Below are positions 1-64,000 of a stretch of 64,000 bases of DNA, piece after piece. The stretch spans positions 15,042,501 to 15,106,500 of the forward strand of contig NC_079886.1 of NCBI RefSeq assembly GCF_029227915.1, in the 5' to 3' direction. Source of the stretch: Hydractinia symbiolongicarpus (taxonomy: Eukaryota > Cnidaria > Hydrozoa > Anthoathecata > Hydractiniidae). The position numbers and the translations under genes were made by a program. The notes beneath the pieces are model-generated. The model was given only the letters and a program-made list of their open reading frames with translations, had not been told where the DNA came from and ran no database searches. Positions within the stretch are counted from its first letter, which is position 1; every line of letters begins with the position of its first letter.

Positions 1-1329
1 AGAGTAATTTATTTATTTATCATAAATATTTACACTTTAGTAATAATTTACTGCTATAATTGCATGTCCTGATAAAGAAACCGATAGATATACATATATA
101 TATAACAAAACATCATGTAAAATATACATTGTGCCTGAAACAAATAACATAGAAGAACAAAAAATAGAATACCACTTTAGTCTAGTAAACTAAACTCATC
201 ATTTTTCCCTTTTTGATATTTTTCAATAAGGGAAGCGTACAAAAAAATTATAGGCAATAGCGAAAGCAGGAAATAAAGACAGGTATTCTTTCTAATACCA
301 CTCTTAAAAGACTCAAAGATAGGAGTCTTTAAGTAGACGGATCAAGGGACAAACATACAGTTTAGTGTAATTATCACCGAAAAACAAAATTATAAAAACA
401 CAAAATAATAAAAATTTTGCAATTAAAATGACTAATGACTCTATACCTATAATCTGCGACTGAACCTGTTACGGCAACTCTATGGGCAGTGTATTGAAAA
501 TTTTTACACCCATTATAGAGAAGAAGCCAGGTTATTTTGCAAGCTTAAGTTTCACTTTAGGAATAGATAACATTGTAGAGTTTTGACAAGTATTTCGACA
601 ATGGATTATAACTCTCTAGATCTTCACAAATATTACAACCTAAACATTTCTTTACAAATCCAAAAACAAAGTTCAAGTCCAAATCCAGTAAGGTATTTCC
701 AAAATCAAAAATTTCTCTCTAAAGTAAGTATAATCCAAGTTTAAAATCCAATGCCAATATCTTTATAATGCACAAAGCAGCTACACATTTTGAATATCTA
801 AATATAAAATGAAATTACCTTTAGTCAAGCATTAATTACTAATTACAGCCTTATAGCTAGCTACAGTACAGTGTCCTAAAAGCATTTTTGGGAGACCTCT
901 AGCTAGCTAGCTAGTTAGCTAGTTTAAAGGTTTTTAGGATATATTAAGTTGCCTTTATTGTACAAAAAGAAATTAAAAGTACAAATAATGCCTAATAAAA
1001 GTATTTTTCAAAATATATATCATAAAATTAGTATCACAAAGATAACAACAGATAACAAAAAGCAAAACTGTCCTGCCGCCAGCACGTCCGTTAGGCGGAA
1101 GACTGAATAAACGTGTCAACCACCACCATATCGCCTGTTTTGTTTTCCCAGTACCAATCGTTATTTAGCTAATCGTTTGGAATGGGTACGGAGAGTTAGA
1201 GAGAAAAAGATGATATTTCTTTGTGGAGTCCACGTCCAAGTGGCAGGGTTTTGATGCAGAACTAACCTGCAGTAATATCCGTATCCATCATTAAAACTTG
1301 GGTATGATTTTAGAGAGCCTGTCCCTCGA
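1..1329. other. AT-rich non-coding stretch
   Basis: I see no supportable gene on either strand. The stretch holds TAGCTAGC-type microsatellite runs around 855-925. A motif of about 36 bp at 179-216 recurs in the same orientation at 62058-62093 with a few mismatches, so it is part of a dispersed repeat. The part after about 1065 is less AT-rich and may belong to the decayed transposase that becomes readable further on. Confidence 0.5.
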
Positions 1330-1615
1330 AGAGAACTCATTCGACAGCATCAGCCACGTCCTAAAAAACCCGAAAGGCGTACCTTGTCACCTGGCGCATC
1401 TGATCAGTTGAGGCGCAAATGACCACTGAAGAATGTAAACGTACTAAAGATGTTGCAAATTTGCGGATTCGTATTGAACGAGCAATTAATCGCATAAAAA
1501 CGTTCGCATTCTCAAGAATGTGTTACCAATCACCATGCTTCAACATGCTGATCATATTGTTCGAACCTGTGCTGCTCTGTGCAATTTAAAGCCACGCCTC
1601 ATACAAGCAAAATAA
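1330..1615 (+). pseudogene. ISL2EU/Harbinger-like DDE transposase, C-terminal remnant
   Basis: From the ATG at 1419 the frame reads EECKRTKDVANLRIRIERAI followed by NRIKTF, the C-terminal block of DDE_Tnp_4 transposases (RI.VERAIGRIK). A 1-bp deletion near 1503 shifts the frame, after which RILKNVLPIT...AALCNLKPRLIQAK runs to TAA at 1613-1615, also as in the family (a hydrophobic strand before a C-terminal LxPPL-like motif). The rest of the transposase, with the first catalytic aspartates, is missing or unreadable. The YqaJ-type ORF that faces it from the other strand is the usual companion of the transposase in ISL2EU elements. The identification rests on recognised family motifs only. Confidence 0.6.
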
Positions 1616-1858
1616 TCTTGTTAAAGAAAAAAACGGCTTTTTTTAAAGCCACATATCTAAAAAAAACATTATTGCCAAACCCAAAATGTTTTGTGATTTA
1701 AATTTTTTTAATTTTGTTTTACCTTACTTTCCTCAACTTATGCATAACAAAATCTGTTTACTTACCTTCTTACCAGAACAGTCTCAACCAAATAATACTT
1801 TTTATAAATGTGTGGCTATAAAATAGCCTTTTTATTGTTTTTATTCCATATATACCAT

Positions 1859-2767
1859 TTATTGTGAGAACGTGTGTTTCAGATAATGCACATAGAAGGA
1901 AGACAATTTTTTTTTAAGATCGTTCCAAAATTCAGGATCAAACTGAACTTTCTCTACCAAAAAACCATACTGAGTCCAAACGAAAAAGTTGCAAAAGTTT
2001 AAACCAGTAACTCCCATCAGCATTTGGCATTGGGTAAAACTGATGATTTTTGTTCAGAACTAACTTCCCTTCGACATATTTTAAATAGGGCAGATGAATT
2101 TTGGGATCATTTGGAGATGTCTAATTAATGGAGTATGGACATTTTATTTCTAAGCATGACTTAGGACAACACGACACGAAATAACTCTGTCTGCACTAGC
2201 ACCTATGACTGTCACAATGTGCAGACTTAATTTTGCCATTACTTTTTGTCACACAAATCCAAAGGTTATGTGGAGGGTCATTTATACGCTGTGATGGTCG
2301 ACAATCAGCCTTTAAAAAACAATAACTAGAGGTTGGTTCAACTTCATGGTACAATATTGGGCCAAGCCAACAATTACTAAAATAGCTATAAGCTTTTGAA
2401 CTTTTGTAATCGTTCAAATCTGAACTACAAGCTCACTGGGGTTAAACATTAGGTAATTAAATATATCAGCATACAGTATGCATGGCCAAAACTTTATGCC
2501 CACATTCTCACAGAGCCATCCAGAAGGAAGATACTTTGGATCAGGAAGTACAACACCAGATTCACTGACTGTAAGCTTAGCCTGGTAATCTTTATGTAAA
2601 GCTATCTCTACCTCCTCTGCTGTTTTAATAACTGGAACATTATTTTCGCTAGCTGCAAACACCCTAGCTACTAATTCGCATTTTCTCCCGCTAACCTTCA
2701 GACCTCTCAATCTCAAATACCTCTTTAACCCGTCTACCTTCATCTTCTCTATCAATTTAAACTCCAT
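1859..2767 (-). pseudogene. SAP / SWIM / YqaJ-type exonuclease protein of an ISL2EU-like element, decayed
   Basis: The start ATG is at 2767. Residues 10-45 form a SAP-like DNA-binding motif (LKRYLRLRGLKVSGRKCELV). Then comes the block typical of these proteins, with WPCILYADIFNYLMF and, after a frame change near 2415, SKAYSYFSNCWLGPI, KADCRPSQRINDPPHNLWIC and the start of a SWIM-like zinc motif (HCDSH). The central YqaJ nuclease is mostly deleted. The tail resumes with SCLEIKCPYSI, LKYVEGKLVLNKNHQFY and, after another 1-bp shift, FVWTQYGFLVEKVQFDPEFW, ending at TAA 1859-1861. Full-length relatives are several times longer. In ISL2EU elements such an ORF accompanies the transposase; here the two converge. 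The protein is not functional as it stands. Confidence 0.7.
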
Positions 2768-2837
2768 TCTTATCTAACAACACTAACTACTCAAAACAAC
2801 TTTTTTCCTTCTTCCTTCTTGTTCAACTAAGACTAAT

Positions 2838-4085
2838 TGCGGAGAGGAGCGGAGCCCATTTCCTCATTAAATAAGCCAAATGCAAGGGACGGAGGAGAGT
2901 GTATAGGATTTCCGCACCTATGCATCAAATTTTTTTAATTTTGGTAAATTTTTGACAGGGTTGCCCAGTAGTTTAATCTGGTCATTTTTTGCGTAAACCT
3001 CTGATTGAGCGAGACAATGTGTTATTAGCACGGCGATGGAGTTTTTGTTCTTTTTTAAAGATGGCCAACTCGTCCCAGTCTTTTTGCGGAGCAAAGCGGA
3101 GTGCGCGCCAGCGCACGGAGCGTAGCGGAGCCCATTTGCTCATTAAGTAAGCCAAATATAAGGGGAAAGGAAGAACGGTGGAGAGTATATAGCATTTCTA
3201 TATAAGATTTCGTCCCTATACATCAAATTTTCAAATTTCGACATGAAAATCTTAGTTACTCAAAATTTAATGTGGTCATTCTTTAAGTACAGTTTTTAGT
3301 AACTGAGACAACGTGCTTATTAAGGAGCATAGCGAAGGAGTGTTTGTTGTTTTTAAGGATGGTGCCAAGCGTAAATGGTGCTGTTTCCAGTTGAGAATAA
3401 ATCTGCGTACACCTTTTAGCCACGTGATACATTACTCACTTTTACTAATATGACCTTTTCTCGGACACATACCGCATCAAACTCAAACTTTCGTAAATCT
3501 AAGCTATATCGCAACCAACGAAAGAGTTTGTTCAAGAAAACGAAGAAAAGTTATGTTTAGCCAGCTAGTATATTACTCTTTTTTTACATGTAATGAACCC
3601 TTTCTTATTCTCAGTCACAGGTAGGGCTAGTTAACATAAAACTACCGACTTAGCTAGAATGATAACAGAACTTAGATAGGACTTATAGCTAGCTAGCTTT
3701 TTAAGACTTTTTTAGCTGGAGCAAACATAGCTAGCTAGCTAGCTATACAAAGCTAAAAAAAAAAAAACTAGCTACAAAGCTAGCAAAAAATTAACTACTT
3801 AGCTGGGATAAAACAACCAATATTGCTAGCATAAAATTAGCTATTTTTGGTTGTATAAAATCAGCAACATAGCTAGCATAATAGAAAAATTCTTTTGGAC
3901 AGATTTTATACTTATCCTCTAACTAGCTAGCTAGCTATTATACATATATACTACACAGTGAGTAACATAATTCTACTCTGTAGGAATGTCCCATCATACA
4001 GCTTGTTCTAGCCACAATCGTCACAAAATGTGTTGTCTCTGGCAATTTTATACCAAAAACTGGGTGTTCGATTAATTGTGACTAA
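2838..4085. repeat. Dispersed composite repeat R1 (copy 1)
   Basis: This copy begins at a GC-richer head, tgcggag..agcggagcccat followed by ttcctcattaaataagcc, and passes through a block with ggatttccgc and ctatacatcaaa. A second head starts at 3085. It continues through tctcggacacata..cgc, gttcaagaaaacgaagaaa and long TAGCTAGC-rich stretches with tagcataaaa units, ending near acaaaatgtgttgtctctgg. Other copies or pieces lie at 4896, 6646, 12452, 13738, 16985, 19290 and 29474. It has no coding capacity, and I do not recognise the family. Confidence 0.75.
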
Positions 4086-4185
4086 ACCAGACATTTCAAC
4101 GCCAGGTCCCCCGTCTAGTTAGTAAAAACGTTATGTGGGCATATATAAGATACACATGTAAAGTTTTTCATATATATATATTCAT

Positions 4186-4253
4186 GCCCTGTTGGTCTAA
4201 TGGCTATGACACTCATGCAAATGAGAGATCCAGGTTCAAATCCTGGACAGGGC
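4186..4253 (+). ncRNA. tRNA-like RNA with a tetraloop in place of the anticodon loop (copy 1)
   Basis: The 68-nt unit folds as a tRNA: acceptor stem GCCCTGT/ACAGGGC, D-arm GTC..GAC containing a box A match (TGGTCTAATGG), and T-arm CCAGG/CCTGG with a box B match (GGTTCAAATCC). The anticodon arm is 3-4 nt too short. It folds as CTCAT-GCAA-ATGAG, a perfect 5-bp stem closed by a GNRA tetraloop, so no 7-nt anticodon loop exists. Two further full copies are at 16610 and 18445. It could be a pol III-driven tRNA-derived SINE head or a non-decoding tRNA-like RNA. It is followed by a shared tail and is not a decoding tRNA as it stands. Confidence 0.65.
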
Positions 4254-4640
4254 TAGGAAAAACATAATTATCTTGCACCTACAACAATCAGGTAAAAGTT
4301 TTGCCTTATTCGTGGACTTCTCCGATTATTTCTATATCTTGACCTTCTAATGTTGTTGTTATTGGAACTAAGTTAACTTTTAATCTCAGATTTATCAAAA
4401 AATGATAGTTTTTTTTGGCGTTATGACCGATTGTTTAAATACTTGTATTTGCACATAGTTCTGCTAACATGATTTACTGTATATATATTGACCGGACATA
4501 AGTTTGAGACCTTTGTTTGAGCTATTGAATTTGAAATATATGCACCTCATTATTTTCTGTACGTCTGGACTAATATGATACATATCTTACATATATTGAG
4601 TATATGTAATTTTGAGTTGTAGGGGGAAGATTTTCTGTTA
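4254..4640. repeat. Tail block linked to the tRNA-like unit (copy 1)
   Basis: About 390 bp directly after the tRNA-like unit (aggaaaaacataattatcttgc, then a long AT-rich tract with ttatgaccgattgtttaaat). It is closely similar to 18513-19075, which also follows a tRNA-like unit. The conserved order of tRNA-like head, tail, CCTTGCC tract and R1 piece indicates one composite repeat family. Confidence 0.7.
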
Positions 4641-4870
4641 AGGTACGCCCCTGCCTTGCCGTTCCCTTGCCTTGCCTACGTTGCTGATTCTTCTTCCTAT
4701 TTCGTGGCCTGCCTTTTCCTACCCTTCCTATGCCCTTTTCGGAGGTTGCCTACTATGCCCTTGTCTGTGCCTTTTTGCCTTCCCCTGCCTTGCTGATTCC
4801 TCTTCCTGTTTCCTTGTCTGACTTTCCCGTGCCCTTTCCTTGGCGTCCTGAATGCTCTTGCCTTGGCAAC
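4641..4870. repeat. CCTTGCC-type pyrimidine-rich minisatellite
   Basis: Irregular tandem copies of ccttgccttgcct / tgctgattcctcttcctgtttcc. The same tract follows the tRNA-like unit at 11994-12360 and 19075-19270. Open frames through it are low-complexity artefacts of the repeat. Confidence 0.75.
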
Positions 4871-4895
4871 CTCTCCGCAACACTTTCTATATTGA

Positions 4896-4985
4896 TTGCG
4901 GAGAGTAGCGGAGCCCATTTCCTCATTAAATATGCCAAATAAAAGGGGCGGGGGAGAGTGTATAGGATTTCCGCACGTCACATGC
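4896..4985. repeat. R1 head fragment
   Basis: A short copy of the R1 head (tgcggagagtagcggagccc then ttcctcattaaata..gcc, ending at ggatttccgcac). It directly follows gcaacactttctatattgat, as in the other composite copies at 12450 and 19290. Confidence 0.7.
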
Positions 4986-4989
4986 AGAG

Positions 4990-5530
4990 TGTGGTTTCTA
5001 TACGGAGTGATACTTCGTATAGCTGCTATACGGAGTTTGGTTTAGTTATACGGAGTCTGCCAACGAATGTTCTTAAAGTGGAAATATTGCAATATATGAC
5101 TGTTTAAAACTATCTCCGAAAAAAAAATAAAGAATAATCGCCATATAGAACAAGTTAAAAAGACAAGCACGTCATTTTCCTACTTTTTATCCATCGTAAA
5201 CACACAAGGTATATTGCAGTTATACGGAGTGTGGGAACATTAGTTTGATTGCAAAAACAAGGATTATGGCATACAGATTGTGAGATACCGAGATTATGTT
5301 ATGCAAAATTCGCTATGGGGAGTATGCAGAATTGGCTATAAGAAGTATGCCATACGGAGTATTCTATACGTAGTATGCCATACGTACTGTGACATGCTTC
5401 ATATACGAAGTATGCTATACGGAGTGTGACATGCTTACTATACTGAGTGTGACAGGTTTAGTATATGGAATGTGAGATGCTTAGTAAACGGAGTGTTACA
5501 TGCTTAGTATACGGAGTGTGCCATGATAAG
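4990..5530. repeat. Irregular tandem array of TATACGGAGTGTGACATGCTTAG-type units
   Basis: Units of roughly 20-25 bp built on tatacggagt, gtgacatgctta and tatgccatacg recur many times. They are dense in 4990-5060 and 5210-5530 and sparser between. Units vary by substitutions and small indels. There is no coding capacity. Confidence 0.7.
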
Positions 5531-6339
5531 AATGTGGAGTGTGATATGTTTGGTAGGAACAGAATTCTGATATGATTCTGGTAACAGAATGGCTGGTATA
5601 AAGGTACACAATTTTAAAGTTACATAATAAAAAGTCATTGATTGTATGGTTAGTTTTATTGCATACAGAAACATACAAAACAAAGTTATAAAGCTTAGAA
5701 TGAATATAATGGAAGCCACAAAAATTAACTTCATACAAAACGCAAATAGTAAACTACATCATACAGTTGGACTGCCGGTAACTCGAACACCAGTTAACTC
5801 GAACTTTTATTGGCCGGAACTGTTATCTACGGTAATTGGTACTCTGCATGTTTGTCTCATATTTTAGATTATTTTTTTTTTTATTATTATTATTAACTGT
5901 CTTTCAGGCACTTCCATATTTTACAATGGCTATTCGTCCTATTAAAATAATAATAATATTTAAATAAAGAAATAAGTTATTCTATAAAAAAAGACACTGT
6001 AAACTGTAGACAAGATTAGCAGAGTTCAAAGTGGCGAAGGATAGAAAGACATCGATATATTAGATTCTGACGGAGAATTGAGACCAGAACATATGAAAAT
6101 GAAAATTATACACCAAAATATATAATAAAAAAAATATACATATATTAAATATATTTATTAATCGACGGGCTTAAGAAATAAAAACAATCGAGCAAATGAA
6201 CAAAAATTGAGACTAAGTAGAGCAGAAGGAATAAATCAAAGCATAAAGTATTGCTCATGGATTGGTCTCAATCGGTCAGTAGATGTTAAGTTAGGATATT
6301 GAGAAATTGTCGTTTTAAAAAAAAAAAAAAAAAAAAAAA
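5531..6339. other. AT-rich stretch without a recognisable gene
   Basis: It contains homopolymer and ATT/AAT microsatellite tracts near 5870-5960 and an A-tract of about 24 bases ending near 6339. I see no coding sequence I can support. Confidence 0.5.
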
Positions 6340-6558
6340 CTAGGTATGTTGCATAATAAAAATCGCAAGACCATGGTCTAACAAATATTTTTTCAAAAAA
6401 GTACGAAATTTTTTGTGATCAGGTTCTTCCCTGATAGCTTCGGGAAGATCATTTAGAAGGCGACTTGCCTTACCAAGAAACAATTTCTCCGACACATTGA
6501 TTTCATACTTAGAAATAACTTCGTCAACATTACGAGTTCCACGTCCAGCAATTCTCAA
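6340..6558 (-). pseudogene. Short ORF, possibly the C-terminal end of a retrotransposon reverse transcriptase
   Basis: A 72-residue frame with SRLLNDLPEAIRE...FRTFLKKYLLDHG resembles the WNSLP...FK..LKKHL tail of non-LTR retrotransposon ORF2 proteins. No polymerase motif is nearby, so the assignment is weak; the ORF could equally be chance. Confidence 0.25.
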
Positions 6559-6645
6559 CTTGAAATTTTAGACTTTTTTCTTCTTACACAAATTATTTGC
6601 TTGTTTTAGGCACGATTTTCTAAACTGGAATAGCTCAGAGTAAAT

Positions 6646-6860
6646 TTTTGCGGAGAGAAGCGGAGCCCATTTCCTCACTAAATGAGCCGAATAAAGGCTG
6701 TATAGGATTTCCGCGTCTCGCCCTTATACATAAAATTATCAAACACTCTTCCCCACGGTTACGATTTCGCCCATTTTGGTTTTGTTTCCCAGCAATTTAA
6801 TCTACTCACTTTTCAAAATGTTGTACAACCAAAACACATCGACGGTCCTTTTACCAATCA
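6646..6860. repeat. R1 head fragment at the edge of a Gypsy element
   Basis: R1 head (tgcggagagaagcggagccc, then ttcctcacta) followed by the block ending near ttttaccaatcaagacagcc. It passes without a gap into the truncated 5' end of the Gypsy coding region, so it marks the breakpoint that removed the 5' LTR and gag. Confidence 0.65.
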
Positions 6861-6869
6861 AGACAGCCC

Positions 6870-7268
6870 TTGAATAACGTTACTCATTCGCCATTAAACA
6901 ATTCTTCTGCTATGCAAAATACCCTTAAAGCTGAAAGTGATGATAAAATGTTGTTTTCTATCCAAACTTTGTATGATTGTGAACATCCTATGATTAGTAC
7001 TGTGTCTTATTCGTCTGATGTTGTGAATTCTCCATTCGATAGCACAGAAAACACAAGTAACAGTAACCATAGTTATAACAATAGTAAGCAAAATTCTGAT
7101 TTCAATACTGTTGTTAAATTAGCAGGAATAAAAGTATATTTTCTAGTCGATACAGGAGCTAGCATTAACATTCTCACGTTGCGTACTTTCAATCAGTTAA
7201 ACGAACGCCTTCTAAAAAAAATTAAATCTACTCAAAACAAAAACAAGCGTAGTAACGTACGGAAGTGA
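6870..7268 (+). pseudogene. Gypsy gag end / aspartic protease fragment
   Basis: The key motif is VDTGASINIL near residue 92, the DTGA catalytic signature of a retropepsin. The N-terminal part is low-complexity and Asn/Ser-rich. No zinc knuckle is seen, so gag is largely lost. A frameshift near 7255 separates this frame from the next part of the polyprotein, whose reading begins with T-Y-G-S-D just before the stop here. The first codon of the frame is TTG, so no genuine start is present. Confidence 0.75.
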
Positions 7269-7278
7269 CACTTCAAAT

Positions 7279-9188
7279 TTGAAAGTTTTAGGACGCGTTG
7301 ACCTCTTAGTAGAAACCACCTCTAAAATGATTAACGCGCCATTTTTCGTGATCGACACTTCCCATAGAAACCTATTATCAGGCCGAACAGCAGTTGATCT
7401 TGACGTTATTCAGATGAAGAACCAAGTTTTTTCTTTACAAAATCAGCGAAGCATGCAGCACTACAAAGCACCTGATAAACTAAAATCAAAAGAAAACATT
7501 CCGACACACCTCCGCAGAGTTTTAGAAAGTTATAAAGATGCCGTGTTCAGTGAGAAAATCGAAAAACTGAAGGACTATCAAGTGCATCTTCACATAGATA
7601 ACAACGTACCCCCAGTAGCGCAAAAAGAAAGACGCATACCTTTTGCTTTACGAAAGCGAGTCAATGCAGAAATCGCCAAAATGGAGAAAGCAGGCATAAT
7701 AGAAGATGTCACAAACGAAGCGACGCCATGGTTAAATCCGTTAGTTATTGTTCCCAAACCCGAGGGAGGAGTACGAATTTGTCTCGTATGAGAGAAGCAA
7801 ACAAGGCTACTAACCGAACAAGATATCCAACCCCCACTGTAGAGGATTTAAAAATCAAGCTAAGTGGCTCAAAAGTATTTACTAAGTTAGACATGCGAAG
7901 TGCTTTTCATCAACTGGAATTATCCGAAGAGTCACGACCTATCACCGCTTTCCAATCCGAAACTCGAATAAAACGTTACACTTGCCTGATTTTTGGCGTG
8001 AATTCCGCGTCGGAAGGAATGCAAAATGTGCTTAGATCCTTAATAGCAGACATTAATGGAGTTGAAAATATTGCGGACGATTTATTTACATTCGCAAAAT
8101 CTCAAGAAGAGCACGACGTTATTCTAAACAAGGTATTAAAACGTTTCGAAGAGAAAGGACTCACATTGAACCTGAAAAAATGTGTATTCTGCAAAAGCAA
8201 TTTAGAATTTTTTGGGCATATCTTCTCAGAAGAAGGTATGAAACCAAGCCCAAAGAAAATTGAAACCATTACAAACATGCCTCAACCCGAAGATGTCAAG
8301 TCACTTCGAAGCTTTTTGGAACTCACCAACTGCATGCAAACATACATACTGGACTACAGTACAATAACTTATCCACTTAGACAATTGATCAAAGAGAAAG
8401 CCGAATGGAAATGGACATCCGAATGTGAACATGCCTTTGCTACTTTGAAAAGCGCTTTGAGTAGTGAATCCTGCTTAGCATATTTTGATGAAAACAAAGA
8501 GACATTTATGTTTACAGACGCTAGCCCATATGGTATATCCGCCGTATTGTTGCAGAAAAGCAAGGGTAAAGATGATGTTAAGGTTATAACTTATTCATCC
8601 AAATCCCTCACAGAAACTGAAATGAAATATGCACAAATCGAAAGAGAATGTTTAAGCATCGTTTACGGATGCGAAAAAAATCGCTTGTACTTAATCGGTA
8701 GAGAGTTCACAATATTCAACGACCATAAAGCATTAATCAATCTCTTAAATAACCCAAAATCCACGATACCTCTGCGAATCGAGCGACTAACACTTCGACT
8801 TCAAGGTTACAACTTCACAATAAAACATGTAAAGAGTGCAGAAAACATATCAGATTACGCTAGCAGACACCCTCACACCTTCAGCGACGACAAAAAAAGC
8901 AACGGTATAGAAGAATATGTAAACTTTACAGCCACATATGCGTGTCCAAAAGCGGTTAACCTAGACGATATTAAAACACAAACTTCACAAGATAAAATAT
9001 GTCAACATCTAGCCAGTATTATAGAAAAGAACAACTGGCACCTACTAGACAAACCGACTAACTACCCTGATTTAAGAACTAGACGAGCTGAAGCATTACC
9101 GCAAGTTCAAACACGAACTCACTGTATCGAACAACAAAGACATTGTCTTAAAACAAAGACGCATTATCTTACCAAAATGCTACCATAA
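7279..9188 (+). pseudogene. Gypsy reverse transcriptase / RNase H, two frames
   Basis: The frame 7279-7791 carries the RT entry region (GIIEDVTNEATPWLNPLVIV, VPKPEGGVRICL). A 1-bp deletion near 7787 moves the reading to the frame ending at 9188, which continues MREANKATNR, then FTKLDMRSAFHQLEL. The catalytic box is IADDLF in place of the usual YxDD, a common Gypsy variant (near 8075). RNase H follows with FTDASPYGISAVLL near 8515 and an H-K-A motif (NDHKALINLL). A second shift near 9080 puts the end of this ORF out of frame; the true continuation is in the integrase frame. Confidence 0.85.
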
Positions 9189-10281
9189 CATTGCTGTTAC
9201 ATTAGCTCATCAAGGACACCAAGGTGTTCAGAAAACAAAAGAGTTACTCAGATCGAAAGTTTATTTTCAAGGAATAGACAATATGGTTGAAAAGAAAATT
9301 TCAAACTGCATTCCATGCCAAGCTGTTACACCAACAAGAGCAGATGCGCCTATCAGAATAATGGATATACCAGAACAAGTTTGGGAAACTTTAAACATTG
9401 ATTTTCTTGGACCATTTCCCACAGGATACTACCTATTTGTCGTGATCGACCAAAGATCTAAGTTTCCAGAGGTGGAAGTTCTCAAGAGTACCAAAGCTGA
9501 AACACTGATACCTTGTTTAGATAGAATGTTCAGCACATACGGTAATCCACGCAACGTTATCTCCGATAATGGCCCACCATTCAGCTCGCAGAAAATCACA
9601 TCTTACTTCAAGCAAAGGGGGATAAAACACAGACGCATCACTCCACTATGGCCACAGGCAAACGCAGAAGCAGAACGATTTATGCAACCGCTTAATAAAA
9701 TAATGAGGACAGCTAAACTAGAACACAAGGATTGGAGGGAAGAAGTTCATAGTACCACCAAAGTTGCCCCTTTAGAATTGATGTTCAATAGAAAAATTAG
9801 TTACTCAATACCATCAATAGACAATAAACTAACATACGAAAACCAGCAACAAATAGCCACTGACAATGACAAAGCGGCCAAAATAAAGAACAAACAGTAC
9901 ACAGATGAACGTCGACATACGAAAGAACCATCGTTATGTGAAGGAGACCGTGTCATTGTCAAGCAACTGAAATACAATAAGCTTTCCACTCCTTACAGCA
10001 TACAACCCTACAGAGTTACGAAAATAAATGACACAATGGTTACCGCTTAATTGGAAATTGACTCATCCAACATCACAAGAAATATTTCTCGTTTTAAAAG
10101 TATCCCGACAACTGCACCAACTCCTCTCATTATAAAGGAGGAGGAAGACATAGAGCAACAACTTCCAGTATCGCAACCCGCAAACAAACCTCCATTCAGA
10201 AACTATACACCGCCCAACCAAAATCGCAAAATTTACCCCACCAGATCAAGAAGACCAGTTCATCAGTGGAGGAAATACTGA
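9085..10281 (+). pseudogene. Gypsy integrase and C-terminal segment
   Basis: The integrase frame is readable from about 9085. The zinc-binding H-H-C-C module (AHQGHQG ... CIPCQ) spans 9208-9325. The DDE core has D in NIDFLGPF, D in VISDNGPPF and E in PQANAEAERF. The frame is open to TAA at 10048-10050 and resumes in the same frame to 10281, so that stop is a nonsense change. The late part (CEGDRVIVKQLKYNKLSTPY) is the usual GPY/F-like C-terminal region. The segment beyond the stop is Pro/Arg-rich. Confidence 0.85.
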
Positions 10282-10442
10282 ACACTATCCGTGTGTAAAT
10301 ATTAGAACCATATAAGACATTATATGTTAAAGAAAGTTAGTTCAGCAGTCAAAACCCCTGACATTTTATATGAACGTTGCCTGCTGTTGTTTTGTTACAT
10401 TTAGATACGGACTACGTGCATATCGTCTAGCGAAGGGGAAGA

Positions 10443-10638
10443 TGTAATGTCGTAAAGACATCGACGATGGAGAGGACTTGGGCAGAAGAAGAGGGACGAT
10501 TTTGATGACACGAGAGTTACGATAGGGAATAGAGAGAAAGAGATAAACAGAGATATATTGTAAACACGTGTTCTTATTTAACCTACTTTCCCGATATTAA
10601 AACGGTTAACCCTTGTTTTACGAAGGGTTAACCGTTAT
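10443..10638 (+). repeat. Probable 3' LTR of the Gypsy element
   Basis: It begins TGTAATGTCG immediately after the polypurine tract. The 3' limit is uncertain; I place it just after the palindrome that ends at 10636 because LTR-like sequence stops there. No 5' LTR survives to confirm it. Confidence 0.5.
10601..10636. repeat. Perfect 14-bp inverted repeat with 8-nt loop
   Basis: AACGGTTAACCCTT (10601-10614) and its exact reverse complement (10623-10636) enclose GTTTTACG. It lies at the likely 3' end of the LTR and could be a U5 hairpin or terminator-like fold. Confidence 0.8.
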
Positions 10639-11734
10639 AAAATTTTGTTTTAAATATTGAATTGAAAATAGATTCAACATTCTTGTGTGAAACGAAAGTG
10701 TCTAAATTAAGCTATTCAAAAAAAATAAATTTCAAAATACTACCAATTATTTAAGACTGCTAAAACACGGTTCCAAAAGGTCTGGGTTGCCACTGACGCT
10801 TGTCTGTTTGTGCGTCTGTTTGTCCTTCTGTTACGGTAACACGAAATACGATATATAAAGGACGGTCACCCAGTCTCTTTCATGATACACATATTTTGTC
10901 TCTGCGAGAAAAAACGCCGTGGTACAGAAACAAAAACGTACATTTTTCTTGTACAAAGAAATTCGGACTTCAAATTTTCGGACCTTAAATTTTCTAGCGT
11001 TTTTTCAGCCGAATTTCGGACTTTTGCTTAACTTTTGTAAAGCTCCAAATTACTGAGAGAGACACCAAAATTCTTAAAATTTCGAAGCAACCGAGGAAAA
11101 CTATGAATTTTGTATAGATAATAAACCTTAAAATAAATTCCATTGAAAAAGTAAAGTGTTTTTGAAAAGTTTGCCGCAAACAGTGGCTTGAAAAATTCGG
11201 ACAGAAAGAATTTTGGACGTTATTAAATTCGGACTTTTCGAATGTTTGAAAATAAAAATGTCCGAATTTTTTTGTATTTAATGTAGCCGTCGTCTGTTAG
11301 TGCGTGGAAACACAAAATGCGATATATAAAGGACGGCCGATCCCGTGGATTTTTCCATGGGGAACAACTGTATTATGTCTGTGTTATGTCATACAATGCC
11401 GTATAAAAGAACGGGCGAACCCATGTTTTTTCTACGCGCTACCGGAACTGCTGCATTCTTACTGCCAGGGTTAAAAAACACAATCTCCTGGCCTACAACT
11501 TGAGCTGTCTAAAACCACTTCTTTTGTGACTTGCCTAAAGTGTAACTACAATCTTCCACAAAAATATGGTTCTCACTCCCCTTTTTGTGGCATTTAAGGT
11601 GGTCCTATACCTGAAATGGTAAAATCCGATTAACTGCATTGTGTGCTTTTATTTTTTGACTGAATGTACCATTACATGTATAAAATACAATAAAAAAAGC
11701 ATAAATTGTGTTTTATTTTCTAAAAAATATATTA
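10639..11734. other. Non-coding stretch with a duplicated motif
   Basis: No gene is seen. A block with cgatatataaaggacgg occurs twice (near 10848 and 11320) in related contexts (cacgaaatac.. / cacaaaatgc..), each after a tctgtt-rich tract, so this is part of a dispersed repeat. The rest is AT-rich. Confidence 0.45.
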
Positions 11735-11960
11735 CACTCGAAACACCTTAAATGCTGTGTGCGCTTCACTCGATTTACCATATACTGCATACCTGCACTA
11801 AAGCGCTTCATCTGACTGTTTGGCACGGTTTATAATTTGTATTAATTTTTTCATCAAGCGTTTTATGCCAGGTTACTTGTGTCTTAACCCAGGATTTCTC
11901 TGTGGTGTAAATTCCAAGTGTATATAATTTTCAACTGTAAAGTTTTGTATATATATTTAT
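11735..11960. repeat. Dispersed repeat R2 upstream of a tRNA-like unit
   Basis: It shares the order ttacac.cgaaac.ccttaaatg, gtgcgcttcactcgattta, catacctg..ctaaagcgct, gttacttgtg.cttaac with 18185-18444, 40330-40490 and 41665-41830. Here and at 18185 it runs into a tRNA-like unit after a tatataatttt..ctgtaaagtttt linker. Confidence 0.65.
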
Positions 11961-11993
11961 GCCCTGCTGGTCTAATGGTTATGACACTCATGA
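11961..11993 (+). ncRNA. Truncated tRNA-like unit
   Basis: It matches the first 33 nt of the 68-nt tRNA-like family (acceptor 5' strand, D-arm, start of the anticodon arm to CTCATG). It then stops abruptly and joins the CCTTGCC minisatellite. Box B is missing, so it should not be an active pol III unit. Confidence 0.6.
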
Positions 11994-12360
11994 AAAAACC
12001 TTGCCTACCTGAATGCCTTGCCTACCCCTGCCTTGCTGATTCCTCTTCCTGTTTCCTTGCCTGCCTTTGCCGTGCCATTTCCTTGCCGTGCTTAATGCCT
12101 TTGCCTTGCCTGTGCTTCCCATGCCTTACCTACCCCTGCCTTGCTGATTCCTCTTATGTGTCCTTGCTAACCTTCCTATCTATGCCTTTTGTGGAGCCTG
12201 CCTACCTTTCCTATGCCTTTTCTGGTGCATGCCTAACTATGCCCTTGCCTCTGCCTCCCATGCCTTGCCTACCCCTGCCTTGCTGATTCCTCTTCCTGTT
12301 TCCTTGTCTGCCTTTGCCCTTTCCTTGCCGTGCTCAATGCCTTTGCCTTGGCAACCTCTT
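11994..12360. repeat. CCTTGCC-type minisatellite (second tract)
   Basis: Tandem, irregular pyrimidine-rich units (tgccttgcctacccctgcct, tgctgattcctcttcctgtt) as at 4641 and 19075. It is followed by gcaacactttctatattg and an R1 head. Confidence 0.75.
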
Positions 12361-12451
12361 CGCAACACTTTCTATATTGTTAGAAACCAAGTAAAGCCAG
12401 TGAGTGTGTTGTAGCTCTATGAAGTACAGTGTAATGCAAAAAAATAAAGAA

Positions 12452-13150
12452 TTGCGGAGCAAAGCGGAGCCCATTTTCTCATTAAATAAGCCAAATACAA
12501 GGGACGGAGGAGAGTGTATAGGATTTCCGCACCTATACATCATTTTTTTGCGGAGCGGAGTGAAGGGGAGCGCCAGCGAGCCGAGCGCAGCGAAGCTATT
12601 TTCCTCGTTCCCATAAATATATTAGAGCGTATCGAATTTCCGCGTTTTCTCCTAGTACATCAAATTTCAAAACGTCCGACTTTTGACCCACTTACCCAAA
12701 TATTTTTTATGGTCATTTCTTCCGTGAAAATCTGGTTCGTCGAGACCATGCCGTTTCCAGTTGAGATCAGGTCGGCATACGGCTTTAGCCACGGTCACTC
12801 TTACTAATATCACGTGACATTGTCTCACATACATAGCGCTTGAAATGAAAATTGCGTTGATGGCCATATTGGCTTGTTGGACGTAATGGACGGAAGGGCA
12901 TTTTCAAGAAAACGAAGAAAGGGTATGTTAGCTAGTATATCACTATTTTTTACATGTAATGAGCCCTTTTCTAGCCTCACTCACACCTAAAGCTAGCTAG
13001 TATAAAACTGCCGACTTAGCTGGGATAATATTAAAACTTAGATAGCATATATAGCTAGCTATAGCTAGCTAACTACTTTAAGAATAGTTAGCTAGCTCGA
13101 GCTTACACCAGTGCGGCTCAAGTTACAGAAACGGAAATTATTTCAATAAA
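12452..13150. repeat. R1 copy with internal deletion and doubled head
   Basis: There are two R1 heads (12452 and 12548), then the tctc.cacatagcgct and gttt/ttcaagaaaacgaagaaa blocks and a shortened TAGC-rich region. It ends at the ..accagtgcggctcaagttacagaa segment that also ends other copies. Confidence 0.7.
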
Positions 13151-13299
13151 TATGTATCGGGGAAACTTTAAATGTAATAACAAATAGTAATAACAAATGT
13201 ATATACATTTGTTATTACTGAGGCGTTTTAAATTCTGACAAGCGGTTCTCATGCAATCATCAACGCCTACTGAAAATCTTCAGATATATATATATATAA

Positions 13300-13737
13300 T
13301 TCATTTTTTGGGTTCAATCAAAACAAATTTTAGAAAAATGAAAAAATTTCCTGTTCGGGAAATCTCATAATTTTTTAAACCAGAAAATAATTTCACAATA
13401 AAGAAATATTTTCCGTTTTTGTAACTTGACCCGAACACCATTCTTGTTCCGTTTAACCTTCTTAGCATTTTCGATACATCAGCTTCTAAAGAAAATATGT
13501 CCCTGGTGCAAGTAATATTGCGTCCGGAACACACTACGGTATATACTGCTGATGCGGAAACCCCAGGAAATGTTTCATCAAGGCGAAGATGAAACAGTTT
13601 GATCGATTACCATGGAGCACGTGGGAACTTTGTTTTTTATACGATTCGTTATACAATTCAACCGAAAGGGGCATCTAAAATTTTTCGCTTGCGAACCTAG
13701 GGGACTCAGTCCCACGCTCCGCAACACTTTCTATACT
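13300..13737. repeat. Dispersed repeat R3 (copy 1), preceding R1
   Basis: It is similar over most of its length to 29090-29473: caccattcttgttccgttt, atattgcgtccg.aacacact.cggta and cgcttgcgaacctaggggac, ending tccgcaacactttctata. In both places R1 follows directly, so R3 plus R1 behaves as one unit. Confidence 0.7.
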
Positions 13738-14910
13738 AGTTGCGGAGAGAAGCGGAGGGCGCGTCAGCGCCCGGAGAGAAGCGGAGCCCATTTCCTCATT
13801 AAATAAGCCAAATATAAAAGAAAAAAGAAGTACGGTGGAGAGTATATAGGATTTCTATACGATTTCCGCGCCTCGTCCCCCTATACATCAAAAATATCCA
13901 TAATTCGGCCGTTTTTGAGTCAGTTTCCCAGCGATTTAATATGGTCATTCTTAATTACATTTTTTAGTAAGCGAGACAATATGTTTTTAGCACGGCGATG
14001 GAGTTTTTGTTGTTTTTTAACCAAGCGTAAATAGTGCTGTTTCCAGTTGAGATTAAGTTTGCCTACAATTTTTAGCCACGTGATACACATATTAATTTCA
14101 CTAATATCACATGACTTTTTTCTCGGACACATAGCGCCTCAAACTCAAACTTTCGTTAATCTAAGCTATATCGCAACTGACGGAAGGGCTTGTTCAAGAA
14201 AACGAAGAAAGGGTATTTTTAGCTAGCTAGTATATCACTATTCCTTTACATGTAATGAACTTTTTCTTATTCTCACTCACACTTAAGGCTAGCTAGCATA
14301 AAACTACTGACTGAGCTGGCTGGCATAAAATAGAGCAATAGAACAAACATATAACATATACAGCTAGCATAAAACTGGCTACAGAGCTAGCATAATTTTA
14401 ACTACTTAGCTGGCATAAAATTAGCTAATTAGGCTAGCATAAAATTATCTACATAGCTAGCATAGAAAAATTCTTTTGGACAGATTTTCAATGAGATAGG
14501 CCACCTAGCTTATACTTATGACACAGTATATAAGTGATATAATTCTACTCTGATTAGGAATGTCCCATTACATAGCTTGTTCTAGCGACAATCCACAATC
14601 GTCCAATTTTAGACCAAAGTTCAAGGGCAAAAAATGTTTAGCGAAATCAGCAAAAGTACATACCTAAATATAATTCTACAGATACTTCCCTTCCCACTTA
14701 CGAGGTCAAGTTGAGAACTTTATAACATTGAATGTTATAGAGGGGGTGAGAGCCATATTTTTTGTGAATGATTGTAGCTATAATGTAGGAACATCACAAA
14801 AGAAGCGGTGTAGTAGACATTGCCACGTTATAGATCAGGAAATTAACTTTTTTAACCCTGCCGGTGAGCATACACCAGTGTGGATTAAGTGACAAATGGA
14901 AATTATTTCT
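13738..14910. repeat. R1 copy
   Basis: Head with an inserted ggcgcgtcagcgcccgg segment, then the standard R1 order through the TAGC-rich part and on to the cacaatcgt, catacaccagtgtgg end segment. No coding sequence. Confidence 0.75.
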
Positions 14911-15817
14911 ATATTGACATCTATATTTATTATTAAGCCATTTTAAATTCTGAGAAGTGGTTCTTGTGCAATCTTCAACATGTATTGAAAATCTTTAAAT
15001 ATCTATATATATATATCGCATTCATTTTTTGACAGAAATTATTTCTATATCAAATAACCTTTTTTTACATCGTCTCGGGACTTCTGTGCCGAAAAACAGT
15101 CGTTGGGAGCATTTATCAGCTCCCAAAACTACAGGTCCTGGAAGGCGTCAGGTGGTGTTCGCGTTTACACCCAGGAGGACGACCGGAGGGGAAGGATGAA
15201 CATGAAGAGGAGAGGAGGCAGCTATAGCGGAGGGAGGGGAGGAAAGTGGTTTTAGGGTTTTTTTTTGTTTTAAGTTTATTTTTTGTTAATTTGTTCCAAC
15301 TTATTTTAGTTTATCAAGTTATGTGTATATATATATGAGAAAATTTAGTCTTTTTGTTGACGATGCAGCACTATAATTCTGTTCATTAACAATTGCGTCA
15401 AGATAGCTTTAGAGGGAGAAGTATTAAAGACTTTATACTTTAGTATTGTTCTTATTTTGTGGTAAAGTTTAGATCGGCGTTGTTCTTTAGTTTTCGAAGG
15501 TGATTGTTTAGTTTTTATTCTATCATCGACCACTTTTTGCAATTATTTATAAACTACAGACTGCGTACTTATTACTTTACATTTTCAAATATAAGCCTTG
15601 TTCTTTAGTTAAAATGTGAACATTTTGTTTGTTAATAATATATATATATAACGTATTTACTTGAAAAAGCAACACCCCTTCCCCGAATTATCTTCCTTTT
15701 TGGCGTAAATATTTAAAAAATGCCTTAAATAAGCGCCTCTATTTTCTCAGGAGGTGTTAATTTCACACCAACTATTTAAAGCAGCGCTTTTTTAAAATAA
15801 AATTTGTTAACATAATA
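14911..15817. other. Non-coding AT-rich stretch
   Basis: No supportable gene. A GA-rich patch lies near 15170-15245. A 65-residue minus-strand frame at 15345-15542 has no recognisable features and I do not call it. Confidence 0.45.
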
Positions 15818-16092
15818 CACGCTTTTTTTATAAGAATAGTGTTTTTTTTGTTGAGGGTGAAGTATTCTTATGATTTAGCAAAATATGGGGGTGAAGTATT
15901 CTTAATGTAGTCTTATTTTTCAGAGTAAAGTTTTTGTCACATGTATGAACAAGAATAACTATTTCGCGACAGCTGAATATGTTTCTTTTTCTAAGCAAAC
16001 TCACCCTGGAAATATTCTTAAGATATTCTTACAATTTAGGCAATTTTCACCCTGATATTCTTATAGAAGTTATTTTTATAAAAAAAAGCGTG
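15818..16092. mobile_element. Small MITE-like element with inverted termini
   Basis: The left end cacgctttttttataagaa and the right end ..tatttttataaaaaaaagcgtg are inverted copies of about 20 bp with one or two mismatches. Inside are mirrored gtgaagtattctta / ttttcaccctgatattctta segments. It has no coding capacity and I see no clear target duplication. Confidence 0.55.
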
Positions 16093-16609
16093 CAGTTTAG
16101 CCATCTTTCTTTGACACATACAATTTTTGTTAGATTTATTACTTTTATTGTTTAGTTTAGAGAGAAGATAGAGCTATATTGTGGTGTCCTTGATTTTATT
16201 TAATAAGTGCCTTATTTTAGAATATAAAATTAGCACCCCCCTTTGAGAACTTAATATTAAATAAGAGCCGCAGGTACTCAAGTACGGTACAGTTGAATTT
16301 TAAAAATTTTGTTTATAAAAGAATATAAACCATAAAATGTTGATATTTCTTTTTGAGAAGTTCCTTCTTTGTTTCACGTTTATAGGTGTCATTCATTTAT
16401 ATCAAAATCATAGTCCAAGCGGCAAAAATAATTTTTATGGTTAAAAAAGGAAAATTTAAGAAACTCCAATTATTTGAGCCTGAATCTGTTCTCATTTTGT
16501 TTTTATTTTTTGGAAAAATTTGAGTGCTTGTATGAAATTGTTCTTATAAAAATGCGTATATTTTTTTCGATATGCCGTTTTTACTTCCTAAAACAGTGAA
16601 TAATTTTAT
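16093..16609. other. AT-rich non-coding stretch
   Basis: I see nothing recognisable on either strand before the tRNA-like unit. Confidence 0.45.
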
Positions 16610-16677
16610 GCCCCGTTGGTCTAATGGCTACGACACTCATGCAAATGAGAGATCCGGGTTCGAATCCTGGACGGGGC
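16610..16677 (+). ncRNA. tRNA-like RNA with GNRA-closed arm (copy 2)
   Basis: Same 68-nt architecture as the unit at 4186. The acceptor stem is GCCCCGT/ACGGGGC: relative to the other copies (GCCCTGT/ACAGGGC) both strands changed together, which preserves pairing. Box B here is the canonical GGTTCGAATCC. The T-stem has one changed base on the 5' side only (CCGGG/CCTGG), leaving a G-T pair. The CTCAT-GCAA-ATGAG arm is identical. The typical tail is present for only about 65 bp, so this copy sits in a different context from the others and could be nearest to a source gene. Confidence 0.65.
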
Positions 16678-16984
16678 TAGGAAACACAATTATGCATCTA
16701 ACAACGGCCAGGTAATCCGTCGGTATACCTTATGGAGGGAAAAAACGAGTAAATTCGAGGTTTGGTGGGTTTCCCCCGACCAACATTTCCCCCCTGTTTT
16801 TTTCCCTGATAAGATACAAAGTCAGGGAGCCAGGGGTCAAAATTGGACAATCAAGGGCGGCAATTGACTTTGCTTTTATTCAAATACCCCAAATTTAACA
16901 AAATTAAATGTTGCCCATCGAACTTTTACTTGTAGATTAATTTGTATTTAATTTGAAATTCCCGGACTATAGTGTACAGTTTTA

Positions 16985-17880
16985 GGCACGTGATCCATGG
17001 GTCATTTGTACTAATATCAAGCGCCTTAAACTCAAACTTTCGTTTATCTAAGCTATATCGCAGCTGACAGAGGAAGGGCTTGTTCAAGAAAACGAAGAAA
17101 GGGTATGTTTAGCTCGTTAGTATATCACTATTTTTTGCATGTAGCTATTGAACCCATTCTTATTCTCACTCACACCTAAAGCTAGCTAGCTTAAAACTGC
17201 CGATTTAGATAGAATAATAATAAAACTTAGTTAGCATTTAGCTAGCTAGCTACACTGTTAGAGTTAGCTAGCATAAAAACAAACAAACAATGCAATATAG
17301 CTAGCATCAAACTAGCTACAAGGCTAGCATAAAATTAACTACTTAGCTGGGATAAAACAACCCATGTAGCTAGCAATAAGTTGCTATTTTTTGCTGGTAT
17401 AAAATCAGCAACATACCTAGCATAATAGAAAAATTTTTTTGGACAGATTTTCTACTTATCCTCTAGCTAGCTATTATACATATATACTACACAGTGAGTG
17501 AGATAATTCTACTCTGTAGGAATGTCCCATCATACAGCTTGTTCTAGCTACAATCGTCACAAAATGTGTTGTCTCTGGCAATTTTATACCAAACCCTAGG
17601 AACAAAAAAGTTTAGCAAAGTCAGCAAAAGAACATAGCCAGTTAGATACTTTGCAGATAGTACGTTCTGTTCGCACTCGTGATCAATGTTTATATACAGG
17701 TATGTCACGTGTAATTGTTTTCGTTGCTTAGCCACAAAAGGACAGTTCTTAACATTAAGGGGGAATAGAGTAGCTAGCTATATAGTGTACACACATCAGG
17801 AAATAAACTTTTTTAACCCTGCCGCTGAGCATACACCAGTGCGGCTGAAGTTACAGAAGCGAAAATTATTTCAAGTGTAT
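16985..17880. repeat. R1 copy lacking its head
   Basis: It starts within the gtacagttttaggcacgtgat segment and includes the ..ctaagctatatcgca, gttcaagaaaacgaagaaa and TAGC-rich blocks. It runs to the accagtgcggctgaagttacagaa end segment. Confidence 0.7.
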
Positions 17881-18184
17881 TCATTATTTCTTACCTAATT
17901 TCACTATATGTGTACAAATAATGTCCCAATAATTTATGTTTTTGTAACTTGACCTGATCCTTACACATGTGGCTCTAATGACGTTTTTGTTCAGTCTGGA
18001 ATAAGAGGTTTTCATCCTACTGTCATGAAAACTTGTTTGCAAAATAAACATATACTGCTGTTTGATTTTTAGCTGGACAGGGTAACAACGGGCTGTTTCC
18101 GTTGTTTTTTGAAACCGAAGTTGCATGGCACAATATGTAAATTGTGTTTATATTCAAGCTAAAGTTGAAGGAAATATATTTTGT

Positions 18185-18444
18185 GAATCTGAAAAATATA
18201 ATTACACCCGAAACTCCTTAAATGTCATGTGTTTCACTCGATTTACGATAAGGCGCTCCACCTGAATGTGTAGTACAGTTTACAATTTGCATTAACTGTT
18301 CCACCAAGCGTTTTTCGCCAGGTAACACAGTTACTTGTGACTTAACCAGCATTTTTCAAAATATTAATTAACTAGGCTGTGTGCTGTAAATTCCTAAGCG
18401 TATATAATATTCACCTGTAAAGTTTTAAAAAAATATATATTTAT
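18185..18444. repeat. Dispersed repeat R2 upstream of a tRNA-like unit (copy 2)
   Basis: Similar to 11735-11960, including ttacacccgaaactccttaaatg, gtttcactcgatttac and the linker tatataatattcacctgtaaagtttt just before the tRNA-like unit. Confidence 0.65.
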
Positions 18445-18512
18445 GCCCTGCTAGTCTAATGGCTTTGACACTCATGCAAATGAGAGATCCAGGTTCAAAT
18501 CCTGGACAGGGC
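18445..18512 (+). ncRNA. tRNA-like RNA with GNRA-closed arm (copy 3)
   Basis: 68 nt, differing from the 4186 copy at only a few positions in the D-region (gccctgctagtc..ggctttgaca). Acceptor, T-arm and the CTCAT-GCAA-ATGAG arm are preserved except for one acceptor pair (T7 to C). It is followed by the same long tail as copy 1. Confidence 0.65.
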
Positions 18513-19075
18513 TAGGTAAAAAACATAATTATCTTGCACCTACAACAACCAGGTTTTCATATAATAGGTAGTCTTTCAGTCGTAGAGGGGGGAGTTGCAT
18601 ACATTTATCAATTTCATTTATAGAACCTAAAAGTGCTTTGTTTTTTGTAATAGATCTATCACTTTATGGTAAAAAGTTTTGTGTTGATATACCTGGTAGG
18701 CACAAGAAACCAAAAAAGGCGTTTCTTAATAATTTTTTTTGCATTTCTCGTGGACTTCTCTGATTATTTCTATATCTTGACTTTTTAATGTTGTTGTCAT
18801 TGGAACCAAGTTAATCTCAGATTTATCAAAAAATGATATGTCGTTATGACCGATTGTTTAAATACTTGTAATGGCACATAATTCTGCTAACATGATTCAC
18901 TGTATATTGACCTGAGATAAATTTGAGACTTTTTTTTGAGATATTGAATTTGAAATATTTGCACCTCAATATTTTCTCTACTCCTGGACTAATATGATAC
19001 TTAACTTAGATATATTGAGTATACACAATCTTTGACTTGTAAGGTGGAGATTTTCATTAAAGTCATACACCGTTC
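18513..19075. repeat. Tail block linked to the tRNA-like unit (copy 2)
   Basis: It matches 4254-4640 in order and sequence, with an extra segment near 18560-18740 absent from the first copy. It continues into the CCTTGCC tract. Confidence 0.7.
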
Positions 19076-19275
19076 CATTGCCTTGCCAGCACTGACCGTG
19101 CCTTTCTTTGCCTACCCTTCCTATGCCTTTTCTGGTGCCTGCCTACTATGTCCTTGCCTGTGCCTCCCATGCCTTGCCTACCCCTGCCGTCTTGATTCCT
19201 CTTCCTGTTTCCTTGCTTGCCTTTGCCCTTTCCTTAGCGTGCTTAATGCCTTTCCCTTGGCAACCTCTCCGCAAC
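19075..19275. repeat. CCTTGCC-type minisatellite (third tract)
   Basis: The same irregular pyrimidine-rich array as at 4641 and 11994, ending in ggcaacctctccgcaacact. Confidence 0.75.
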
Positions 19276-19289
19276 ACTTTCTATATTGA

Positions 19290-19537
19290 TTGCAGTCAAA
19301 GCGGAGCCCATTTCCTCATTAAAAAAGGCAAATAAAGGCTGTATAGGATTTCCGCGTCTCGCCCCTATACATCAAAATATCAAGCACTCTTCCCCACAGT
19401 TTCGATTTCGTCCATTTTGGTTTTGTTTCCCAGCAATTTAATCTGGTCGTTTTTCCGTAAATCTCTGATTAAGCGAGACAACATAAATTTAAAACAACAA
19501 TGGGGGAGTTTTTGTTGTTATTTAAACATGGCGACAA
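19290..19537. repeat. R1 head fragment, cut by a MITE
   Basis: R1 head without its first bases (caaagcggagcccatttcct), continuing to ggagtttttgttgtta, where the 9-bp target duplication of the next element begins. Confidence 0.65.
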
Positions 19538-19546
19538 TGTGAGAAG

Positions 19547-20145
19547 GGAAGATGCTTTATCCAAAATGCGATTCCGTGGTTTTAAAATTAAATTATTTTT
19601 AGAATTATGTCATTCAAATATGACATATGTTGCGTAATACCAAAATGCATTGGGTGCGCATTTAGCAGGAGTTTGCGGAAAAAGCCTGGAGGCACATGTA
19701 CGTGTTTTGAGATTTTGTATACCGTTGAAGTTTTCAACTAAAATAAACCTTTCGAACTGTAATCATCGTTCAGTAATGGAAATAAATAAAACGAATATTG
19801 AAAATCTAGTTGGTAAGTTGTCAAAGTTTTTTTTATTATTCTTGGATATTTTAAAGAAAAAATAAAAGCTAGAAATAAATCAAAATCGAAAATTTTTTTC
19901 CACCGGATACTTTCACGAAGGAAATGGTTTTGTAAGAAATGTAGATAAATTTCTTCCAAAAAAACACATCTTCATTTAACATTTCTTTCCTGTTTTACCC
20001 AAATATCTACTTCCGCAATATAATCTAAGTAAATCGGGGATCTGGGTAATAAGTGCGACTAAAGGAAGCCATATTTAATGCCGAAGTATTTCAAATAAGA
20101 GTTAATTTTAAACCACGGAATGGCATTTTGGATAAAGCATCTTCC
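19547..20145. mobile_element. Mutator-like MITE with 9-bp target duplication
   Basis: The terminal inverted repeats are about 45 bp, starting GGAAGATGCTTTATCCAAAA on each strand with only one or two differences (19547-19591 and 20102-20145). The flanks carry an exact 9-bp direct repeat TGTGAGAAG at 19538-19546 and 20146-20154. Long TIRs with a 9-bp duplication are typical of MULE elements. The 599-bp interior has no transposase, so it is non-autonomous. Confidence 0.75.
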
Positions 20146-20248
20146 TGTGAGAAGGACCACGAGAATTTTACTGGAGAAAGACCACGAGAATTTTACTTTT
20201 TTTATCTATCGATCTCAAGTAGTAATATCCTTATTTAATTCTCATTAG

Positions 20249-20270
20249 TATGGTGGCCCATGGCTGCCAT
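20249..20270 (+). repeat. Left terminal inverted repeat
   Basis: 22 bp, exact reverse complement of 28711-28732, preceded by the CATTAG target duplication. It contains the first of five GGCCCATSGCTGCCA motifs. Confidence 0.9.
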
Positions 20271-20436
20271 GCAAAAAAAATAAACAAATATCAAAACAAT
20301 TTCATTTCAATTTCAAATCGAACTCATCTTAATTTCAAATCAAAATTGAAATCAAATCAAAATAAATTTACTTCGTTTAAATTCGATTTAAAAGTAAAAG
20401 TTACATTAATTTCAATCGAATTTGTTTTTAACATTG

Positions 20437-20451
20437 GCCCATCGCTGCCAC
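20437..20451. promoter_or_regulatory. Left subterminal motif, likely transposase-binding site
   Basis: GGCCCATCGCTGCCA matches the core of the terminus (with C for G at one position). Inverted copies lie at 28581-28595 and 28481-28495. Repeated subterminal copies of the terminal core usually bind transposase; that role is inferred here. The site is also about 60 bp upstream of the transposase start, so it could influence its promoter. Confidence 0.55.
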
Positions 20452-20509
20452 GCGAAAATGAAATCAAATTATATTTCGTTTCGGTACACGTTATATTTGA
20501 TAAACAAAG

Positions 20510-22127
20510 ATGGCGGCTTCTCCAGCGTGGGAAAATGATATCAATCTTGAAGAAGCATTGAAGAAACTTGTCAGGCAAAATTTACCTCGGCGTGATATAT
20601 TGAACTACATTATAATTAATAAATATACATTAATTAATATACATTATAATTGGAGCATAAGAACAATTGATAGAAGATTGCGCCACTTCAACATATACTA
20701 TTCGGATACAACGGTAACTGTTGAAAAGGTGCAAGAAGTTGTCAAAGATGAGTTAGAAGGGCCTGGAAGACTTTTAGGATATCGAGCCATGCAACAAAAG
20801 GTTCGACAAAAACACCTCTTGAATGTACCAAGAGCACTGGTGTATGACGTGATGTATGATCTTTCACCAGAGGACCTTGCAAATAGGCGACCAGGTCATA
20901 AAGAAAAAAAGGAGAAGAGTAATTTTGTTACAAAAGGCATAAATTGGGTATGGTCATTAGATGGTCATGATAAACTGATGGGGTATCAGAATTGGACATT
21001 CCCATTGGCAGTGTATGGGTGCAGTGATACAGCTAGCCGTAAACTTCTTTGGTTGCGTGTATGGGATTCAAATTCCAAACCAGAATTGATCGGTAAATGG
21101 TATTTAGAGCACTTATGTAAAACAAACATCATCCCTGCATATATTCGCATCGACAAGGGAACAGAAACTGGCGTTATGGCCACAATGCAATCACACTTGA
21201 GAAGAAATTGCGAAGACCTTGACGATCCCACTGAATCAGTGTGCTATGGACCATCAACTTCAAATCAAGTAAGTGTCATTTCTGATAGTCCAATATTGCC
21301 TAATTTCTTTTTCAAATACCTAATCGGCATTCTTGTTTTTAGATTGAACGTTGGTGGAAAGAGCTCCACGAGAGACTTGAGAAATATTTCAAGGATGGAT
21401 TACAATGGCTGACAGAAGAAAGACATTATGACCCACATAATGAAGCAGATAGGTAATGTAGAATAAAATGTATTCAGAAGAAAATATAACAGCATCATAA
21501 AAATTCTTCTAAAAATAGTAAACAAATAAAAAACAATCACTATACTCTTTCAGGAATATTATGAAGTACGTTATGATACCACTTATCCAGAGAGAATTGG
21601 ACGAATTTCGAGAAATCGTGTGGAACACTCATCGCATAAGGAAACAAAAAAATACCATTTTGCCTGATGGTATACCAAACCACATATACGATTTTCCACA
21701 AGAATATGACTTATTGGAATGTGGTATGCTTTTATTTTTTGATGATTGATTTTTTAAATACCTTAAAAGTACATATTCCGGCTTTTCTATAACGTATAAA
21801 TAGGGTATATAATATTTTACCCTATATATTGTGTTTTATCTATGTCAATAAATATTATATTATATATAAATTATATACACACGAAAATTAGTATGCCTAA
21901 GGTAATCAAAATGTAACAAAAATCTTTATATACATCCAGGTTTTCCTGTGAACGACAAAGAGCTGGAAGATGTAGCAGACTTATCAAATGTACTGAGTGA
22001 AACAACTGAAGATTACATTGATGAAGCATTCAGAAATAAATGTCAAAACATACTGCCAGATCCTGCAAAAATCTCCGCAACCAAATATGTAGAGTCTTAT
22101 TTACTGTTGAAAAGTAACATTACATAA
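20510..22127 (+). CDS. rve-type (IS3EU-like) transposase, four exons, intact
   Basis: Exons 20510-21268, 21343-21452, 21554-21723 and 21940-22127 join into 409 codons (408 residues plus TAA) with no break. All introns are GT-AG (gtaagt..ag, gtaatg..ag, gtatgc..ag). The N-terminal part is helical and HTH-like (residues 1-65: ALKKLVRQNLPRRDIL, SIRTIDRRLRHF). The integrase-fold core has D151 (WSLDGHD), D215 (RIDKGTE) and E255 (QIERWWKELHERL), a D-63-D-39-E spacing that reads as a complete DDE triad; E255 is in exon 2. The ATG is in good context (aaagATGG), 261 bp from the left terminus. It should cut and join the element's own ends. It ends 5 bp from the stop of the opposing kinase gene. Because the frame is intact, this copy could be recently active. 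Confidence 0.85.
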
Positions 22128-22637
22128 CTTTATCAATGTTGTGAAGAAATTTTTGCTATGTGACAAAAATTGTTACATGCGTGCTGAGCGAAAAAGTTTT
22201 CCTTTGCAAGCGTAGATAAGTTCCCCATGCAAAACAAAAGTTCGTCGTTTTCATCATAGCTACTTTTCATAGTAGCAATTTCAGGATCATATAATGTTAA
22301 CCCCGAACCTTGTATGTCCACCAGCATAAGTGTTTCCTTGGATTTCACATAAGAAAAATGAGTTAAACACTCTGCCATTTCTTGGTTAAACAAAATATTT
22401 CCAGGCGATATACTTCCATCATTATTTATATATTTACTGAACTCCCCATCTACGTATCCTTCTATTGTCACAATTTCTGATTCGACACCAAGTCTTCCGA
22501 ATGATGCTGTATTGTATAACATCTTGGGCCCAATATAACCACCTTCAAAGAGTGCTTCACTGAGTTGCAAGGCAAAATTTGCAGCTAAAGCATGCATTTG
22601 GACAGCTTTTCGTGCATGACATTCAGGACTTTCCTTT

Positions 22638-22741
22638 ATAGATAGGAATGAAACCATTTGCTTATTTATTAGTATGCAATGTTGAATCTGAAAACAAACA
22701 ATAAACAATAAATACAACAGTTCAATGTTCATTACTCTCTA
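22638..22741 (-). repeat. 3' LTR of the nested Gypsy element
   Basis: Identical to the 5' LTR over 104 positions. It is preceded on the minus strand by the polypurine tract and followed by the kinase coding sequence after AAAG. Confidence 0.85.
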
Positions 22742-22792
22742 TCTCCCCCCAGTCATTAGGAGATGTGCAGTATATAATGACGATTAAATGTA

Positions 22793-25700
22793 TTAGTTCA
22801 TAACATAGTCCTCGAAACGACATGGTTGCCGACGTTCTCTTGTAGATCGACGAACCGGGGACGGATAAGGCGGTGACGAGGAGGCGGTCGGTACATCCAA
22901 ACGGTTGTCAGCAGCTGGCTGGTCAGGACCAAAGTATGTGTCACTATCATGCGATGCTTGTGGAGGCGGAGTGTTGTCGGTCGGATTTGAGAGGGGTGGT
23001 GTAGATCCCTGTGGCAAGTCTTGAGTGGAGCGGCTGTCATCGATGGGTTGTTCCACAGCTTTAGAGGTGATTGGCGGCCTAGAGGCTGGTGGGATTGATC
23101 GCCAGGCGTTCATAAGCTGGTCCAATGGTAAGTTTGGCCGAACAGGTGTGAATTTCCGAAGGAATTTACGGTTACGTAGTGTCACCCGTCTTGATCCATC
23201 AATTCGAACCACATATTGGTCATGCGGGCGAACTTCGATAATCGAGCCGGTTTTGTCCCATCGAAGAGGATGGAGACCAGTCTGATTTTGGATTCGCACC
23301 TGATCTCCCACACAAAGTGGGTTCAACTGCTTAGAATACAGAGACAGTCTCTCAGCGATGGCCATATGACGACGCCTTAGTGCCTTTTCGCGATCTTCAA
23401 GGACACTCACCCACGTAGGGTGGGGGAGGTATTTACCTGGCAAGATGGGTACGAAATCCTTGATGGGTCGTCCAAACAAACATATTGCAGGTGATAACTT
23501 GGTGGTTTGATTTGGCGTGTTTCTATATTGTAGCATGGCTTTTTGAAATGCGTCTGTGTCAAGGTTCCCATCAGAACAAACATTATCCGTTAGCATGCGT
23601 TTTACTGTTTTCACACCAACTTCAGCTCGACAATTGCTGTGTGGATACGCAACTGATGATATTCGGTGGTGGACACCCCAGTTACGCAGGAAAGTGGACG
23701 TGGAGGATGCACACAGCTCAGGTCCACCGTCTGAGGAGAATTCGTCCGGTATACCATAGGTTACAAATGTTCGGCGGAGGCAGTCGATTAATCCTTTCGC
23801 ACCATTTCTAGCCTCCTCAACAATCGGCCAATTGGAGTATCGATCAATGCAGACAAGATAGTTGTGGCCGGCATAATGAAAGAAGTCGCCACAGATTTGC
23901 TGAAACGGATAATCAGGATATTGCAGAGGCTTCGGCGGAGCTGATGGTTGCGATGGAGCAATACGGTCGCAGCTTTGACATCCCTGACGTAACTTTACGA
24001 TATCTGCAGATAGACCTGGCCAGAAGATGGAAGATTCGGCCCTCAAGTTCATCGATGTGACACCATGGTGTGCGGCATGAAGGCTGGATAGTATGTTAGG
24101 CCGTAGGCATGGAGGTATGATGACCCTGTCCTTGTAAAGTGCGACTCCATCAACAGTGGACAATTGATCGCGATATTGATGATATACCTGCAATTTCTGG
24201 GGCCACTCCGTCTGGTGTTCAGGTAAGCCAGACTCAATGGTATGAACTAGATCTCGCATTTCGACGTTGGCTGTAGTTGCTTGACGAACATCCTCCCAGG
24301 TTGTGGATTTAAGGGAATTCAATGCCGATGAAGCAGCTATAAACGAAATGTCGTCAGGTAATACCAGTTGTTCCGGAGACGGGTCGCCAGATGGATGGCG
24401 CGACAGAGCATCTGGAACTCGATTCTTCAGACCAGGAATATGTTGCATGGTGAAACGATACCTCAGTGTGCGTTCTTTAAGATTCCGCAATCGGTTGTTA
24501 GGTATGTCTTCCAGGGATCTGTTTGTAAAGAGTCCGAGCAACGGCTTATGATCGACTGCAATGATTAGGTCCTTGCAACCCAAAACAAAATGTCGACACT
24601 TGTCCAACGCATGTGCAACGGCTAATGCCTCACCTTCAATTGGTGCATAACGGGACTCAGCTGGGTGAGTGAACCGACTGCCAACTAACACAACCTTCCA
24701 ACCACTACGACAACAGAAGAGAGATTTCCCTTCACATAGGCAATGTTTTTGGAGCAGCCAAAAACCAACTCCGTTCTTTGACCAGTCTGTTGCTATACAT
24801 GTGAGCCTTGACTTGTCAAATATGCGTACACCTTCCTCAATCTCACTTAAGATTTTTGATTTAGAGGCAGCAAATATTTCGTCGAGTTCATCGCTCCATT
24901 GAAACGAAGACTGAGGTTTCAGCAATTCGCGTAGGGGTAGCATTTTGTCCGTCATACTGAATGTGTATGCTACTTGGTTGACCAGACCGAACCAGGAACG
25001 GATGTCTGTTATATTTTGCGGTACAGGAAAATCGGCAATGGCCCGCATAAGGCTTGGTGCTGGACGGACATTGGTAGGGGTAACTTCAAACCCAGCAAAC
25101 TCCACCACATCATGGGCAAATTTGAACTTTGAGGGATTTTGAATAATTCCGTTTTTCCCGCAAGTGTCCAACCATTTGCAAGTGTGGAAGAAACATTTCT
25201 CGATATCGGTAGCCCATAAAAGAGAGTCATCGGTTACCTTGATTTTGTCGGGAAAGTCTGATACAATGGCGTCAAACCTTCGAGAATAACCATCTCCAGA
25301 TGTAATGTAGCCCTGAGGTAGGGTACAATACCTGTAGCGACCCCACGGTGTGATGTAAGTTGTATAGTGGCGATCTTCCTTGCAAAGAGGAACGCTATGG
25401 TACCCATTCCAAGCATCTGATACGGTCTTCTTGGTGTGGTGAGGTACCGTGCGAACCTGATGGAATGGTGATTGTGTGTGGTGAGTTTCTCTGGTAGCGT
25501 GTTTATTAAGAGCCTGAAAGTCAACACAGCGTCTCGGTTTGCCACTCTTTTTTGGACACACTACCATTCTGTGGCACCATGTCACGGGTTCACCAATGGG
25601 CACTGGTTCAATAACTCCAAGAGCTACATCGCGGTCTAGGTCGGCTTTTACTTGTTCTTGCCAGTGGATCGGTACAGGTATTGGCGAATGATGTGTAGTC

Positions 25701-27442
25701 GGCTCAGCATTCTCATCGATCATCAGCTTCATGGGTGGCCCGGACATCAATGGCAGAGGTTGATGTTCGCATACATTGAAGGTGCTGCTTTTATAATAGT
25801 TAAGAAGCCATTGCTCCAATCTTTCCCGGTTCTCCTCTGTTGGTGGATATGGCAGTTCGGTAGGAAGTGGTGGCGGTGCTGATCGTTTTGGACATGAACA
25901 CTCATTAGTTGGATCAGGTACAGTGATGGTATTCGCACCAATCATAGGGAATTGAGGTGATACAATGCCAAGATCTACACAGGCACTCTTACTGAGGTAA
26001 AACTTGTCAGAGTCGTTAGTCACATACGTAAACTGCTTCGTTTCTTGTAGTGACCCGTGGCAATTGATACCAGCGATGCGGATGACGATAGCCCCTAATA
26101 TTTTGATAGATTGTCCATTGGCGGCGTCCATTTTCATTCGGACCGGGATGAGATCACTTTTAGAAAGGTTGAATCGCTGAATCCATTTGTAACCAATGAG
26201 ACAACTTTGGCAGCCGGTGTCTGCCATTGCCGGTATGGTGATAGTTGACTCGTTAGTACCATGTGGAAATTTAAAACCCAGCTCGCTGTAGTCATCTTCC
26301 ACGATACGCACGGACAAATCGAGAAACGGTTGTGGAGGAGATGGACTTTTCTTCCAAACATCTTTAGATTTGTTGTGGCAGTGGTGATCAACATGGTCCG
26401 CAGATGCTGTGTTCAATGAGCATAGTGAGTTGAATATCGTGCTGGATTCCTCGACAACTGCAGCATTATCAGGCTTTCTCTCCTTGTTTTTTCGATCTTT
26501 GCTCCTACACACGTGATCAAAATGATGCAGACGTTGGCAATTCCCACACTTGTGATTATATGCAGGACATGTGGATTGACGGGATCGTGATGCGCTAGTG
26601 CTGTGGCAGTTTGTTCCGCAGTACCCACATTTTGAACCAGAATCGCGTTTGGTATCACGGTTGGTGTCATTGTCTTCTTTTGGCTTATTGAAGGAGTCTC
26701 GTTTACCCCTTCTGTACTGGCTATGGATGGCACCAGCCTGGTGGTGATCGATGAGGCGTGTTGCAGAACGTTTCCCTGCTTCCTTTGTTTCAACGAATTT
26801 GAGCACTTCTTCCAAACACATGTCCTGGTTCGTATGTCCAAGAAGCTCCAGCTGAATATCAGGGTCGGAGATACCACGACCAAGAACATCACATAATATT
26901 TGTTCGGTATAGTCCACGTCGTGGCTGCACGAGGGGCAGGGAATAACATATTTACATACACCAGCTTGACCTTTCAATCTAGCCCCAAACGATCTTATTG
27001 GCTCATCAGGATCTTGATTGATATTGTTTAAGGCAACTCGTGCAACCATAACGTTTTCCTCCCTGACAGCGAGTGATTTCATTGAAGCAAGGATGACATC
27101 CTCACTTTTTTCGGCCAACATGCCAGTGGTGGATCGGGTGAGGTCTCTGCGCAACTGCTCGTCACAGCATTCAAGGAGTTGGAGAACAGCATCTCTACCT
27201 GTGATTTTGGTAGCGGTCTTGTACTCAATCCAGCGGGTCAGGAAGTATTTCCAATCCTCAGAGGTTCCGGCTAAAGTAACAGTGGGACGTCTCACTCGTT
27301 CAATCTTGGCCGTGGGTGATACCGATGTAGGTTGATTCGAATGCGTGGTAGCATGGGTTGTCAGTAGTGCAGCAATGATGACAGCATCGAGGTCTGGCGT
27401 GGTGTAGGTGCAGCCAGGCACTGGACAACTAACTGATGGCAT
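22793..27442 (-). CDS. Gag-Pol polyprotein of the nested Gypsy element
   Basis: A single open frame of 1549 residues from ATG 27442 (MPSVSCPVPGC); an upstream in-frame GTG at 27457 is not needed. In order: an N-terminal C2H2-like motif (CPVPGC...HATTH, residues 6-34), Gag helices, zinc-knuckle-like clusters (about 272-312: CGYCGTNCH, HKCGNC), protease DTGCQS (about 408), RT (about 600-800) with VTDDSLLW at the catalytic box, RNase H (IATDWSKNGVGFWLL), then integrase with an H2C2 zinc module (AAHHGVTS..CQSCDR) and a DDE core (D in CGDFFHY, D in SSDGGPEL, E in NCRAEVGVK). No chromodomain is visible at the C-terminus. With no frame change between Gag and Pol, all parts are made as one chain, as in Tf1. 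All expected catalytic residues are present, so it may be competent. Confidence 0.9.
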   Translation of the reverse strand: MPSVSCPVPGCTYTTPDLDAVIIAALLTTHATTHSNQPTSVSPTAKIERVRRPTVTLAGTSEDWKYFLTRWIEYKTATKITGRDAVLQLLECCDEQLRRDLTRSTTGMLAEKSEDVILASMKSLAVREENVMVARVALNNINQDPDEPIRSFGARLKGQAGVCKYVIPCPSCSHDVDYTEQILCDVLGRGISDPDIQLELLGHTNQDMCLEEVLKFVETKEAGKRSATRLIDHHQAGAIHSQYRRGKRDSFNKPKEDNDTNRDTKRDSGSKCGYCGTNCHSTSASRSRQSTCPAYNHKCGNCQRLHHFDHVCRSKDRKNKERKPDNAAVVEESSTIFNSLCSLNTASADHVDHHCHNKSKDVWKKSPSPPQPFLDLSVRIVEDDYSELGFKFPHGTNESTITIPAMADTGCQSCLIGYKWIQRFNLSKSDLIPVRMKMDAANGQSIKILGAIVIRIAGINCHGSLQETKQFTYVTNDSDKFYLSKSACVDLGIVSPQFPMIGANTITVPDPTNECSCPKRSAPPPLPTELPYPPTEENRERLEQWLLNYYKSSTFNVCEHQPLPLMSGPPMKLMIDENAEPTTHHSPIPVPIHWQEQVKADLDRDVALGVIEPVPIGEPVTWCHRMVVCPKKSGKPRRCVDFQALNKHATRETHHTQSPFHQVRTVPHHTKKTVSDAWNGYHSVPLCKEDRHYTTYITPWGRYRYCTLPQGYITSGDGYSRRFDAIVSDFPDKIKVTDDSLLWATDIEKCFFHTCKWLDTCGKNGIIQNPSKFKFAHDVVEFAGFEVTPTNVRPAPSLMRAIADFPVPQNITDIRSWFGLVNQVAYTFSMTDKMLPLRELLKPQSSFQWSDELDEIFAASKSKILSEIEEGVRIFDKSRLTCIATDWSKNGVGFWLLQKHCLCEGKSLFCCRSGWKVVLVGSRFTHPAESRYAPIEGEALAVAHALDKCRHFVLGCKDLIIAVDHKPLLGLFTNRSLEDIPNNRLRNLKERTLRYRFTMQHIPGLKNRVPDALSRHPSGDPSPEQLVLPDDISFIAASSALNSLKSTTWEDVRQATTANVEMRDLVHTIESGLPEHQTEWPQKLQVYHQYRDQLSTVDGVALYKDRVIIPPCLRPNILSSLHAAHHGVTSMNLRAESSIFWPGLSADIVKLRQGCQSCDRIAPSQPSAPPKPLQYPDYPFQQICGDFFHYAGHNYLVCIDRYSNWPIVEEARNGAKGLIDCLRRTFVTYGIPDEFSSDGGPELCASSTSTFLRNWGVHHRISSVAYPHSNCRAEVGVKTVKRMLTDNVCSDGNLDTDAFQKAMLQYRNTPNQTTKLSPAICLFGRPIKDFVPILPGKYLPHPTWVSVLEDREKALRRRHMAIAERLSLYSKQLNPLCVGDQVRIQNQTGLHPLRWDKTGSIIEVRPHDQYVVRIDGSRRVTLRNRKFLRKFTPVRPNLPLDQLMNAWRSIPPASRPPITSKAVEQPIDDSRSTQDLPQGSTPPLSNPTDNTPPPQASHDSDTYFGPDQPAADNRLDVPTASSSPPYPSPVRRSTRERRQPCRFEDYVMN

Positions 27443-27469
27443 GTCGAGGCGTTTCACTTGAAGATTAAA

Positions 27470-27480
27470 AGATTCAACAT
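27470..27480 (-). promoter_or_regulatory. Primer-binding site complementary to the element's own R region
   Basis: The 11 nt ATGTTGAATCT (minus strand) directly at the LTR edge are the exact reverse complement of AGATTCAACAT in the LTR (27530-27520). This matches the arrangement of self-primed Tf1-type retrotransposons, where the RNA 5' end folds back on the PBS. Self-priming is an inference from the complementarity and the well-placed TATA-like box. Confidence 0.65.
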
Positions 27481-27582
27481 AGATAGGAATGAAACCATTT
27501 GCTTATTTATTAGTATGCAATGTTGAATCTGAAAACAAACAATAAACAATAAATACAACAGTTCAATGTTCATTACTCTCTA
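27479..27582 (-). repeat. 5' LTR of the nested Gypsy element
   Basis: 104 bp identical to 22638-22741. Read on the minus strand it has a TATTTAT box (27555-27549) located 25 bp before AGATTCAACAT (27530-27520), which I take as the start of R. It ends CCTATCTAT. Unusually short for a Gypsy LTR. Confidence 0.85.
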
Positions 27583-28480
27583 CTTTATTTGTTTCAAATC
27601 GTCAAGGCTGCTTTCTAAATATCGTTTGATGACAAACTTTTTTTCACTTTTCGATCCACTCATTTTCCCAAAATATGCTGCTCTAAACCCACCAGTAGCA
27701 AATGGATTTTCTTCAACAGTTATGTAATGCTTTTCTGGCAGAGTCCATGACATCGTTTTTATAGAAAAATCACACATTTCCACTTGTTCACTACTGCCAT
27801 TATATTTGGTTATCACTTTTCCCAGTTTCATCATCGTAGAAACTTTTAAACTTTTGGCTACAGAAATCGACTTTGCTGGAAGTTTACGTGATTTCAAGAC
27901 TTGAGGCAAAGATCGTGATACTACTGATGAACTTGCTGTTAAAGAATTGATACTTGGTTTGTACGTTCCCGTTCCAGTTGTTGCACTTGAGGTGGTCTGT
28001 GATTCAATGTGGTCTTTGATGAATCTGATGTTAATGACTTTGAGATTTGGAAGATGACTCATTTTAGTGCATGATGGACCTCTGTCACTTGCTAATATGT
28101 CGCAAGTCATACCAGCTGGTAATCTGTCTTTAAAATGTTTGTTACAGGCTTGTTTGATGTTTGGTATGGTTACTTCTTCAAATGCGAACTCCACAAATTC
28201 TTGTGGGCCAGTTCGTTCGTATTTTTTTGCCTTACCACTAGTGTCACTTTCTAGGGGCTGTACAGTTAATTCGTTAGTTGTTAATATGTGACTTCCAGCT
28301 GATTCAGAGGATGACGTTCTCTTAATTTTACAATCTTTATTAAACTTCTGCCATTGCTGGTGTTTTTCTTTTCGTTTTCTGTCAGCCATATTGTAAAGTT
28401 TAGCGTGGTTTGTTATTAGTCATTTCTCAAAACATCAAAACATCGGCATTATAAGTCATGTCTCAAAATATCAAAACATT

Positions 28481-28595
28481 GGCAGCGATGGGCCAAGCAA
28501 CGAAATGAATTCAATTTAATTTGAAAAGCAAAGTCGATTTCAAAAGCAAAATCGATTTAAAATTAAATTGATAACGCGTGTGGCAGCGATGGGCC
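28481..28595. promoter_or_regulatory. Right subterminal motif pair
   Basis: TGGCAGCGATGGGCC occurs at 28481-28495 and 28581-28595, both inverted relative to the left motif. They lie between the right terminus and the kinase start (28389), so they sit in the likely kinase promoter region as well as in the transposon end. Confidence 0.55.
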
Positions 28596-28710
28596 AATAT
28601 CAAAATTGAATTCATTTTGATTTTGTTTACAAAGCGATTCGATTTATTTTGATTATCATTTGAAGGTGAATTGAGTGTCAATATGAAAATAAAGTAATAA
28701 CAAAAACGCG

Positions 28711-28732
28711 ATGGCAGCCATGGGCCACCATA
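28711..28732 (-). repeat. Right terminal inverted repeat
   Basis: Exact 22-bp inverse of the left terminus, followed by CATTAG (28733-28738). Confidence 0.9.
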
Positions 28733-28738
28733 CATTAG

Positions 28739-29089
28739 ATATACTTTATCTTATGTTATCAACTTTTAGTGCTTGCTTTTTTTGTTACATGAAGAAACTT
28801 TGTCCAGCGTAGCTAGCTAGTATAAAGAAAGCATATGTATTTAGCTAGCTAGTGCTAGTTCCACATACTAGGTAGCTAGCAGACCTTCAGTGAGATATTT
28901 CTTGCCACAGCTAGTTATCTACATATCTTTCTAAAAGAAACCTAAGCATTTGGTTGAGCCTGGTTTCTTAAAATTTGATAAGTTGAGCCTCAAAGCGTTT
29001 GGACTATGGTTGTGATATATATATTTTCTATTGTACATTAGCTATATGTATAAAAGTTTCTTAATGTTAAAGATTTTTAAAAATTTGGT
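28739..29089. other. Non-coding stretch with TAGC-rich microsatellite
   Basis: It lies just outside the IS3EU-like element. It holds several tagctagctag runs and AT-rich sequence, and no gene that I can support. Confidence 0.5.
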
Positions 29090-29473
29090 CTTTCTGAGCC
29101 TAAGGTAAAAACAAACATGTATATAATCGTTTCCAAAAATAAAGGTGATCGATTAATTTCTAAAAACCTGGAAATAATTTCCCAATAAAGAATTATTTTC
29201 CATTGGACACCATTCTTGTTCCGTTTTAAATAAAATATGTCACTGGCCCATGCAATATTGCGTCCGAAACACACTGCGGTACTGCCAAGAGCAAAAAAAA
29301 CCCCAGCAGATGTTTAATCAAGGCTAAAATGAAACCGTTTGATGAACTGCCATGGAGCATGTGGGAACTTTGTTTTTTATATGATTCATTATACAATTCA
29401 ACCGAAAGTGGCGTTTAAAATTTTTCGCTTGCGAACCTAGGGGACTCAGTCCCACACTCCGCAACACTTTCTA
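29090..29473. repeat. Dispersed repeat R3 (copy 2)
   Basis: Matches 13300-13737 with several indels (ccattcttgttccgtttta, caatattgcgtccgaaacac, cgcttgcgaacctaggggac). R1 follows immediately, as at 13738. Confidence 0.7.
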
Positions 29474-30790
29474 TATTTGCGGAGCAAAGCGGAGCCCATT
29501 TCCTCATTAAATAAGCCAAATATAAGGGAAAAAGAAGGACAGTGGAGAGTATATAGCATTTCTGTACGATTTCGTCCCTATACATCCGAAATATCAAAAA
29601 TTCTGCCAAAAACCACAGTAATTCAGCAATTTAATATGCTCATTCTTTGATATAGTATTTATTAAGCGAGACAACATGTTTTTTTTTTCAACATGGCGAC
29701 AGAGTTTTTGTTGTTTTTTATAGATGGTGCCAAGCGTAAATGGTGCTGTTTCCAGTTAAGATTAAATCTGCCTATACCTTTTAGCAACGTGATGCATTAC
29801 TCACTTTGACTAATATCACATGACCTTTTCTCGGACACATAGCGCCTCCCACTCAAACTTTCGTTAATCTAAGCCATATCACTGACGGATAGGCCTGTTC
29901 AAGAAAACGAAGAAAGAAAGGGTATGTTGATCTAGCTAGTATATCACTATTTTTTTTACATGTAATGAACCCTTCCTTATTCTCACTCCTACCTAAGGCT
30001 AGTTAGCATAAAACTACCAACGGAGCTGGAATAATAACAGAACTTAGAAAGCATATAGCTAGCTAGCTAGCTTTTTAACTCTTTTAGCTAGTTATAAAAT
30101 GGACAAACATAGCTAGCTAGCTATATAAAGCTACCACAAAAAAGTAGCTACAAAGCTAGCATAAAATTAACTACTTAGCTTGGATAAAACTACCAATATT
30201 GCTAGCATAAAATTAGCTATTTTGCTGGCATAAAATCAGCAAAATAGCTAGCATAGAAAAATTTTTTCAGACAGATTTTCTAATTATGGCTACCTAGCTT
30301 TACATATACTACACGGTGTGTGAGATAATTCTACTCTCTGGGAAATGTCCAATCACATAGCTTGTTCTAGCTACAATTGTGCACAAAGTTTGTTGTCTCT
30401 GGCAATTTTTTTTACCAAAAACCAAGAACCATAAAGTTTAGCAAAGTCAGCAAAATTGGATTCAATAATCGCAAATGAAATTGGCAACAGTTTGTTTTAC
30501 GCGCTTAGGACAATAATAAAAGTTAATTATGCAAAAGAACATAGCCAGCTAGATAACGTTCTGTTCTCACTTGTGATCAATGTTTATATACAGTTACGTC
30601 ACATGTAATTGTTTACGTAGCATAGCCACAAAAGGGCAGTTTTTAACATTAAGGGGGAATAGAGAGCCATATATTCGTGGACGATTGTAGCTAGTTATAT
30701 ATATTGTACACACGTCAGGAAATAAACGTTTTTAACCTTGACGCTAAGCATACATCAGTGCGGCTCAGGTTACAGAACAGAAACTTATTA
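29474..30790. repeat. R1, longest copy
   Basis: Head tgcggagcaaagcggagccc, the body with TAGC-rich runs, then the full 3' part (gatcaatgtttatatacag, cacaaaagggcagtttttaacattaag, cagtgcggctcaggttacag). It stops where the Polinton-like coding remnant begins, so it flanks or truncates that element. Confidence 0.75.
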
Positions 30791-30818
30791 GTAGTTCATT
30801 CGCCATGTATGTTTATTT

Positions 30819-32081
30819 CTAATATTCCACAGAGTAGAAGCGCCCATCCAAAATATTCAGCTGCGCATCTTGGAGCAAGTACACGTAGCACTTGATATCT
30901 CCAGTTCCATCCGCCTTCTTGGTCGTATGCAAGGTGATTCCATCGCTAAGCCTTTACAAGGGTCTGCCAGAACCATTGATCTTGACTACTGCGGAAATCA
31001 ATGAACAGCGCATAGCGCTCAGTCATGAACTGCCCAATGATCACATCCGAGTCGTGGCTAGCAAAGAGTTCAACGACTTGCTGGAGATGATCTTTCGGGA
31101 GCATGGCGTGACTATACACTTCATTCGGCTCACCTTCTACCGTGATTGCGAATTTCTCGATCTTGGGGTTATAGAACTGTTCGTTGGCACCGTCGTAAGC
31201 CTTGACTTTCCCCGGATCTACAAAGAGTAGCAAGACACCCTTCAGAGACTTGGCAGGAGTATCGATCTGGAGGTTGTAGGAGGTATCGGCTTTTTTCATG
31301 GTCACCACTTTGCCCTCAAAATCCGTTCGTACGGCAGGGCCAGCCTCGAGTATCGTGACATCATAGCACTGCTAAGCCCCTCGTTTGTCACTTTATCAAA
31401 CTCGAGCGCGATATTGGTAATTTTATAACCAGCATCAGCTGGCTTGGCTACCGTGCTTCCAGAAGCCGCCGTACCAGCATCTTTGATGACTTGGTCGTGA
31501 GGTGCAAAATTTATTACGAACTGCAGCCTGTCGTGTAAGCCTGCTTGATAGAATGGCAGATCCCTCGTGAGTTCGAACATTTTACCTATAGGGATGCAAA
31601 ATGTGTTGCCGTAAGCTGCCACGATCGCTTTTTCTTCATCATTTTCTACATGGTCGCTAGCTTTTATCTATAGAGCTCTGATGGTACCATCATTGGGATT
31701 GATACCTTATAAAATTATAATGTTCTCTTGGTCAAACTTTGGGATCCACAGATCCCGATACACTGTCAGGGTGTTGTAGTCCGAGATGTTTTGCACTTCG
31801 TGACCGTTCAGGGTTATGCGAAGGTTTTGAACCAGGGCCTTGCCGATGTTGCTGACGATGGTGCGTTTCGTATTGGTGCCAGTAAGCTCCAAGTCAAAGA
31901 GGAGTTTAGGAGAGCCCGGGAAAATTACATCATCTTCACCCAAATTGGGTACGTCCACGTACAAGTCTTCGTTGTGGTTGATCGTGCTAGGGTTGGGGGA
32001 GATTTTAACACGCTGTTTTTTGCCTTTCATGGCCCGCATTATCTTTAAATCCTTGATAGGATTTAGCTTAATTCCGTACAT
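30819..32081 (-). pseudogene. Polinton-type major capsid protein (F54H12.2-like), broken
   Basis: The length from ATG 32081 to TAG 30819 is close to 420 codons, the usual size of this double-jelly-roll capsid family. Recognisable blocks are LVQNLRITLNGHEVQ and YRDLWIPK in the first third, AYGNTFCIP and LPFYQAGLHDRL in the middle, SLKGVLLLFVD and IGQFMTERYALFIDFR later, and YVYLLQDAQLNILDGR at the end. Breaks: in-frame TAA (31707-31709), an in-frame TAG shortly after, a 1-bp shift near 31308 and a shift near 30965. It lies 29 bp from the start of the divergent plus-strand gene, so they probably shared a promoter. It cannot make a capsid subunit as it stands. Confidence 0.8.
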
Positions 32082-32110
32082 TTAATAGTAGGCAATTGCG
32101 GGTTGAATAA

Positions 32111-33440
32111 ATGCCGATTAATCCAATATATGAAGGAGATGACTTTACGCCAGAAGAAGGCATTCCAGACGAGTCTGAGGAGTTTAGTAGCGAGATCCTT
32201 TTGGCCCGAGGGCAACCAGCTCGATACCAGCATAGTACCAGAAGAGCAGGGAGGTGCGCGTAGGCGATTGGAGTTGAGTACGGAGTCGAACGATACACTA
32301 CTTTTTAAATCAAAGGTTGATAGCCTGTACACGAATCTTAGGGATGGGCTTGGGCTTATGCCCGATGCGACACACTATGATAGGTTCAGATTAAGAGAGG
32401 ATGGCCAGCTTGTAGTAAAGAGGGTTGTGACGGGAAAAAGATCACTACCGGAAGTAGTACTCACGTTGCAAGATGGTAATTTTCCAACTATTGGACAGCT
32501 GCTGAAGTTGTTGGGTAGTACACGCATGAAAGCGATAGGGTTTGATGACTATCATACACCAAACAAGGGTAGTAGGGCAGAGGCCCAGAAACTTATGAAT
32601 GAATTGAAACATATTGAGGAAAGGGCTGATGACATTGAAATGTTGCCGCTAGTCGAGAACGTGCTTGATGATACGGACAGTCTGATCGAAGATAACTCGT
32701 TTGGCAGGGATATCACAGAGCGTGAAAGAAGAGGGTTAAACCGCAAGCTTCAAATGCTAAGGGGTAACCTCAAGCACTTGAAAGGCAAGATGATCTTCTA
32801 CGATAGTCAGATAGACATAGCAGAAGCCATATTAAAAGGTCTCGAGAGCAAGAAGGTCACACCTGGAGCATCCGAGCAACAGCTAGCTATCTGAGAAAGG
32901 GTAATAACCAAGGCTAAGAAAGAGCTAGAACAACTCCAAGGTCAAAAAGAGGCTACGGCAAAAGCGCACGGTTTACTATCATCCGACACTCGGAGCCCGC
33001 TGCTACACATCAAAGAGACATTGATGAAGATCGCAGGGGATGATAAAACTTTGGCTGAAAAACTCAGGATCCTGTTCAAAGAGCAGGGTATTACTATAGC
33101 CAGTATCGTCTCCGCTGTTGGTCTCCTGATTTCAACCATCGTGCTTGCCGTTACGGGAGGTGGAAGTGCTGCTGGGGGAGGTAGTGCTGGAGGAAGTACA
33201 GGTGGGAAAGGTTTTGTACGGAAACAGCTTGAAAGACTCGGGAGATTTTTGAAGTACCTAGCAGGCAAAGCAGGGGCAGCTCTTCCTAGCATCATTGGCA
33301 GCGTGGTGTCGTTCTTTTTCAGAGTTGCGGCTAAGATTGTGGAATTTGCAGCCAAGCACTTGTACATGGCTTTGGTTGCTGCTGTGGGTGTTGTTGTTGC
33401 GTATGTAAGTAACAGGAGGAGTAAGGGTGGAAAGAATTGA
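32111..33440 (+). pseudogene. Polinton-like membrane / minor-virion protein, broken
   Basis: ATG at 32111 opens an acidic N-terminus (MPINPIYEGDDFTPEEG). A frameshift between about 32200 and 32260 leads to the long frame with LYTNLRDGLGLMPDATHYDR. Then comes a charged, helical region (residues about 150-270, LMNELKHIEERADD and KLQMLRGNLKHLKGK), an in-frame TGA at 32892-32894, and a hydrophobic end: IASIVSAVGLLISTIVLAV, a Gly/Ser linker, an amphipathic Arg/Lys helix, and a second hydrophobic stretch (LYMALVAAVGVVVAYV) before a basic tail. I know this architecture from cnidarian Polinton-like elements; the function is unknown and a membrane-active minor capsid role is only a guess. Confidence 0.65.
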
Positions 33441-33508
33441 TGAAAGTCTAATATGTTGATAAACACATTAGACCTATTTCTTCATCCAGATGTATACGAG
33501 TATCAGTC

Positions 33509-34351
33509 CTACTCCCAACGTGATAACGGTAGCCTTGGTATTCTCATGGACATCTGCAGACCTGATCGGGGTGGCACCCCCACCCGTTTCATGACCTGGT
33601 ACTTGATGTTTCGTCGACTGCGAGATCCTGCCAAGGGATGGTTACTAACCACCCCCTTTCCAGCGTTAATCTGCGGGTTAACACCATTCGAGAAGTACTC
33701 TTTGCTGATGAGGATTTTTTTCGTGAAATTTATGACACTCCCTATATGAAGGCTCATGTTGCTGGGTATCATGTATACTCCATGCGCCACCGAGAAATCG
33801 ACCTTGCTACGTGCATACTTGAGCACATTTTGAAATCGCCTTATTTCCTCACCCGTGTCACTGGGTCGGAGGATCAAATTCTCAAAAGTCGTCAAGTAGA
33901 GGCGCTGCGCATCGATAGAACTACCTTGATTACCGATGATGTTGGACCTTGCGTTAGCCTGGCTCTGAAATATGAGATAAGCGTAAAACCTTACGCTTTG
34001 GGAAAGCTTCTCTATACCCATACGCGTGAGACCTTGGGATTTTTCGAGAATCCATCGACTCCATGAATCTTTATCGAATTAACTAGACCCGCTACTGGGA
34101 TAGTCCTCGCAAATAGCTTGCCAGCTACTGAACAAAGTCTTGTTCCTCCACTCGCTCTCACTGTCCCTTACCCCAAATTCACGTGCTAATTGCTGGCACT
34201 TCTGCCTATTGAATGGGTTGTTGAGGCGTCGAAACTTATCGGAACCTGGTAGAGAAATGTCGAGATCTTGAAGGATTTTACGTATCTGGAAGTACACGTG
34301 GAACCGGTAAACGGAGCAAACCAGGGATAAGGGTGTGGTCAGATGTTGCAT
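33509..34351 (-). pseudogene. Polinton-associated conserved protein of unknown function, interrupted
   Basis: One frame from ATG 34351 to the stop at 33509, about 280 codons, interrupted by an in-frame TAA at 34079-34081 between SSGSS and FDKDSW. The first part has YRFHVYFQIRKILQDLDISL and SEWRNKTLFSSWQAICED; the second has QSQANARSNIIGNQGSS and LILRPSDTGEEIRRFQNVLK, then a C-terminal stretch with VINFTKKILISKEYFSNG. Because the frame is preserved for a long way on both sides, the TAA looks like a recent nonsense change. I do not recognise a catalytic motif. Opposite-strand frames here are shadows. Confidence 0.6.
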
Positions 34352-34537
34352 AGAAATACCACAAGCTGAAGTTGCGCAATATGTGGCAAAGTTGAGCTGA
34401 GTGAATCAGAGGCTGAAAGGGTGGCTTTGCCATGTATTAAACACCGCACCAGAGTGGAATTCGTAGTCAATGAAGATGTGGTGGAATTTTACCATAAACA
34501 AGGACCCCTTCGCATCAATAACGATGTCTTGCATTGA
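34343..34537 (+). pseudogene. Small ORF with an in-frame stop in the Polinton-like block
   Basis: From ATG 34343 the frame meets TGA at 34367-34369, then runs open through SCAICGKVELSESE and ALPCIKHRTRVEFVV to TGA 34535-34537. The CxxC..C spacing hints at a small zinc-binding protein. The start overlaps the opposing gene's start by a few bases. Low confidence. Confidence 0.3.
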
Positions 34538-34637
34538 GAGATCTTAACCCTCGAGTCTCTTGAGATATCTCCCATGTGTAGGGGCATACTTTGCCTTTGG
34601 GTTATACGAGTAAATGTTCATGTTTGTTTAAAGAAAC

Positions 34638-35015
34638 ATGAGGCAACTGTATGTCACAGATATAGAGAACCCCACGATATTTGAGGACTACCTAGGGCAG
34701 GACACGAGGATCGCTCTGAAGTCGATCAGTATTCTACCTAGGTGGGTAAACCTCTTCACTAAGAGCGGGATCAACATACATAAGGCGGGTGCCAAGTCGA
34801 CGGAAGTCGGTGATTTGGAAGTCTCCATCTCGATTGCACCAGGTTTGTATAGAATCGAGGATCTCGTGACCATAGTCAACGACCTAGCGAGAGGAGGGAT
34901 TAAGCTCTTCGTACTCAGTAACGGGGTATGTAGACTCCGTGTCAACGATGGGTACGATGTGATAATCGATCAAGCACTGCAGGACCTTATGGGACGGGCC
35001 TTCGATAACAAGTAA
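34638..35015 (+). CDS. Polinton-associated short conserved protein
   Basis: A 125-residue open frame starting MRQLYVTDIENPTIFEDYLG with FLxxDTRIALKSISILPRWVNL, then IAPGLYRIEDLVTIVNDLARGGIKLFVL. I recognise the pattern TIFEDYL..DTRIALKSISILPR from the structural block of cnidarian Polinton-like elements, where the longer form may be a fiber or minor capsid protein. It is probably C-terminally shortened here (relatives are longer), so it may also be a fragment. Role unproven. Confidence 0.5.
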   Translation: MRQLYVTDIENPTIFEDYLGQDTRIALKSISILPRWVNLFTKSGINIHKAGAKSTEVGDLEVSISIAPGLYRIEDLVTIVNDLARGGIKLFVLSNGVCRLRVNDGYDVIIDQALQDLMGRAFDNK

Positions 35016-36216
35016 AGTTTACCAAAGGCGACCATGAGAGCATCGGTTTCAGTGTATGTCAACCCTGTCGCGTGACAGGGTAGTAAAAAACATTACGAAA
35101 AACCGGAATATACATGTCGCGCCGAATACGCAACTCTTGCTACGCATCATGACATACTAAATAAAATTAGTTGGATCCGCCCCTGGTTAAAAACAAAATA
35201 AAGAGGAAAAAAATAGTTATATGAACATTGAAAGCGAAAGTGAAATTTTGTGGTGCGACCCCATTTTTAGGTATTGGAGCGACACGAACAGCCAAGCGAG
35301 GAAATACGGATTGCATGACGTGGCACACTCTCATGCTGAATGCATACTGTTAAAAATCGATGTTATGTAATAACGCTTTTCTCATCAACTTCTGTATAAG
35401 TATAATATGTAGGATTTTCTCCTAGGTAAAGAGGGTGTTTATTTTTTTATTCCAAACCCCTCTCTACCCCTTTTTATTTTATTTTTCATTGAGGGGGTGG
35501 GTTGCCTATATGCAAAATTTGTGCCCATATATGGCCGTCCGAAAAAAACACTACCATATATGGTAGAAAGAAAACGTGCAGAACACACGTGTGTATAAGC
35601 GATGGAATTTTGCGAACTTACATTTACAATCGAAAGAGGAAGTTTGGTTGGTCGTGTGCAAGGAGATAAGCTAACCTAAGTCACAGAATGTCCACCAACG
35701 CAGCAAGCAAAAAATCGAAGCGGGCATCTACTACCGACGTGAGTAATCCGAAATCAAGCCCAGCAACTACAACTACTGGAAAATCACCCGCTTTTTTGTC
35801 TGAAAAGGACTATTAAACATCTATTTTTAAAAATTTGACACAGGTTTCTTCGAAACAATTATACACTTCTCATTCTGCTTTGTGAAGTTTCAAGTCACAA
35901 TGAGGCGGCAATATTGGAAAAATAGATTTTTTTATTATATGGCTCCCACTATGAATTTGGCATCATGAAAAACGCTAACGTCAGCATTTTCCATTTCTCA
36001 TGATACAAATCTGGTCCAAGTTTGAAGTAAACATCACGAACTCTTAATCAAATGCTATGTAAGTTTGAAAAAAAAGTAGCCTTTTTGCCTACATTTTTAC
36101 CTTATTTGACATTATCGACAAATGGTACTTCAGGTTATAAAGCCTAAAAATTTCTTCGGTTTTTTACTGAGGAAAATTTAAGGCAAGGTCATTCATGGTC
36201 TTACGCAAAACTGTTA
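35016..36216. other. Stretch with two short unassigned ORFs
   Basis: At 35221-35370 an ATG-initiated frame of 49 residues (MNIESESEILWCDPIFRYW..) is open. At 35688 an ATG opens MSTNAASKKSKRASTTD, where a strong splice-donor consensus (GACGTGAGTAAT) follows directly, so it may be a first coding exon; read through, it ends after 43 residues. I could not find partner exons and do not assign either. Confidence 0.3.
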
Positions 36217-36890
36217 CTATAATTTTTTCCTGCTTAAGGAGCTGTTCATATGGACTCTTATAGAATACAACAATGATGTATTAATAAAAATTTCGTACTT
36301 CGGTAATACATAACAATCAGAGGTACAAGTCACAGTAATAACATCTTCTTCGCTTTTGATATTCCAGCAACTAGCCAAAGACAAATTTTTAATTCGATCT
36401 GTGAAGTCAAAAAAATCTTTGTATACAGACATAGGTGGAGAATTAGGAGAAGATAACTGTTGTTAAACCATAAAGTCTTCACGTTTCTGAATTGATGTGG
36501 GAGAGCTGATGGATAACGTTAAGGCACTGCAAGAGCTAACACTTTTTTAAAGAAGATTCAACGTTGGCAAAGCTCCTTCTTTCAATGCTTTTTGTGTTGG
36601 ATCTAAACAGAAAGGAGAATATAGCAGGTTGAGTATAGCCAGCCCCAAATGTACATTATTTGTGCATGCAAGTCTGTTGGCAAAAGGTTCTTTTGCCTGC
36701 AGGGAAACCAAGGAACAGCAATAAAAGGAGAACAAAATAGTTCTACTTACACACATAATAGTCGTCCTCTGTGAAGTGTCTTTCACATATATACAACTTG
36801 CTACTTTGTATGCGATCTTTTAGAGTTTGGTCTATCACTCTGTACTTCGTAATAACATTAATGAGATCAGCGCCCCACTTCTTGTTTTAC
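36217..36890 (-). pseudogene. THAP-domain (Kolobok-like) transposon gene fragment
   Basis: The first exon ends at 36751 with a GTAAGT donor and encodes the C-terminal half of a THAP zinc finger: ADLINVITKYRVIDQTLK and YICERHFTEDDYYV (the Cys-x2-His pair). The next exon starts at 36602 after tctcctttctgtttag. The phases fit and give PTQKALKEGALPTLNL, the linker that follows THAP domains. The frame then continues through two in-frame TAA stops to YKDFFDFTDRIKNLSLASCW and VLPKYEIFINTSLLYSIRV, a block typical of THAP proteins from cnidarian Kolobok-like transposons. The N-terminal CxxC half and the DDE region are not found. Confidence 0.55.
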
Positions 36891-36989
36891 TTTGTTGTTA
36901 GCCAATGAAACTTTACACAAACTAAGTCTATGTTTCCTGGATGCAGAACAGCCAGGAATTGCACAGTTTTCTCCTGGCATAATAAGAAA

Positions 36990-38240
36990 AAACTTCAAAA
37001 ACGAAGCAAAATTTTTTTATTTTATTTTTCCGAGATGTATAGAATTCGACAAACAGGATGATGATAACAACATTAAATTGATGTGTCTCATTTAATGGAA
37101 TATACTTTTAACCAAACACATTGGTTTTATTTCTATAAAAGATGATTAAAAATCAAAAAACAAAACTACCATGGGATTGATGTCCCCTTTAATGAAATTT
37201 GCTTTTAACCAAAAATAAGGTACTTAGGTTTTATATCTTTAAAAGATGATTAGAAATCGAAAAATTTAAAAAAAGAAAATTGCTTTCAACAAAAATGCAC
37301 CCTCCCCCCCTATATTTTCCATATACCGTGAAAATCCACGAAAGCTACAACTTTGAAACTGCAACAGGCTAACGTTAATGTATCCCTTTTGACATAGATT
37401 GTAACTTTTAAAAAATGTACATGTTTGGTGTTTTAGAAATCAAAAATAGAAATCTTAACATGCTACGTTGATGTGTTCTTTTCGATGAAATGGATTGTAA
37501 ACAAAAATACAGTGTTGTGCCTTTTCGTTTTCATTACATTTTTGATGTGTTCCTTTTAATGACATGTGCTTTGAACTGAATTACATCATTGTTTTATTAT
37601 ATCTTAAAGATGAGTGTCCTTTCTCTCTTTGTTCTTATTGATTTAATCAACGATGAAACCTCAAGAAAAGGATATTGCTTGACATCTAAGTGTCCCTTTT
37701 AATGGAATATGTTTGGAACTGAAACACTATTTTCGCAGTTTTTTATTAAAGGGATATTAAAAAATCAAAAAAATGAAATTATAACAGGTTAACGTTTAAT
37801 GAACTGTGCCTTTTAACAAAAATACATAGTCTCTATGTCTCAAAAATAATAAGGTATAGAAAATAGAAATTCGATGTGTCCCTTTTAATAAATGGGCCTT
37901 GAATTAACATACAACTTTGGTTTATTATATCTGTTTTAAAAAACGAAACTATATCAAGCTATAACCTAGATTTGTCTTTTCTAATGAAAAAAGCAAAATT
38001 CTTTTTTGGCTCCTTATACCCAAGATATTTTTAGAATTCAAAAAAAAATTAAAAAGGACTGTTTCTCCTTTAGTTTCTCATAGACTACACTTACAGAAAC
38101 ACTTGAGGTGCATGTCCCTTTTAATGAAGTATGCTTTGTAATAAAGTTTCAGTTTGTCTTTTTATATCCCAGAGATATTCAGAAATCAAAAATAAAATTT
38201 TAACGGCTAACGTTGATATATCACTTTTTTTAAAACGCGG
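36990..38240. repeat. Imperfect tandem repeat, about 110-140-bp unit
   Basis: Recurrent blocks in fixed order: gatgtgtcccttttaatg, gaa.tatgcttttaac.aaaa, ggttttatatcttt, aaagatgattaaaaatcaaaaa, aactataacaggctaacgtt. About eight to ten degenerate units can be followed. Non-coding. Confidence 0.65.
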
Positions 38241-39780
38241 TTTTACGAAACATGCATCTTTCCTCTCCCATAACCGTTAGAAATTCGTGGTGGTAACGTA
38301 ACAGATGTAAACATTGATTTAAAAAAATTTTTCTAGGAGATACAAGCTGTTTCATATAAGAATCGTGTTTTTTGGTCTTAGCTTCAATATTCTTAACTTT
38401 TTTACAAATATTATATTCTTATAAATTTTTTATGAGAATATAATTTCTAAGTTCTTTAAATGTTTCTTACAAATACAACACGTAACAGAGTCTTTCATTT
38501 TATTGTAATCCAAGGAGCTAAATTCGTTGAACCATCGAGGTTGGAAAGAGCGGGTTTGCTTTCCGGAAGCAGTTTTTGGAAAAACAGTAACGTTGCTTTA
38601 TCAATCGAGAATTGACTTTGCTCCGTGTTACTGGTTTCACTCACAACGATATTAGTTTCAACGTTAGTTTCTTTTCCAACGATTTCACTGCAAGCTGGTT
38701 TAAAATAATTTTTGATGCCCTTCATGTTGAATGCTCACGTCTTCTTTATCCTTTTTGCTTTTTCTTAATTCATCGAAAATTTACTCGTGTAACTTTAAAA
38801 CAGAGATCTCACCCATGGGGTACTAATTATAACATTTTGCCAAATACTTCGTAAAATAAAAACATTTGCAACAGAGAGTCTTCTCTATAATAATAGCCGT
38901 ATTTTGTCTGTTCAAAAGGGTTACCGATATTCCTTTGATCTTTCCACAAATTTTTAGAAACCAGGGGGGGTTGTTTAATTGGAAATCTTATGATTTATCA
39001 AAATAAATTACAGGAATTAATTTATTTCCTTACATAATTTAATTAATTTAATTAATAAACCTCTAATTTAAAAAACAAATTAAGTGATTAAAATGAATTC
39101 ATTATTTAAATGCGTCATTTTTAATAATAGTTTACCCCCGTGACCTTAATCGCCGATTCCGCTCAGGAGCCCCAGAAAACAAATAGGATGGCTTTACTGA
39201 CAGTTTAACTGACTTTGTTTTGACCGCTCGCACGTGTATACCAATCAAAACGCCTGATTCTTTGAAAAACCAATCAAGACTTTCGCGGCCTGGACATGCC
39301 AACGAAGAAACATGATGGCCATTTTGGTTTTTAAAGAGTAATGGTGGTCAGTGTTGTTTCTAAGCCTGTTTCACCTTTTTGTCTTCTATAAGCTTTTTAT
39401 ATTTGTAATATTTGTTTTTTTTATGTTCTAAAATGTGAAGATAAATATATTGTCACGTTTTTTAGCTACGTACAGATCTTAAACGCCCCAGTTTTAGGAT
39501 TTTTGACTAGGAACGAATATTTTAAAGGCTAGCTAGCTAATAGCCTTACTTTTTACAAATTTTGTTTGGTATAAGAGGTTTTTCTGCAACCCAACATTTA
39601 TTTTTATGTCGAGGATATAGCCATTTAGCTATCTCATATATTTACCTAAAAAGTGAGAGTATAAAAAATCAGTTTGGCTATCAATATCACAATATTCTCA
39701 GCAATAAATCTTATGCTAAATGCAGTTTATCTTTACTTATTTTCCTTAAAAAATTTTTTGCAAATAAAATGGCTGAGCAA
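38241..39780. other. Mostly non-coding; one short basic ORF
   Basis: A minus-strand frame 38725-38495 (76 residues) starts MKGIKNYFKPACSEIVGKET. The IxxYF pattern recalls PIP-box-like N-termini of several nuclear proteins and transposases, but nothing else supports it. The stretch 38990-39080 is very AT-rich with attaatt runs. Confidence 0.3.
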
Positions 39781-41664
39781 TTGCTTTAGCTGGAGGGGTA
39801 ACGACAGGCTGTTTTCTGTGTTGTCATTTAAACCGAAGTTGTGATAAAGTGTTTTTGGAGAAGGGTACTGTTCAAGTCTGTTTAACTGTACTAAGCGGTC
39901 AGCTCAGTGTTAACAATAGCCTGTTTTTTGGAAAAGGCTGTTTCGCCTATGCGGGTCAGCCCACTGTGACAATTATTTTTTAAACTTTCTTGGGAATCAC
40001 GCCTGTACGAATGTCCAACAATGTTTACCTGGTCTAACCGCTTAGCCCTGTGCAGGAAGCGAAGGACTGTTTCTTTTGTTTTTATTTAAATAGAGTCTGC
40101 AAGAAAGTTTTTTTCAAAAGGGTATTATCCCTATACACCCGTGTAACACCATTTAACTGTACTAAGCGCTCAGTCCGGTGTCACGATTATTTTTTTAACT
40201 TTTACAAAAACTTATTCCGCAAAATAAAATAATATTAACCGATTGTTTTTGCTATGACGGAGTCACAACGGTTGTAAACTGTGTTTTTATTTCAGCCTTT
40301 GTTGCAGGAAAGTTATTTTTTAAAAAATATGTTACAGTCGCAACACTATAATGGTGTGTGCGCTTCACTTGATTTAGGACATACTGCATACCTGTACTAA
40401 AGCGCTCCACCTGACTGTTTCGCACAGTTTGCAGTTCTTTTTAAGCGCTCCTTAGGGCATTCAACAACAGTTACTTGTGCCTCAAGATCGCAGTTTCATT
40501 TAAAACTACTTTTGGGTATTTTTGCTATTTGTTTACATGTTCATTCATCTATACTTTATAGTTAGCTAGCAAGCTAAGCTACTATTCAGCCACCTAAAGC
40601 TTTGTATTAGTTTTATTTGCCTCTTACTGTCAACTGTCACGTTCTCTAGCCATATATTAATCTTAAACAAAACCAATTTTAAGATTCTGGCTACCAACGT
40701 AGATGTTAGCTAACATTTCTGATTTTTGTGTTATCTTAGCCAATCTGATTTTTACTTGGTTGTGACTGGGGTTAGCCACCTCTAGCTATAATGTAAAAGT
40801 AACCAAATACAGTTTGCTGCAACAGAATTTTTAATTAATCTTTTTCATACTAAATGCAATTAAGTAGTTAGCTACCACTTTACTGTAATATAAACTTTAG
40901 CAAAAGTCAAAAGTTTATTAATGAGACACGGAGTATCTGTGCTATGTTCCTATCCCGTGTTGTTAAACGACGGTCTGTTTCCTATGTTTTTATTTAAACT
41001 GAAGTATTTTGGAAAAGGCTATTAAGCTTATATGCATGTGCGACACGTTTTACCTGTACTAAGCGCTAAGCTCAGTGTTAACAACGGACTGTTTTTTGGA
41101 AAAGGCTGTTACGCCTAGGCGCATGTGCGATGTGATTTACCTGTACTAAGGGGTCAGCCCACTGTGACAATTAATTTTTAAACTTTCTCTGGAATCACAC
41201 ATGTACGGATGTGCAACACTGTTTACTGGGCTAATCGCTCAACCCCGTGTTAGCAAAGGACTTCTTTTTGTGTTGTTATTGAAACACAGTCTGCGAGAAA
41301 CTGTGTTTCAAAATGGTATTATCTTTATACGCCTGTGCAAAACCGTTTAAGTGTACTATGCTTTCACCAAAAACATTTTCCAAAAAACGTTTTCTCTGTT
41401 TTTATTTTAACTGTACAATACAGTGTACTATACAGTACTGTGCGATACATTTTTTTTGGAAAATAGTTTTATACGGCTTTTAACTTATGTGTGACACGGT
41501 TTAGCCGTACTAAGCATCCAGTCCAGTGTCACAATTAATTTCTTAATATTTACTGAAACTTATAAAATAATATTGACTAAATTGATTTTTTGCTATGACG
41601 GAGAAACAACGGTTTGTAAACTCTGTTTTTATTTCAGCTTTTGTTGCGGGAAAGTTATTTTTTA
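39781..41664. repeat. Degenerate tandem repeats with R2 segments
   Basis: Units contain acgacaggctgtttt, tttttatttaaaccgaagt, ggaaaaggctgtt.cgcct, gtgcgacacg.tttacctgta and ctaagcgctcagcccagtgt, repeated about six times with strong variation. The stretch 40330-40490 is an R2 segment (cgcttcacttgatttaggac, catacctgtactaaagcgct). Confidence 0.6.
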
Positions 41665-41835
41665 AAATATATGTGACAGTCGCAACACTACAATCGCAAC
41701 GACATACTGCATATCTGTACTCAACCAATCAACCTGACTGTGTGGCACAGTTTACGACTCTTACTAAGCGCCCCTCAGGGCGCTCAACAACAGTTACTTG
41801 TGGCTTAACCTGGCGTTTCGACGCTGGGTCTGCCG
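41665..41835. repeat. R2 segment
   Basis: Similar to the sequence before the tRNA-like units at 11735 and 18185 (acgacatactgcatatctgt, ctaagcgcccctcagggcgc, gttacttgtggcttaacc), but no tRNA-like unit follows here. Confidence 0.55.
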
Positions 41836-42700
41836 GCTAATCAATCTAATATTTATCGTCGACGTGAAACACAAGCCAATATAATGTATATGTGTTATTG
41901 CACAGGTATTTATTTGGAAACAACAATTTTGCCGTATAATTGTAGCAAAAATACAGGGCATATGTATATATTGATCAATTAATAATTGATTAAACACATG
42001 ATAACCTTATATTATATATATAGTTGGATAAGTTATTAATCTGTCATTTTAGAAAAAGAAGATAAAAAAGAGATGGTTTTTTACTTATATAGTTTTATGT
42101 TTTTTGGTATTTTGTTTACCTTTATGTGCAACCTTTTTTGAAAAAAAGAACACTTGATGACTCATATTGGGAGAATACAGTTACGCTAATTTAAAAATAA
42201 GAATGTAACAAAACAGTAGGGAGCAAAAAAATAAATCGTGTCCGTCTAAACAAGTTTAGAATAGTCCCAGATTGTCACATTAAAAGCAAATGGGGTTTTA
42301 CCTTTAAAGTTATTGATAAATCTTTTCTCAAATCCTGCAGGATCTGAACCTTTTAAAATCTGTTAAATAGCAGTGTCATTTGGCGAGTTCTCTAAGATTT
42401 CAATTATACTTTTTTCAGTTTTCTATGTCTTCGGGGACGTTTCTTTTACAAATTGACATGAAAGTTTACAATAAATAAATTATTGTATTAATGCATCACA
42501 CAAAATCTCATTTGATTTGACTTTCTTAACAATTGCATGTTGGTCAATGTTATACACGCTACACTAAAACACTTATGAGATAAAAGCTTTGCTTTTAGAT
42601 AAGAATTACAATTTTTTTCACACGGCCACTAAAGATTTGTAAATATCATTATATATATTGTGGGAGTAATAATTTTTAAACAGATAGCAGGTTAAAAATA
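41836..42700. other. AT-rich non-coding stretch
   Basis: I see nothing recognisable on either strand. The end near 42700 adjoins the 3' untranslated part of the non-LTR element (aataaac motif on the minus strand). Confidence 0.45.
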
Positions 42701-42787
42701 GTTTATTGTTTATTAACAATAAAAACATTATAGAATAAAAAACTATTAGTAAAATTATATAAGAAAAATTAGATTAAGATTAAGACC

Positions 42788-43655
42788 TTAGCTTGAAAGG
42801 TTTACTAGAAGTCTCCTTGAATTGTAACAAACTCTGCAAAGTTCTAACTCAGAAGGAAGACTGTTCCAGAGCCTAGGTGATCGGAATTTAAAGGATCTCC
42901 TAAAAAATCTGAACCCATTTGGATGCATCGTTAACATATAGTCTGAACCAGCTCGAGTGTTGTAACTGTGACTGGATTTTACAAGTGCAACTTTTTCACT
43001 TAAATAACTTGGGGCTGTTTTATGGATGGATTTAAAAATAGTAATGCCATGATTATAATTTAGTAAGTTCTCCAATTCAATAGGTGGTTTATTTATAAAT
43101 GTGCTTATACTCTTGTACAACTTATCTGCTTTATTCAAAACAGATTTGTTAGCATTGCACCATGCAGAAGAACAGTAGTATAAATAAGGCATAACAAGAG
43201 CATTAACTAATAAATCTTTGGTGTCAGATGTCAAATTGGAACTAATGTATTTTACTAAGTTTGTGATAAGATTTACTGACAAGACTTTTTATCTGATTTT
43301 TCCAGCTCAAATTTTTATCAAAAATCACACCAAGATACTTTGCTGATACCAAAGGAATCCCATCATGACGAATAGCTACATCATTGCAAGACTTTAATCT
43401 GCACTTTTTACCAAAAAATATAACTTCTGTCTTACTAGTATTTATAGTGTAAGTTTAATTAACTTGAGCCAGTTACTTATATCTTTCAAATCCTGCTCTA
43501 ATGACATTTTCAGTTCTTGGGTCGAGTCACAATTGCAAATGAGTATTGTGTCATCGGCATAAAGACGGAAAAAAGAAAGTTGTATGGCCGATTTCAGGTC
43601 ATTAATGTACACAAAAAAAAGTAAAGGGCCCAGGACAGATCCTCCAAATCTTTAA
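42788..43655 (-). pseudogene. Non-LTR retrotransposon (Jockey/CR1-like) RT, 5'-truncated
   Basis: Read on the minus strand it opens with GGSVLGPLLFFVYINDLKSA and the catalytic box RLYADDTILI, then SLEQDLKDISNWLKL. After a stop and frame change come SAKYLGVIFDKNLSWKNQI and, from 43282, NALVMPYLYYCSSAW and RSPRLWNSLPSELELC, the usual end of such ORF2 proteins. The 5' part (endonuclease, RT fingers) is absent, as expected from abortive reverse transcription. The breakpoint near 43655 falls against another coding remnant. It is not active. Confidence 0.75.
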
Positions 43656-43793
43656 TTGATCTATTATTCTCCTTCTCTTTATCAGATCCTTGCATTATAG
43701 CCATAGCCATAAGTGGTAGAGAGATACCAATGCCAGCCATAAATATCATGACTACTGCATTTTCGAACATTTCGAATGTTGATTTACGGTTGC
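43656..43793 (-). other. Possible small membrane-protein ORF cut by the non-LTR element
   Basis: In frame after the stop of the next upstream ORF, a stretch from about 43766 reads MFENAVVMIFMAGIGISLPL followed by MAMAIMQ and a charged tail. It contains one strong hydrophobic segment and is truncated at the non-LTR junction. Unassigned. Confidence 0.3.
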
Positions 43794-43794
43794 C

Positions 43795-44169
43795 TCATTT
43801 ATATATGTTATTTTTACACAATTTTAACAACATATTTTTTTTCAATACACCATCAACAAATCGAGCTTCTGCAACAGCTCTCGTTTCTGCAATGGCTCCC
43901 GTGCACCAGTTCAAATCCAGGATATGATCCGGAACATAGTCGATCAACCTGGGTTCCTCTTTAACGGCTCCCATGCACATGGACTGACTCTTAAAATCAT
44001 CTGGAACATACACGAGCATATGTGACATTCCCAAAACGGCCCGGGTGCACATTTCCTGAGTCTTGAATTGATCCGGAACATATGCGAGCATATAGGGATC
44101 CACCTCAACAGCCTTGTTACACATTTCCTGTGTTTTGCGATACTCCGGATAATATTTAAACCAATTCAT
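43795..44169 (-). CDS. Repeat protein of giant-virus-like KTQEMC type (copy C)
   Basis: 124 residues with four 24-residue units: KTQEMCNKAVEVDPYMLAYV, KTQEMCTRAVLGMSHMLVYV, KSQSMCMGAVKEEPRLIDYV and a diverged last unit (DLNWCTGAIAETRAV). The pattern Kt-Q-x-M-C-x2-AV-x4-P-x-L-x-YVPD is one I associate with DUF4116-like repeat proteins of nucleocytoplasmic large DNA viruses and their relatives. Starting MNWFKYYPEYR, it may be a complete short member. Function unknown; it lies in a row with two related broken copies. Confidence 0.5.
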   Translation of the reverse strand: MNWFKYYPEYRKTQEMCNKAVEVDPYMLAYVPDQFKTQEMCTRAVLGMSHMLVYVPDDFKSQSMCMGAVKEEPRLIDYVPDHILDLNWCTGAIAETRAVAEARFVDGVLKKNMLLKLCKNNIYK

Positions 44170-44199
44170 TTTCTCTTTTTATTATATGAAAAAATTTGA

Positions 44200-44458
44200 T
44201 CAATACATTTTTTTATTGAATCGATGCGGAACATACTTGATCAGGAGGGGGTTTTCTTGAATGGCCAGGGCGCACATTTCCTGCGTCTTGAATTTATCTG
44301 GAACATACATGAACATGTAAGGGTTATATTCAAAGGCAATGCTGCACATTTCCTGCGTTTTTAAATTATCTGAAACATGTGCGATCATATAAGGATTTTT
44401 TTTTAACTGCCTTGGTAAACATCTCTTTGGTTTTTGAAATATTTTCTAACAAAATCAT
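44200..44458 (-). pseudogene. KTQEMC-type repeat protein (copy B), frameshifted
   Basis: From ATG 44458 (MILLENISKTKEMFTKAV) a run of nine A bases (plus-strand T, near 44402) shifts the frame by one. Beyond it the repeat units continue: NPYMIAHVSDNLKTQEMC, EYNPYMFMYVPDKFKTQEMC, ENPLLIKYVPHRF, to the stop at 44200. At least three 24-residue units are present. A 1-base slip in the A-run would explain the break. Confidence 0.5.
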
Positions 44459-44516
44459 ATTTATTTAAATAATTATTTATTAATAAATTCAAAAAAAAAT
44501 TTATTGATTACTCCCA

Positions 44517-45200
44517 TCATTTTGAAATCTCTTGCTTCTCGTCCTCCGACATACACCAATCCCAATATCGACCTGGATGCCACGTTAATGGCATCAATTC
44601 ATTTTTAATTTGAACCTTCTGTGCTTTACGCGGGTGATACATAGTATTGAACTATAGATTGATTTTATTATTAGAGAGATGTTCAGGTGTAATGAACTAG
44701 TATGGAATATACCTGAGTATATAGGGATCATTCATAACGGCATTATTACACATCTCTTTCGTTTTGAATTGTTCCGGAAAATACCTGAGCAACCAAGGGT
44801 CCTTTTCAACGGCCTCGTTGCACATACCTTCGGTCTTGAGATGATCTGGAACATACTGGAGCATATGGGCTTGTTCCTCAACGAGTTTGTTGCACATGTC
44901 CTGAGTCTTGAATCGATCTGGAACATACTTGATAATCCAGGGTTGCTCTTCAACTGCTCTAGCACACATGTCCTGAGTCATGAGATGCTCCGGAACATGC
45001 TCGATTAATCAAGGATCCTCTTCAACCACATTGTTACACATTTCCCGTGTCTTAAAATGTTCCGGGACATACTCAATCATATAGGAATTCCCTTCAACTG
45101 CTTTATTGCACAATTCCTGTGTCCTTAATTGATCCTGAACATACCTGAGCAGCCAGGGATACTCCTCGATGAATTGTGCAATTGTATTTATAAAAAAAAA
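44517..45200 (-). pseudogene. KTQEMC-type repeat protein (copy A) with C-terminal module
   Basis: Six or more 24-residue units can be read from about 45200 downward (IEEYPWLLRYV, KAVEGNSYMIEYVPEHFKT, AVEEQPWIIKYVPDRFKTQ, EAVEKDPWLLRYFPEQFKT). An in-frame TGA lies in the unit near 45011, and the frame closes near 44697. A separate stretch, ATG 44642 to TGA 44517, encodes the family's C-terminal block: KAQKVQIKNELMPLTWHPGR then YWDWCMSEDEK. WHP-x-R and DWC are the features that made me recognise it. The pieces are broken relative to each other, so this copy is dead. Confidence 0.55.
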
Positions 45201-45680
45201 ATCATTTTATTTATTAATTTTTTTTGATCCATACATTTTGACACGGACAGAAATTGACACCTTGCGCCAGAACATCGTCACACTCTGTCGGAGATCATCG
45301 GACTTTTTTTAGCGCAAGCGCGGATTCTGTCGGATTCTGTCGGAGACCATCGGATTTATCGGATTTAGCGGATTCTCCGAATTTATTTGCGCATGCGCAG
45401 CAGCAGATTTTGATGACGTCATATGTTTGCTATGACAACAAAAATATTCGTGCAGATTTTACATGGAGTAGAGATAGGGAAATGTTACTTCTGGCACAGT
45501 CGCGCACGCGTACAACAGTGACGTCACAGCAAATCACAGCATAGTCCCTATTAATCCGGCACCATCCGATACCATTTCTTATTAATCTACATAAGACCTA
45601 GTATTCGACGACGTCATCAAAAGTAGAATAAGAGGTCCAATATTTTCTAACACAATTCCCTAATAATCAACACGCACATC
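45201..45680. other. Short non-coding stretch with CGGATT and GACGTCA motifs
   Basis: It contains repeated cggattctgtcgga / atcggattta units around 45290-45380 and several GACGTC palindromes. No gene is seen. Confidence 0.45.
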
Positions 45681-48600
45681 TCAGGGAATTTCAAGCACCT
45701 CAGGTTGGCTATCGTTAAAATCTTTAGGTTTAGTTTCAAGAACATAAATTGCTAGAAATTCAGCATAACACATTTCGTCTAAGACAGAAAATTTTCCCCC
45801 TTTCAAATGTTTATCCGGACGTTCCATATATCTGTCTAAGTTGTTTCTTTTGAAAACATCAGTACTATCTTCTGGAAGTTGAGACAATTCATCTCTTGAT
45901 TTACAAATTTTGTATCTCTTTTCTGGTAGGTCTGAGTTAGCAAATGCTACAACAGGAAATGTTTTTCTAAGCCAAAGCTCAGGCATTAATTGATAGACTG
46001 CTTCTTGCAAAGAACACTGTCGATTTGTCAAAAAAGCTATTGCCAATTTTTTCATCCGATCCTGATAAGAAAGATTTTCAGATTCTTTAGCAACATTTTT
46101 CATTGCCACAGAAGATTCAGTCTCATATTTAGAAAAATAAGAACACATATAGGTAACCGCCCTATAATAGTTAAATACTGGTTGTATATAAATATTTGCT
46201 TCCCAAGCTTGTAAACCAATTGTAAAATAGTTATTTAGAAAACAAGAATTTGGAGGTCTAAAAATACGCATTTCAAAAACAGAATCTTGAGAAATAGAAA
46301 GAGCCCAATAATAATCATCTTCTGTTATTCCTAATACATCTAAAGTAGCGGCTATGAAAGTTTCTCTATAAGATGATTTGTGGGGATCAAGATATTCACC
46401 AATATAATGCTTGACCTCTTTCAAAATAGCTTGACGTTTAGAAAGTATTGCAATTTTTTCATTTTCTGGAATTTATATGTATTTATATGTATTTTCGGCA
46501 AGATCGTGAATGACAATGTGCTTGATATTTGCTTACTAAATAATGAAATGGTCACTATCTTTATTGGGTAAATCTACTTGTACAATAGAATCAATGAATT
46601 TTACATACTCTTCTTTGGTTTCTTTTGTTAGCAGAGGAGTGTTTTTTACCCAAATAACACAATGAACATGTGGTGATCCCCTGAAAAAATTCTACTTTAA
46701 TAGCATAATTTTAAACAGTGCCCAAAGGGCTTTTCTTGTGAATAATAATTTCTCTAAAAAATGTCTCCACTTTATATTGAAAGTGTCTAGCAACTAACAC
46801 AGGATTGCTGTTTAATATTTCACATGTTTGAAAGTAATCAATTTCACTATTTTCATCTAAGTTTACTTTGTTCAATCTAGATATAATCAAAATCAATTCT
46901 TTCCATCGCAAATCAGCAGAAGACAATGTTAGAAAAAATGTTGGTAGTCCTAGTTGTGTTACCATCGCAAGAACATCATGTAAAAATTTTCCCAGTATGC
47001 AGGAGTACCTTTCACGGCTTTCATAAAAGAGTAACCTTTCTCTTCACATACAATTGATCTAACGGTTTCCTTTAAATTGTTATTTAGCTGACCAGCATTT
47101 AAACTACCCTTTACTTTAGTTGTAGCTATATTAATTTGATTAAATAAAATAAGTTGTTGCAAAATATAATGAGCGAAAAAGACATAATCACTATTTGAGA
47201 AAAACCTCTGAGTATAATTAAGCAGTCGTTGATTGAAATATTTGACAGTGGACAGTGAAACTTCTCTTGTTACTTGATAACCAAATCTACCTTTTGGCAA
47301 AATAAAAGATAAAGCTTGTTCTTCACAAAATTGGTCATTGAAAAAAGATTCATGGGCTTTATTTTGACCTGGAGCGATATCTAGCACATTTTGTGAATCA
47401 TTATAAGTACTTGGAGTAACACACATTTCATCACTATTCGTTCGTTCCAAATCTAAGGGATTGCTACCTTCCAAATGTTCATCCTTTTTATTCTTGACAG
47501 CTATTTCAAATTCATTCTTTTCTACGATACTTTCAATATCAAATAAACAAAGAAAATCTCGATTAATATTATCTAGATCAATAAGAATATTAGAGTAAAA
47601 TGAATTATGTTCCTTTAGATAGTTTAATGCAATTTCAACGAAACTTGAGGGAACACTTTCAAAATAAACATGTCCTATAAACTCTATTTTTCTTTTTAAC
47701 TTGACTAGCACAACACCATCATCATCGTAAAACATTAGAAATAGCATCTGTATATTACACACAGCACCTCTTATTTTTGGTTGTTGACCTTTAGGCATAA
47801 CCGTTATCTTTTTAAACAAAATTCTTTTAGAGATCAAGGTTTTTTTCTAAACGATTCAATGTTTCTAACACACATGGGATTGGATCTAATATTAATTTGT
47901 TGGTTACAGCTTGGGAGGAGTTTTATTTTTTTTGAGATGCTTATCACAAGTAATACAAATATATTTATACCCATCAAAACTTTCAATTTCATGAAATAAA
48001 TCGCAGGAAACGTTATAATGTGTTGTCATAAATTTTTTTACAGATTTTTTGTAAAGACATCTATGACAGACAATACAAATATAGTACGGTCCCTCAGTGA
48101 TAGCTTTTTTAAAACACAGATACTCTTGGAGAATTCAAATTCTTAGATACCTTACGTTCTCGAGATTTTTTATTTTCAACTTCAGTCTGTTTACGTTTTC
48201 TACTTTTTCTTTTTCAGTTTCAGTCTGTTTACGTTTTCTACTTTTTTCTTTTTCAATTTCTGTCTGTTTACGTTTTCTACTTTTTCTTTTTCAGTTTCAG
48301 ACTGTTTACGTTTTCTACTTTTTCTTTTTCAGTTTCAGACTGTTTACGTTTTCTACTTTTTTCTTTTTCAATTTCTGTCTGTTGACGTTTTCTACTTTTT
48401 TTCTTCTTGAGTTTCTATCTGTTGACATTTTCGACACTTTTCTTTTTCAGTTTCAGTCTGTTTACGTTTACGACATTTTTCTTTTTCAATTTCAGAATTT
48501 TTCCTTAGATTTTCAGCTTCAAGCATGTAAGTAGATTTAGCATCAAAATTAGGAGCATTTGGCATTTCAATTTTCACATATTGAACTGCTAAACATACAT

Positions 48601-49110
48601 ATTCCTCAATTGTGTCCTTAAAATAAGTTTCCAAAATATGTCTTTCTAAAGATTTCCGAGAAGAAAATTTAAGTAAAACTGAAAATCCATCAGGACAAAT
48701 TTTCCCATTAACGTCACGACTGTGAGAATCAAACAAAAAGTAATGCCTACTTATGCCAAGTAACTGACATTGTCAAACCTCTTAATGTAAATAAAAATAA
48801 ACAGGATGAACACTATAATTTTGAAAAATGGCTTTAAATTGCGAGTAGTTTTTAAATGAAAATTGTTGTGGCAATTGATCCATTGCTACATATCCATCAA
48901 TATTCAAACTTTTATAAAAGCGTCACCATTTTCAAGAATAAAATCCATATCACTATAATTCCACGTACCTTGACTTTTTATCCATGTAAATGCAACTGAA
49001 GATAACGCATTACATGTACATTGTCTACCAGCTGTTAATCCAAATCTCTCATTCCCTTGATTAAAGGAGCCTTGTACAGACTTCAAAATATTTGTTTCTG
49101 TTGACATCAT
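45681..49110 (-). pseudogene. Helitron-like element H1: OTU-like protease and Rep parts, decayed
   Basis: In minus order: an OTU-like cysteine protease (49110-48690; SVQGSFNQGNERFGLTAGRQ with C in GRQCTCNAL, and H in YFLFDSHSRDVNG); a Lys/Glu/Arg coiled coil (48500-48180); a zinc domain with CxxC pairs (48120-47940; EGPYYICIVCHRCLYKKS, YKYICITC); a linker (ILFKKITVMPKGQQPKIRGA); and the Helitron-like N region (47837-46711; YFNQRLLNYTQRFFSNSDYV, GTPAYWENF, TLSSADLRWKELI). The HUH motif (SPHVHCVIW) is near 46665 in a shifted frame. The last open part (46424-45681) has FNYYRAVTYMCSYFSKYE with the Rep tyrosines. No PIF1 helicase follows. At least four frame breaks. OTU plus HUH Rep suggests the Helentron group. 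Confidence 0.75.
48180..48500. repeat. Tandem 38/39-bp repeat encoding a charged coiled coil
   Basis: Units of the type cgttttctactttttctttt.tcagtttcagtctgttta; on the minus strand each 39-bp unit gives RKRKQTETEKEKS-like residues. Some units are 38 bp because of T-run slippage, so the frame changes along the array. It lies between the protease and the zinc domain of H1. Confidence 0.75.
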
Positions 49111-52100
49111 TTTACTTGTTTGAACTAGTTTTTACTTGTTTTGTTTTGTAAAGTACTTAACCGTCCTGAGAAAAGTACTGTCCTCAGATAGTCCTTATGT
49201 GAGCTTTAAAGCACTTGTCTAAGACAAATACTGTTCCAGATATGTCAATATCTGAGCAAAATATAAACAGAATAAGATTCTCACAATCTTTAAATGGATT
49301 GAGAGAAAATACGTTGCATAGAATAATTAAAAAATCAGCAAGGATTTCCAAGATTTCGTGACATTTCAAAACCACACAAACTTCAGCTACTAATGGTTTC
49401 AAAGAGACCTTCAGAAGCGTTCAATTTTCGGATTCCAGCAACTTATCCAAAAAACGCCTTACGCCCACATAAGTCACTGAGCTATAAAATTTTTGTTAGT
49501 TATATGAAAACGGAAAATGCCATATTCACATAAAAAATGTAATTCATATAATAATATAATATGTAATTCAAAAATCTATTGAAATATGCTCTCCAGCATA
49601 GAGTAAGCCATGCAGTATAGAAAAATTTAGTTCTTAAAAAAAGCCTCCTGGATGGTGGGTTAAAATACTCAAGATTTTTTCACAGCGTGCAGAAATTTTA
49701 ACCTCAACACGGTGTGCAAACCGGTCACTTTATGAAACATGTCATTTTAAGTAAACCTGCTTAAACCTCAGTATAAAACTGGCTTTTATATAGATCTGTC
49801 CCTGCTGGGTTTTCCTCATATTGGCCTTAATGTATTTTTAAAATTGGATTTTATGCGCTAAGTAAAAAACGCCCTTAAACGCCTTTTGTTCTTTTAACGC
49901 CCACTTCTTAGTGACTGGACTAACTTGTTTAAATTCTTGTATCCGCCCCTGAGTTTAGTTCACTAGACTAGAGATGGCGGGCGAAAAAAGACACAACGAT
50001 AATGAAACTATTTTGTCGATAAAAGCAAAATTGTCAGAATATTACTGACGTAAACTCTATTAATCTGGCTTAGCTTGATTGTTCAATATTGGCGAAAGGC
50101 TTTTAATTTAGAAAATGTTTTGAAAGTTTGTTTCTATTAAAATTCATGAGCTCTAGCTAGCTGGGCTGTGTACTATATACTGTAGCTTCCTAGCTAGCTA
50201 ACGTGACATCCTGACACAGCTTTACTCGACCACATATGAAGGACATATTAAATGGCTATTATTTTCCAGGTGGGTGATCTTGTTAAGAAAACGTTAGAAA
50301 TTGTAGGAGAAGATCTGGGTACTCTAGTTACACACAAATTTTGCTAATATGCACAACAAATTTTCCTGTTTTTAAAATCAAAACTAAGAATGTCAGGTTG
50401 TAATGCTAAATTTATGGATTATTCTCGGATCCGGGTTAGTATGCTTGACACTTTCTCATCATTTTCAACCATAAAATGACCAACATTTAAATTTAGCATC
50501 AAAATTTATGGGATCTTCCATTTTTCAAATTTATACTTAAACTACCCCTATTAGTAGCAAAGCATTTAATGTTTTATAATGAAATCACTACTGATGCTTT
50601 TTAATGAAATGACTACAGAAATCAACTGCAGTGAAAATGGTTCACTACAGTTGAATATTAGTCAAACTCTTATAAAATTAAAAATATAACAAATGTGTGA
50701 GTTATTTTCTCCAAAAGTTTTTTTGTTTTCCCATTAAAATAATCATAACGGAGAATAAAAAAAACTATTTCTACCAGTTCTAAAATGTAAACATTTGCCA
50801 TGTTGTTCTTAAATATCTCTATAATAATACGCTAAGTGTGTCTGTCTGTGACAGGAAAAGTGGATGTGTTAATTTTCCTTTGATGTCGCCGAAAAAGTTA
50901 TGTCTTAAATGTTAAATTTTCTGACGTTACGGCGCTACGTCAATAACACTACTTTAACGTCAATATCTTACGTTAAGTTAATGAAGCCATTTACAGTGTA
51001 TCTAAAACTTTGAGGCCAGATAACTTGGAAACGAGGTGGTGACGTCAATGATTTTTCACCGCATGGGTAACTAGGGACCACCTGGGACCAATTTGGGTAA
51101 ATTTCCCAAACCTGGTTCCGGAATCCGTTTCGGAATTGACGGTTCGATGACGTCATCAAAAAAACCTTTAAAACTCTGCAACCGTTTGTCAAAAGTACAT
51201 GATCCTATACATTTTCTTGATCAGCAACGGGTATAAAAATTTCTAGAAAAACATTTTTTGGGTTTCGACGGGCCATTGCTGACGTCAGCAAAGTTTTTAA
51301 ACCCATATATCTCCTCTGGAGTTCGTCAAAAACATATAATCTTATACATTATTTCGATCAGCTATCCAAGCTCTGCACAGTAGAGGCAACAAGTGAACAA
51401 ATTTCTAAAAAAACAAAAAATTGTTCTTTGAGGGGTCCTTCCCGACGTCATTGAAATTCCAGTGGCGGTTTTCTTTTCCATTGTTCTCCTGCCTAAGTGG
51501 ATTTTTCCATGGGCTTTATCGACTATTATATATATAAACTGCCACCAAGACAAGAAACCTTTTATTGCGGATTAATATTTAGAGATTTTGCAAAACCTTA
51601 TTTTGTAAAAGAGACAATATTTGATATCATTAAACGATATAAATAATGGGTTAAGTTAAAGCTGGTTTATTATATACGTGCAAGGTAATAATTCCAAAAA
51701 TGCCATTTGTGTTTGGCCACGATATGTGAAAATATGCTGGTGGAGCATAATCAATCACTGGCCTAAAATAAAAATAGGACCTTTTTTGCCTTAGAAGAAT
51801 TAATGTGTTCAAAAACCTTACTTGTTTATTCATATTTGGTCAAGATTTAAAAGTTTTGTTACAAAACCCTTATAGGCCTCATTTAAATTGCTCACATTCT
51901 GAAACCTAAAAAACTAATACAAAATCATTCTTTATATCTATCCTTAATTAGGAATAAAATTTGTGATATGACAAATTTATAAAAGCTTTCTTCATTTAAA
52001 AGGCAGTGCCAAAAAAAGCACAATACAGGTTACATTAAAGTGCCTCACTTAATGTACATTCCATGGGCCTGGTTAATATATCAAATAAGCTCATCATATT

Positions 52101-52505
52101 TACCTACTTATATACATGAGTTCCAATGTTTACATTTTTTAAAGATTCTTGTCCATGGCCAAAAAAATCAGAAAATCTACAGGCAAAAAAGTGCAGACTT
52201 CAGGTGAAGAAAGTCAAATTATGGTTAAAAACTTTTGTACTGTTTGTGTTCTAAATCTAAACTATATGCAAGTTATATACAATATTTTTAATTTCATTTT
52301 TAAAGTATTTCTCTACCTGAAAAAAAACGTTTGGAATGAATTGGCATACGGCTAACGTTTGCATTTTTTGCCTGCCTATTTACGTAAAAGGTTTAGGAAT
52401 TATAAACAACACACTGTAATATTGTATTCAGGGCAGGATTGCAAAGAACGAGACAAGTATAAATGTATAAACAAGAACACATAACTTCGTGTGTTTAGGG
52501 GCCAC
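49111..52505. other. Long stretch without a recognisable gene
   Basis: It holds TAGC-rich runs (50150-50200) and a dispersed repeat (see 50985). Small ORFs such as MAGEKRHNDNETILSIKAKL at about 49972 lack support. A motif actagactagag near 49965 is an inverted copy of one at 62058. Confidence 0.45.
50985..51480. repeat. Dispersed repeat R4 (copy 1)
   Basis: Shares with 53985-54420 the order ctttgaggcca.ataactt, gtgacgtca, ttttcaccg..gggtaacta, cctgggacca, ttgatcag, accgtttgtcaaaa.cac. Several GACGTCA sites lie in it. Non-coding. Confidence 0.65.
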
Positions 52506-52985
52506 TCACATATCGATTTTTCCTTTTGGTCTTTGCAGGGTATTTGCCCAGATGATAATATCATCACTGATGTTTCTAGCGTTTTTGCAATCTGTCAAAA
52601 CTTGTTCAATTTGTTTTCTAAATTGCTCGAAGGCACTGTTGACACCATAGATTAGTCTCTTATACTGAAACAACCCTTTGTGAGTGGCAAATGCTGTTAT
52701 GGTTCGGCTGTTGGGATGGAATTCGATCTGATGATATCCTTCTCTCAAGTCAATTTTTGAGAAGAACTTGGCTCCATGTAAGTCTGGAAGTATATCATCA
52801 ATTTTGGGGATCGTGTGCCTTTCTCTGATAATGGCCTCGTTGGCCCAACGCATGTCGAGACACAATCTAATGGAACCATCAGACTTCGGCACAGGTACTA
52901 CTGAATTTAGCCATGTGGTAGGGTCAGATATAGGTTCGATGGTGTAGTTAGCGAGAAGACGTTGCGCAATTTTTTCGCCAACCAC
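52506..52985 (-). pseudogene. Ty3/Gypsy reverse transcriptase fragment
   Basis: About 160 residues covering RT motifs 1-5: PTTWLNSVVPVPKSDGSIRL, CLDMRWANEAI, FFSKIDLREGYHQIEF, ATHKGLFQYKRLIYGVNSA, and the catalytic box as ISDDIIIWA. It stops just after that box; no RNase H or integrase follows and no LTRs are seen. It is an isolated piece, different in sequence from the other two Gypsy elements here. Confidence 0.75.
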
Positions 52986-53984
52986 AAAAAGTTTGGGTCG
53001 TGATTTTTCAATATTTTTTTATTTTCCCAGTATTTTGCCGATTTTCGACCCAAAAACAGTTAAACTACCGATTCAAATTATCATAACGTATATGTATAGT
53101 TAAATCAAAATCAAAATATAGCAAACAAATAATCAAAACAACAGATTACGCCACGATAGCGCACTTCAAGCGGCTTCCATATTCATTTATATGTATCGGA
53201 ACTAAGAACGACAACAAACAGCATTTCTGAAATGGAGCGATTGTAATGTGCATGTCCCAGAGGTTCAAAAAATTAACCCAGCGTAACAATTAAGCAAGGC
53301 TAATGAGAAGACTAAAGTAGACAGTAAAATCATATTTTTTTTGTCTGACGAAAATGTAATAAAAATAATCTGCCAATCGACCGACCCTGAAACAAAACTA
53401 CGAGTCGGAAAACGGCAAACTAACAATTAATTAAGGACGGCCTGAGCGCTACGCAACAGCCACACCAAACATTGGCACCATCTTAGCTAAGTTGAAACCC
53501 ATGAGCATAAATACAATCAATTATACTAATCATTATAAACAAATATGGTGGCTGCTTGAACTGCGTTATTGCAGCATGCTCTGTCGTTTTCATTATTCAT
53601 TTGCTAAAAATTTGTTTACAACATTTTTATTTAGCTATACTTCTACTTTAGAGAAAAATAATTTGAGTTAGTACAGTTTAACTCGTTGGGTCGTAAATCA
53701 GAGAAATACTGGAATGTTGAAAAATATTGCGTCGAACTTTTTGTAGTCTGCAAGAAATTGTGTAGGTTATTCAGAAAACAGCAAACAAGTAAGATTTTAA
53801 GGACAACCAATTCTCTAAAATGATACAAAAGTTGTGTCTGCCTGTGCTTGGCAAAGTAAATATTATTATTGAAGTCACCAAAAACATCTTAAATGTTATT
53901 TGTCAAATTGAATGTCATGACGTAAATCACATGTATACATTTAACACGAATAGCTTAAATTTAAATTAATGTAGCTATTACAAT
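52986..53984. other. AT-rich stretch, no gene recognised
   Basis: Only short frames without recognisable features on both strands. Confidence 0.45.
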
Positions 53985-54420
53985 GTAATCATAGCTTTGA
54001 GGCCAAATAACTTTAAAAAGACGTAGTGACGTCAGTCATTTTTTACTGTGTTGGTTACTAGGAACACCCTGGGACCAAATTGGGTAAGTTCAGAATTGAA
54101 ACTTTGATAAAGTCATCAAAAATGCTATGCATTTTCTTGATCAGTGTTTCCAGATTTTTAAGATGAAGGCAACAGGTATACAACTTTATTTGTTCTTTGA
54201 GGAGGGAATTTGCTGATGTCAGCAAAAATTTTAAATTTATAATTCTTTAACCGTTTGTCAAAAGCACGTGATCAAGATATTTTTTTGATCAGAGTTTCAC
54301 CCTATGCACAAATGCAATAGGTAAACAAATTTTTAGATAAAGTTTTGTGTACATTGACTTGTTTTTTCTAAGTCAGCAAAAGTTTTAAACCCTTGTATCT
54401 CTTTAACCCTATTCGGCTTG
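53985..54420. repeat. Dispersed repeat R4 (copy 2)
   Basis: Similar to 50985-51480 with many indels (agctttgaggccaaataact, gtagtgacgtcagtcatttt, ccctgggaccaaattgggta). It ends before a C-rich run near 54460. Confidence 0.65.
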
Positions 54421-54728
54421 GGTTTTTTCAAACATACTTTGACCAGGGGGCTGAATCTACCCCTCCCCTCCCCTCCCCCTTAACTTTTTATAGGCTTGTC
54501 CAAGTTTAATCAAACTTAGCACACTTATATTACGTCACAAAAGGAACAAAAGGAACAAAATGACAGGAATAAGTTTTTGCTTGCGTCAGCACATAATTTG
54601 TGGCGTCTTCAAAAATTTAAAAGTTGTTCAAAATACCACTATCTGCTTAAATTCTGATTATTGATTGCATGAAAAACTGCCAAATATTGCCGAAAATCCG
54701 CCTTTTCCGATTTAGAATTTAAAAAAAA

Positions 54729-57700
54729 TTGGGAAATCTGATTAATGTCTTACTGTCCGGTGATGTTGAAACTAATCCTGGGCCTTACTCTGTTTTAAAG
54801 TCGGTACAAGGATCTTTTCATCAAGTAAATGTCAGGCTCGGAACTTTTATTGGCACACAATGTATGTGTAATTCCCTGTTTGCGATCGTTTGGTCGGTTA
54901 TTAAAAGGTTTCTTTTTGGAACCCAGGTGATCTTGATCATATCCTCTGCGAAGGAACAAAAGCTGTACACGAGCCTAGGTCACACAAATCAGTACTTGAG
55001 TGTAAATGACCTCCTAAATAGTTTGACTGTTGAAAACAAGGTGATACAAATACAAAGTTTCTCATATTGTTACAGATAATAGCACTACTTTACGTACATT
55101 TCATAATTCATCACATTCCGATAAAGGACAAGGAATGTTGGGCATTATAAGCGGCGTTAGTTTTGCTATAATTTAGAGTCACCCACAAGTTTATTTATTT
55201 GATCCTCATAGCCAAAATAGTTTTGGACAAATAACAGAATGTGGTACATCAGTCCTTTTAAAATTTGATTCATTACAACAAGTTGAAAACTACATACGCG
55301 AAATATATGTGTCCACTGGTCAAGGAAGGTGTCTCGAGACTAAATATTTTAAAATACTGACAACTGAACGGATAACCGATAACATGCTTTCCATTCGTAA
55401 AAAGAGAAAACTAGATCAGAACAAAAAGTACCGTAAATCCGAGAGAGACCGAGTAAAGCAAAAAGAGTCAACAAACACTTATAGAAAAACAGAATATGGC
55501 CAAGCTAAGCTTAAAGGTTGGATAGGCAAACACGGAACAGGGCCAAGCGAGGTAAAGAGAGGCCATAACTAGATATCGTGAAAGTGAGCAGGGCCAAAAA
55601 AACGCAAAGAACTGCAAAGAAACGACATGAAGCTCAAGAGGGTAAAGAAACTAAACGTACGCGTGTTTACATTTTGCCCGATTCTAATGCAAAAATAAAC
55701 CAATTTAAAAAATGCATTGAGAATGGACCATTTTATATTTGTGTCATATGTAATCGTTCTTTGTATAAGCGTTCAATTAAATTGTTTCGCCATGTCAATT
55801 ATGCCGCCATTTCAGAAGAACATTTCCGTTTCAGAATACAAAGTTTTGATGGCAAAGAATATATATGTACAACATGCCATTTAAAACTTACGAAAGGAAA
55901 AATTCCTTCCCAAGCTGTATTTTCAAATGTTTGATCTCCCAGAATCAATGAGCACATTACGACGATTGGAAAAAATCGTTATATCCAAAAGAATTTTATT
56001 TAAACGAATTTACAATAATGCCTACAGGTCAGTGTCCTAAAATAAAAGGAGAAAATTTGTACTGTTCCAATAAAAGCTGATGAAATAAGCAATGTCTTAC
56101 CAAGATGAATGGATAATAATGGTGTAGTGCAAGTTGCGTTAAAGAAGAAACTCAATTTCATATCTAACGTTTACTTAGAGTCTGTAAGGCCAGATGTTAT
56201 TCGAGAAGTCCTTTATTATCTAAAACTAGTTAACCCTCTTTATGCAAACATTGAAATTAATCTCACAAACATACCACCTTCTTGGATTAATTTAACATCT
56301 GAACATGAAACTAGAGAAAGTGAAAATGAAATTAACATTGACTTTGCAATAGAATCGACACCAAGTAATAATGCCAGTGACGTAAAAACCAAGAATGAGG
56401 ATTACTCGGACGATAACGAAGAAGAGAAAGAAAATCCGTTAAACGAACCTTGCTTGCCTTGCCAAGAAACATCTTTTGTTCCAACTACTCCACATCAACA
56501 AATTGACGACGGAAATATTGTTATTGCTCCAAGCGAGAATAAAATTCCCATACCGGTAATTTCTGATGAGCATTGTGCAGAACTTTCCCTCCCATATCTA
56601 TTTCCAACAGGTAAATTCGGATAACACACGAAAAGAAAAGTACCACTTTCCCCAACCAAGTATTTCAACCAAAGATTACTGAATTATGGATAGAAGTTTG
56701 TCTCTAATAGTGATTACATTTGTTTGCTCATTCAGTGACGTAACATCTTAATTTGAATAGTCGCATAAACATCGCTATGCAAAAAATTAAAGCAGACGGT
56801 CTTACAGCAGGAATGATGTCTTTAAATTTTAAAGAAAGAGTTAAGTCGTTTATAGCCAGTGACGACGCTTTCACGTTTATGAACACGTTGAAAGGAACTC
56901 CTGCATATTGGAAACAATTTCTTTTTGAACTTTTGGCTATGGTAAAACAGCTAGGATTTTCAGCGTTTTTATGACTCTGTCTTGTGCATATTTAAGATGG
57001 AATGAACTGGTTAAAATCATCATTAAATTACAAGGAAATGACTGAAGAAGAAATTAACAATCTAAATCACTATCAGCGAACCGAGATTCTGAACAGTAAT
57101 CTAGTTCTTTTAACAAGACATTTCCAATACCGAGTCGAGACCTTCTTTAAAACAATAGTTGTCAACGGACCGTTAGGTATAGCTACTACGCCATTAGAGT
57201 TGAATTTCAGGTCAGAGGAAGCCCACACATCCACTCTTTATTATGGGTTGTTAATACACCGATTTTACTAGCGATAATAAGGAAGAATATATTGCCTTTG
57301 TGGATAACATAGTTAAATGCCAGCTTCCTAGTAAAGAAAGCAACCTCAGTTCTTCACAAACTAGTTTCGACATATCAAACACATCCTCACTCCAAATCTT
57401 GTCGTAAATATAAAAACAAGAATTGTCGATACTCCTTCAGGAAATTTTTTACAGACCATACAATTGTCGCTGAGCCTTTGCCTGACAACATCTCTAAGGA
57501 AGAAAGGGAAACACAACTAAAGGAAAGGAAGACTATACTAGAAAAAGTAAAAACTTACATAGATTCACATTCGAATCCAAGATTAAACAATATTCTGCAT
57601 CCAGATGAACCTAGTTATACCCAACCAGGTACAATTGAAGAAATTCTTTAAAGTTTAGCATGAAAACGCACTGAGTATATCCCCTGATAGTGGATTTCAA

Positions 57701-59235
57701 ATTCACTTTCAAAGGCTTCCAAATTCCTGTTTTATCAATAATTATTTTATCGAAGGTTTGATGGCATGGGAAGCCAACATAGACATTCAACCTGTTCTTG
57801 ATTATTATAAAGCAGTCTCTTACATGTGCGCTTATTTATCTAAAGCTGAAGACGAATCTTCAGAAGCAATGAAAAAAGCCGCATCACAAGCACTAGAAGC
57901 TGGCAATTCGTTGTTTGTACAAATGAAATCAATTGCAAATGCGTATCGAAATCATCATGAAATGTCAGTTCAAGAAGCAGTTGCTATTATAATGCCAGAA
58001 ATATGGTTACGAAAGACATTTCATGTTGTAGTTTTTGCAAACAGTAACATTCCTGAGAAGAGATATAGGGTCTGTCGTAACGAAGAAAAGATTTTAAGTT
58101 TGCCGCCAGACAGTACTGATATTTTTAAACGAAATATGTTGGATAGATGCATGGATAGACCAAATCCAGATTTTAAAAGAAGAGATACCCTATGTTGGAA
58201 CAAATGTGTTATGCTGAATTCTTGTCAAACTACTCTATGAAAATAAAACCGAAACCAGAAGATGAAAATGACAGCTAACCAGAAGTACTTGAAGAAATAA
58301 TAGCTGATACTCACATGGAATCTCCTTATCCGAAAAATCTTATGTCTTTAAAAGAAATGTTGTCTTTACGAAAAGAAAAGCGTGTTCTAAGGTACCATGT
58401 GCCTAGTCGACAGAAAAATCCAGAAGGGTATGCACATCATTTGCTCTTTATGTTTTATCCTTTTCGCCAGGAAGCAGAATTGTTAAGTGAAAACTCGTGT
58501 ACTTACTCAGAGAAATTATTACATCACGGTGTATTAGAAATTATAAATACAAATGAAGGAATAGCGAACCATTCGGTGAACTTGTTTAAGAAGCAATGAT
58601 AAATTTTCACACGAATGTAAATAATCTTGATTCCTTCGCTGATCCAGAAAATGACGATGTTTATGATGAGATGAGCAATATAAATTACCATAGCAATGAC
58701 AATGTTCCAAATGAAGTCGAAAACGTCACAATTATCGGGAACAATTTTTCATCGGTTAGTAATTCTGGAATTTCTGATGACGAACTCCATGAAAATATTC
58801 GAGCATTAAACGAAACTCAAAGGGAAGTTTTTGAAGTCATGAATGATTGGGTTATAAGGTACACAAAAAGCTTGGCATGTAACGCACACCATAAAATTGA
58901 GCCAATTCACATCTTTCTAACAGGAAGTGCAGAAGGTGAAAAGTCACATTTGATAAAAACAATTTCTGACATGCTAAATAAAGCACTTTCTTATGGTACA
59001 GGGAACTTAAAAAACGATAAAATTCTTATTCTGGCGCCAACTGGTGTTGCTGCTATCAATGTAGAGGGAAATACAATACATTCAGCCTTAGGTATACCAG
59101 TTGATAGAAGTTTTACTAAAAACATTTCTAAGTTGAGTGATAAAAGGAGATACATGCTGCCAAATAAGCAGAGCTTGGAGTGTGACATTATATTTGCTTG
59201 TCTCTGGTGGGAATGTAGGATTTATGATGTGAAAT
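54729..59235 (+). pseudogene. Helitron-like element H2: 2A-like motif, OTU-like protease, Rep and PIF1 helicase, decayed
   Basis: The first frame has a 2A-like GDVETNPGP motif, then an OTU-like protease (SVQGSFHQVNVRLG, C in GTQCMCN; H in LFDPHSQ near 55195). After it come a basic region (55309-55660), a zinc domain (55680-55930; GPFYICVICNRSLYKRS, YICTTCHLKLTKGKIP), an acidic linker (56109-56624), and the Helitron-like N region (56640-57270; GTPAYWKQF) with the HUH motif RGSPHIHSLLWV at 57211. The tyrosine region follows (57758; VLDYYKAVSYMCAYLSKAED). The PIF1 helicase starts near 58793 (LNETQREVFEVMNDW, LAPTGVAAINVEGNTIH) with Walker A altered to GSAEGEKS. It is cut near 59235 by a gag fragment. 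Many stops and shifts; dead. Confidence 0.8.
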
Positions 59236-59415
59236 ATATCTTGTGTCTAGACCAACAAGATGTAGTAGCAGAGCTTGTTTGCGATCATCAGATGCAATGC
59301 CAGAAGCTATGACAAAATATTTGAATGCTGGCTTCCATTTGGGCCAGCGTTGGGGTACTGAGCTTGGTACTTCCTTTGGAGAAAAAGGGCCAACAGTGGG
59401 AATTTGCACGGCCAT
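59235..59415 (-). pseudogene. Retrotransposon gag N-terminal fragment
   Basis: MAVQIPTVGPFSPKEVPSSV then WPKWKPAFKYFVIASGI and KQALLLHLVG, the start of a Gypsy-type Gag (W..W...F..F..A.G...D..K.ALLLHL.G). It breaks off where the Helitron-like helicase begins, so one element interrupted the other. Confidence 0.55.
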
Positions 59416-59507
59416 TTCAGAGAAATAGTATTTTTGCCACGATTATGTACAATATTTACTTTATGCAAAATAATACCTTTTTGGTTTATTTATCATGATT
59501 TCCGTTA
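59416..59507. other. Short AT-rich interval
   Basis: Nothing recognised. It would hold the leader or LTR end of the gag-bearing element if that survives. Confidence 0.35.
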
Positions 59508-59660
59508 TTATTGCCGGCAGACTAATATCTCTCTTTATTCTGCCGGTAGTTGGTTACTGCCGGCAGAATTAATACCCCCTTTATTCCGCCGGTAGTTGGT
59601 TACAGCCGGCAGAATAAATACCCTTACTTATTCTGCCGATACCGGCAGAATATCCACGTC
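59508..59660. repeat. Cluster of palindromic CTGCCGG hairpins
   Basis: There are three adjacent inverted repeats: ATTCTGCCGG..CCGGCAGAAT around TAGTTGGTTACTG, a second with ATTCCGCCGG and loop TAGTTGGTTACAG, and a compact ATTCTGCCG-ATAC-CGGCAGAAT. GC-rich stems lie in an AT-rich setting. Confidence 0.75.
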
Positions 59661-59699
59661 CATAATATAGATTTAAAATTTGTTTTGATTTTTCTAATC

Positions 59700-59900
59700 A
59701 CACACTGTTCTTGGCAGTTTTAGTTCTTGAAGTGAGAAATGATGTTTTGTATATAAACCAGCCTGCCCCGGTTATGTTCGTTCTATAAGTGAGAATTAAT
59801 ATAAAAGTGTTGTACATAAGCCGGCCTGCCCCAATTTAGTTCGTTTTATAAGTGCCAAATTATATTTTTTAACTGTGTTCGTACATAAGCCAGCTGATTA
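59700..59900. repeat. Tandem repeat, about 65-70-bp unit
   Basis: About three degenerate units of gtacataagcc.gcctgcccc..tt.agttcgtt.tataagtg. Confidence 0.6.
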
Positions 59901-61233
59901 TGATGGCCCGATTAAGTATTTTCTGCTCTGTTTTTAAACGGGGGAAGCTGCCGTACATAATCCGGGCAGCGTTCATAATCCAGGCAGAACAGTTGTTCCT
60001 CCATTGTTGGTCGCATAAATTAACGTATGACCTGGTCATATATTGGCCAAAAATCACTCAACGATATCAGATATTTTTCGTCGTCTTCTCTCAAATCAAT
60101 AAGTCAAAAACCCTGGGGACGAGAGACAAATCAAGCTTTGGTTTTTGTAGCTCATTGAAGTCGAATAAAGATTTTTTTAAATTTATAACCTCCACAATGC
60201 ACTTCAAAAATCAGGACCATAGTAGATGAATGTGGATTAATTGGTGAATTGGGCAAAGAAAGTTTTTTTCAATTGACCACGCCCACTTTTCCGTATAAAT
60301 ATTGCTTTTGTTTTTATAGTTTTTATAGTCATTCTTCACGAACAAGTAATTAATTTATTATTGTAGTAGTACTTATTAATTACTTTTTATATTCAATTAA
60401 CGAAGAGGTTAGTTAACCTCGCTTACTCTCGTCGCCGCAATAGAAAAGACACAACGAACGCTAGCAACAAGGTTGAATTGAAGAATATACCCGAAGTATA
60501 ACTAAAAATTAAATATCGGTTTTTGAAAAGTATTATAGAAAATGTTCATACACTTTATATCCAATGTTTATTTTCCTTCACATAGCTATTAAGTATTCTT
60601 GGATATGGATAAAGTGAAATTATTTTTTTATTACTAGTTGTACTACTCTTTAAAAAAAGCTAATCAAGGCCTGTAATACTTTTCCAGTCGCCAGATCCTG
60701 AAATTGAGGTTGTTACTTGTTATCACGCCTCCAACAAAAATACGTATAGTAGTATTAACTAACTCATGTTACAACAGTACCAGTAAAATTTGATAACCTC
60801 AATCAAATAATTACGGGTCCAGAAAATGATCCGAATTGCAAAACAAAAGACTGCGAACTTTTTCATTGAGATTACAAAATTTTTGAAGAATTTTAAACCT
60901 TTTACGTAAAAAAGTTTTGAATTCTAGTATAAAAAGGTTTTTTGTTGAAAAACCCGTCACTGGAAGTTTAATTAACAACGAATCTTATAACTTCAAACTC
61001 GTAAGGGATTTATTAGATTATAACATAAAATCATATTCTGCACGCTTGTTTTGCTTTAATTTCTTATGGATAATAAATATAAACGTGTTATTATTAACAA
61101 ACCATAAAAATTTAAACAAAAAATTATTTAATATATCGAATATATATTACCAAAAGGTTATGTTGTTTGAAGTTTGTGCTAAATATTTTGCATATTTCTA
61201 ATTTTAAAAACGCTATGAACATTTCGCGAACCG
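59901..61233. other. Stretch without a supportable gene
   Basis: AT-rich. It contains the 3' flank of the minus-strand transporter gene; an AATAAA-type signal on the minus strand near 61008-61013 could serve its transcript. ORFs at 59900 and 60917 show no recognisable features. Confidence 0.4.
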
Positions 61234-61631
61234 TTAACTTTTCCTGTTTTTTCCATATATGGCGTCTAGTCCAAGTCCCACAAATACCAAACCAACAGCA
61301 AAAGATTGTTGAGTTGTTATCGGATTACCAAAGAAAAGAATAGAAAATAATATTGTGAAAAGTTTTCGTGTTGTCGTCACAACGGAACAAGTGAGCGGAC
61401 CGAAGTTTGTGACGGTAGTGAAGATGAAATTCTAAAAAATAAATAAATATATATGTTTTTGCAGATAGTTCTACAACCCCACCAAAATTTTGAGGCAATT
61501 GCCCTTCGGAAATTAACTACATACCTGGCCTAACGCACTTGCCACAGAAAACAACAACATGTTCCATAACACGTATGGGTACCGACCACAAAAAGCCACG
61601 AATTGAAACAGTTCTCCAGTAAAAATGATGG
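61234..61631 (-). CDS. SLC35B1: SLC35B1-type nucleotide-sugar/ATP transporter, last two exons
   Basis: The penultimate exon 61631-61525 follows ctttctttttag and ends CAG|GTATGT. It encodes [20 protein letters not shown] then [15 protein letters not shown]. The last exon 61431-61234 follows attttttag and encodes [35 protein letters not shown] and [17 protein letters not shown], then TAA. The phase is continuous and both blocks align with the C-terminal membrane helices of SLC35B1 (GPLTCS..TTTRKFFTIL..SV; GLGLDA). SLC35B1 is an ER membrane carrier of the nucleotide-sugar transporter family, linked to ER ATP/ADP exchange. Upstream exons (about two thirds of the protein) are not recognisable before the window end and may lie beyond it, implying a long intron. 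No breaks are seen, so it is probably a working host gene. Confidence 0.85.
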
Positions 61632-63633
61632 CTAAAAAGAAAGCTGAGAAAGTTAAAATACTACTTAAATAAGAGACAGTTCTTGAATAGTTATCCAAAT
61701 TTAAACTTTTTACCAATGTACAACCAATATGTTAACGTTTCGCAAAGTATATAGCGGTGATCAGCTATACCATTGGACTAATTATGGGGTATTTAAATTT
61801 ATTTTTTTTGCTTAAAGAAGAACTAACGATTGATAACAAGCTGTGCTTAACATGTTCATTACAGTATAAATACGAACTGTGTAATTTTTTTTATATTTGT
61901 TAGCTTTGGTTCTCAAGATATTTAAGGTGAAAGTGGTACTACGGTTGCCGCCATGACAGTGTCGATGAGGCATTTCTGTTCGGTAAATTACTAACTTGCA
62001 TGACGTAATTCTGCGGGTATGTAAACAAACGCATTCTGGATAAACAAAGCGAGGGATAGTCTAGTGAACTAAACTTATCATTTTTCCCTTCTTAAAAAAA
62101 GCTGCTTTAAAATAAATATCTTTCGCAGAATATAATGTTTCACTGTCATAAATATAGTTTGGGGATGAGTTTATCACTTCAAAATTATAAGTATTACGTG
62201 TATTTGATTTTATGAAATTTTTCCTGTGTTATTTTTTGTATCAAAACATCCTGAAAGACGACTGGTGCTTTAATTTGCTAGTTTCGAAAACAGAAGTTCA
62301 AATAATTATGGGCAATGAAGTGTACTTGAATAGATTTTGTGAAAGCAAAGCAAAACAAAAACTTTTGTTTCTTCACCTGTTTTCGCATTTAAAATTCTTT
62401 TTTCTACAAGGACGTTTTCTACTAGAATTTAAATTGTCTTCTTCAGCGCTCGAATCTCACGATAAATTTAAATTACTCTTAAAAGAGACAAACAGTAAAT
62501 ATTTTTATGAAAGATGGTATTTTGGCAGATTTCTATTGGTGACATTTAGAATGAAAATAGGTTCTTTTTTAAAGCTTTGTTAAAAAACAATTGGCAATTC
62601 AGCTGGTGAGAAAAGACATGTAGCTAGCTAACTATCTTGCTAACTTGTCAGGGCGCTATCGGCCATAAAACTGGACGAGTACTTGTAGTTTTTGCGGACA
62701 AATTTTAAACATATAAAAATCAGTTCCCTACTACACAAAGAAAACAGATTTTCTTTTACTGGCCCTTTCATTTTTTTTGTGTGGTGAAAAAATAACAAAA
62801 ACATTCACATAAAACGTGAACATAAATTCTCGCATCCAAGACATTATCTTTTTACACCACGGAAGACAGCTTTACTTTTAACTGCAAGACTGCAATTTCA
62901 ATGCAGAATTACATGAACAAAAATAAGTAAAACGAACAAGCTCCTTATATTTTCAATGAAAAACAAGGTAAAATATTAAAGCTTTTAAATTTACATCCGA
63001 CCACTACTTATTTTATAAAATGAAAACGTTCGATTTAAAAAATCGAATACCCAGGTTTCCAGAAATAAGGAGAAATCGAAAGTGTGGGAAGTGTGTTTCA
63101 CACGAAGAAGAAGAAAGAAAGGCAGTTAGAAATGGCCGCCGTAAAATGCTTTATTCACAATATAAGGAAATTACTTAAGAGCATTCACAGAAACGTCATT
63201 GGAAAAAGTGAGAAAAGAGAGTTTTGATTATTTCATTTTTATATAACTTTTATATAACCAGACTTCAGTTGTTTATCAAATGTCAAGTCAGTTGAATAAT
63301 GGGGGAAATTCACAATTGGGTTGTTCTTAGTTCTGAAACAACTTTACGCCTGTAGCTGTTATTTTTTTTTTGGTAAAGTCTCGTGTTCATATAAAAAACA
63401 TTTTTATTTTGTTATCTTCATAACAGAATTGTCGTATTATTTTGCTGTAAGAATAAAAATTGTGAAATTGAACTTCTCCCGTTATCAAGAGAAATCTTTT
63501 CGCTTAGCGAGGTACTATCTGCACTAGAAACTTAAGACATCACATCTCTGCGATTTCATCAAAAATGTTATGATAGCTACACAGGTGATTTAAAGCAAGA
63601 CAACACACAGCTTCTTGTCGACTTGTTTGGTAA
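61632..63633. other. Non-coding or intronic stretch
   Basis: It may be intron of the transporter gene. It holds a dispersed motif at 62058-62093 and a 123-residue plus-strand frame (62212-62583, MKFFLCYFLYQNILKDDW..) with no recognisable features. Confidence 0.4.
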
Positions 63634-63876
63634 GCAACGGAAAATTCATGTTATCGTGGTTACACTAGAGCTAGTAGAATCCTCTTCGATGATGGCAATA
63701 TCATTGAAAAGCTTTCCCCGTTAATCAAGGAGACTGTTTCAGACAACAACAATGTAATGACATCAAATAAGAGGTTAGACAAATACAATTCTTTGTTGTT
63801 AACCAATTTCAAAGCCATATCAGACGCTAGACTTGTTATTGATCCTATTTTAGGGTACTTCGCAGTAGAGGTGTAG
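63634..63876 (+). pseudogene. Coding-like fragment of unknown origin
   Basis: An 80-codon frame without an initiator (SCYRGYTRASRILFDDGNII, EKLSPLIKETVSDNNNVMTS, NFKAISDARLVIDPILGYFA) has a composition like real coding sequence. It is closed by TAG 63874-63876, and a similar reading seems to resume beyond. I do not recognise the family; a mobile-element origin is plausible. Confidence 0.3.
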
Positions 63877-64000
63877 CTTCACGCGCCTCAATACGGTTGT
63901 GCTTTTGTATATAATGATAACTAATCTAAAGGACAAATCATCAATCGTTTCATGAAAAAGTTGAGGGTGGATACAACTGCGTCAGAAGCAACAGAAAAGT
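63877..64000. other. Window end, nothing assigned
   Basis: Possible continuation of the preceding fragment in another frame. Confidence 0.3.

Follow-up and report, generated by a model that had tools for sequence, protein, structure and literature searches.

The window, a stretch of 64,000 nucleotides of the Hydractinia symbiolongicarpus genome, contains a DNA transposon at positions 20249–28732. In this transposon, a transposase gene and an intronless alpha-kinase gene (PF02816) stand tail to tail, and the kinase gene is split by a retrotransposon. The 22-bp terminal inverted repeats (TIRs) are perfect, with 22/22 identical positions (TATGGTGG..CCACCATA). A preliminary description of this DNA had given the same limits, the same inverted termini and the 6-bp target-site duplication (TSD) CATTAG, and all of these were re-found in the sequence. 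The features, with the basis of each in brackets, are as follows.

20243..20248, no strand: left TSD, CATTAG (sequence)
20249..20270, + strand: left TIR, 22 bp, TATGGTGGCCCATGGCTGCCAT (sequence)
20254..20269, − strand: terminal motif copy (motif scan)
20435..20450, − strand: subterminal motif copy (motif scan)
20510..21268, + strand: transposase exon 1, with start codon, D151 and D215 (inferred splice borders)
21343..21452, + strand: transposase exon 2, with E255 (inferred; breaks near the same residues in several other copies)
21554..21723, + strand: transposase exon 3 (inferred splice borders; comparison with other copies)
21940..22127, + strand: transposase exon 4, with stop codon (inferred splice borders; comparison with other copies)
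22133..22633, − strand: alpha-kinase 3' piece, 166 aa and stop, with E327, H361, VDIQG and H-x-C-x3-C (PF02816, E 3.6e-24)
22634..22638, no strand: TSD CTTTA, first copy (sequence)
22639..27582, − strand: LTR retrotransposon, 4,944 bp with LTRs (identical LTRs, TSD, domains)
22639..22741, − strand: 3' LTR, 103 bp (identical to 5' LTR; copies elsewhere)
22793..27502, − strand: gag-pol frame, stop to stop, with RT, RNase H, H2C2 and integrase domains (domain matches)
27480..27582, − strand: 5' LTR, identical to 3' LTR (sequence; copies elsewhere)
27583..27587, no strand: TSD CTTTA, second copy, belonging to the kinase gene (sequence)
27583..28389, − strand: alpha-kinase 5' piece, 269 aa, with N-terminal domain, glycine loop and Lys255 (sequence, relatives)
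28003..28284, − strand: kinase N-terminal domain, residues about 36–129 (predicted structure, mean pLDDT 84.7)
28480..28495, + strand: subterminal motif copy (motif scan)
28581..28596, + strand: subterminal motif copy (motif scan)
28711..28732, − strand: right TIR, 22 bp, containing a motif copy at 28712–28727 (sequence)
28733..28738, no strand: right TSD, CATTAG (sequence)

The element begins with TATGG and ends with CCATA, in agreement with the TA..TA termini given for IS3EU transposons in the accessible part of PMC10045372. The TSD has the 6-bp length of IS3EU; it is CACGAG and GAGGTG in the copies on contigs C7 and C14, respectively, and agrees in 5/6 bases in those on C10 and C11. By the same rule of TIRs with a TSD, no pair was found at positions 1–20000 or 30001–64000 of the window, and the viral contig collection gave 0 matches to the 22-bp TIR. 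The repeat motif TGGCAGC[C/G]ATGGGCCA occurs five times in the 64 kb, every time in the ends of the element; its chance figure of 0.01 is to be read with the fact that the motif was picked after the ends had been inspected. This motif is possibly a transposase-binding site.

The transposase is of the DDE type and reads open across the four exons, whose GT..AG borders were inferred from the sequence. Exon 1 matches PF24764 (E 1.9e-6; 28.2 bits, cut-off 26), the catalytic triad is D151-D215-E255, and the best database relative of the protein has an E value of 3.4e-169. The D-D-E transposase of the preliminary description is thus upheld, and the Pfam match and the triad agree with the integrase-like transposase of IS3EU. 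As in IS3EU, no HHCC motif lies upstream of the core: the scan of exon 1 gave no match to a zinc-finger family at E ≤ 1. Among the 105 transposase matches of at least 330 aa, which come from 120 listed of 515 found, the three triad residues are kept in 104, 104 and 103. When the transposase alignment (A2) was scanned over the genome contig and viral contig collections, 86 and 59 pattern matches, respectively, were obtained, with no relative among them.

The stop codons of the transposase (22125–22127) and the kinase (22133–22135) are 5 bp apart. The residues K255, E327, H361, D375, Q377, H420, C422 and C426, which we take to be the catalytic and zinc-binding residues, are present across the two kinase pieces, and in an alignment with TRPM7 the Lys, the VDIQG loop and the final H/C motif correspond. 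The window copy therefore has the Lys, Glu, Asp/Gln and zinc His/Cys residues of an active alpha-kinase, but split by the insertion. The catalytic Lys, VDIQG loop and zinc-binding residues had been described correctly; however, the full coding sequence also claimed is not there, since the gene lies in two pieces on the minus strand (28389–27583 and 22633–22133). The same residues are kept in 48–54 of 54 long kinase matches, with the shortfalls mostly being gaps. No Pfam family was found in the N-terminal domain at E ≤ 1; its predicted structure gave weak structural matches in the beta-grasp comparison, and a ubiquitin-like fold is a weak possibility.

The interruption is a Gypsy-type LTR retrotransposon, which splits the kinase behind residue 269 and so parts the catalytic Lys from the remaining active site. 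Identical LTRs, a short TSD and the order RT–RNase H–integrase are those of the Gypsy order. The genome contains 17 full-length occurrences of the 103-bp LTR, including the two in the window, with identities of 93–100% (10 at 100%). In the sister copy at C7:32414761-32417654, the two pieces of the kinase join without a gap and in frame exactly at the insertion point, and the unbroken frames of the relatives P0001, P0002, P0003 and P0005 align straight over it. A reading of the 104-bp direct repeat as a kinase intron and exon start was rejected; the 5-bp TSD, the uninterrupted sister copy and the LTR copies elsewhere identify the repeat as the LTR. The retrotransposon is younger than its host transposon and entered the kinase gene later, and because of it the window copy cannot give one continuous kinase.

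The pair of genes recurs throughout the genome. Within the 481-Mb assembly, 20 of 42 alpha-kinase places, the window's included, lie within 5 kb of a transposase match, where chance predicts a mean of 0.14 and a maximum of 3; 19 of the 20 are tail to tail, three of them being near-identical C6 copies. The C7 sister is a near-identical second copy on another contig (99–100% DNA identity) with its TSD present twice and both genes, and its kinase site is unoccupied, although the kinase has a premature stop. Ends were also found, and both genes matched, at C10:13862424-13865894 (where a tandem repeat allows a second solution), at C11:17419888-17423393 (TIR 24/24) and at C14:11452893-11454458 (TSD 6/6, middle deleted). 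Kinase and transposase matches from the database also fall on contigs of equal size, of 17739, 5357 and 374143 bases. For contigs of at least 5 kb, to which this count is limited, the null mean is 0.019; when all sizes are pooled, the null is no longer small (mean 0.62, with 466 of 20000 draws reaching 3), so only the former count was used. The 374143-base pair consists of Exaiptasia LOC110237033 and LOC110237035, neighbouring numbers that encode both proteins.

These results bear on the possibility that one transposon copy captured a host alpha-kinase by a single chance event, which the preliminary description had named as the refuting case. At identities of at least 97%, only four copies of the family were found, of which no more than two contain both genes; the partial ones, C1:28257977-28259465 (beyond which 3.5 kb gave no match to the element) and C1:29399839-29400802, retain a single end each. 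This would fit a single capture. However, the C7, C10 and C11 elements contradict it, as do numerous divergent loci of this genome that hold both genes, the anthozoan pair of Exaiptasia and the fungal elements in the available text of PMC12730594. In addition, the kinase gene has no introns, and the nearest solved kinase was matched by an intact relative at no better than E 4.9e-11, so that no recent host donor is seen. A single capture is thus highly improbable, and the kinase is not to be regarded as a host gene that was taken up on one occasion and carried passively. The alternative offered in the preliminary description, a standing component, is borne out by the C7 copy with its different TSD, the 19 tail-to-tail places and the Exaiptasia pair, and its term "cargo" is accordingly the wrong word.

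The presence of the kinase follows the transposase clade. PF02816 lies within 5 kb of 19 of the 42 transposase loci whose best row has at least 40% identity, and of 0 of the 88 below 40%. Some of the 23 closer loci with no PF02816 within 5 kb hold kinase remnants (C14:11.45 Mb, C14:11.07 Mb, C4:15.78 Mb, and C7:22.2 Mb with its double). Conversely, 22 of the 42 kinase places have no transposase within 5 kb among the transposase matches listed. Ten of these, representing 8 loci, were inspected: three (L008, L040 and L041) carry the N-terminal domain of the transposon kinases, L040 with a transposase piece in addition; three match the transposon kinases in the catalytic half only (37–44%); of the remaining two, one resembles eEF2K and the other is only a weak match to the transposon kinases. 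Taken with the TIRs, the TSD and the two genes, the genome-wide pairing, the clade pattern and the Exaiptasia pair indicate that the element is very probably an IS3EU DNA transposon whose clade keeps an alpha-kinase as its standing second gene, in tail-to-tail arrangement with that of the transposase.

The preliminary description had proposed comparing the two gene trees. Kinase and transposase distances are correlated over 19 rows (Mantel r 0.57, with 0 of 9999 permutations at or above this value), but weakly among the divergent rows (r 0.28 across the divergent pairs of the 19 rows; r 0.36 for 12 divergent rows, a value reached or exceeded in 622 of 9999 permutations). The two genes are thus partly congruent, and only weakly so at depth. 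This leaves some room, though rather little, for repeated exchange or recapture of the kinase between IS3EU lineages, as is described for TET/JBP genes in the accessible part of PMC12730594. The weak correlation among divergent rows speaks for such exchange, as do the elements at C1:4.5 Mb and C10:12.69 Mb, whose kinases are 0.15 apart and whose transposases are 0.41 apart, and the occupation of the same position by a HECT-type gene in an element of a more distant lineage. Against it stand the overall correlation, the tail-to-tail arrangement of 19 of 20 linked kinases and the restriction of the kinase to the closer transposase loci.

The kinase dN/dS, which had likewise been proposed for examination, is ambiguous. 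From the 40 least diverged of 153 pairs, the ratio is 0.27–0.51 between families, on saturated dS, whereas it is 0.38–1.20 in younger pairs, and about 0.9–1.0 at dS 0.2–0.3 in two pairs of decayed copies. The relaxed ratios in younger copies, together with the window transposase that still reads open beside its broken kinase, are what would be expected if the kinase, although standing, served the host or were a neutral passenger that persists by hitchhiking. This explanation is unlikely, because the catalytic and zinc residues are retained in nearly all of the 54 long matches, 19 of the 20 linked places share one gene order and orientation, and a neutral passenger is expected to be lost over distances at which paired kinases are down to 33–38% identical.

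For a kinase that is a standing gene of the element, the following mechanism can be proposed. The element would be cut and pasted by its transposase, acting on the TIRs and on the subterminal TGGCAGCSATGGGCCA repeats, and the kinase would act in trans for the element; its most probable substrate would be the transposase itself or a host factor that holds transposition or expression in check. The N-terminal domain, possibly ubiquitin-like, would give the kinase its partner. Such a role has about an even chance of being correct, with both the activity of the kinase and its effect on transposition being inferred.

The distant element with a HECT-type gene in the position corresponding to the kinase suggests a wider reading. 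The first 416 residues of the HECT-type protein showed no sequence similarity to the N-terminal domain of the kinase. In a second element of the distant lineage (L049), the left frame has no HECT match, and DUF1722 appears at 0.012, under its cut-off. It is conceivable, though doubtful, that in IS3EU-like elements the slot opposite the transposase is held by a regulatory enzyme of host-signalling type, namely, in one clade, an alpha-kinase with perhaps a ubiquitin-like domain and, in another clade with one such element or more, a HECT-type ubiquitin ligase. The targets of such an enzyme would be the transposase or host factors of silencing, and the kinase would predate the split of cnidarians, tunicates and fungi or have spread between them.

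The alpha-kinase of IS3EU is thus not peculiar to fungi: in animals, too, it is a lasting component of these elements, which makes it testable whether a transposon controls transposition by means of a protein kinase. Caution is also needed in annotation: records of Paramuricea, Ciona and Exaiptasia call members of this family TRPM6-like, myosin heavy chain kinase D-like or eEF2 kinase, and the Exaiptasia one is on a contig equal in size to that of the transposase.

The kind of element is already known. The preliminary description knew of no IS3EU-like element with an alpha-kinase, which no longer holds as of December 2025: according to the available text of PMC12730594 (2025), fungal TET+ IS3EU carry an alpha-kinase opposite the transposase, the arrangement found here. 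This paper was the sole work found in the literature search for an alpha-kinase with transposon, transposase and TSD. A search for IS3EU with HECT found no work joining the two. As far as these searches show, in which Repbase Reports did not surface, the animal elements, the possible ubiquitin-like domain and the distant HECT-type sister are new.

Compared with IS3EU (IS3EU/GingerRoot; Repbase) as portrayed in the accessible parts of PMC10045372 and PMC12730594, the element is alike in its TA..TA termini, 6-bp TSD and DDE integrase-like transposase, the likeness being to published descriptions. The termini TAYGG..CCRTA given for rust TET+ IS3EU in PMC12730594 fit its ends. In the same text, the TET+ IS3EU of rust fungi and Tuber likewise hold transposase and alpha-kinase in opposite orientations within one element, but with a TET/JBP gene between them. 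The Hydractinia element resides in a cnidarian and has no TET/JBP gene; the stop codons of its two genes nearly adjoin, and the other long frame is that of the younger retrotransposon, which is all that lies inside the kinase gene. The complex IS3EU derivatives Styx (Zymoseptoria) and Intons (fungi) are also large and have extra genes; those of Styx are of GATA, CCHC and DUF3577 type, and an alpha-kinase is not named in the available portions of PMC10853768 and PMC3520738. Among solved kinases, TRPM7/ChaK, eEF2K and MHCK A (PDB 1ia9, 7shq and 3lkm) have the alpha-kinase fold in common with the model of the relative P0001, at 17–22% identity in the Foldseek rows, and share the catalytic and zinc residues. 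The transposon kinase is unlike them in its own N-terminal domain and in its intronless gene within a transposon.

The element at 20249–28732 is bounded by perfect 22-bp terminal inverted repeats (TIRs) and by the 6-bp target-site duplication (TSD) CATTAG at both flanks, which bears out the limits in the preliminary description. By the same rule, no further TIR and TSD pair was found in positions 1–20000 or 30001–64000 of the window. A 16-bp motif, TGGCAGC[C/G]ATGGGCCA, has five copies in the 64-kb window, all within the element ends (two left, three right); the chance for this count is 0.01 with up to two mismatches permitted, for a motif picked after inspection of the ends. Judged by sequence, these motifs are likely candidates for transposase-binding sites. 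The features of the element are as follows.

20510–21268, plus strand: transposase exon 1, open frame, GT..AG borders inferred
21343–21452, plus strand: transposase exon 2, open frame, GT..AG borders inferred
21554–21723, plus strand: transposase exon 3, open frame, GT..AG borders inferred
21940–22127, plus strand: transposase exon 4, open frame, stop codon at 22125–22127
28389 (start) to 22133–22135 (stop codon), minus strand: alpha-kinase gene, tail to tail with the transposase
22639–27582: LTR retrotransposon of a young family with short 103-bp LTRs and ends TAGA..TCTA

The transposase comprises 408 aa across four exons with an open frame, and breaks near residues 254, 290 and 347, corresponding to the inferred exon borders, recur in the tblastn matches of several other copies. 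Its triad, D151, D215 and E255, is kept in 104, 104 and 103, respectively, of 105 relatives of at least 330 aa, taken from the 120 listed of 515 matches. P0041, a database protein of Hydractinia symbiolongicarpus, matches it at 96% across 58% of its length. The stop codons of the two genes are 5 bp apart.

The kinase coding sequence had been described as full; instead, the window copy has a broken kinase gene, which is split by an LTR retrotransposon. The C-terminal piece matches Alpha_kinase in Pfam (E 3.6e-24), and the Pfam search with the N-terminal piece gave no match. Between identical 103-bp repeats at 22639–22741 and 27480–27582 is a frame that contains RT, RNase H and integrase domains, and each side of the insertion has a copy of the duplicated CTTTA. 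The insertion separates Lys255 from Glu327, following kinase residue 269, and four database relatives with unbroken frames (P0001, P0002, P0003 and P0005) align straight across this point. The genome has 17 full-length matches to the 103-bp unit, including the two in the window, with 93–100% identity (10 at 100%), and four pairs, that of the window included, are spaced about 4.8 kb apart. These copies show the unit to be the LTR of an LTR retrotransposon family with recent movement.

Elsewhere in the window, a second Gypsy-type retroelement with frames overlapping in different reading frames is located at 6801–10050, and 32067–33440 contains two frames side by side (275 and 181 aa), the first with only a sub-threshold Pfam match. 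The frames at 45681–47846, with a sub-threshold DUF6570 match at 46962–47846, and those at 56109–59312, with a PIF1-like helicase match at 58590–59309, look like Helitron remnants.

As for whether the kinase is cargo or a standing component, the preliminary description proposed a search for another copy with both genes and a different 6-bp TSD. Such a copy, at least 97% identical, was found on contig C7 (C7:32414761–32417654), where CACGAG occurs twice and the kinase gene is continuous at the insertion point; 643 bases are absent on the transposase side, and the kinase has one premature stop. Two further copies at or above 97% retain one side each, namely the transposase side at C1:28257977–28259465, whose next 3.5 kb has no match to the element, and the kinase side at C1:29399839–29400802. 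A family copy at 84–88% is present twice on C7 in opposite orientation, in pieces separated by gaps, which are probably further insertions; the gaps are about 3.2 and 4.7 kb in C7:22199421–22210096, and the inverted counterpart is near C7:32.57 Mb. Both genes are also matched in divergent elements with recognisable ends at C10:13862424–13865894, C11:17419888–17423393 and, internally deleted, C14:11452893–11454458. Among 29 merged stretches, most of them 3–5 kb long and too short to hold both ends, both ends were recovered in four. A transposase match was found in 27 of the 29 and a kinase match too in 21 of these 27, with eight underlying loci having been chosen for their kinase.

In the 481-Mb assembly (76 contigs), of which the window is C12:15042501–15106500, PF02816 was found at 42 places (39 loci) and transposase exon 1 at no fewer than 150 places (130 loci), a lower bound because 150 were scored among 443 candidates. 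For 20 of the 42 kinase places, a transposase place is no more than 5 kb away, compared with a mean of 0.14 and a maximum of 3 under random placement, and 19 of these 20 are tail to tail with gaps of 46–1325 bp. PF02816 is within 5 kb in 19 of the 42 transposase loci whose best row has at least 40% identity, three of the 19 pairs being near-identical C6 copies, and in none of the 88 (of 130) below 40%. The presence of the kinase tracks the kinship of the transposase. Ten (8 loci) of the 22 kinase places that had no listed transposase within 5 kb were examined. Three loci, L008, L040 and L041, have the transposon kinases' N-terminal domain, together with a transposase piece in L040. In L042, L043 and L045, the match is to the catalytic half (37–44%); L044 is eEF2K-like, and L005 has a weak match to the transposon kinases and one at E 8e-15 to solved alpha-kinases.

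In three of the 88 distant loci (L047, L048 and L049), no alpha-kinase was found by tblastn. L047 and L048 share 99.4% identity across 3.1 kb. The L048 element, obtained by joining L050 with L048, is complete (C12:13022620–13027695; 5,076 bp) and is an IS3EU-like member of a divergent lineage, with TIRs that agree in the 24 bases compared (TACGATGGCCCTCAGGTGTCACTT) and the TSD TCATTC on both sides. Tail to tail with its transposase is a 702-aa frame, the C-terminal part of which aligns with the final portion of HECT (E 2.3e-6, a score that passes the Pfam cut-off); the corresponding L049 frame gave no HECT match. The position opposite the transposase is therefore occupied by a kinase in one clade and, in at least one element from another clade, by a HECT-type gene. 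By eye, a frame beside the element end in L048 is very like the RT part of the 6801–10050 retroelement.

Residue conservation was scored in the 54 of 104 kinase matches with at least 365 aa. The Lys is kept in all 54, the VDIQG Asp in 53 and Gln in 52, the Glu and the first His in 51 each, and the H, C and C of the last motif in 50, 49 and 48, respectively; most of the missing residues, over all these positions, are gaps. At the second glycine of the loop, 33 have Gly and 19 have Ala. The proposed dN/dS check on the kinase was ambiguous. In the 40 pairs with the least divergence, out of 153 in the genome, omega was 0.27–0.51 between families, with saturated dS, and 0.38–1.20 in younger pairs. 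It was 0.46 between the window copy and the 84–88% copy, which has 10 stops, and 0.90 at dS 0.28 and 1.01 at dS 0.20 in two decayed-copy pairs. The transposase pattern resembles that of the kinase.

Congruence of the two trees, also proposed earlier, was partly supported: kinase and transposase distances correlated over 19 rows, after removal of three near-duplicates and poorly covered rows (r 0.57, 0/9999 permutations), but weakly without close copies (r 0.36, 622/9999, 12 rows). Over 147 divergent pairs, r was 0.28, computed without permutation. Co-descent is supported over recent time. Between C1:4502307–4505885 and C10:12688324–12691959, the kinases are 0.15 apart and the transposases 0.41 apart, a discord for which gene exchange between elements or a decay artefact is possible.

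In the protein database, kinase matches and listed transposase matches share contigs of equal size in three cases (17739, 5357 and 374143), when 104 kinase matches are compared with 113 contig sizes from the 120 listed of 515 transposase matches; the null mean is 0.019 for contigs of at least 5 kb and 0.62 for all sizes. The 374143 pair consists of Exaiptasia LOC110237033 (kinase) and LOC110237035 (transposase), and linkage outside Hydractinia is read from equal contig size and neighbouring gene numbers. In Ciona, both proteins are named, on contigs of differing size. Members of the transposon-kinase family (P0012, P0032, P0035, P0192 and P0196) are annotated in the database as, for example, TRPM6-like, myosin heavy chain kinase D-like or eEF2 kinase.

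We consider it very probable that the window element is a genuine IS3EU-type transposon and belongs, as an animal example, to the known kind in which IS3EU has a standing alpha-kinase. According to PMC12730594, fungal TET+ IS3EU have an alpha-kinase gene oriented against the transposase gene. The putative role of the kinase is probably to control transposition or the restraint that the host exerts. Searches of the open-access PMC literature found no paper that describes alpha-kinase elements from animals or an IS3EU element with HECT. For IS3EU in general, PMC10045372 describes TA..TA termini and TSDs that are usually 6 bp long, and PMC3520738 reports, as a meeting talk, fungal Intons that evolved from IS3EU and encode five to six proteins. 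For rust IS3EU, PMC12730594 describes 6-bp TSDs and TAYGG..CCRTA ends, and the window element agrees with it in both TSD size and ends.
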